Below, in pieces: positions 1-36,719 of a stretch of DNA of 36,719 nt; the stretch's first letter is position 1; each line of letters begins with the position of its first letter. The notes beneath the pieces are model-generated. The model searched no databases, was not told where the DNA came from, and was given only the letters and a program-made list of their open reading frames with translations. The position numbers were made by a program, and so were the translations under genes. Source of the DNA: Anaeromicrobium sp. (GTDB lineage Bacteria; Bacillota; Clostridia; Peptostreptococcales; Thermotaleaceae); assembly GCF_025210435.1 (NCBI RefSeq), contig NZ_JAOART010000086.1, forward strand, positions 1 to 36,719, read 5' to 3'.

Positions 1-145
<145 letters not shown>

Positions 146-367
146 ATCAAAAATTTGTTTGTCACTATTGTGACTGCTCTATTGTAAATTAACGTTACCT
201 TTTAATAAAATTCGTACACCACTATCGTGGTTACTCATATCGTAATTAAATCAATTCCTATCCAGTCATTTATTTAATTACTCAAAGGTTATTTAAGCTG
301 GCTTAAATTCTTATACTGTTTAGTTTTCAAAGTTCAATATTCTTAGCCGTCCCTTGACGACTTACTC

Positions 368-396
368 AGTCTAACACATTCAAAACTGCTTGTCAA
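368..396 (-). promoter_or_regulatory. rRNA promoter, proximal (P2)
   Basis: On the minus strand there is a perfect -35 TTGACA (396-391), a 17-nt spacer and a -10 TAGACT (373-368). It lies about 220 bp upstream of mature 16S. It is followed by a leader carrying CTTTGAAAACTAAACA, a phrase typical of Firmicute rRNA leaders. Confidence 0.8.
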
Positions 397-445
397 ACTT
401 TATTTTTGTTTTCCTTGTTTTGTTTGTGTTCCTTGGTGCTAGATA

Positions 446-474
446 ATAGTAGCATGAATCCATGTCCTAATCAA
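446..474 (-). promoter_or_regulatory. rRNA promoter, distal (P1)
   Basis: On the minus strand, TTGATT (474-469), a 17-nt spacer and TACTAT (451-446) preceded by TGC form an extended -10. It sits 78 bp upstream of the proximal promoter. Tandem promoters are the usual arrangement for rRNA operons in Firmicutes. Confidence 0.6.
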
Positions 475-601
475 TAGTTTTTTTGAAGTTTATATCTTTT
501 AAATTTTCTGTCTAAGAGTATACACTAGGCTTGTACTATATAATACCCATATTTCTTTGCTTTGAACTTTTTGATTTATACGAACGTAGTAGGTTAACAA
601 A

Positions 602-643
602 ATTAAATAAAGAACTAGCCCTCAAACTAATTCTTTATTTAAT
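602..643 (-). terminator. Probable terminator of the leu operon
   Basis: A perfect 13-bp inverted repeat (602-614 and 631-643) with a 16-nt loop begins a few bases after the leuB stop codon. The stem is AT-rich and the T tract after it is short (TTTGTT), so termination may be weak. Confidence 0.5.
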
Positions 644-646
644 ATA

Positions 647-1711
647 TCACTTTATTTCTTCTATTATTAGCTCTGTCATTTCCCTTGTTCCTACTAATTT
701 CTTATTATCAGACATAATATCACTAGTCCTATACCCTTTTTTAAGAACCGCTTTTACTGCCTCTTCGATTCTAGTTCCTTCCTTATATAGTCCCAAAGAA
801 TTTTTCATCATCATACATATGGATAATATGGTTCCTATAGGGTTTGCTTTGTTTTCTCCTGCTATATCAGGAGCTGATCCATGGATGGGTTCATAAAGAC
901 CTACCCCTTCGCCAAGACTTGCCGATGGCAATACACCTATGGAACCTACAATGGCACTGGCCTCATCTGATAATATATCTCCAAATATATTATTAGTAAG
1001 AACCACATCAAAATTAGCTGGCTGTCTAATTAGTTGCATAGCTCCATTATCTATATACATATGTTCTAACTCTACTTCTTTATAGTCCTTAGCCACTTCT
1101 TCTACTACTTGCCTCCAAAGTTTAGAACTTTCAAGGACATTAGCCTTATCTATACTAGTTACCTTCTTGTTTCTTTTCATTGCCATATGGAAAGCAGTTT
1201 TTGCAATTCTCCTTATTTCTTCTCTATTATATCTTTCCACATCATAGGCTTCATTTTCTTCTTTTCCCTTTTCCCCAAAATAAATTCCACCTGTTAACTC
1301 CCTTACTATACATATATTAATATTCTCTTTTATAAGGCTACTTTTTAAAGGTGATGATTCCTTCAACTCTTCAAATAATATGGCAGGTCTTATATTTGCA
1401 TATACTCCTAATGATTTCCTCAGAGCTAATAATCCTGCCTCCGGTCTTTCATTTCCCTTTAAATGATCCCATTTAGGACCTCCTACGGCCCCTAATAATA
1501 CAGCATCACTTTTTCTACACTTATCTATAGTTTCATCAGGTATGGGATTTTTACATTCATCTATAGCCTCTCCTCCTAATAAAACCCTCTCCATATTAAA
1601 TTTATGTCCATATACTTTTTCTATTTTATTTAATACCCTAATACCCGAATCTATAATTTCAGGCCCTATACCATCTCCATATATAACACTTATATTAAAA
1701 TCCATAGCCAT
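647..1711 (-). CDS. leuB: 3-isopropylmalate dehydrogenase
   Basis: This enzyme catalyses NAD-dependent oxidative decarboxylation of (2R,3S)-3-isopropylmalate, the third committed step of leucine synthesis, in the cytosol. The 354-residue length fits the family. The N-terminus has the YGDGIGPE motif. The C-terminal part has [16 protein letters not shown], the conserved substrate/cofactor region of isopropylmalate and isocitrate dehydrogenases. It is the last gene of leuA-leuC-leuD-leuB. Its first ATG overlaps the leuD stop (TAATG), which suggests translational coupling. A second ATG two codons later (1705) is better spaced from GGGAG and is an equally good start. Confidence 0.96.
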
Positions 1712-2211
1712 TACTCTCCCTTTTGCCTCTTACTCTTTACATATTCCACAAGGCCACCTTGTTTTATAATTTTTTTTATAAATTCTGGGTATACTTGCCC
1801 CTTATAAGATTCTTCCTTAGTAACATTAAATATTATTCCCTCTTGAAAATCTACTTCTATAGTATCTCCCTCATCTATTTTCTCAAAGGCTTCATCACAT
1901 TCTAATATAGGTAGTCCTATATTAAATGAATTTCTATAGAATATTCGTGCAAAACTAGTGGCTATAACACAAGTTACTCCACAGGATTTTATGGCAATGG
2001 GTGCATGTTCCCTAGAAGAACCACAACCAAAATTTTTATTTGCCACTATAAAATCTCCCCTTTGTACTTTAGAACTAAAATCCTTATCTATATCCTCCAT
2101 ACAATGTTTTGCTAGCTCCATTGGATGGGAAGTATTCAAATATCTAGCTGGAATAATTACATCCGTATCTATATTACTTCCATATTTAAAAACTCTACCT
2201 CTATTACTCAT
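1711..2211 (-). CDS. leuD: 3-isopropylmalate dehydratase small subunit
   Basis: This is the small, swivelling subunit of isopropylmalate isomerase. It pairs with LeuC to convert 2- to 3-isopropylmalate. At 166 residues it is the short form found in archaea and Clostridia, not the roughly 200-residue enterobacterial form. The diagnostic [10 protein letters not shown] substrate-recognition loop is present, as is the N-terminal [12 protein letters not shown] motif. The start is ATG with GGGGGAG upstream, 12 nt after the leuC stop. It shares one base with leuB. Confidence 0.95.
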
Positions 2212-2223
2212 GACCGTCTCCCC

Positions 2224-3483
2224 CTATAAGTTTTCTGGATTATATATTTTTCCCATTATAGCTGAAGCTGCTGCCACAGCTGGACTAGCTAAATAAACTT
2301 CCGATTCTGTATGACCCATTCTTCCTACAAAGTTTCTGTTAGTAGTAGCTACAGCCCTCTCTCCTTCTGCTAATATTCCCATATGACCACCTAAACAAGG
2401 TCCACAAGTAGGAGTACTAATAAGAGCCCCACTTTCTATAAATATCTCCATTAATCCTTCCTTTATGGCTTGAAGATATATATTTTGAGTAGCTGGAAAT
2501 ACTATGGCCCTAATTCCCTTAGCCACTTTTCTTCCCTTAAATACTTTAGCCGCTTCTCTTAAATCTTCTATTCTTCCGTTAGTACAAGACCCTATTACTA
2601 CTTGGTCTATCTTCACATGCCCAACTTCATCTATAGTACGTGTATTATCTGGAGAATGTGGGAATGATACAGTAGGTCTTATAGTACCTAAATCTATTTT
2701 ATAAACCTCATCGTAATGGGCATCCTCATCCCCTTCATACACAGTATATTCTTTTATAGAATGTTCTTTCATATAATCTATAGTCTTTTCATCTACTACA
2801 AATATTCCGTTCTTTCCTCCTGCTTCAATGGCCATATTTGATATGGTAAATCTATCATCCATAGATAATGACCTTATTCCCTCACCTACAAATTCCATCG
2901 ATTTATATCTAGCTCCATCCACACCAATCATACCTATAATATGAAGAATTATATCCTTACCACTAACCCATTTAGTTGGTTTTCCCACAAGTTCAAATTT
3001 TATGGCACTAGGAACTCTAAACCAGCACTTTCCCCTAACCATTCCAGCTGCCATATCAGTACTTCCTACCCCTGTAGAGAAAGCTCCTAGGGCACCATAG
3101 GTACATGTATGTGAATCTGCTCCTATAACCACATCCCCTGCTACTACTAACCCCTTTTCTGGTAGTAGTGCATGCTCTATTCCCATTTCTCCCACTTCAA
3201 AATAATTTTTTATTTCCTTATCATAAGCAAATTTCCTAACCATTTTACATTGTTGAGCTGCCTTTATATCCTTATTAGGAGTAAAATGATCTGGCACTAT
3301 TACTACCTTCTCCTTATGAAATACTTCCTTTGCACCCATCTTTTCAAACTCTTTAATAGCAACAGGTGTAGTTATGTCATTTCCAAGTACTATATCTAAA
3401 TTAGCTTCTATAAAATCTCCTGCCTGGGTGGATTCTACCCCTGCATGATTAGCTAATATTTTTTGTGTCATAGTCATTCCCAT
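2224..3483 (-). CDS. leuC: 3-isopropylmalate dehydratase large subunit
   Basis: This is the catalytic [4Fe-4S] aconitase-family subunit of isopropylmalate isomerase. The cluster cysteines are visible in SCTNGR and in [24 protein letters not shown] is the conserved active-site segment. The length is about 419 residues, the short LeuC type that partners the short LeuD. An upstream ATG at 3513 lies inside leuA. I chose 3483 because AAGGGGG sits 8 nt before it and the protein then begins [15 protein letters not shown], as in homologues. It starts 13 nt after the leuA stop. Confidence 0.95.
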
Positions 3484-3496
3484 AATTAAATCCCCC

Positions 3497-5008
3497 TTAG
3501 TTCCTTTCTTCATAAACTAGTTTGTTCACTGCATTTATATAAGCTTTAATACTGGCCTCTACCACATCCGTACTTATTCCTCTACCCGTAAATATATTTC
3601 CATTCTTTTTAAGTTTTACTATAGCTTGCCCTTGAGCATCCTTTCCTTCTGTAACAGAATGAAGGTTATAATCTTCTAGTGTAGCCTCTGTATTTACTAT
3701 TTTTTCTATGGCTTTGAAGGCTGCATCTATTGGTCCATCCCCATCAGATATATCCCCTATATTTTTATCCTGAAAGTTTAAAGTTACACTGGCAGTAGAA
3801 GTTATTGTATTTCCACTATTAATAACAAATTTGTGTAATTCATACACATTGGGAATATGGTTAACTCTCTTTGATACTATAGCTTCAATATCTCCATCGT
3901 AAACATTCTTTTTCTTATCTGCTAATTTTTTAAATTCTTCAAAGGATTCTTTCACTTCATTGTCATTTAATTCATACCCTAAAGTCTTTAATCTATCTAT
4001 AAAAGCATGACGTCCTGAATGTTTTCCTAAAACCATTTTGTTAGTATTAAGGCCTATTGATTCAGGAGTCATAATCTCATAGGTACTTCTTTCTTCTAAT
4101 ACTCCATGTTGATGGATTCCCGATTCATGGGCAAAGGCATTTTCTCCAACTATGGCCTTATTAGGCTGTACTTCTACCCCTGTAATATTAGTTAAAATCC
4201 TACTAGTTTTCATAATTTCTTTCGTATTTATACCTATTCCATATTTTAAAATATCTTTCCTAGTATTTATAGCCATTACAATTTCTTCTAAGGCTGCATT
4301 ACCGGCACGTTCTCCAATACCATTTACAGTACACTCTATTTGAGTAGCTCCAGCTCTAATGGCAGCTATACTATTGGCAACGGCCAATCCTAGATCATTA
4401 TGACAGTGTACAGATATATCTACCTTGTGAATACTTGGCGTATTTTCTTTTATCTTATTTAAAAAATTATAATACTCGTCTGGAGTAGTGTATCCTACCG
4501 TATCAGGAATATTTATTACAGTAGCTCCAGCTTTTATTACCCTTTCAAATATTTCTCCTAAAAATAGTGGATTACTTCTTGTGGCATCTTCGGCAGAAAA
4601 TTCAATATCTTCACAATATTTTTTCCCATACTTCACCATGTTTACAGCATCTTCTATTACCTCTTTAGGTGTCTTTTTTAACTTATATTTCATATGAATA
4701 GGGGATGTGGCTATAAAAGTATGGATTCTTGGTCGTTTAGCATCCTTGACGGCTTCCCATGCACAATCAATATCCTTAGGCAAAGCCCTTGCTAAACTTG
4801 CAACTATGGGATTACTCACACTTTTAGCTATTGCATTTACTGATTTGAAATCTCCCTTTGATGCAATGGCAAATCCTGCTTCTATAATATCTACACCTAA
4901 TCTTTCTAGTTGTTTTGCCATTTCTATTTTTTCATAGATGTTCATACTACATCCTGGAGATTGTTCTCCATCCCTTAATGTGGTATCGAATATCTTGATA
5001 TTTTTCAT
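3497..5008 (-). CDS. leuA: 2-isopropylmalate synthase
   Basis: LeuA condenses acetyl-CoA with 2-oxoisovalerate, the entry and control point of leucine synthesis. At 503 residues it is the full-length form. The catalytic TIM barrel starts with [12 protein letters not shown] and carries the metal-binding HCHNDLGLA and the [10 protein letters not shown] loop. A C-terminal LeuA regulatory domain of about 130 residues is present, so allosteric inhibition by leucine is expected from family knowledge. The ATG is preceded by AAAGGAGAGG. It is the first gene of leuACDB, with a leucine T-box leader directly upstream. No ilv genes are nearby. Confidence 0.96.
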
Positions 5009-5115
5009 AACTAACCTCTCCTTTAAACCTATTTGTCTTATTTTAAAGTTAGCTAGACTTTAAAATATAAAGAGAGTTTATAAGCGCTTACAAACAATTT
5101 TTATTAAAAATAAAA

Positions 5116-5145
5116 AACCCGTCCTTAATAGAATAAGGACGAGTT
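5116..5145 (-). terminator. T-box intrinsic terminator
   Basis: The stem pairs CGTCCTTA with TAAGGACG and is extended by AAC/GTT and a wobble pair. A run of T follows. It competes with the antiterminator that contains the T-box sequence. Confidence 0.9.
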
Positions 5146-5363
5146 AACCCGCGGTACCACCTTAAATTGCCCACAAGGGCCCCTTAGTAGAATAATTTAT
5201 CAAACCCTTTAACGGGGGTCATTCGTTTATCTCCTACTTTAGTTCAGAGATCCAGCTTAGGAGTGAGTAGTATTCTTTTAGAGTATCGGTTCACAGCACC
5301 ACCGACTCTCTGAAACTCCTTTTAAAAAATACGCTCTCCGTCATAGCCTTTCATGTGACATTT

Positions 5364-5434
5364 AACCCATATTATTCATATAAAAATTAAAACTCTGCTA
5401 CACCCTTTCAAATTTTCCATGAATAATATGGGTT
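5364..5434 (-). repeat. 16-bp perfect inverted repeat at the 5' end of the leu leader
   Basis: The arms 5364-5379 and 5419-5434 match perfectly (AACCCATATTATTCAT and its complement) around a 39-nt loop. The repeat lies between the promoter and T-box Stem I, so it would form the first hairpin of the leader RNA. It is not part of the standard T-box fold. Confidence 0.75.
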
Positions 5435-5451
5435 TAAATATATTGTTTTAT

Positions 5452-5479
5452 ATTTTATCAATTTTTTTTAGTATGTCAA
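5452..5479 (-). promoter_or_regulatory. Promoter of the leu operon leader
   Basis: On the minus strand, TTGACA (5479-5474), a 16-nt spacer and TAAAAT (5457-5452) are preceded by TGA, giving an extended -10. Transcription would start near 5445, about 80 nt before T-box Stem I. Confidence 0.7.
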
Positions 5480-5538
5480 TAGTTTTTTTTAATATTTTTT
5501 AAATTTTGCCACAAATTAAAAAATTCAAAAAAAAGTCA

Positions 5539-5567
5539 TTGCATGATCTTTAAAAATATGATAAATT
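5539..5567 (+). promoter_or_regulatory. Promoter of the predicted small RNA
   Basis: TTGCAT, a 17-nt spacer and TAAATT preceded by TGA form an extended -10. It points rightward, opposite to the leu operon, and predicts a start near 5574. Confidence 0.5.
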
Positions 5568-5573
5568 AATATA

Positions 5574-5699
5574 CATAATCTAGTCCGTACTCCTAGTACA
5601 TCTGTTTTTTAAAAAGCGGAATCTTTTTAATCTACAAACTATTTCATTTGGGTGACAACGCTGAGAAAGTCTCTCTTCTCCGAAGAAGAGGGATTTTTT
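5574..5699 (+). ncRNA. Predicted free-standing small RNA of about 125 nt
   Basis: A promoter-like element is followed by a run of hairpin-forming sequence and a strong intrinsic terminator. The small hairpins are GTAC/GTAC around 5587-5599 and TTAAAAAG/CTTTTTAA around 5609-5630. The terminator stem pairs about 12 bp at 5669-5696 around a CCGA loop and is followed by TTTTTT. No rightward gene follows; the next gene is convergent, and an R repeat begins at 5730. So this is not obviously a leader. I do not recognise the RNA family, and no open reading frame with a ribosome binding site is seen inside. Confidence 0.5.
5669..5699 (+). terminator. Intrinsic terminator of the predicted small RNA
   Basis: A stem of about 12 bp (two wobble pairs) with core CTCTTCT/AGAAGAG closes on CCGA and is followed by six T residues. 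It faces right. Confidence 0.8.
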
Positions 5700-5729
5700 C
5701 GTTTTTGAAAAAACAGTAATTTTTTCTTA

Positions 5730-5962
5730 TAGATTTATGAACACTAAGCTTTCTTTATACAGTAACTTGCCTATAAGGGAAAATATATTGAAAATTTTTG
5801 GAACCCTGGAACGTCACAACATCCTATGCTCCTCCAACATGACTCATGAACCTATCTACGGAGATTCACACTTTCGCTTGTGACAAGAACTTGGGTGGAA
5901 AAAATTTTCAATGGTTTCCTGAAATAGGCCCGCATAAAGTAAGTTTATAATCAAAAAATCTA
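5730..5962 (+). repeat. R repeat, copy A (233 bp, MITE-like)
   Basis: The copy runs from TAGATTT to AAATCTA and is flanked by TA on both sides. Long imperfect inverted arms surround a conserved centre (ACGTCACAACATCCTATGC and TTCACACTTTCGCTTGTGAC). The right arm has decayed (CAATGG where copy B has CAATATA). It lies just after the small RNA terminator and directly before E repeat copy 1. It has no coding capacity. Confidence 0.85.
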
Positions 5963-5966
5963 TACT

Positions 5967-6123
5967 AGGTATATAAAAAAATAAACTAGTTACTTCCCTG
6001 AGGGATTTAGATTATTTTCAAGGCATGGTGAGTGAACATATTAAACATATGTAATGTACTCCATAACCAAGAAACTAATTCAAAAAATCAGTGAAATGAC
6101 TAATTTATTTTTTTATATGCCTA
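5967..6123 (+). repeat. E repeat, copy 1 (about 157 bp, MITE-like)
   Basis: The terminal inverted repeats are AGGTATATAAAAAAATAAAC at the left and its near-complement ending in TATATGCCTA at the right. The centre shares GGCATGGTG, CATATTAAACATATGTAA and ACTCCATAAC with copy 2. It follows R copy A after 4 bp and ends about 18 bp from the chemoreceptor stop codon. Confidence 0.8.
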
Positions 6124-6140
6124 ACTCTTTAATATATTCT

Positions 6141-8144
6141 TTAAACATTAAATTGCTCTACAATTTCTAATAGTTCTATTGACATATTAGCTAACTCATT
6201 AGCAGAAGCAGCTACTTCTTCTGCTGAAGCTGTTTGTTCCTCTGCTAATGAAGATACTTGTTCCGTTGCCGTAGCGGCTTCCTCCATAATGCTTGTTATA
6301 TTTCCAATATAATTTTTCACTTTTCCTCCTGTTTCATCCATCTTTTCTATTGATTTTGCAAAATCTTCAATTTTCAATGTGATATTTTCAATAGAACTAA
6401 TAATTTCATTGAAAAAATCTCCCGTTTCCGCAATTACTTCTTTTCCCCTATTAACTTCCATATTTTCCTTTTCTATAGAATTTATGGATTTATCAATTTC
6501 ACCTTGTATTTCAATTAAAAGTTTAGCAATTTCATTAGAAGATTCCTGTGAATCATCTGCTAATTGTCTTATCTCTTCAGCTACAACAGCAAAACCTCTA
6601 CCATGTTCTCCAGCCCTTGCTGATTCAATTGCCGCATTTAAAGCTAGTAGATTGGTCTGAGTAGATATACTTGATATTACTTCAATTATTTTTCCAATTT
6701 CAATAGACCTTTCACTTAGGCCTCTAACAACCCTTTGTGTATTTTGAGATGTTAAATTAATTTTTTCCATTTGTTTCACTGAATTATTAACTACAGTTTT
6801 TCCTTCATTGGCAAGTTGTACTACTCTGTGGGAACTAGAAACCACATTCTGTACATTTTCATTTGATTCTTTTAATCCATTCATACATCCAAAGATTAAT
6901 GTACTAGTTTCTTCAATATAATCTCTTTGTTTTTTTCTTCCTTCACTTATTTCTTCTAAACTTATAGCTGTTTCACTTGTTGCCTTTCCACTCTCCTCAG
7001 AAGCCGCTGATAGTTCTTGGCTAGAAACTGACACATTATTGGCCATATTATTTACATTCTTTATTAAATTTCTTAAATTTTCTTGCATTTTCTTAATAGC
7101 CGTTCCTAAATTTCCTATTTCATCTTTAGAATTTACTAGTACTTCTTCCTTTAAATTACCTGAAGCTATCGTTTGGGCTACTTTTACCATCTTTTCTATT
7201 GGTTTAGTTATTAAGTTAGAAATATATATGGCAATACTAATTGATATTAAAATAATAACTCCAAGAATTGTTATAATCTTATTTTTTAATCTAGTTATAT
7301 CTTCTTCTATTGATATAGAAATATTTTCATGTAGTTTTTCTACTAAAGGTTCTAATTTATGAATTTTACTTCTATAATTGCCAATTAACCCCTCCGTAGA
7401 TTTAAAGCCAATTTCCCTGTCTACATTGATTATTTCCTCAAATTTTTCTTTATAAGCACCCATCAATGATTTTAGCTCTGATTTCTTATTATTATCATAG
7501 TTTGATTTATCTACTATATTATTAAATTGTGAAACTATTCCTTTGAAATCATTTAAATATTTTATATCTTTTCTTAAAAAATAATCCTTTTCAACCCTTC
7601 TTATTTCCAACATGGAAATCTGTAATTTATCACCATTTGGCATATTTTCCAATATATCTTCAACATTATGAACAGCATGTCTTAATTGTCCAACGGATCC
7701 ATACTCCTTAAATCCCCTTGTCTTTGTTCTTTCAACTACCTTTATAAAACCATGACGATATTCTTTAACCAGTGAATTTATCTCATCTAAATTTTTAAGA
7801 TTTTCTGGGTCATTAATTATTATGTCATTTTTTTTCATCAGTTCTATAGTCTTTTGAAATTCACTAAAATTTGACTCAAACTTATCTATATATTCACTTT
7901 TTCCAGTTTTGAAAAATTCCATATTAGTTTCTTCACGTAAAAGAAAATCCTTTTCATTTTTCCTCATCTCCAACATGAGTTTAACAAGTTTTTCATTATT
8001 CTTTATTAAAGGAATTCTATTATCAACAATATTTTTTATAGATGCAAAGGATATTCCACCTAAAACAATAATAAATACCATTAATATTAAGAAACCTGAA
8101 AATATTTTTCTCCTTATTTTCCAATCCTTAAACCTTAATTCCAC
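6141..8144 (-). CDS. Methyl-accepting chemotaxis protein with helical bimodular-type sensor
   Basis: This is a 667-residue inner-membrane receptor expected to signal to CheA/CheW. Residues 14-34 are the first membrane segment. Residues 35-288 form an extracytoplasmic all-helical sensor with two similar elements, [15 protein letters not shown] (about 56-70) and [16 protein letters not shown] (about 178-193), as in helical bimodular (HBM) sensor domains. Residues 289-311 are the second membrane segment and about 312-362 a HAMP domain. The C-terminal signalling hairpin carries [20 protein letters not shown]. No NWETF-like CheR tether is seen at the C-terminus. The start is GTG with AGGAGG 7 nt upstream. 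The gene stands alone; the ligand is unknown. Confidence 0.93.
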
Positions 8145-8419
8145 GTAAAATCCTCCTATGTATCCTTTTATTAATTGTTAATATATTTACTAAACAATAT
8201 TACATAATTTTTACAAAAATTTCAATCAATTCCGGATTTTTAGGACTATTTTACTAAAAATATACACTATTTTTGTCTAATATTGTATCTTTTTTTCATA
8301 TTCTCTTTTAAAGGTTATCATTTTATTGTCCTCATAGACTAATATTACCTCTATTTCCATTAATTGTTATAACTTTTTTTCTCTTTACAGAAGATACTAA
8401 TAAGAAAGGGAGGTATTCT

Positions 8420-8569
8420 ATGAGAAAAAAAATAAGAAAACCCGTTGAAAATCACGAAACCGCTCCATGGGCAAATATAGAAAATTTAAAAGGTGAAGGA
8501 AAAATTCCCACTCCTGCCACATTAGAAGTAGATAACGCAAGGGAATGGGTAGAACAAAACGAAAAATAA
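8420..8569 (+). CDS. Small DUF3787-like protein (49 residues)
   Basis: ATG at 8420 follows AGGGAGG with good spacing, and the frame stops with TAA at 8567. The product starts MRKKIRKPVENHETAPWANI and ends NAREWVEQNEK. The KPVE-H-TA-WANIE core and the C-terminal AxEWVxxNxK match my memory of DUF3787, a short family of unknown function in Clostridia. A strong terminator follows at 8616. It is the only rightward gene between the chemoreceptor and the nifJ-type gene. Confidence 0.75.
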   Translation: MRKKIRKPVENHETAPWANIENLKGEGKIPTPATLEVDNAREWVEQNEK

Positions 8570-8615
8570 TAAATTTTAATTATGATAGCCTAATCATTTC
8601 TTTCTATACTATATG

Positions 8616-8647
8616 AAAGGGACTCACACTTATATGAGTCCCTTTTT
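8616..8647 (+). terminator. Terminator after the DUF3787-like gene
   Basis: An 11-bp perfect stem (AAAGGGACTCA/TGAGTCCCTTT) has an 8-nt loop and a T tract on the plus strand. It lies at the convergent end with the pyruvate:ferredoxin oxidoreductase gene and may act in both directions. Confidence 0.85.
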
Positions 8648-8656
8648 CATATATGC

Positions 8657-11600
8657 CTAGTATTTCATATATGCCATACGTTTATAGTTTTCATATCTAT
8701 CTTTAGCGTGTTTTTCAGCTTCCCCAAATAATTTTTCAGCTATTTCAGGGAAAGTATTTTGTAGTTGAGTATATCTGATCTCACCATTAATAAACTCAGT
8801 GAAATTCTTAGTAGGCTCCTTAGAATCTAACATGAACGGATTTTGACCTTCTTCTTTGAGGATTGGATTATATCTGTATAGATGCCAGTATCCAGCCTCT
8901 ACAGCTTCCTTTTCCCTTCTTACAGTAGTAGCCATACCCGTCTTAATACCATGGGCTATACAAGGAGCATAGGCAATTATTAGGGATGGTCCCTTATAGC
9001 TTTCAGCTTCTTTTATTGCTTTTATAGCGTGATTCATATTGGCACCTAATCCTATTTGAGTCACATATACATATCCATAGCTCATGGCCATCATACCTAA
9101 ATCTTTCTTTCTAATCTTTTTACCACTGGCAGCAAATTTGGCAACACTAGCCGTTGGAGTAGCTTTAGATGCTTGGCCACCTGTATTTGAATATACTTCC
9201 GTATCTAATACTAATATATTCACATCATCACCAGAGGCTAGAACATGATCAAGTCCACCATATCCAATATCATACCCCCAACCGTCTCCACCAATTATCC
9301 ATAGGGATTTCTTAACTAGGAAATCTTTATTTTCTAATATTTCCATAACTAGTGGGTCCTCTGTATATTTTTCTAATTCTTTTACTAGCTCCCCACTAGC
9401 TTTTATAGACTCGTCTCCATTTTCCATATTGTTTAAATAATTTTTCATTGCTGCCTTAGTATCTTCTGGGAACTCTCCTTCTACTAGAGTCTCTACTAAT
9501 CCTTTTATCTTATCTCTAATTTGTTTTACTCCAAGGTACATTCCATATCCAAATTCTGCATTATCTTCAAATAATGAATTTGCCCAGGATGGACCCTTTC
9601 CACAGGTCGTAGTAGTATATGGAACAGAAGGAGCACTACCTCCCCAAATAGAAGAACAACCTGTAGCATTAGCTATCATCATTCTAGTTCCATATAATTG
9701 AGTTATTAATTTTACATAGGCCGTTTCTCCACATCCTGCGCAGGCTCCAGAGAACTCTAATAGGGGTTGAACAAATTGACTTCCCTTTACAGTATATTTG
9801 TTCATCAAGTGATCCTTCATGGATACATTTTTCACTGCAAATTCCCAGTTTCCTTCTTCCCTTTGTGTTTCCTCTTCAGCCTCTACCATAACTAATGCCT
9901 TATTAGGAGCAGGACAAACATCAGCACAATTTGCACAACCTGTACAATCAAGGGGACTTACTTGAATTCTATATTCATAACCTTCAAAGGCCTTTCCAGT
10001 AGCATTTTTAGTTTTAAATCCTTCAGGTTTTTTCTTTTGATCCTCTTCATCTAACAAAAATGGTCTTATTACTCCATGGGGACATACATAAGAACATTGA
10101 TTACATTGAATACAATTTTCTAGTTTCCACTGGGGTAACATTACTGCTATACCACGTTTTTCATAGGCAGTAGTTCCCATAGGAAATGTTCCATCTTCAA
10201 TTCCTTCAAAGGCACTTACAGGTAGTGAGTCTCCTTCATTCTTTGCCATAGGAATTTGAATTTCTTTAACAAAGTATGGATCATCTGCTTCATCATCTTC
10301 ATCAATGAAATCTTCTGCGTCTTTCCACTCCTTAGGTATTTCTACCTTAACAAAACTATCTACACCCCTATCTATGGCATCCTGATTCATCTTAACTATG
10401 TGTTCACCCTTTTTACCATAGGTTTGTACTACTAGTTCTTTTAAATAGTCTATAGCATCTTCTACAGGAATAACATTGGCTAACTTAAAGAAAGCCGATT
10501 GCATGATCATATTGATTCTTCCACCAAGACCTATTTCTTTGGCTATTTCCACTGCATCTATGGTATAGAAATCAATATTTTTATTAGCTATAGTTCTCTT
10601 TAGACTAGCTGGTAATTTCTCATCTAATTCTTCTATATCCCAAGGACAATTAAGTACAAAGGTTCCTCCATCCACAATTCCCTTTAAAAGGTCATAATGA
10701 TTTACATATGATTTGTTATGACATGCGATAAAGTCTGCATTACTAATTAAGTAAGTAGATTTTATTGGTTCTTTGCCAAATCTTAAATGGGATATGGTTG
10801 TTCCTCCAGATTTCTTAGAATCATAGGAAAAATAGGCCTGGGCATAAAGGTCTGTTTTATCCCCTATTATCTTAATGGCCATCTTATTTGCTCCAACAGT
10901 ACCATCAGAACCAAGTCCCCAGAATTTACATCTTATGGTTCCCTCAGGGGTAGTATTAATAGTATTTACTATATCTAATGATGTATGAGTTACATCATCT
11001 ACAATACCTATTGTAAAATCGTTCTTAGGAACCTCTTCTTTTAAGTTTTCAAATACGGATACTATTTGTTCTGGTGTTGTGTCCTTAGAACCAAGACCAT
11101 ATCTACCACCTACTATAAGGGGAGCATCCTTCTTATTATAAAACAAACTCTTTATATCCACATAAAGGGGTTCACCTAAAGCCCCTGGTTCTTTAGTTCT
11201 ATCTAATACGGCAATTTTCTTTACACTATTTGGGAATACATTAAAGAAATGAGTTGGACAAAAAGGTCTATATAATCTCACTTTAATCAAACCAACCTTT
11301 TCTCCCTTACTCACTAAATAATCTATTGTTTCTTCTATAGTTTCACATACGGAACCCATAGCTATTATTATATTTTCTGGATTTTCTGCTCCATAATAAT
11401 CAAAGGGTTTATACTCTCTTCCCGTAATTTCACTGATTTCTTCCATATAATCAGCCACAATCTGAGGAACTTCCTTATAGAATTTATTAGAAGCTTCCCT
11501 TCCTTGGAAGTATATATCTGGATTTTGGGCAGTTCCTCTAAGAACTGGTCTTTCTGGATTAAGGGAGCTATTTCTAAATTCTTTTATAGATTCAAAATCT

Positions 11601-12184
11601 ACTAATCTTTCAAAATCATCATATTCAATTAATTCTACCTTTTGAATTTCATGGGATGTTCTAAATCCATCAAAAAAATGAAGAAATGGAATTCTAGATT
11701 TTATAGCAGATAAATGAGCTATACCACCTAAATCAATTACTTCCTGTACACTACTTGAACAAAGAAGTGCAAATCCAGTCTGCCTTGTAGCCATAACATC
11801 TTGATGATCTCCAAATATGGATAGAGCGTGGGTAGCTAAAGCTCTTGCACTTACATGAAATACCCCTGGCAATAATTCTCCTGCCATTTTGTACATGTTA
11901 GGAACCATTAATAATAATCCTTGTGAAGCTGTATATGTGGTAGTTAATGCTCCTCCTTGTAATGAACCATGCATAGTTCCTGCAGCCCCTGCTTCTGATT
12001 GCATCTCAGATACTTTAACCCGTTGCCCAAATAGATTTAATTTTCCCTTAGCAGACCATTCATCTACCTTTTCAGCCATAGGTGATGAAGGGGTTATGGG
12101 ATATATAGCCGCCACATCAGTAAAGGCATATGACACATATGCAGCAGCTTCATTTCCATCCATGGTTTTCATTTTTTTAGCCAC
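8657..12184 (-). CDS. nifJ: Pyruvate:ferredoxin (flavodoxin) oxidoreductase
   Basis: This is the homodimeric single-chain PFOR. It oxidises pyruvate with CoA to acetyl-CoA and CO2 and reduces ferredoxin, a central step of anaerobic clostridial metabolism. At 1175 residues it is full length. Pyruvate-binding domains start at YPITPSSPMAE. Two [4Fe-4S] ferredoxin motifs are seen near residues 691 (CIQCNQCSYVCPHG) and 748 (CTGCANCADVCP). CAGCGETAY near 815 gives ligands for the proximal cluster. The thiamine diphosphate site near 965 has GDGWGYDIGYGG. The start is GTG with AGGAGG 7 nt upstream. It appears to be a single-gene unit. Confidence 0.97.
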   Translation of the reverse strand: MAKKMKTMDGNEAAAYVSYAFTDVAAIYPITPSSPMAEKVDEWSAKGKLNLFGQRVKVSEMQSEAGAAGTMHGSLQGGALTTTYTASQGLLLMVPNMYKMAGELLPGVFHVSARALATHALSIFGDHQDVMATRQTGFALLCSSSVQEVIDLGGIAHLSAIKSRIPFLHFFDGFRTSHEIQKVELIEYDDFERLVDFESIKEFRNSSLNPERPVLRGTAQNPDIYFQGREASNKFYKEVPQIVADYMEEISEITGREYKPFDYYGAENPENIIIAMGSVCETIEETIDYLVSKGEKVGLIKVRLYRPFCPTHFFNVFPNSVKKIAVLDRTKEPGALGEPLYVDIKSLFYNKKDAPLIVGGRYGLGSKDTTPEQIVSVFENLKEEVPKNDFTIGIVDDVTHTSLDIVNTINTTPEGTIRCKFWGLGSDGTVGANKMAIKIIGDKTDLYAQAYFSYDSKKSGGTTISHLRFGKEPIKSTYLISNADFIACHNKSYVNHYDLLKGIVDGGTFVLNCPWDIEELDEKLPASLKRTIANKNIDFYTIDAVEIAKEIGLGGRINMIMQSAFFKLANVIPVEDAIDYLKELVVQTYGKKGEHIVKMNQDAIDRGVDSFVKVEIPKEWKDAEDFIDEDDEADDPYFVKEIQIPMAKNEGDSLPVSAFEGIEDGTFPMGTTAYEKRGIAVMLPQWKLENCIQCNQCSYVCPHGVIRPFLLDEEDQKKKPEGFKTKNATGKAFEGYEYRIQVSPLDCTGCANCADVCPAPNKALVMVEAEEETQREEGNWEFAVKNVSMKDHLMNKYTVKGSQFVQPLLEFSGACAGCGETAYVKLITQLYGTRMMIANATGCSSIWGGSAPSVPYTTTTCGKGPSWANSLFEDNAEFGYGMYLGVKQIRDKIKGLVETLVEGEFPEDTKAAMKNYLNNMENGDESIKASGELVKELEKYTEDPLVMEILENKDFLVKKSLWIIGGDGWGYDIGYGGLDHVLASGDDVNILVLDTEVYSNTGGQASKATPTASVAKFAASGKKIRKKDLGMMAMSYGYVYVTQIGLGANMNHAIKAIKEAESYKGPSLIIAYAPCIAHGIKTGMATTVRREKEAVEAGYWHLYRYNPILKEEGQNPFMLDSKEPTKNFTEFINGEIRYTQLQNTFPEIAEKLFGEAEKHAKDRYENYKRMAYMKY

Positions 12185-12270
12185 AAATCTTCCTCCTTTT
12201 ATCTTTCAATTTCCTAGTTTTTAGTTTTTTCTTTTTATTGAAAAATATGTATAAAAGGAGTTAAAACTTT

Positions 12271-12330
12271 TAATATAATAGTATAAGAGCACCTGAATAT
12301 ATATCCAAGTGCTCTCATACTATTATATTA
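12271..12330 (-). terminator. Long AT-rich hairpin between a hypothetical gene and nifJ
   Basis: Two 22-nt arms (12271-12292, 12309-12330) pair with one mismatch; the inner part is AGAGCAC/GTGCTCT. It overlaps the stop codon of the upstream hypothetical gene and precedes nifJ. The T tract after it is poor, so it could be a terminator or an RNA-stability stem in a read-through transcript. Confidence 0.55.
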
Positions 12331-12642
12331 ATTATTTGCCATTATAGTGTTTTTAATGATGCAATTGTTAATACAATTGTTAGTACAACTAGATTCACTA
12401 CTACATTTCTTATTTCTCATTATTATACTCTCATTATATATATTTCTCTCTTTATTTCGTTTTTCCAATAGATCCATATTGATTCTTTTATTAGAATATA
12501 CAACAAAGAATTTCTTATAAGTATATTTCCAACATTCATGATCTCTTAATAAAATTTTAGTATCCCTATCTTTTATATCTGTTATTAATAGATTTATCTC
12601 TTTATTTTTGAACTTTTCTATATGTTGTAATACATGACACAT
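12328..12642 (-). CDS. Hypothetical protein with cysteine-rich tail
   Basis: I do not recognise this 104-residue protein. ATG at 12642 follows GAAAGAAGG about 10 nt upstream. The first 75 residues are charged and show no membrane segment or signal peptide. The last 30 contain a cysteine/asparagine cluster (CSSESSCTNNCINNC). Codon use is AT-rich like its neighbours. It lies between the SOD-like gene and nifJ, and its stop codon is inside a long hairpin. Such a tail could bind metal or be cross-linked in a spore layer, but that is speculation. Confidence 0.55.
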   Translation of the reverse strand: MCHVLQHIEKFKNKEINLLITDIKDRDTKILLRDHECWKYTYKKFFVVYSNKRINMDLLEKRNKERNIYNESIIMRNKKCSSESSCTNNCINNCIIKNTIMANN

Positions 12643-12778
12643 TTTATATTTTCCTTCTTTCCCGTTAAAATGTAAACTATATTAATATAATGTAATATTT
12701 TAACATATTTTGATGTATTTAGGAAAAATAAATTATAATATGTCTAATTTTCATATATTCTTATTCACATAAAAGGAT

Positions 12779-13369
12779 TTATCTTAGGGCTTTATCTAAT
12801 CTTTTATTAACTTTTTTCCAATCTATATTTTGAAAAAATACATCTATATATCTTCTCCTATTTATACCAAAATCAATCATATAAGCATGTTCATATACAT
12901 CCATAACAAGTAATGGATAACTATACCATATACTTCCCACATCATGGGAGTCACATCCAAATATATGTATTTCCTCATCTATTGAGTCTAAAGCTAGTAC
13001 TACCCATCCTCTAACGGCCATTCCAACACTTTTAAACTTCTCCATGAATACATCAAAACCACCATATTTTCTATTTATCAAATTCAGTATATTTCCATAG
13101 GGAATATTGTTATCTCCCATATTGTCAAAATAAAATTCATGTAATTTCACTCCATTTAAAGCATAACTTTGACCAAGTTGCATACTCCTAATGGAAGAAT
13201 AGGTGTTATTAGGGTTTTTATAATTATTTATATCCTCTAATTTTTCAAACATCCTGTTAGTTTTTCCTACATATCCTTCATAGAGCTTATAATGTTGTTT
13301 TAGTTGACTAGTACTTATTCCTTTAATAGAGGCAAAATCAAACTTTTTAGCAGTTACTTCCTTATACAT
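12779..13369 (-). CDS. Fe/Mn-type superoxide dismutase homologue
   Basis: This family converts superoxide to hydrogen peroxide and oxygen. The 196-residue length is usual. All four expected metal ligands can be placed: His in KQHYKLYEGYVGKTN, His in LNGVKLHEFYFDNM, and Asp plus His in MDVYEHAYMIDFG. The first helix differs from enterobacterial SODs in having Tyr where a second-sphere His is usual and apparently one residue less before the YV pair. Trp of DVWEHAY is Tyr here. The ATG is preceded by AAGGAGGGG. Clostridial homologues are often spore-associated, but nothing here proves this. Activity is likely but unproven. Confidence 0.85.
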   Translation of the reverse strand: MYKEVTAKKFDFASIKGISTSQLKQHYKLYEGYVGKTNRMFEKLEDINNYKNPNNTYSSIRSMQLGQSYALNGVKLHEFYFDNMGDNNIPYGNILNLINRKYGGFDVFMEKFKSVGMAVRGWVVLALDSIDEEIHIFGCDSHDVGSIWYSYPLLVMDVYEHAYMIDFGINRRRYIDVFFQNIDWKKVNKRLDKALR

Positions 13370-13427
13370 ATAACCCCTCCTTAAGAAAATAGTATGTTCA
13401 TTTATATAAATATATATCTATCCATAC

Positions 13428-13455
13428 ACACTTTTTTATGTATTCTCATAATTTA
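13428..13455 (+). promoter_or_regulatory. Possible late sporulation (SigK-like) promoter
   Basis: An AC dinucleotide at 13428 is followed after 17 nt by CATAATTTA, matching the CATAnnnTA -10 of SigK promoters. It lies 44 bp before the start of the first small hydrophobic peptide gene. The pattern is short, so a chance match is quite possible. Confidence 0.3.
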
Positions 13456-13498
13456 GTATTATATGTAGGTAATTTCATTGAAAGAATGGAGGGATTTT

Positions 13499-13711
13499 AT
13501 GGCTGATAAATCTTGTTTTTTAGGAGATGATAATATACTCATATTCTTCTTCCTATTAATCATAATATTATTCTTCTTTAACGGGCCTGGAGATGGGTGT
13601 GGATTTGACAACTTATTTGGATGTGATGATAGTCTATTTATCTGGATAATTTTATTAATAATTCTTTTCTTATTCTTGTTGTGGCCTAATGATTGTGATC
13701 CTGTGTGTTAA
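13499..13711 (+). CDS. Small hydrophobic Cys/Gly/Asp-containing peptide (70 residues)
   Basis: I chose ATG 13499 because GGAGG lies 6 nt before it; a longer frame from 13478 has no such site. The product starts MADKSCFLGDDN. It has two very hydrophobic stretches rich in Phe, Leu and Ile, joined by a short GPGDGCGFDNLFGCDD-type linker, and ends with two cysteines (DCDPVC). The layout is two membrane-spanning segments with polar Cys/Asp turns. It precedes a second, similar peptide gene in the same direction. Small peptides like this are common in spores of Firmicutes, so a spore role is plausible but inferred. Confidence 0.7.
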   Translation: MADKSCFLGDDNILIFFFLLIIILFFFNGPGDGCGFDNLFGCDDSLFIWIILLIILFLFLLWPNDCDPVC

Positions 13712-13821
13712 AAAAATATATTAATAAGTAACACATGTCCCCTAATATGAATACTTTATATTATGGAACAAACAAAAGAATAGATTTTATAAATACATAA
13801 TTGTAAAGGAGGTGCAATTAG

Positions 13822-13953
13822 ATGGCTAATAGACAATGTGAACCAGTTGGTGGCTTATTTAATAGTGGTAGTGAGTTGTTATTCTTCTTCTTGTTATTAG
13901 TAGTATTATTCTGTAACTGTGGTATGTTGGGTGGATTCTATGGCGGTTGCTAA
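13822..13953 (+). CDS. Small hydrophobic Gly/Cys peptide (43 residues)
   Basis: ATG 13822 is preceded by an excellent AAAGGAGG. The product starts MANRQCEPVGGLFNSGSELL, continues with one hydrophobic segment of Phe, Leu and Val, then CNCGMLGGFYGGC. The SELLFFFLLL pattern with a C-terminal Cys/Gly tail resembles families of tiny clostridial peptides that I associate with spores; this is from memory. It lies 110 bp after the related 70-residue peptide gene and is closed by a perfect 22-bp terminator stem. Confidence 0.7.
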   Translation: MANRQCEPVGGLFNSGSELLFFFLLLVVLFCNCGMLGGFYGGC

Positions 13954-14001
13954 TAATATAAGAAAAAGAATTGGGGATTCCCAATTCTTTTTCTTATATT
14001 A
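13954..14001. terminator. Bidirectional terminator
   Basis: A perfect 22-bp stem (13954-13975, 13980-14001) closes on a 4-nt GATT loop. It contains an A tract on one side and a T tract on the other. It starts directly after the stop of the 43-residue peptide gene and ends 5 bp before the stop of the convergent glycosylase gene, so it serves both. Confidence 0.9.
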
Positions 14002-14006
14002 CATAT

Positions 14007-14582
14007 TTATACTAAAAATTTCTTAAGTACTTCTAAATCACTATAATATACTTCCTTTAGCTCTCTTCTATATATTACTGCTGCTGGATGATATAGGGGA
14101 AACAAGCAATATTCATTACCATCTATAATGACCTTAGAATCCTTTCCATGGAGATCTCCAATCTTAGACCCTTCCTGTCCAGTTATGGTCTTTAAGGGAA
14201 TATTTCCAAGGGTTACTATTACTTTAGGCTTTATAATATTTATTTCATCAAATAAATATTCCTTAAAATCCTTTATTTCCTTTTTAGATGGAGGTCTGTT
14301 TATTTTACCTCCTGTTTTAGGACTTTCTTTTGTGGGCCTAAATTTAACTGTATTTGTAATATAAAGTTCACTCCTATCTAATTCCAATATATTAAGAAAT
14401 TCCTCAAGATGCTTACCAGCTTGCCCCACAAAGGGTAACTTAGCTTCAACCTCCTTAGCCCCCGGTGCTTCTCCTATGAGTACTATGGTACTATTAACCC
14501 TACCATTACCTAAGACAATTTCCTTATCCTCATTTTCATCCAACATTCTTTTATTAAGCTCTTTTAACTTTATCTCCTTCAA
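14007..14582 (-). CDS. Family 4-like uracil-DNA glycosylase lacking the iron-sulfur cysteines
   Basis: The UDG-superfamily motif IGEAPGAKEV...LPFVGQAGK, the middle NTVKFRPT and the C-terminal LYHPAAVIYRR are clear, so removal of uracil from DNA is the likely job. Type 4 enzymes normally have four [4Fe-4S] cysteines; here the N-terminal pair is absent, the usual KCRP is KFRP, and only one cysteine (EYCLF) remains. I prefer the TTG start at 14582 (AAAGGGTG 6 nt upstream) over ATG 14600, which has no ribosome site and lies only about 5 nt after the predicted SigB start point. It is divergent from a small coiled-coil gene. Confidence 0.85.
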   Translation of the reverse strand: MKEIKLKELNKRMLDENEDKEIVLGNGRVNSTIVLIGEAPGAKEVEAKLPFVGQAGKHLEEFLNILELDRSELYITNTVKFRPTKESPKTGGKINRPPSKKEIKDFKEYLFDEINIIKPKVIVTLGNIPLKTITGQEGSKIGDLHGKDSKVIIDGNEYCLFPLYHPAAVIYRRELKEVYYSDLEVLKKFLV

Positions 14583-14611
14583 TACAAGCACCCTTTCCAT
14601 TTGTCTATATG

Positions 14612-14636
14612 ATACCCACCACTTATAAATTTTAAC
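14612..14636 (-). promoter_or_regulatory. SigB-like promoter of the glycosylase gene
   Basis: On the minus strand, GTTAAA (14636-14631), a 13-nt spacer and GGGTAT (14617-14612) match the SigB consensus GTTTAA-N12-14-GGGTAT with one mismatch. A SigB operon lies 3 kb away. Confidence 0.55.
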
Positions 14637-14724
14637 ATTTTACATAGGTATAGCATGTTTAAAGATAATAGTCAATACTTTATTTTAAAACATATGTTCC
14701 TTATAATATTATTAGGGATATTAT

Positions 14725-14749
14725 GTTTAAGTAAGAAAAAAAGTGGTAT
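14725..14749 (+). promoter_or_regulatory. SigB-like promoter of the coiled-coil gene
   Basis: GTTTAA, a 13-nt spacer and TGGTAT match the SigB consensus with one mismatch. The predicted start is about 18 nt before the ATG at 14774. It is divergent from the glycosylase SigB-like promoter. Confidence 0.5.
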
Positions 14750-14773
14750 TTTATACATATAGGAGTGATTATC

Positions 14774-15070
14774 ATGAATAATTATCATAAGCAAATCACA
14801 GGGATGATAGACAAAAGAGGTATTGACTCCACAGATGATATTCTGAGAGAAAATCTTAGTAATGCAACTAAGAAAGTAATCAATTCACGTGAAAGAATAG
14901 AAAGACTTAAAAACACCATAGAAAACACATTAAATCGAGATGAAATAAACCACTTAAAGTATGACATCCAGGAAAGTGAAGAGAGATTAAATATTTTCCT
15001 AAAGGAATTAAAAGAAGCAGATAAAATCTATGGAGCATTTAACGAATACATAAAAAGGAAGAAGCCGTAA
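14774..15070 (+). CDS. Small coiled-coil protein of unknown function (98 residues)
   Basis: I do not recognise the family. ATG 14774 is chosen because AGGAG sits 8 nt before it; an ATG three codons earlier is worse. The product starts MNNYHKQITGMIDKRGID and then forms two charged helices (about residues 30-55 and 60-95), rich in Arg, Glu, Lys and Asn with heptad-like leucines, typical of a helical hairpin or coiled coil. There is no signal peptide or membrane segment. A SigB-like promoter just upstream suggests a stress-induced cytosolic protein. A short GAAGCC/GGCTTC hairpin overlaps the stop. Confidence 0.7.
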   Translation: MNNYHKQITGMIDKRGIDSTDDILRENLSNATKKVINSRERIERLKNTIENTLNRDEINHLKYDIQESEERLNIFLKELKEADKIYGAFNEYIKRKKP

Positions 15071-15076
15071 AGGCTT

Positions 15077-15184
15077 CTAACTTATTTCTTCATATTTTTC
15101 TTTTATACTTTTAAAGTCCATCCAAAATGGTCTTTTTTTTATTCTCATCCCTATATCTTTATGAACTGAAAGCTTAGTGTTCAT
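15077..15184 (-). CDS. Doubtful 35-residue open reading frame starting inside an R-repeat fragment
   Basis: The frame reads MNTKLSVHKDIGMRIKKRPF and continues WMDFKSIKEKYEEIS before TAG. AAGG lies 10 nt before the ATG, a weak ribosome site. The first eight codons coincide with a 24-bp sequence identical to the left end of R copy A. The later part looks protein-like, so it may be the tail of a broken gene fused to a repeat end. I know no homologue. Confidence 0.25.
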   Translation of the reverse strand: MNTKLSVHKDIGMRIKKRPFWMDFKSIKEKYEEIS

Positions 15185-15191
15185 AAATCTA
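15168..15191 (-). repeat. R repeat fragment (24 bp)
   Basis: The minus strand here is identical over 24 bp to the left end of R copy A (5730-5753), beginning TAGATTTATGAACACTAAGC. The rest of the element is missing. Confidence 0.7.
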
Positions 15192-15196
15192 CAGCC

Positions 15197-15225
15197 TTGT
15201 CTTTTATCATAAATAAGTATATTAT
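15197..15225 (+). promoter_or_regulatory. trpS promoter
   Basis: TTGTCT, a 17-nt spacer and TATTAT (15220-15225). It predicts a 30-nt leader before trpS, too short for a T-box. Confidence 0.65.
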
Positions 15226-15261
15226 AAAAGTTAGTATATATGTTTTATAGGAGGTTTTTTT

Positions 15262-16245
15262 ATGAAAAGAGTATTTTCAGGCGTTCAGCCTACTGGAAAT
15301 ATAACTATAGGAAATTATTTAGGAGCCATAAAGCAATTCGTCACATATCAAGAAGATAATGATGCTTTTTACTGTGTAGTGGACCTACACTCCATAACAC
15401 TTCCTCAGGACCCAAAGGAGCTTCACAAAAATAGTTTAAGTGTGGCAGCCATGTACATGGCCGTAGGTTTAGATCCTAATAAATGTACCATATTCCTTCA
15501 ATCATCAGTAAAGGAACATGCTGAACTTGGATGGTTCTTACAATGTATGTCTTCCACAGGAGAGTTAAGCAGAATGACTCAATTTAAAGATAAGAGTAGG
15601 GGAGACGAATCTGCTCCAACTGGACTTTTCACTTATCCAACCCTGATGGCTGCAGATATTTTATTATATGATACAAACTACGTTCCCGTTGGAAATGACC
15701 AAAAACAACATTTAGAATTAACTCGTGACTTAGCCATGAGATTTAATAATAGATTTGGAGAAACTTTTGTAGTTCCAGAATACAAAGAACAAAAGGTAGG
15801 ATCTAGAATCATGTCCCTAGATGATCCTACTTCTAAAATGAGTAAAAGTAATCCTAATGAACACAGTAGAATCTGCCTATTAGATTCACCAAATAAAGTG
15901 AAAAAATCTTTAATGAGATCTACTACAGATTCAGATATGGAAGTAAGATTTGATCCAGAAAATAAGGCTGGAGTAAGTAACTTACTTACTATCTATAGTG
16001 CTTTTTCAGGACTTTCCGTTAAGGACTTAGAAAAAAAATATGAAGGTGTTGGATACGGTACCTTTAAGAAAGAGCTAGTAGTTGTAGTTAATGATTCATT
16101 AGCTCAAATTCAAGATAGATATAATAAGATTATAGACTCACCAGAATTATTAGATATACTTAAAACTGGAGCTGACAGAGCTCGTCAAGTAGCATCTGTT
16201 ACTATGGATAGAGTTAAAAAGAATATGGGTTTTGTAACCTTATAA
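15262..16245 (+). CDS. trpS: Tryptophanyl-tRNA synthetase
   Basis: TrpS charges tRNA-Trp with tryptophan in the cytosol. The 327-residue length is typical of the bacterial class Ic enzyme. The N-terminal ATP-binding HIGH-type signature is in PTGNITIGNYLGA, and the KMSKS loop is present exactly in SKMSKSNPNE. ATG is preceded by AGGAGG with 7-nt spacing. It is one of few rightward genes left of the origin. No T-box is present, which is notable only because many Clostridia control this gene that way. Confidence 0.97.
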   Translation: MKRVFSGVQPTGNITIGNYLGAIKQFVTYQEDNDAFYCVVDLHSITLPQDPKELHKNSLSVAAMYMAVGLDPNKCTIFLQSSVKEHAELGWFLQCMSSTGELSRMTQFKDKSRGDESAPTGLFTYPTLMAADILLYDTNYVPVGNDQKQHLELTRDLAMRFNNRFGETFVVPEYKEQKVGSRIMSLDDPTSKMSKSNPNEHSRICLLDSPNKVKKSLMRSTTDSDMEVRFDPENKAGVSNLLTIYSAFSGLSVKDLEKKYEGVGYGTFKKELVVVVNDSLAQIQDRYNKIIDSPELLDILKTGADRARQVASVTMDRVKKNMGFVTL

Positions 16246-16251
16246 ATAAAC

Positions 16252-16438
16252 AAGGGCGGTTATAAGGCATATGAAAGAAATAAACTAGTCAATTTTCTGA
16301 GGAATTTGGGTTATCTTAAAGGCATGGTGCCCGAGCATATTAAACATATGTAAGCGACTCCATAACGAAGAAAATAATTAAAATAACCAGTGAAATGACT
16401 AATTTATTTTTTGAATATGCCTAAAATAACCGTCCCTT
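16252..16438. terminator. Terminator stem split by an E repeat
   Basis: AAGGGCGGTTAT (16252-16263) pairs with ATAACCGTCCCTT (16426-16438) except for one bulged base. The arms are separated by E copy 2 in the loop. The stem lies between convergent trpS and a hemerythrin gene and overlaps the latter's stop codon, as expected for a shared bidirectional terminator into which the element inserted. Confidence 0.6.
16264..16425 (+). repeat. E repeat, copy 2 (about 160 bp, MITE-like)
   Basis: The left end AGGCATATGAAAGAAATAAA matches the right end (TTTATTTTTTGAATATGCCT) as an imperfect terminal inverted repeat of about 25 bp. The centre shares several blocks with copy 1 (GGCATGGTG, CATATTAAACATATGTAA, ACTCCATAAC). 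No open reading frame is seen. Confidence 0.85.
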
Positions 16439-16850
16439 AATATACACCCTTAGAATTTAAAAACTCCACATATTCTCCATCCGTTTTTAATATGTGTTCT
16501 ACTATCCAATCTGATACGAATACTAATAGTTCCATGGTTACACTGATTTGGTCTTCATCCACATCCCCTAATTCTAATTCTTCTAATTTCTTTAAGAAAA
16601 ATTTATGCTGAAACTTATGTAAAAATATATCTTCATATCCATGTTCTTCTAATAATTTTTCCTCACAATCAAAGTGATATCTAGTATAATCCCTTAATTC
16701 ATTTAATATTTCCATTATTTCATCATAATTATCTTCATGTTTTTTCAATTTCATCATTTGGTGCAATTTATTTCCTATCTTTAAAAGATTCTTATGTTGA
16801 TCATCTATTTCCTTTATGTTTCTACTGTATTCAGCTTTCCATTCAAACAT
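16437..16850 (-). CDS. Bacteriohemerythrin (first of a tandem pair)
   Basis: Hemerythrins bind O2 at a non-haem diiron site, here probably for oxygen sensing, storage or detoxification in an anaerobe. In 137 residues the expected ligands are visible: His19 (DDQH), His59 and Glu63 (YHFDCEE), His78 and His82 (HKFQH), His119 and Asp124 (HILKTD). It is 88/137 identical (hand count, about 64%, no gaps) to the gene behind it, so the two arose by tandem duplication. ATG is preceded by AAAAGGGG. Confidence 0.93.
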   Translation of the reverse strand: MFEWKAEYSRNIKEIDDQHKNLLKIGNKLHQMMKLKKHEDNYDEIMEILNELRDYTRYHFDCEEKLLEEHGYEDIFLHKFQHKFFLKKLEELELGDVDEDQISVTMELLVFVSDWIVEHILKTDGEYVEFLNSKGVY

Positions 16851-16922
16851 ATTTCAATACCCCTTTTCATATATGATTTTTCAATTCATAATTTGAAATC
16901 CATATGATTAATACCCAATTTC

Positions 16923-17336
16923 TTATGAAATACCCTTTGAATTAAAAAATTCTTTATATTTTTTATCAGATTTTAATATATGCTGTTCTATCCAATTGGC
17001 CACAAATACTATTAAATCCATAGTCACTTCAAATTGTTTTTCATCTAACTCATTTAATTCTAATCCTTCTAACTTCTTTAAAAAGGATTTATGTTCAAAT
17101 TTATGCATAAACAAATCTTCGTATCCATATTCCTCCATAAGTTTTTCTTCCGTTTGAAAATGATATATGGTATATTCCTTTAATTCATTCAATACTCTTA
17201 CTAACTCATCATAATTATCCTCATGCTTTTTAAGTCTCACCATCTCATAAAGAGTATTGCCTATTCTCAAAAGTTCCCTGTGTTGGTCATCAACCCTTTT
17301 TACATTACAACTATATTCATCTTTCCAACTAAACAT
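16923..17336 (-). CDS. Bacteriohemerythrin (second of a tandem pair)
   Basis: This 137-residue paralogue of the adjacent gene keeps all diiron ligands: His in DDQH, His and Glu in YHFQTEE, two His in HKFEH, and His plus Asp in HILKSD. The two genes are 72 bp apart with the same direction, and each has its own AAAGGGG ribosome site. R copy B lies just upstream of the start, so the promoter is either in the 32-bp gap or inside the repeat. SigB-operon genes are next upstream, but I see no SigB promoter for this pair. Confidence 0.93.
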   Translation of the reverse strand: MFSWKDEYSCNVKRVDDQHRELLRIGNTLYEMVRLKKHEDNYDELVRVLNELKEYTIYHFQTEEKLMEEYGYEDLFMHKFEHKSFLKKLEGLELNELDEKQFEVTMDLIVFVANWIEQHILKSDKKYKEFFNSKGIS

Positions 17337-17367
17337 TCTATTACCCCTTTTTTTATAATTTCCTATA

Positions 17368-17602
17368 TGGATTTCTTGGTTTTAAATTTGTTTTATACAG
17401 TAACTTGCCTATAAGGGAAAATATATTGAAAATCTTTGGAACCCTGGAACGTCACAACATCCTATGCTACTCCAACATGACACGTGAACCTATATCCGAA
17501 GATTCACACTTTCGCTTGTGACAAGGACTTGGGTGGAAAAGATTTTCAATATATTTTCCTGAAATAGGCCCGTATAAAGCAAGTTTATACACCAGAAATC
17601 TA
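17368..17602 (+). repeat. R repeat, copy B (235 bp, MITE-like)
   Basis: The copy runs from TGGATTT to AAATCTA and is flanked by TA on both sides. It contains a perfect 22-bp stem (17416-17437 with 17538-17559), plus GCCTAT/ATAGGC and ACCC/GGGT pairings further out and in. It sits between the sigB terminator and the start of the second hemerythrin gene. Confidence 0.88.
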
Positions 17603-17618
17603 TACTCATCCAATATAA

Positions 17619-17653
17619 ATAAAAGGTTAACTATTAGCAAGCCAACCTTTTAT
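17619..17653 (-). terminator. Terminator of the rsbV-rsbW-sigB operon
   Basis: ATAAAAGGTT pairs with AACCTTTTAT around a 15-nt loop and is followed on the minus strand by TTTATATT. It directly follows the sigB stop. Confidence 0.75.
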
Positions 17654-18442
17654 CTATAATAAACCTTGTAAATCATTTTGAAGTTTTTTTATGATCTTTT
17701 TTTCCATTCTAGATATGGTCATTTGAGATACTTCAAATTTCTTAGCAACTTGAGATTGGGTTTCATTGTTAAAAAATCTGGCCTTTATTATGCTTTTTTC
17801 CATATGGTTTAGTTTTTCTAAACATTTTATTAAAAAGTCTCTGTTTTCTAAACTTTTAAAATCTTTATCTTCTTCTCCTATTAAATCCATTAAAGTAACG
17901 TCTTTGTCTTCTCCATTATTGTCATAACTTAATTCTAAGGATTTGGGAGTATAAACTTGGCTTGCCTCCATTGCTTCTAAAACTTCTTCTTCCGTACACT
18001 CTAGGTACTCAGCTATATCTATTACTTTAGGTACCCTTTGTAGATTTTGTTGAAGTACAACTTTAGCATTATTCACCTTTTTAGACAATTCTTGAATCCT
18101 TCGTGGAACCCTTATAGCCCAGCCTTTATCTCTAAAGTATTTTTTTATTTCTCCAATTATTGTTGGTGTTGCAAAACTGGAAAATTCAAAACCCTTTGAC
18201 GTATCGAATCTTTCTATGGCATATATAAGTCCTAGGGATGCTATTTGTAATATATCTTCATAATCTATTCCCTTATTAACATACTTTTTAGATAATATTT
18301 CCGCTATATATAAGTATCTATTCACTAGTTCATTTCTTATGGTCCTATCCTTATTTTCACGATAAATAGCAAAAAGTTCCTTTGGGTTTAAGTCTTTTAG
18401 GGATTCTTTAGGATATTTCTTTTCATTTAATAAGTTTTCCAT
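17654..18442 (-). CDS. sigB: RNA polymerase sigma factor SigB
   Basis: This is a group 3 sigma-70 factor of the SigB/SigF/SigG type, 262 residues. Region 2 contains YEDILQIASLGLIYAIERFD and FSSFATPTIIGEIKKYFRD; region 3 follows; region 4 ends with the helix-turn-helix QSQVAKKFEVSQMTISRMEK. SigB rather than SigF is preferred because the two upstream partners look like RsbV and RsbW and because the operon has a SigB-type promoter. Its ATG overlaps the rsbW stop by one base (TAATG), so translation is probably coupled. No RsbU-type phosphatase gene is in the window. Confidence 0.88.
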   Translation of the reverse strand: MENLLNEKKYPKESLKDLNPKELFAIYRENKDRTIRNELVNRYLYIAEILSKKYVNKGIDYEDILQIASLGLIYAIERFDTSKGFEFSSFATPTIIGEIKKYFRDKGWAIRVPRRIQELSKKVNNAKVVLQQNLQRVPKVIDIAEYLECTEEEVLEAMEASQVYTPKSLELSYDNNGEDKDVTLMDLIGEEDKDFKSLENRDFLIKCLEKLNHMEKSIIKARFFNNETQSQVAKKFEVSQMTISRMEKKIIKKLQNDLQGLL

Positions 18443-18864
18443 TAAATATCATCCCCTAAATATTTAATCATTTTAATAATGGTCCCTTTTTCTGGTGCTG
18501 ACATAATATCAACCTCATCCATTAGAGATCTTATTATAAATATTCCTAACCCTCCTTCTTTAGGACTAGTTAAATCAGGTTCCTCTATATCTTGGATACA
18601 GAAACCTTTACCATTATCTTGTATTTCTACTATCATTTTATCATATTCGACACAATATTTTATATTAAAATTTTCTAAATTTTCTTCACAAGCACAATTT
18701 CCATATTTAATTGCATTAGTACAAGCTTCTGCAACTGCCACTTTTATATCTTCTATCTCCTCAATATTAAATCCCATTCTGCTTGCCACAGCAGATGTAG
18801 TTAGCCTTACTACATTCACATACTCAGCTTTACTTGGTACAGAAATGGTAAAAACATCACTCAT
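18442..18864 (-). CDS. rsbW: Anti-sigma-B factor, serine protein kinase RsbW
   Basis: RsbW holds SigB inactive and can phosphorylate RsbV. The 140-residue GHKL ATPase fold shows the N box in VAVAEACTNAIKYG and the G1/G2 boxes in QDNGKGF and EGGLGIFIIRSLMDEVDI. The start IPV-like VPSKAEYVNVVRLTTSAVASRMGF closely resembles Bacillus RsbW as I remember it. It lies between rsbV (27-bp gap) and sigB (1-bp overlap). Confidence 0.9.
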   Translation of the reverse strand: MSDVFTISVPSKAEYVNVVRLTTSAVASRMGFNIEEIEDIKVAVAEACTNAIKYGNCACEENLENFNIKYCVEYDKMIVEIQDNGKGFCIQDIEEPDLTSPKEGGLGIFIIRSLMDEVDIMSAPEKGTIIKMIKYLGDDI

Positions 18865-18891
18865 AACTTTATTCCACCTTCTTTTTATGTT

Positions 18892-19200
18892 TTACTTAAT
18901 TACAAAAACTTTATCTAATCCAGTTATTTTTAATAATTTTAATATATTAGAGCCTGCATTTTCTATTATTATATTCTTATTTTGTACCTTTAATTTTTTT
19001 AAAGCTCCAATTAGAACACCAAATCCTGTGCTGTCCATATAAGTTAAGTTTGTACATTCTAATTTTATATCTTTTATCCTTTGATTACTAAGTTCATGAA
19101 GAGTTTCTTTAAACTTGTTAGCAGTGTATATATCTATCTCACCACTTAAATATATTACCCACTCTTCATCAGTATTTTTATAGCTAATATCTAATGACAT
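18892..19200 (-). CDS. rsbV: Anti-anti-sigma factor RsbV (STAS domain)
   Basis: In its unphosphorylated form this 102-residue single STAS-domain protein binds RsbW and frees SigB. The phosphorylation site is Ser in YMDSTGFGVLIG, and SGEIDIYTANKF is the typical RsbV N-terminal strand-helix. ATG has AAAGGAG 8 nt upstream. It is the first gene of rsbV-rsbW-sigB and carries the SigB promoter, so the operon is expected to be self-amplifying. Confidence 0.9.
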   Translation of the reverse strand: MSLDISYKNTDEEWVIYLSGEIDIYTANKFKETLHELSNQRIKDIKLECTNLTYMDSTGFGVLIGALKKLKVQNKNIIIENAGSNILKLLKITGLDKVFVIK

Positions 19201-19225
19201 ATTAGTTTCTCCTTTCCATTAATTT

Positions 19226-19250
19226 TTACCCTCATAATTTATATTTAAAC
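19226..19250 (-). promoter_or_regulatory. SigB promoter of the rsbV-rsbW-sigB operon
   Basis: On the minus strand, GTTTAA (19250-19245), a 13-nt spacer and GGGTAA (19231-19226) match the SigB consensus almost perfectly. The predicted transcript starts about 20 nt before the rsbV ATG. Confidence 0.85.
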
Positions 19251-19283
19251 ACAAAAAAGTCTCTCTATGCAATATATGCAAAA

Positions 19284-19315
19284 AATAAAATGCAGTTTAA
19301 CAACTGCATTTTATT
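19284..19315 (-). terminator. Terminator of the gyrase genes
   Basis: A perfect 14-bp stem around a 4-nt loop, with core AAATGCAGTT/AACTGCATTT, starts 2 bp after the gyrA stop. It is followed on the minus strand by TTTTT. Confidence 0.9.
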
Positions 19316-19317
19316 GT

Positions 19318-21762
19318 CTATTCTTCAATCACTTCTTCTATTTCATTTGCTACTTTAGCTATGGATACTATGCTGTCACCTTCATCAACTCTCATTAAGG
19401 TTACTCCTTGAGTGTGTCTACCCATGGTTGAAATATCCTTAGATTCAAGTCTTATTACTACACCATTTGTATTTATAAGCATAATCTCGTGACTATCAGT
19501 TACTACCTTTGCACCTACTAAATGTCCCGTTTTCTCCTTAACATTATAAGTAAGTAGACCTTTTCCACCTCTATTTTGGCTCTTATACTCATTTAAATCA
19601 GTTCTTTTACCAAAACCAAACTGACTTACTACTAGAAGGTCTGCATTTTCCTCTACTAATTCCATGGCAACTACTATATCATCCGAATCTAAACTCATGG
19701 CTTTAACTCCCATGGCAGCTCTACCCATATCACGAACATCCTTTTCGCTAAATCTTATGGATTTACCACTTTGAGAAACGATCATGACTTCATCATCACC
19801 ATTAGTTTGTTTTACACTTATTAGCTCATCATCATCCTTTAAGCTAATAGCTATAAGACCTGATTTTCTAGAAGTATCAAATTGAGTTAAATCAGTTTTC
19901 TTAATAATACCATTTCTAGTTACAGCTATTAAGTACTTTTCTTTCTCAAACTTCTTAACTGGAATTACAGCCGTTATCTTCTCACTTGGATTTAGTTGAA
20001 GTAGATTTACTATGGCTGTACCCTTAGCCTGTCTTTTTGCCTCAGGAATTTCATAAGCCTTAAGTCTATAAACTCTACCCCTATTAGTGAAAAACAATAG
20101 ATAGTTATGAGTAGACGTTATGAATAAACTCTCAACAAAGTCTTCATCCCTCGTAGTAAGACCTGTAATTCCTTTACCGCCTCTTCTTTGACTCTTATAA
20201 GTATCAGCTGGAATTCTCTTTATGTATCCTAGATGAGTTAATGTTATTGCCACATCTTCTTCATCGATTAAATCTTCTATATCTATTTCATCTTCAGAGA
20301 AGGATATGGCCGTTCTTCTAGGATCATTATATTTTTCTTTTATTTCTAGAATCTCTTCTTTAATTATGTTTAAAAGAAGATGTTCATTAGCTAATATTTC
20401 TCTAAATTTGTTTATTAATTTAATTAATTCTTCATATTCTTCTTCTATTTTTCCACGTTCTAATCCAGTTAACTTTTGAAGTCTCATATCTAGTATGGCC
20501 TTAGCTTGAACTTCTGTAAGTCCAAATCTACTCATAAGACCCTCCCTCGCTTCATTAACATTGGCAGAACTTCTAATTAAAGATATTACTTCATCAATAT
20601 TATCAAGGGCTATTTTTAAACCTTCTAATATGTGAGCTCTATCTTCTGCTTTTCTTAAATCATATTGAGTTCTTCTAGTAACTACATCCTTTTGGTGATC
20701 AAGATAATGTCTTACTAGTTCATATAGATTAAGAATCTTTGGTTGCCCATTAACTAGGGCAATCATTATGATACTAAATGTATCTTGAAGTTGTGTATGC
20801 TTATAAAGTTTATTAAGTACTATGTTAGGATTAATATCTCTCTTTAACTCTATAACTATACGCATACCATTTCTATCTGATTCATCTCTTAAATCAGATA
20901 TACCTTCAATCTTTTTATCTCTAACAAGGTCTGCTATCTTTTCTATAAGTCTAGCCTTATTAACTTGGTATGGAATTTCTGTAGCAATTATTCTGCTCTT
21001 TCCCTTACCCATTTCTTCTATTTCCACATTTGCTCTTACAGTAACTTTTCCTTGACCAGTTCTATAAGCATCTCTTATAGATTCTTTTCCCATTATGGTA
21101 GCTCCCGTTGGGAAGTCTGGCCCCTTCACTATTTGTATTAAATCTTCCACTGTAGCTTCTTTATCATCTATTAGTTTAACTGTAGCATCTATTACTTCAC
21201 CTAGGTTATGGGGTGGAATAGATGTGGCCATACCAACGGCTATACCATTAGAACCATTTACTAATAGATTAGGAAATCTACTTGGAAGTACTGTAGGCTC
21301 TTTTAATGTTTCATCAAAGTTTGGTGTAAAGTTTACAGTTTCCTTTTCAATATCTCTTAACATTTCCACAGCTAACTTTTGCATTTTTGCTTCCGTATAA
21401 CGCATGGCAGCTGCACCGTCACCATCTACAGAACCAAAGTTTCCATGACCATTTACTAACAGATATCTTATGGAGAAATCCTGTGCCATTCTTACCATTG
21501 CATCGTATACGGATGTGTCACCATGTGGGTGATACTTACCAAGCACGTCTCCAACGATACGTGCTGATTTTCTATGTGGTTTCTCTGGGCTTAAACCCAG
21601 TTCATTCATTGCATATAGGATTCTTCTGTGAACAGGTTTTAGTCCATCTCTAACATCAGGTAGAGCTCTTCCTACAATTACACTCATAGCATAATCTATG
21701 TAGGATTTTTTCATTTCCTGTTCTATGTCCACCTGAATAATTTTAGTTTGATCTTCTATCAT
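19318..21762 (-). CDS. gyrA: DNA gyrase subunit A
   Basis: GyrA is the DNA-cleaving subunit of gyrase, which puts negative supercoils into DNA. At 814 residues it is full length. The catalytic tyrosine is Tyr122 in [11 protein letters not shown]. The quinolone-determining region reads [17 protein letters not shown], with Thr83 and Asp87 in E. coli numbering, a usual clostridial wild-type state. C-terminal beta-pinwheel repeats include the GyrA box QRRGGKG. The C-terminus ends in an acidic EEVIEE. It lies 21 bp after gyrB with its own AGGGGG site. Confidence 0.98.
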
Positions 21763-21783
21763 TCTTTTGCCCCCTTAGACAAA

Positions 21784-23715
<1,932 letters not shown>

Positions 23716-23807
23716 TTAATATAGCTATAAATTATTACATTAAAGCCCATATCTCACATTTATTTTATAGGGTTACCTATCTAACTATTTACTTATAATT
23801 TTATTTT

Positions 23808-24098
23808 TCATATATATATATCTTCCACATTATTGGCTCTTTTTTGAAGAGTTACAGATGATATGGGAGAATAGTAAACTATAGTTTTTATAACTTTTCT
23901 CTTTTTATTTATTTCTACCGTTTCTGTTATAACGCAGGATTTTATCTTATCATCTGATATTTTACGCACAAATTCTTCTTCTTCTATAACCTTTAAAAAC
24001 TCTCTTCCTGTTTTAGATTTTTTAAAGGTTTCATAGTCTAATATAGAAATAATATTCTTCCTTGGAACTACCACATCTTTTCCCAAATGAAGGAACAT
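23808..24098 (-). CDS. remB: RemB/YaaB-like extracellular matrix regulator
   Basis: This 96-residue protein belongs to the DUF370 family. It begins MFLHLGKDVVVPRKNIISIL and lies between recF and gyrB exactly as yaaB (remB) does in Bacillus subtilis, where it affects biofilm matrix genes. RemB is thought to act with RemA, which is not in this window. I chose ATG 24098 because GAGGAGG sits 7 nt upstream; an upstream ATG at 24122 would add eight residues without a better site. Its role here is inferred from position and homology only. Confidence 0.85.
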   Translation of the reverse strand: MFLHLGKDVVVPRKNIISILDYETFKKSKTGREFLKVIEEEEFVRKISDDKIKSCVITETVEINKKRKVIKTIVYYSPISSVTLQKRANNVEDIYI

Positions 24099-24188
24099 AA
24101 AAATACCTCCTCGAAAAATCATCCACCTTCTATTATAACCTTTTATTACCTCATATACAAAAGATTTAGGTGCATATTTTATATTTGA

Positions 24189-25295
24189 TTATCTGCTCCT
24201 ATTCACTTGAGCATTTTCAACATGAAAAATAAAAGCGTCGTCCATATTTAACTCTTCTAAATTGTTTATCTCCGTAGTAGTTATAAATAATTGCACATCC
24301 TTTAATGCCCTTATTAAAAAGTTTTGTCTATTAATATCTAGTTCTGACATGACATCATCTAATAGCAATACGGGATATTCTCCCGTTTCTCCCTTTACAA
24401 GTTCAATTTCAGCCAACTTTAATGATAAAGCACAAGTCCTTTGTTGTCCCTGAGATCCAAAACTTCTTATATCTATTTTATCAATAAAAACGCCTAAATC
24501 ATCCCTATGGGGTCCCACTGTTGTAGTTCCCCTTCTCATATCTGTTTTTAAGGATTCTTTTAACTGACTTTTAAATCTATCCTTCAATTGTTCCTTGTCT
24601 TCTGTATAATCTATATTACTTAGGTATTTTATTTCCATATTTTCCTTGTTGTCAGTTATTTTTCTATGTATAAGTCTGCTAAGGGGGGTTATTCTCTTTA
24701 CAAATTTTGCCCTTTCCTCAATTATCTTCACACCTACATCTATTAGTTTTTCATCCCATACTTCTAACATGAATTCACTGTCTTTTCCCTTCATGTTTTT
24801 AAGTAAATGATTTCTTTGTATAAGTATCTTGTTATAATTATTTAGGTTATGAAAATAATAAGGCTTCATTTGAGAGAGCTCGTTATCCATAAATTTACGC
24901 CTTTCTGATGGGCCTTCTTTTATAAGTCTTAAATCTTCTGGAGAAAATATAACCACATAAATATTGTTTAATATGTCAGAATTTTTACTTAAAGATAATT
25001 TGTTTACTTTCATACGCTTTTTTTTGTTAGCTACTAATTTTATTTCAACTTCCACATTAGAATACTTCTTTTGCCCTTCTACCTTCACATAGGCCTGATT
25101 TTTGTTAAACATTATGAGTTCCTTATCCTTACTAGTTCTAAAGGATTTTCCCAGTGATGTCATATATATGGCCTCTACTATGTTTGTTTTCCCTTGAGCA
25201 TTATTTCCTACAAATATATTTAATTTTTCATTTAAATCCAATTCTAATTCTTTATAATTTCTAAAGTTTATTAACTTTAATCTTTTTAAATACAC
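24189..25295 (-). CDS. recF: DNA replication and repair protein RecF
   Basis: RecF is an SMC-like ATPase that helps load RecA at gaps and restart forks. The protein has about 368 residues. The Walker A is in FVGNNAQGKTNIVEAIYM, the ABC signature in SFGSQGQQRT, and Walker B in PVLLLDDVMSELD. I chose the GTG at 25295 (AAGGGG 7-8 nt upstream), giving the family start MYLKRLKLINFRNY; a GTG three codons earlier overlaps the ribosome site. It follows the S4-domain gene by under 20 bp. Confidence 0.96.
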   Translation of the reverse strand: MYLKRLKLINFRNYKELELDLNEKLNIFVGNNAQGKTNIVEAIYMTSLGKSFRTSKDKELIMFNKNQAYVKVEGQKKYSNVEVEIKLVANKKKRMKVNKLSLSKNSDILNNIYVVIFSPEDLRLIKEGPSERRKFMDNELSQMKPYYFHNLNNYNKILIQRNHLLKNMKGKDSEFMLEVWDEKLIDVGVKIIEERAKFVKRITPLSRLIHRKITDNKENMEIKYLSNIDYTEDKEQLKDRFKSQLKESLKTDMRRGTTTVGPHRDDLGVFIDKIDIRSFGSQGQQRTCALSLKLAEIELVKGETGEYPVLLLDDVMSELDINRQNFLIRALKDVQLFITTTEINNLEELNMDDAFIFHVENAQVNRSR

Positions 25296-25313
25296 CAGAT
25301 GCACCCCTTGAAA

Positions 25314-25520
25314 TTAAATGACCTCTATTGATTCTCCTTCAACTTGTACTTTATCTCCCTTGTATATCTTTTTACCACGTCTAGTTTCTACTTCTCCATT
25401 AACAGTAACTTCTCCCGATGTTATAAGAAATTTTGCGTGGCCTCCCGTTTGAACCACTGCTGCAAGTTTTAGTAATTTATCTAACTGAATAAATTCTCCA
25501 TTAATTTGAATTTTTTCCAT
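25314..25520 (-). CDS. yaaA: S4-domain RNA-binding protein YaaA/RlbA
   Basis: This 68-residue protein consists almost entirely of one S4 RNA-binding fold: LDKLLKLAAVVQTGGHAKFLI, then the GEVTVNGEVETRRGKKI loop and GDKVQVEG. It lies between dnaN and recF, its invariant place in Firmicutes. A ribosome-related role is assumed for the family but is not established. ATG has AGGAGG upstream. Confidence 0.93.
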   Translation of the reverse strand: MEKIQINGEFIQLDKLLKLAAVVQTGGHAKFLITSGEVTVNGEVETRRGKKIYKGDKVQVEGESIEVI

Positions 25521-25595
25521 AATATTTCCTCCTAATCATATACCACTTAATTTATTATGTGATTTATTTAATATAATTAAACCTACTCCAAACTC

Positions 25596-25623
25596 TTAAA
25601 GGGACTCTTAAGAGCCCCTTTAA
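25596..25623 (-). terminator. Hairpin between dnaN and yaaA
   Basis: TTAAAGGG-CTC pairs with GAG-CCCTTTAA around TTAA, with one mismatch. It lies after E copy 3 and dnaN. The T tract after it is poor, so it may slow or partly stop transcription between dnaN and yaaA-recF. Confidence 0.4.
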
Positions 25624-25626
25624 TCT

Positions 25627-25683
25627 TAGGCATATTCAAAAAATAAATTAGTCATTTCACTGGTTATTTTTTTCATATGCCTT
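25627..25683 (-). repeat. E repeat, copy 3 (57-bp internal deletion form)
   Basis: On the minus strand this reads from AGGCATATGAAAAAAAT directly into AACCAGTGAAATGACTAATT and the normal right end ATATGCCTA. About 100 bp of the centre seen in copies 1 and 2 is missing. The element begins at the dnaN stop codon TAA (TAAGGCATATG). Confidence 0.85.
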
Positions 25684-26785
25684 ATTCAACTATTCTAACT
25701 GGTAATATTAAGTAAGTATAATTTTCATTGTCCGTAGGTTTTATAATACAAGGACTTACATTAGTTGTAAATTCCAATTGAATCTGTTCACTATCTATTA
25801 TTTTTAACGCATCTATAAAATATTTTGAATTAAATCCTATATCTAAATCTTTTCCCTCTAAATCTATACTTACATTTTCAAGTACATTTCCTATTTCTGC
25901 ATTTGAAGTTATGGTAAGTTCTTCATCTCTTATGGAGAGCTTTACTAAATTGTTTTTACCTTCTTTTGCAAGTAATGATGCACGTTCTATACTATTTAAT
26001 AAATCCTTTGTATTCACAGTTAATCTAGACTTGTAGTCTGTAGGAATAATTTGTTTGTAATTAATAAACTCTCCTTCTAACAATCTAGATACTACTTTAG
26101 TATTGTTCATGTTAAATAATATGTGTTTATCTGTAATATAAATTCTAACTTCTTGGCCGTCTTCTTCTGATAATAGACGATTTATTTCATTTAATGTTTT
26201 TGCTGGAATAACAGCCTTTCCTTCAAATTCACTCTTTATAGTAGCCTCTCTTAAAGCCAATCTATATCCATCTAGGGCAACCATGTTTATGGTTTCTGGT
26301 TCTAATTTCATAAGAACTCCCATTAATATGGGTCTTGTTTCATCAATAGCAGTGGCAAATACTGTTTGCCTAATCATGTTTTTTAATAAATCTTGTGAAA
26401 TAGTATAGCCATAATCTTCTTCTACCTCTGGAAGATCAGGAAAGTCTTCTGAGTTTTGAGCAAGTAATGTAAACTCTGAATTTCTGCATCTTATAATGGT
26501 TTTATTATTATCATGGACTTCTATTTCTATATTATCATCGGGAAGCTTTCTTACAATGTCTCCTAAGATCCTTGCTGATAATACAAGGGACCCTTCCTTT
26601 ATTATTTCTGCATCTATATAATTTTCAATTCCTATTTCCAAATCTGTTCCAACTAATTTTAATTTATCATCATATGCTTCAAGTAAGATACCTTTTAAAA
26701 TAGGAAGATTACTCTTAGATGAAATTGCTTTTTGAACAGTTCCTATTCCAGAAGCTAATACTTTTTGGCTACAAATAAACTTCAT
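25682..26785 (-). CDS. dnaN: DNA polymerase III sliding clamp (beta)
   Basis: The 367-residue ring protein tethers polymerase III to DNA. The three-domain clamp pattern is clear, from MKFICSQKVLASGIGTVQKA through SARILGDIVRKLP to the C-terminal PTDNENYTYLILPVRIVE. AAGGAGG precedes the ATG, and a perfect DnaA box TTATCCACA fills the space between them. The stop codon touches E copy 3. Confidence 0.97.
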   Translation of the reverse strand: MKFICSQKVLASGIGTVQKAISSKSNLPILKGILLEAYDDKLKLVGTDLEIGIENYIDAEIIKEGSLVLSARILGDIVRKLPDDNIEIEVHDNNKTIIRCRNSEFTLLAQNSEDFPDLPEVEEDYGYTISQDLLKNMIRQTVFATAIDETRPILMGVLMKLEPETINMVALDGYRLALREATIKSEFEGKAVIPAKTLNEINRLLSEEDGQEVRIYITDKHILFNMNNTKVVSRLLEGEFINYKQIIPTDYKSRLTVNTKDLLNSIERASLLAKEGKNNLVKLSIRDEELTITSNAEIGNVLENVSIDLEGKDLDIGFNSKYFIDALKIIDSEQIQLEFTTNVSPCIIKPTDNENYTYLILPVRIVE

Positions 26786-26786
26786 T

Positions 26787-26946
26787 TGTGGATAACCTCC
26801 TTTTGCTTTTAAACATAAATAAATATAAATTTTTAGTAGTAATAGTAGTAGGGCCTGTGAATTTGTGGATAAGTCTATTTTTCTTTAAAATATCAACAAT
26901 TTACCCCTATAATAACTTGTTAATATATATCTAATAGTTATCCACA
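26787..26946. other. oriC, dnaA-dnaN part: DnaA boxes, DnaA-trio-like element and AT-rich DNA
   Basis: Perfect DnaA boxes occur at 26787-26795 and 26864-26872 (TGTGGATAA) and at 26938-26946 (TTATCCACA). Next to the middle one are a degenerate box TGTGAATTT (26856), a GC block GGGCC (26851-26855) and six tandem trinucleotides TAG TAG TAA TAG TAG TAG (26834-26851), followed by AT-rich sequence. This order, box then GC block then trinucleotide run, is that of the DnaA-trio unwinding system described for Bacillus. I infer that this is the strand-opening site. Confidence 0.8.
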
Positions 26947-27021
26947 TATTCCACTATACCTAACCTTTTATAAGTTATTAACATTTTATTAAGATACAAT
27001 ACACACTTAATTGTGTATTAA

Positions 27022-28362
27022 TTATTTTTCTTTAATATCCTTAATTATGACCTCTATTTTATCTTTAACATTAGAATCTTTCTCAATATCCTTTGATATT
27101 TTTTCATGGGCATGTATGACCGTAGTATGATCTCTTCCTCCAAATTCTTCACCAATCTTAGGAAGGGAAAGATCAGTTAATTCCCTACTTAAATACATGG
27201 CAATTTGTCTAGGATAGGCGATAGATCTAGGTCTCCTTTTGGAGCTAAAATCTTCTAATTTTATGGAATAGTGTTGTGCAACTACTTCCTTTATAAGTTG
27301 TATATTTATCTGTTTAGGTCTGTTAGAAGAAATAATATCCTTCAAAGCTTCTGTAGCAAGTTCAATAGTTACATCCTTATTGGTTAGAGATGAATAGGCT
27401 ACAATCCTTATTAGGGCTCCTTCTAATTCCCTAATATTAGATTGAATTTTCTTTGCTATATAATGCATAACTTCATTTGGTACATCAATGCCTTCTATTT
27501 CTGCCTTTTTTCTTAGAATTGCTATTCGAGTTTCAAAGTCTGGAGCTTGAATATCAGTAATAAGACCCCATTCAAATCTAGAACGTAGACGATCTTCTAA
27601 TGTGGGAATTTCCTTTGGTGGCCTATCACTAGATATGATGATCTGTTTATTAGCCTCATGGAGAGCGTTAAATGTATGGAAAAATTCTTCTTGAGTACGT
27701 TCTTTTCCAGCTATAAATTGAATATCATCTATTAATAGGACATCTATATTTCTGTATTTATTTCTAAAAGCTTCATTTTTATCATCCCTTATGGAGTTGA
27801 TAAGTTCATTTGTAAATTTTTCAGAAGAAACATACACCACTTTAGAGCTAGGATTTTGTCCTAAAATAAAATGACCAATAGCGTGCATTAAGTGAGTTTT
27901 ACCAAGTCCAACCCCACCGTATAAAAAGAGGGGGTTGTAGGCCTTAGCAGGAGCTTCTGCAACGGCTAGGGAAGCAGCATGAGCAAATCTATTACTATTA
28001 CCGATTACAAAGGTATCGAATACGTATTTTGGATTCAAATTCAAATTATCAAATTGCTCTGCTTGTACTATTTTTTTTTCTGTAGATTTAGATGCCTTTA
28101 AGTATGATTCACTACCTGGTATTGTAAATTCTAAGTTGTATTCCTTAGAAGTAACTTGTTTTAAAGCATTTGAAATTAAGCTAGCATACCTAGCTTCTAA
28201 AATTCCTTTAGAAAAATCATTAGCAACAGCTAAAACTATACGATTATTGTGAAGGGCTATGGGCTCTATAGGCTTTAACCAAGTATTGTAACTAACTTCA
28301 GTAAGTTCTGTTTTTAAAAGATTTAAAGCCATTTGCCATATTTCACTTAAATTAGTGTTCAT
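27022..28362 (-). CDS. dnaA: Chromosomal replication initiator protein DnaA
   Basis: DnaA binds DnaA boxes and opens the origin. The 446-residue length is typical. Domain I starts [23 protein letters not shown]. Domain III has Walker A in [15 protein letters not shown] and Walker B in [20 protein letters not shown]. Domain IV has the signature [18 protein letters not shown] follows AAGGAGG. Its upstream region is full of DnaA boxes, and a likely -10 (TATAAT at 28433-28428) overlaps one, so autoregulation is expected. Confidence 0.98.
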
Positions 28363-28417
28363 AGGAAAACCTCCTTAAGAAAAAAATATATATATATAAA
28401 AATTAAATTTTTAATGA

Positions 28418-28810
28418 ATATCCACAAATTATACACAGAAAATGTGGATAATTTTTTCAAAAACAACAAAATATGAGTATAATTTTTATAAAGTGGGAAA
28501 TTAATAACCTTGTGGATAGTGTATGGATAAAATATTGAATTAATGCCAAAAAAAAAGCTTGTACACAAAGCTATTAATAACTTTTAATAATTACTAACAG
28601 GGAATAGATATTGTAATTACTAAGTAAATAGTAATAATCATGTAGTTATACACAGAATTGTCCACATGCTGTGCATAACTGTGCATATGTGAAATATTTT
28701 TTAACATATTAACAATTGTTATTTAATGATATCAAATAAAGTAGACCTTTTCAATCATATACACCAATTTATCCACAAGAAAAAAACTAGGGTGGATAAA
28801 TTTGTCCACA
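28418..28810. other. oriC, rpmH-dnaA part: DnaA-box cluster
   Basis: This 577-bp gap between dnaA and rpmH holds no credible gene. Perfect boxes are at 28443-28451 and 28769-28777. TTATNCACA-type boxes are at 28429-28437, 28646-28654 and 28670-28678. One-mismatch boxes are at 28418, 28511, 28522, 28658, 28680, 28791 and 28802. Boxes occur on both strands. Together with the dnaA-dnaN gap they make a two-part origin around dnaA. Confidence 0.88.
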
Positions 28811-28831
28811 TAACTGTAGAAAATATCCAGC

Positions 28832-28860
28832 TTGACAGATTATTTTTATCCAGTTATAAT
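28832..28860 (+). promoter_or_regulatory. rpmH promoter
   Basis: A full consensus promoter: TTGACA, a 17-nt spacer and TATAAT. It points toward rpmH-rnpA and starts about 73 nt before the rpmH ATG. Confidence 0.88.
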
Positions 28861-28939
28861 TATTTAGTAAATGTCAATTTTAATTGTAAATTTGGTTTGT
28901 ATCATATATATAGGTGAATTATGAAGGGGGTGTTCTAAA

Positions 28940-29074
28940 ATGAAAAGAACTTATCAACCAAAAAAGAGACAGAGAAAGAAAGAGCATGGATTCAGAAAAA
29001 GAATGAAGACTGCAGCAGGAAGAAACATAGTAAAAAAACGTAGAAGAAGAGGCAGAAAAAGTTTGACTGCATAA
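28940..29074 (+). CDS. rpmH: 50S ribosomal protein L34
   Basis: The 44-residue, very basic ribosomal protein reads [20 protein letters not shown] and continues with the standard [23 protein letters not shown] 28940 follows GGGGGTG. Its place next to the origin before rnpA is conserved in bacteria. A short terminator-like hairpin follows. Confidence 0.98.
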
Positions 29075-29098
29075 GGCCGCATAATTAGTGGCCTTTTT
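29073..29098 (+). terminator. Hairpin after rpmH
   Basis: AAGGCC pairs with GGCCTT, followed by T residues, overlapping the rpmH stop. The short stem may allow read-through into rnpA, helping to give more L34 than RNase P protein. Confidence 0.6.
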
Positions 29099-29156
29099 CT
29101 ATAATTTCTAATATATTATAGGAAAATTCAAATCATTTTTGAAAGAAGGCTAATAA

Positions 29157-29492
29157 ATGAAGGAAACTTTACGCTTAAGAGATAAGAAAGTATTCGGTAG
29201 AATATATAAAAAAGGGTCTTCTTTAGCCAATAAGTATTTAGTATTGTTTTTTATGAAAAACGACTTAGATGTAAATAGAGTTGGTTTTATTGCAAGCAAA
29301 AAAGTTGGAAAAAGCACAGTGAGAAACAGAGCAAGACGATTGATGAAAGAAAGTTTTAGAAAATTTGAAATACGATTAGAAAAAGGTCATGATATAGTAA
29401 TAATAGCCAGAAAAAATATAGTAGATGTTTCAGGCAATGATGTTGATAAAGCCATGAGACATGCTTTAAGGAAGTCTAAACTACTAAAATAG
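29157..29492 (+). CDS. rnpA: Ribonuclease P protein component
   Basis: This basic 111-residue subunit helps RNase P RNA cut the 5' leader from pre-tRNA. The RNR motif is in KVGKSTVRNRARRLMKESFR, and FGRIYKKGSSLANKYLVLF is the typical N-terminal half. ATG follows GAAGG. Its stop is at the yidD start region. Confidence 0.96.
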   Translation: MKETLRLRDKKVFGRIYKKGSSLANKYLVLFFMKNDLDVNRVGFIASKKVGKSTVRNRARRLMKESFRKFEIRLEKGHDIVIIARKNIVDVSGNDVDKAMRHALRKSKLLK

Positions 29493-29501
29493 GTGAAAAC
29501 A

Positions 29502-29720
29502 TTGAATATAATGAAGGAAATTCTAATATTCATGGTGAAGTTATATAGAAGGTATATCTCACCATTGAAAAAACCATCTTGTAGATTTTATCCTACCTGC
29601 TCCCAATATGCCCTAGAAGCTTTAGAAAAGTATGGTGCATTTAAAGGGAGTTATTTGGCTATAAAAAGAATTTTAAAATGTCATCCTTTTCATCCAGGTG
29701 GTTATGATCCTTTAGAATAG
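29502..29720 (+). CDS. yidD: Membrane protein insertion efficiency factor YidD
   Basis: YidD is a small membrane-associated protein that helps YidC-dependent insertion. The family signature [15 protein letters not shown] and the end [13 protein letters not shown] are present. The start is uncertain: TTG 29502 has GGTG 6 nt upstream, ATG 29511 gives the most family-like start ([19 protein letters not shown]) but lacks a good site, and GTG 29493 is also open. It lies between rnpA and yidC as usual. Confidence 0.93.
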
Positions 29721-29740
29721 ATTGAGTGGGAGGTAAACAC

Positions 29741-30406
29741 ATGATAACAGCAATAGCTAAGCCCTTAGGTATGTTACTGAATGTATTATATTCCGTGGTG
29801 GGAAATTATGGAATCACTATAATATTATTTACATTAGTAATTAAACTTTTCTTATTACCTTTGACTTTTAAGCAGCTAAAAAGTACTAGCAAAATGACAG
29901 AAATTCAACCAGAGATAAAGAGAATACAAGAAAAGTATAAGAATGATAAAGAAAAATTAAATCAAAAGACTATGGAGTTATACCAAAAACACAAAGTAAA
30001 TCCAGTTGCAGGATGTTTACCTTTATTAATACAAATGCCCATATTATTTGGTCTCTTTGCCGTTTTAAGAAATCCAGGGACTTACGCTGGAGCAGCCATT
30101 GAGGCGGCTAGTATGGAACCATTTTTATGGATGAGCAGTTTAAAGGAGCCAGACTTATGGATACTTCCCATAGCGGCAGCCATAACTACGTATTTTTCAA
30201 TTAAGAGTAGTTCGGGAGCAAATTCACAAGCTGCAGAAAATCAAACAATGAAAACCATGAATATGATTATGCCAATTATGATTTTATTTTGGGGACGTGG
30301 ATTTCCAGCGGGACTATGCCTATATTGGGTAGTAAGTAATCTATTCCAAATGGTACAACAGATGGTGATGCCTAAGCCAGGAACATCTAAGGAGGAATTG
30401 AGTTAA
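29741..30406 (+). CDS. yidC: Membrane protein insertase YidC/SpoIIIJ
   Basis: This is a polytopic insertase of about 221 residues, the short Gram-positive form. The first membrane segment is in YGITIILFTLVIKLFLLPL, where Lys takes the place of the groove Arg. Then come the cytosolic hairpin (QPEIKRIQEKYKNDKEKLNQ) and three more membrane segments ending GLCLYWVVSNLFQMVQQ. I chose ATG 29741 because GGGAGG lies 7 nt upstream; an upstream ATG at 29726 is poorer. No lipoprotein signal is seen. It stops 1 bp before jag. Confidence 0.95.
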   Translation: MITAIAKPLGMLLNVLYSVVGNYGITIILFTLVIKLFLLPLTFKQLKSTSKMTEIQPEIKRIQEKYKNDKEKLNQKTMELYQKHKVNPVAGCLPLLIQMPILFGLFAVLRNPGTYAGAAIEAASMEPFLWMSSLKEPDLWILPIAAAITTYFSIKSSSGANSQAAENQTMKTMNMIMPIMILFWGRGFPAGLCLYWVVSNLFQMVQQMVMPKPGTSKEELS

Positions 30407-30407
30407 T

Positions 30408-31025
30408 ATGAAATTCACAGAAAAGACAGGAAAAACTGTAGAAGAAGCTGTGAAAAATGCCCTAGAAGAGCTGAATGTAGGAAGAGAAGAAGTCGACATT
30501 GAAGTATTAGAAGTACCAAGCCGTGGCATTTTTGGATTAATAGGGACTAGACCAGCAAAGATAAAAGTTACTGTTATAGATAATCCAGAAAGAAAAGCGA
30601 CAGAATTTCTAGAAGATATGTTACAAAAAATGAACATAGTAGCAAAATACAAAACTAAATTAGAAAATAATACTCTAAACCTAGAAATTATAGGGAGTAA
30701 CATGGGTGTATTAATAGGTAAAAGAGGACAAACATTAGATGCTATCCAATATCTTGTAAGTTTAGTGGTAAACAAGGAACGAGATGAGTATATAAGGGTA
30801 GTTTTAGATACTGAAAACTATAGAAGAAAAAGAAGACAAACCTTAATAAAATTGGCGAATAAATTGGCATATAAAGCAAAATCCACTAGTAGAGATGTGG
30901 TATTAGAGCCAATGAACCCATATGAAAGAAGAATAATTCATGCTGCTTTACAAAACCATCCACATGTGGTTACAAAGAGTAAAGGTGAAGAACCTTTTAG
31001 AAAAGTAGTAATTGAAGTAAAATAA
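30408..31025 (+). CDS. jag: RNA-binding protein Jag/KhpB
   Basis: The 205-residue protein shows Jag_N (first about 50 residues, with PSRGIFGLIGTRPAKIKV), a KH domain with GxxG in LIGKRGQTLDAIQYL, and a C-terminal R3H domain with NPYERRIIHAALQNHP. It is encoded right behind yidC, as usual. It is linked to RNA regulation and cell envelope growth in other Firmicutes. A terminator follows. Confidence 0.95.
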   Translation: MKFTEKTGKTVEEAVKNALEELNVGREEVDIEVLEVPSRGIFGLIGTRPAKIKVTVIDNPERKATEFLEDMLQKMNIVAKYKTKLENNTLNLEIIGSNMGVLIGKRGQTLDAIQYLVSLVVNKERDEYIRVVLDTENYRRKRRQTLIKLANKLAYKAKSTSRDVVLEPMNPYERRIIHAALQNHPHVVTKSKGEEPFRKVVIEVK

Positions 31026-31033
31026 ATTAACTA

Positions 31034-31063
31034 AAAACCCAGTATATTTTACTGGGTTTTATT
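31034..31063 (+). terminator. Terminator of the rpmH-jag cluster
   Basis: AAAACCCAGTA pairs perfectly with TACTGGGTTTT around a 5-nt loop, giving an 11-bp stem with built-in T run. Confidence 0.88.
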
Positions 31064-31126
31064 ATTGTAAAGAATTAATGAAATACATATATGGAATAAT
31101 ATTAAAGATATAATAGAACAATACTC

Positions 31127-31154
31127 TTTACAAAGGACTGTGTTTTAATATAAA
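31127..31154 (+). promoter_or_regulatory. Probable promoter of mnmE-mnmG-rsmG
   Basis: TTTACA, a 16-nt spacer and TATAAA. It lies about 55 bp before mnmE, after the jag terminator. Confidence 0.5.
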
Positions 31155-31211
31155 TTATGGTTTAGGGATTAGGAATTAAAAATAAGGGAAAGAAAAAATA
31201 GAGGTGATATG

Positions 31212-32594
31212 ATGGCAGAAAATACTATAGCAGCCATAGCCACTGCTCCTGGGGAAGCAGGAATTGGAATTGTTAGATTAAGTGGAGAGAAATCAATACA
31301 TATTTTAGATGAAATATTTAAACCTACCAGGAAAAATTCCATAAAAGATTATGAGCCTAGAAGAATAACCCATGGAAAAATAATAGATCCACATACACAA
31401 AAGATAGTAGATGAAGTATTAGTAACTTATATGAAGGAACCTTTCACATACACAGGAGAAGATGTAGTTGAAATAAATTGTCATGGTGGGATGGTTCCTG
31501 TAAAAAATATATTGGATCTTGTATTAAGGCAGGGAGCTTTTATGGCTGATAGGGGAGAATTTACTAAGAGAGCCTTCTTAAATGGTAGAATAGATCTTTC
31601 TCAGGCAGAGGCAGTAATGGATATGATAAAGGCAAAAACATCCACTGGATTTCACGTGGCCCTTAATCAATTAGAAGGAAGTTTATCTAATGAAGTTAAG
31701 GTTATAAGACATGATTTATTAGAAGTATTAGCACATATAACTGTTAATATAGACTTTCCAGATGAGGATATTGAAGAACTTACATATGACAAACTTGAGA
31801 AAGATTCTATTAAAATCCTTGAAAAAGTAGAAAAATTATTAGATACGGCCCATACAGGAAAAATATTGAAAGAGGGATTAAATACAGTTATAATAGGAAA
31901 ACCTAATGTGGGAAAATCTTCACTAATGAATGCCCTACTTAAGGAATCTAGAGCCATAGTTACGGATGTTCCTGGAACTACTAGGGATATTATTGAAGAG
32001 ATCATATCTATTAAGGGAATTCCTTTAAGAATCACAGATACGGCTGGAATTAGAGAAACACAAGATGTGGTTGAAAAGATAGGTGTAGAGAGAAGTAAGG
32101 AGTCCTTTAATAAGGCAGATTTAGTAATATTCATATTAAATGCATCAGAGGAATTATCTATTGAAGATAAGGAAATAATGGATAAATTAAAGGATAAAGA
32201 AACTATCATATTAATGAATAAAACCGATTTACCTAATGTGATAGACTTAGAAGAAATAAAAAAATTATTGCCAGGGAAAAGTATCATTCCTATTTCTGTA
32301 AAGGAAAATAAGGGTTTAGATTTACTTGAAGATAAAATTGTTAATATGGTATATGAAGGTAAAGTACAGAGGAATGAGGACTCTTTAGTAACAAATGCAA
32401 GACACAAAAGGGCATTAGAAGTAGGTAAAACTAGTATGGAAGAGGGTATAGAGGCCATACGATCAGGACTTGCTCTGGATTTTGTGGAAGTTGACATTAA
32501 AGACTGTTGGGAATCTCTAGGAGAAATAACAGGTGATACCACATCAGAAGATATGCTAGATAGGATATTTAGCTCATTCTGCATAGGAAAATAA
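31212..32594 (+). CDS. mnmE: tRNA modification GTPase MnmE
   Basis: With MnmG it makes 5-carboxymethylaminomethyluridine at the wobble base of several tRNAs. The protein has about 460 residues. The N-terminal formyl-tetrahydrofolate-binding part begins [20 protein letters not shown]. The G domain has [20 protein letters not shown] and NKTD. The C-terminal catalytic Cys is in FSSFCIGK. Two ATGs lie in tandem; 31212 has the better distance from GAGGTG. mnmG follows after 14 bp. Confidence 0.97.
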
Positions 32595-32608
32595 AGGGAG
32601 GATTAGCC

Positions 32609-34501
32609 ATGGAAAGATACATATCAGGAAATTATGATGTAATAGTTGTTGGAGCTGGACATGCAGGTTGCGAGGCTTCCTTGGCAGCGTCACGTATGGG
32701 GTGTTCTACTCTATTATTATCTATAAATTTAGACTCAATAGCTATGATGCCCTGCAATCCATCTATAGGAGGAACGGGAAAGGGTCATTTAGTCAAGGAG
32801 ATAGATGCCCTAGGTGGAGAAATGGGACTTAACATAGACAGGTCCTTTATACAAAGTAAGATGCTCAATACGGCAAAGGGACCAGCTGTACACTCATTAA
32901 GAGCTCAAGCTGATAAAAACCTTTATCATAGAGAAATGAAAAAAGTATTAGAAGAAGAAGATAATTTAGAAGTTAGGCAGGCAGAAGTAATTGAACTTTT
33001 AGTTGAGGACCATGTGGTTAAAGGTGTAGTTACTAAAACTGGAGGAGTATATAATGCTAAGACAATAATATTATGCACGGGAACTTATTTAGGTGGAAAG
33101 ATATTCATAGGACAAATGAGTTATACTAGTGGACCTAATGGTCTATCTGCATCTTTAGATCTAACTGATAGCTTACAAAAGCATGGACTTAATATGAGAA
33201 GATTTAAGACGGGAACACCTGCTAGATTAGATAGCAAAACATTAGATTTTAGCAGGATGGAAGAACAACCAGGAGATGAAAAAATAGTTCCTTTCTCTTT
33301 TATGAACAAGGAACTTAGTGTCAAGCAAGTACCATGTTGGCTTACATATACAAATAATGAAACCCATGAGATAATAAAGAACAATCTTCATCGTTCAGCC
33401 ATGTACTCTGGTGATATAGAGGGAACAGGGCCAAGATATTGTCCATCTATTGAAGATAAGGTAGTGAGATTTTCAGAAAAACAAAGACATCAACTATTCG
33501 TTGAACCAGAGGGACTTCACACTAATGAAATGTATATTCAGGGTATGTCTACAAGTTTACCTGAAGATGTACAATTAGCATTTTATAGAAGTATTCCAGG
33601 ACTTGAAAATTCTAAAATTATGAGACCTGCTTATGCTATAGAGTATGATTGTATAGATCCTCTTCAATTGAAGTTAACTTTAGAATCTAAGGAAATAGAC
33701 GGATTATTTTCTGCAGGCCAATTTAATGGAAGTTCTGGATATGAAGAAGCGGGAGCTCAAGGTCTAATAGCAGGGATAAATGCATCCTTAAAGATACAAG
33801 GGAAAGAACCATTTATACTAGATCGCTCAGAAGCTTATATAGGTGTTTTAATAGATGATTTAGTAACAAAGGGTACTAATGAACCTTATCGTATGATGAC
33901 CTCTCGTGCAGAATATAGATTAGTCCTTAGACAAGACAATGCAGATTTGAGATTAACGGAGAAAAGTTATAGGGCAGGTCTTGCATCTAAAGAAAGATAT
34001 GAGGCTTTAATTGAGAAAAAGAAAAATATAGATGCTGAAATGGAACGATTAAAGGAAGTTAAGATAAGACCTAGTGTGGTAAATGATTATCTAGAGTCCA
34101 TAGGTACAGCACCTTTAAGTCAGGGAATGTCCTTATACGATCTTTTAAAGAGGCCACAAGTTACATATGAAGAAATAGCCTTTGCCGATGAAAATAGACC
34201 AGAACTTGATAGATTTGTAATAGAACAATGCCAAGTTCAAATTAAATATGATGGATATATTAAAAAGCAACTAAGGCAAATAGATCAATTTAAGAAATTA
34301 GAAATGAAAAAATTAAATCAGAAAATAGATTACTCAAAAATAGAAGGATTAAGACTTGAAGCAAGACAGAAGCTTGATGAAATTAAACCCCTATCTGTCG
34401 GACAAGCTTCTCGTATTTCAGGCGTATCTCCAGCAGATATATCTGTATTATTAGTTTACTTAGAGCAACAAAGGAGAAAGAGAAGTGGAAAAGATGACTA
34501 A
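32609..34501 (+). CDS. mnmG: tRNA uridine-34 carboxymethylaminomethyl modification enzyme MnmG
   Basis: MnmG is the FAD-dependent partner of MnmE, 630 residues, the full-length form. The FAD fold has [19 protein letters not shown], and [20 protein letters not shown] is one of the family signatures; the C-terminal region has [18 protein letters not shown]. It overlaps rsmG by 17 bp. ATG follows GGGAGGA. Confidence 0.98.
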
Positions 34502-35210
34502 TGAACAAATATTAAGGGAAGGCTGTGAAAAGTTAGGTCTTTCTATAGATGATAATAGGATAAATAAGTTTATTAAATATAAGGATATATTAGTAGAGTG
34601 GAACAAGTTTATGAATCTTACGGGTATAACAGAAGATAGGGAAGTTATGATAAAACACTTCCTAGACTCCCTATCTTGCTTATCGCTAGACTACATAAAA
34701 GAGGACTCTAGTGTGATAGATGTGGGAACAGGAGCTGGTTTTCCTGGTATCCCCATAAGAATATATCATGATGGGGTCAAATTAACCCTACTAGATTCCT
34801 TAAATAAGAGAATAAAGTTTTTACAGGAAGTTTGTACTGAAAATAATTTAGATAATGTGGACTTTGTCCATGGAAGAGCTGAAGATATAGGAAAGAAAAA
34901 AGAATATAGAGAAAAGTATGATATAGCTGTTGCAAGGGCTGTAGCCAGATTAAATGTGCTGTGTGAATATTGTCTTCCCTTTGTAAAGGTTGGAGGATAC
35001 TTTATCTGTCAAAAGGGTCCAACTATTAATGAAGAATTAGAAGACGGAAAGAAGGCCATAAGTATACTAGGGGGAGAATTAGTAGAAAAGGTAGATATAC
35101 ATATTCCTTATACGGATTTAAGCCATAATGTGGTAATAATAAGGAAAGTAAAAAATACCCCTAATAAATATCCTAGGAAAGCAGGAACTCCAACTAAGAA
35201 TCCTTTATAG
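34485..35210 (+). CDS. rsmG: 16S rRNA (guanine-527-N7) methyltransferase RsmG
   Basis: The 241-residue SAM-dependent enzyme methylates G527 of 16S rRNA. The SAM motif is [14 protein letters not shown]. The end [14 protein letters not shown] is the usual RsmG C-terminus, so the protein is complete. GTG 34485 has AGGAG 8 nt upstream; ATG 34494 is a weaker choice. The TAG stop (35208-35210) is formed by the first three bases of R copy D. Removing the repeat and one TA copy would give a TAA stop at the same codon. Confidence 0.95.
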
Positions 35211-35442
35211 ATTTATCTGTTGATAATAAGCTTTGTGTGAGCCTACTTCAGGAAAATGTATTAAAATTTTTTTCCATCGAAGTCACCTGTCACATGCTAA
35301 AGTGTGAATATTGAATATGGGTTCATGTGTCATGTTGAAAGAGCATAGGATGTTGTGACGTTCCACGATTCCAAAAAATTTTAATACATTTTCCCTTGTA
35401 GGCAAGTTACTGTATAAAGGAAGCTTAGGGTTACGAAATCTA
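35208..35442 (-). repeat. R repeat, copy D (235 bp, MITE-like, inverted orientation)
   Basis: The copy lies opposite to A, B and C and is the most diverged. It is flanked by TA on both sides. Its 22-bp stem (35251-35272 with 35373-35394) is perfect although it differs from copy B at four positions in each arm. GCCTAC/GTAGGC and ATCG/CGAT replace GCCTAT/ATAGGC and ACCC/GGGT of copy B. Confidence 0.87.
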
Positions 35443-35477
35443 TAAAAGTTAGTACTTAAATTAGGGTTAAATATGTT

Positions 35478-35595
35478 TGTGGATAAGTATTTTTCTAAGA
35501 AATTGACTCTAATTGTGAATAAAAAATAATTGGGACATTTAATACACATGTGGATAAGTCAGGAAAGACAAAAAATATCATTTATCCACATGTGT
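35478..35595. promoter_or_regulatory. DnaA-box cluster upstream of noc
   Basis: Three perfect DnaA boxes: TGTGGATAA at 35478-35486 and 35549-35557, and TTATCCACA at 35582-35590. The last two sit in a perfect 14-bp inverted repeat (ACACATGTGGATAA, 35544-35557; complement at 35582-35595) with a 24-bp gap. It is about 7 kb from dnaA. From 35443 to 35700 I see no gene. Confidence 0.8.
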
Positions 35596-35639
35596 ACAAG
35601 AATTATTCTAAAAACTTACATAAAATATATATTGAAAGA

Positions 35640-35666
35640 AGGAACATTAATATTTTTGACGAATAA
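35640..35666 (+). promoter_or_regulatory. Possible SigH-type promoter of noc
   Basis: AGGAACA is followed by GAATAA, with 21 bp from the first base of AGGA to that of GAAT, the same distance as in the SigH promoter of Bacillus spoVG as I remember it. It lies 35 bp before the noc start. Confidence 0.4.
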
Positions 35667-35700
35667 TTATTACATTAGATGTTAAGAGGAGAAGAGTAAT

Positions 35701-36501
35701 ATGATAAGAGATGGAAACCCTAAAGTGGTAGAGATTCCAGTAAATTTAATTTCCCCAAATCCATATCAACCAAGAAGAATATTCAATAAAGTCCATATAG
35801 AAGAATTAAGTGAATCTATTAAAACTTATGGTGTATTACAACCTATTACTGTTAGAAATTTAGGAGAAAATAGATATGAATTAGTAGCTGGAGAAAGAAG
35901 ATTAAAGGCTGCAAAACATGCTAACTTAGAAACTATTCCTGCAATAGTTAGGAGTATGACAGATGAAGATTCTGCTGTATTGGCTTTAATAGAAAATCTT
36001 CAAAGGGAAGATTTAAATTTTATAGAAGAGGCTCTAGGATATGAAAACTTAATGAAAGATCATAACTTTACTCAACATGATGTGGCAAAAAAAGTAGGAA
36101 AGAGTCAATCTACTATAGCCAACAAGCTAAGAATATTAAAGTTACCAGAAGAAGTGAAGGTATCCCTTATAGAACATAATCTTACAGAAAGACATGGGAG
36201 GGCTTTATTAAAGCTCCATGATGAAAAATTACAACTTATGGTTTTAAAAGAAATCATAGATAAAGATTTAACTGTAAAAAAGACTGAGGATAGAATAAAA
36301 AATATATTAGAAGAGATTACAGAAGAAAAAGATGATAATAAAAGAAAGATAAAAAGCGCCTTTAATTTTAGGATATATTTGAATACTTTAAAAAACGCAT
36401 ATAATGCCATAAAGGATACGGGACTTAAGGCTGAATATACTCAAAAGGACAAGGGCGAATTCATAGAAGTAATTGTAAAAATACCCAAAGATCAAGGATA
36501 G
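35701..36501 (+). CDS. noc: Nucleoid occlusion protein Noc (ParB-like)
   Basis: Noc is a CTP-dependent ParB-family DNA-binding clamp that keeps the division septum away from the nucleoid. The 266-residue protein has the N-terminal ParB domain (PNPYQPRRIF, then VAGERRLKAAKHANLETIPAIVR), the VALIENLQRE-type motif and the helix-turn-helix (VAKKVGKSQSTIANKLRILKLP). Noc rather than Spo0J is preferred from the QSTIANKLR and LTERHGRALLKL wording and from its place after rsmG. The N-terminus is very short before the core. ATG follows GAGGAG; an in-frame stop lies upstream, so no longer start exists. soj/spo0J would follow outside the window. Confidence 0.85.
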   Translation: MIRDGNPKVVEIPVNLISPNPYQPRRIFNKVHIEELSESIKTYGVLQPITVRNLGENRYELVAGERRLKAAKHANLETIPAIVRSMTDEDSAVLALIENLQREDLNFIEEALGYENLMKDHNFTQHDVAKKVGKSQSTIANKLRILKLPEEVKVSLIEHNLTERHGRALLKLHDEKLQLMVLKEIIDKDLTVKKTEDRIKNILEEITEEKDDNKRKIKSAFNFRIYLNTLKNAYNAIKDTGLKAEYTQKDKGEFIEVIVKIPKDQG

Positions 36502-36522
36502 GTGACCATATGGTCACCTTTT
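36500..36522 (+). terminator. Terminator of noc
   Basis: A perfect 20-nt palindrome (AGGTGACC at the left, GGTCACCT at the right) overlaps the stop codon and is followed by TTT. The tight turn makes it a short but GC-containing stem. Confidence 0.75.
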
Positions 36523-36546
36523 AAGATATATGAAAGAAATAAATTA

Positions 36547-36719
36547 TAGATTTCTTGGTTTTAAGATTGTTTTATATAGTAACTTGCCTATAAGGGAAAA
36601 TATATTGAAAATCTTTGGAACCCTGGAACGTCACAACATCCTATGCTACTCCAACATGACACATGAACCTATATACGAAGATTCACACTTTCGCTTGTGA
36701 CAAGGACTTGGGTGGAAAA
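36547..36719 (+). repeat. R repeat, copy C (cut by the window end)
   Basis: The sequence begins TAGATTTCTTGG after TA and is nearly identical to copy B through the centre. The right arm lies outside the window. Just before it, at about 36526-36545, is ATATGAAAGAAATAAA, like the left end of the E repeat, so an E end fragment may abut it as copy 1 abuts R copy A. Confidence 0.85.

Follow-up and report, generated by a model that had tools for sequence, protein, structure and literature searches.

Can a repeat that shows no sign of coding capacity preserve a long hairpin by changing both of its arms together, and what would be selected if it does? The question is raised by the window analysed here, a whole stretch of 36,719 nucleotides of Anaeromicrobium sp. 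(contig NZ_JAOART010000086.1), in which copy B (17368-17602, + strand) and copy D (35208-35442, - strand) both represent one element at full length, each with a perfect 22-bp stem. As the first-pass annotation had described, the two stems differ at four positions, each matched in the opposite arm, and one further pair (GCCTAT/ATAGGC versus GCCTAC/GTAGGC) and two more (ACCC/GGGT versus ATCG/CGAT) bring the matched pairs to seven. In folding, B (z -9.8) and D (z -7.1) each beat every one of 200 dinucleotide shuffles, a result to be expected of any long inverted repeat. Pairing is not kept in every copy, since in copy A (5730-5962, + strand, antisense to both neighbours), otherwise a full element, the right arm CAATGGTTTCC breaks stem 2.

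The element, its ends and its distribution

Copy B is flanked by TA on both sides (17366-17367 and 17603-17604) and lies antisense to both of its neighbours, a hemerythrin-like gene (16923-17336, - strand) and a sigma factor-like gene (17654-18442, - strand). Its core, matched by covariance model R1 at 17406-17570 with 180.4 bits, comprises four stems on the + strand: stem 1, with GCCTAT (17407-17412) opposite ATAGGC (17564-17569) and including the covarying pair at columns 62/214; the 22-bp stem 2 (17416-17437 with 17538-17559); stem 3, ACCC (17441-17444) with GGGT (17531-17534); and stem 4, GTCACA (17451-17456) with TGTGAC (17517-17522). The conserved block GGAACGTCACAACATCCTATG (17446-17466, + strand) recurs at 247 places in the genome with at most three mismatches, against none for a reversed-pattern control. 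Copy D is likewise TA-flanked (35206-35207 and 35443-35444) and antisense to both neighbours; the rsmG-like ORF upstream of it (34485-35210) stops at the TAG formed by the first three + strand bases of the copy. Copy E (36547-36719, + strand) is cut by the contig end and shares its strand with the gene to its left (35701-36501, + strand).

In the host genome the element is about 235 bp long, non-coding, located between genes and present in about 250 copies. A nested insertion reveals the target duplication: the empty site in repeat I4 (window 16380-16427) reads GAC-TA-ATTT, and the filled I4 site at locus L156 reads GAC-TA-TAGATTT...AAATCTA-TA-ATTT. Of the 114 full-length host copies (163 matches, less 49 dropped as not full length), the large majority are bounded by the ends TATAGATTT/AAATCTATA or one-base variants of them, and adjoining host copies have TATA in common. 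Two (L228 and L230) of the three IS630-type transposase fragments in the host carry the end TATAGATTT(ATT/CGT)GGTAAAGACTTTGTTTTATG, which agrees with the element at 26/31 bases for the best copies and at a mean of 20/31 over the 114; beyond the first nine bases, a best copy picked as such matches at 17/22, against a mean of 8.9 and a maximum of 16 in 2000 shuffles. The IS630-type ends compared are those on the 3' side of the transposase, the opposite IS end lying beyond the contigs, and in the sister species, of the same genus, no PF13358 transposase was found at E<=0.001. The TA duplication, seen in the nested insertion, at the ends and in arrays, and the inverted ends that the repeat has in common with an IS630-type element of the host on the transposase 3' side identify it as a non-autonomous IS630/Tc1-mariner-type MITE.

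The absence of coding capacity claimed earlier was borne out, no ORF longer than 63 aa overlapping copy B and the 63-aa ORF itself starting outside it. A promoter and terminator scan located no terminator-like site and two promoter-like sites, both outside the element, where 2.0 were expected. The suggestion of an undescribed structured element survives in part: no Rfam family matched over the element (whole window at gathering score; 17200-17700 and six other loci up to E 1), and no description of the family was found in the open-access literature among the matches listed, but the element is a MITE and the constraint is limited to its core of about 163 nt. By blastn it matched no plasmid or phage, and the one occurrence found outside the genus was in a MAG of the same taxonomic family. 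Matches in three other genomes (G005, G009 and G010; E 1e-5 to 1e-3), coding-like and with no surrounding element, were set aside as chance, as was a match in G138 (E 0.007) that also reads as coding.

Covariation in the core and decay of the ends

Stems 1-4 shape the core into a long branched hairpin, in which the internal loop AAG/GAA recurs and which also holds the block GGAAC...AACATCCTATG. Stem pairs differ between two subfamilies, of which stem 4 is an instance (GTCAC/GTGAC in copy B, mostly ATCAG/CTGAT in the sister species), with no change in architecture or in the block GGAAC/AACATCCTATG. A near-invariant G.T pair is present in 114/114 host copies and 69/73 type 2 copies. Part of the conservation of the block is ascertainment, since it served to find many of the copies; between the subfamily consensuses, identity is no higher in unpaired columns (51/81) than in paired ones (36/56). 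When the host was searched for type 2 elements that are intact, the 40 of 213 candidates scored gave only partial matches, in the part shared with type 1.

Pair statistics were taken from 47 core sequences of the two species (26 + 21) and 28 named pairs. Standard pairs fill 94.5% of the cells, against a shuffled mean of 80.9%; 18/28 pairs have changed in both partners; and covariation scores 0.395, compared with 0.158 for shuffled and 0.076-0.107 for slid partners. The larger sets consist of the 114 host copies and of 77 copies from the sister species (84 model matches minus 7 reverse-strand matches of the same palindromes), four type 1 copies being left out of the type 2 statistics (73 remain). 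Under an all-against-all null at E<=0.05, only 1/43 structure pairs in the sister species and 0/61 in the host covary. A less strict, tree-based null applied per pair was used after it, on 42/61 host and 38/43 sister pairs of the strict-null set (24 and 22 testable), with trees that are weak because the repeats are only 165-240 nt long and recombine. At p<=0.05, 8/10 testable pairs of the host inner core and 11/22 testable pairs of the sister species exceed it, against 10/134 and 9/110 tests, respectively, with slid partners; of the testable pairs in the host outer ends, 0/14 covary. Only the inner core, of about 163 nt, therefore covaries above the tree-based null; the transposon ends do not. 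The first-pass observation thus extends to the 114 host and 77 sister copies under the pair-specific null and leaves the all-against-all null nearly empty. The contrast between freely decaying ends and a central hairpin kept by matched changes suggests that the element carries a selected structured RNA.

The view of the element as an ordinary decaying MITE, whose matched changes are merely inherited subfamily differences, is compatible with the uncompensated decay of the outer ends, with the many shared states that a few subfamilies explain and with the near-empty strict null. Against it stand the core excess over slid controls and the near-perfect coupling of single pairs inside one subfamily (columns 74/233: TA 38, CG 34, TG 1; columns 85/221: TA 46, AT 23), and this view, already disfavoured, is very unlikely. 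The earlier statement that the pairing is not simple MITE decay accordingly holds for the core, where pairs are kept above the expectation from decay, and fails for the outer ends, which do decay.

Orientation, strand and competing explanations

Most copies are found between co-directional genes, often directly behind a stop codon, and 112/123 of those in such positions are antisense (58 versus 6 sense in the host, 54 versus 5 in the sister species; 13/114 host and 2/77 sister copies, with short flanks or a repeated core, were not counted). From this placement and orientation it follows that the copies are likely co-transcribed between cistrons. For head-to-head gene pairs, the figure was 3/5 sense copies.

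Compared with mutations in the loops, departures from pairing in stems 1 and 2 are biased in both species towards more G-U and fewer mismatches of other kinds (sister species: 37 GU, 8 AC and 22 other, p=2e-7; host: 35 GU, 22 AC and 31 other, p=3e-4). The excess of GU over AC in the host (35:22) is not significant (p=0.11), and in the host outer ends the ratio is reversed (36:57). The 37:8 ratio of the sister species refers to the strand opposite to the mRNA of the neighbouring genes, so that in this species A.C mismatches would fall on the strand that is co-transcribed. Choosing the strand by folding energy was rejected as contradictory between species, the + strand being more stable in 55/73 copies of one and 37/114 of the other.

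Matched changes could also arise with no selection on structure if one arm were copied onto the other, by template switching within the hairpin or by gene conversion between inverted copies. Template switching is published as an explanation of matched multi-base stem changes in RNA hairpins (PMC8794818), and the element bears marks of such exchange. The arm variant AAATATATTG -> AAACNATTG (N = T, C or G), counted together with similar shortenings, is confined to the left arm in 16 of the 114 host copies and to the right arm in 12, whereas 16 copies have it on both arms and 70 on neither; as this compound variant (a 2-nt deletion plus a substitution, scored by length) is found on left, right or both arms, exchange between arms or copies also occurs. 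The stem 3 haplotypes, ACCC/GGGT (68), ATTG/CAAT (15), mixed ATTG/GGGT (14) and ACCC/CAAT (4), are similarly mosaic-like and fit arm copying. Nevertheless, template switching as set out in that source is a mutation mechanism rather than a repeat family and leaves the core-only coupling unexplained: the outer ends are palindromic too and are uncoupled, neither the internal loop AAG/GAA nor the near-invariant G.T pair has been lost to correction, and copying predicts no GU preference of the kind seen in the sister species. Arm copying as the explanation is thus held to be unlikely, but selection and copying, posed at first as alternatives, each have support and are not exclusive, with core-only covariation, mismatch depletion and two subfamilies on one side and the compound arm variant on the other.

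A folded DNA strand, as a one-strand hairpin or a cruciform serving transposition or protein binding, might instead be the selected structure. G.T mismatches are milder than A.C mismatches in DNA too, the GU preference of the sister species sits on the strand antisense to the genes, and orientation may follow replication as well, seven of the only 10 copies in mixed gene contexts having the orientation expected from GC skew, two the opposite and one an unclear one. Conversely, elements of the Tc1-mariner type transpose through double-strand cleavage of DNA at their ends and are not known to need an internal hairpin, the antisense strand would on our reasoning be the leading-strand template rather than the exposed lagging-strand template, and the GU-over-AC preference lacks significance in the host. 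Selection on DNA structure is therefore regarded as improbable. Because covariation is confined to the core and one architecture recurs in two subfamilies, a folded strand is probably selected, and of the two molecules named at the outset, RNA or cruciform DNA, RNA is the likelier, with strand evidence that is split between the two species.

Proposed mechanism and comparison with known repeats

The preferred account, a MITE moved by an IS630-type transposase whose folded core, most likely RNA, is selected and may act in intercistronic mRNA, is considered moderately probable as a whole. What was observed is the duplicated target, the common ends, the number of copies, the covariation of the core and the bias in orientation; movement in trans, selection at the level of RNA and a role in mRNA are deduced from these. 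The MITE would insert at TA and be moved in trans through its ends, the transposase presumably recognising TAGATTT...AAATCTA plus the longer similar stretch. The core of about 163 nt inside these ends would fold as a branched hairpin, a single folded strand, most likely RNA, being under selection, so that lineages with a broken stem pair would have tended to survive if the partner also changed, and the ends would be free of the pairing constraint.

Three known repeats, set apart from the element by length and by host as described, offer useful comparisons. RUP of Streptococcus pneumoniae (107 bp), for which mobilisation by IS630-Spn1 has been proposed, resembles the element in being small and non-autonomous, with TA at its ends, ends common to an IS630-type element of the same genome, a long hairpin and more than 100 copies; it differs in length and sequence, and the passages cited describe no core of covarying stems for it (PMC2229807; PMC3049150). 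The ERIC/IRU repeats of enterobacteria are TA-inserting palindromes between co-transcribed genes with an orientation-dependent effect on mRNA established by experiment, although they are 127 bp long, of other sequence and from other bacteria, and for the present element the parallel is orientation bias alone (PMC2229807). The TA-flanked Correia/NEMIS MITEs of Neisseria (107-155 bp, of other sequence) yield transcripts with stem-loops cut by RNase III (PMC2229807). By analogy with ERIC and NEMIS, the copies may be orientation-dependent elements of RNA processing or stability between cistrons, a tentative proposal held to be less likely than not. A survey of stem-loop repeats in 40 bacterial genomes reported an RNAz-predicted common fold in 57/92 families; its table includes two Clostridium species, and in the excerpts drawn on here neither the element family, nor its genus, nor phylogeny-aware covariation was found (PMC2267715). 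It is conceivable, if doubtful, that the core represents a structured non-coding RNA of a new class, carried as MITE cargo and needed for spread of the element or its tolerance by the host, with pairing selected antisense to genes, ends free to decay and two subfamilies that replaced one another with the same RNA architecture.

Bacterial MITEs are usually regarded as inert hairpins, their pairing a by-product of inverted ends. Here, one element separates the uncompensated decay of the ends from the fold-keeping of the core. With about 250 copies in the host and 77 in a relative, the family provides good natural data for weighing RNA selection against hairpin-templated copying, and is also suited to asking why an RNA fold would aid the spread or tolerance of a mobile element. 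Lastly, the antisense bias points to a testable effect on neighbouring genes.

The R repeat as a mobile element

The R element, a repeat of approximately 235 bp, is represented in the window by copies A (5730–5962, forward), B (17368–17602, forward), D (35208–35442, reverse) and E (36547–36719, forward), of which A, B and D are full length. The window is contig C40 of the host assembly, a 3.96-Mb draft in 148 contigs, wherein the GGAACGTCACAACATCCTATG block occurs with three or fewer mismatches at 247 sites (117 forward and 130 reverse) and, when read backward as a control, at none. From this genome, 163 matches were extracted, 114 of them full length. As numerous copies sit at contig ends (e.g., window 36547–36719, L027, L033, L034, L048, L050 and L087–L091), it is probable that the assembly broke at this repeat, and the number of copies in the host may be an underestimate.

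As judged from its sequence, the R element is a MITE of the IS630/Tc1-mariner type, given its TA-flanked ends, a nested insertion and a terminus held in common with transposase fragments. The termini TATAGATTT and AAATCTATA, or one-base variants thereof, are found in the great majority of the 114 full-length host copies, and adjoining copies in this genome have TATA in common; the coordinates that the first-pass annotation gave for B and D coincide exactly with the element without its TA flanks, as defined by the element ends and the TA duplication. The copy at locus L156 is nested in a different repeat, of which window 16380–16427 offers an uninterrupted version, such that the empty site GAC-TA-ATTT can be set against the filled site GAC-TA-TAGATTT...AAATCTA-TA-ATTT. 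Three fragments of IS630-type transposases (PF13358) lie at or near host contig ends (L228, L229 and L230); the terminus of L228 and L230, both at contig ends, shares up to 26 of 31 bases with the left end of the element (mean over 114 copies, 20 of 31), while L229, which has an in-frame stop and does not share this terminus, may belong to another IS. Mobilisation in trans is inferred. The second repeat (48 nt; 16380–16427 and 25623–25670, copies 98% complementary) is itself an R-element target at L156 and L136. Elsewhere in the window, a leuA-like gene on the minus strand is preceded by a T-box leader (5132–5353; Rfam RF00230, 104 bits), and two tandem paralogous genes (16437–16850 and 16923–17336; 137 aa each, DNA 73% identical) apparently encode hemerythrin-like proteins.

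Pairing in the core, selection and copying

The proposal, originally drawn from the stems of B and D, that pairing is kept through compensatory change is borne out in larger copy sets. In a mixed alignment of the host and its same-genus sister species (G001), 94.5% of cells pair, both sides have changed in 18 of 28 pairs, and the covariation score is 0.395, versus 0.158 when shuffled; slid partners (pairings shifted off the predicted partner) score no higher than 0.107. Because relatedness could inflate this score, a tree-based null was applied, wherein each column was simulated independently along built trees and pairs variable on both sides were tested. Values of p≤0.05 were obtained for 11/22 structure pairs versus 9/110 slid partners in the sister species, and for 8/10 core pairs versus 0/14 outer-end pairs in the host (host slid partners, core and ends pooled, 10/134). 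Bonferroni correction leaves two (sister) and one (host) of these pairs, and 1/43 and 0/61, respectively, survive a stricter null that takes in every pair of columns. As the trees rest on 165–240 nt of recombining repeats, the contrast between core and ends is more trustworthy than any single p-value. Within type 2, the main sister subfamily, column pair 74/233 reads TA in 38 copies, CG in 34 and TG in one, and 85/221 reads TA in 46 and AT in 23.

Departures from Watson-Crick pairing in stems 1 and 2, with expectations derived from the transition share in loops, comprise 37 G-U, 8 A-C and 22 other in the sister species (expected 17, 17 and 32; p=2e-7) and 35, 22 and 31 in the host (expected 20, 20 and 47; p=3e-4). 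The balance is reversed in the host outer ends (36 GU versus 57 AC) and slightly so in sister stems 3 and 4 (GU:AC 6:8 and 4:5). The counts in stems 1 and 2, together with the confinement of covariation to the core, argue that a folded strand is selected. Matched changes can also be made by copying from arm to arm or between copies, for which template switching is a published route in RNA hairpins (PMC8794818). A shortened arm variant with an unusual AAACNATTG is present in the left arm only in 16 host copies, the right only in 12, both in 16 and neither in 70, and stem 3 has mixed blocks, both as copying would predict; the confinement of matched changes to the core and the G-U excess nevertheless favour selection. 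The two options offered earlier, selected structure and hairpin-template correction, are not exclusive: we think that both processes are at work and that pairs owe their persistence mainly to selection.

Subfamilies and distribution

The 77 copies analysed in the sister species comprise 73 of type 2 and four resembling type 1, the host subfamily; the two subfamilies have one fold. Where the host has GTCAC/GTGAC as its inner stem, the sister species mostly has ATCAG/CTGAT, with ATCAC/GTGAT or ATGAC/GTCAT in single copies. The GGAAC/AACATCCTATG block, which also helped to find copies, is identical in both consensuses (15/15 columns). Over all unpaired columns, the consensuses agree at 51/81, no better than at paired columns (36/56), and the subfamily alignment is probably wrong in part of the apical region. 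A comparison of 101 host and 75 sister loci gave four places (L082/L250, L058/L213, L127/L284 and L150/L247) at which orthologous genes flank a type 1 copy in the host and a type 2 copy of like orientation in the sister species. A decayed type 2 half, judged by eye, adjoins the host copy in L082/L250 and L150/L247, so type 2 is probably older than the species split, and type 1 probably spread afterwards in the host; these halves and the coinciding right junctions of L127/L284 hint that one type has replaced or converted the other. Head-to-head copy pairs, a few tens of bases apart, occur in the sister species at L217, L234, L235 and L242, those at L217 and L235 each combining a type 1 with a type 2 copy.

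Covariance model R1 (47 sequences, 165 positions) was run against 17 genomes from the family and has matches in three: the host (at least 150), the sister species (85) and a MAG, G015 (four), which has a copy on a 12,108-bp contig and whose copies may be contamination. Among the matches listed in a scan of named genomes, record JAOARP010000036.1 (MAG Marinisporobacter sp. McD1.33) carries a copy; the NCBI taxonomy places Marinisporobacter in Thermotaleaceae, Peptostreptococcales. The single further match among 298 genomes of the order, weak and in an apparently coding region, was rejected. Plasmids and phages searched by blastn, and viral contigs searched with the degenerate block, gave no match.

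Orientation and putative role

Among copies with enough flank (75 sister, 101 host), those between co-directional genes have the copy-B strand antisense to both neighbours in 54/59 sister and 58/64 host cases; of the five sister copies in sense orientation, three belong to head-to-head pairs. In the mRNA direction, the element closely follows the upstream gene, with the stop at most 30 bp away in 35/61 (sister) and 32/74 (host) cases, and in copy D the stop codon is the element's first three bases. Transcription and replication are inseparable as causes of orientation, since copies in mixed contexts also largely follow GC skew (seven of ten follow, two oppose and one is unclear). The strand that keeps wobble pairs in the sister species is the antisense strand, which is at odds with selection on the co-transcribed strand, and 77 of 114 host copies fold slightly better on the sense strand; taken together, the strand evidence is paradoxical. 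The nearest working models for a putative mRNA role of the R element are ERIC, which destabilises mRNA in an orientation-dependent manner, and NEMIS, which is cut by RNase III (PMC2229807). The R repeats constitute a new MITE family with a real and well-supported pattern, to which an RNA hypothesis is attached.
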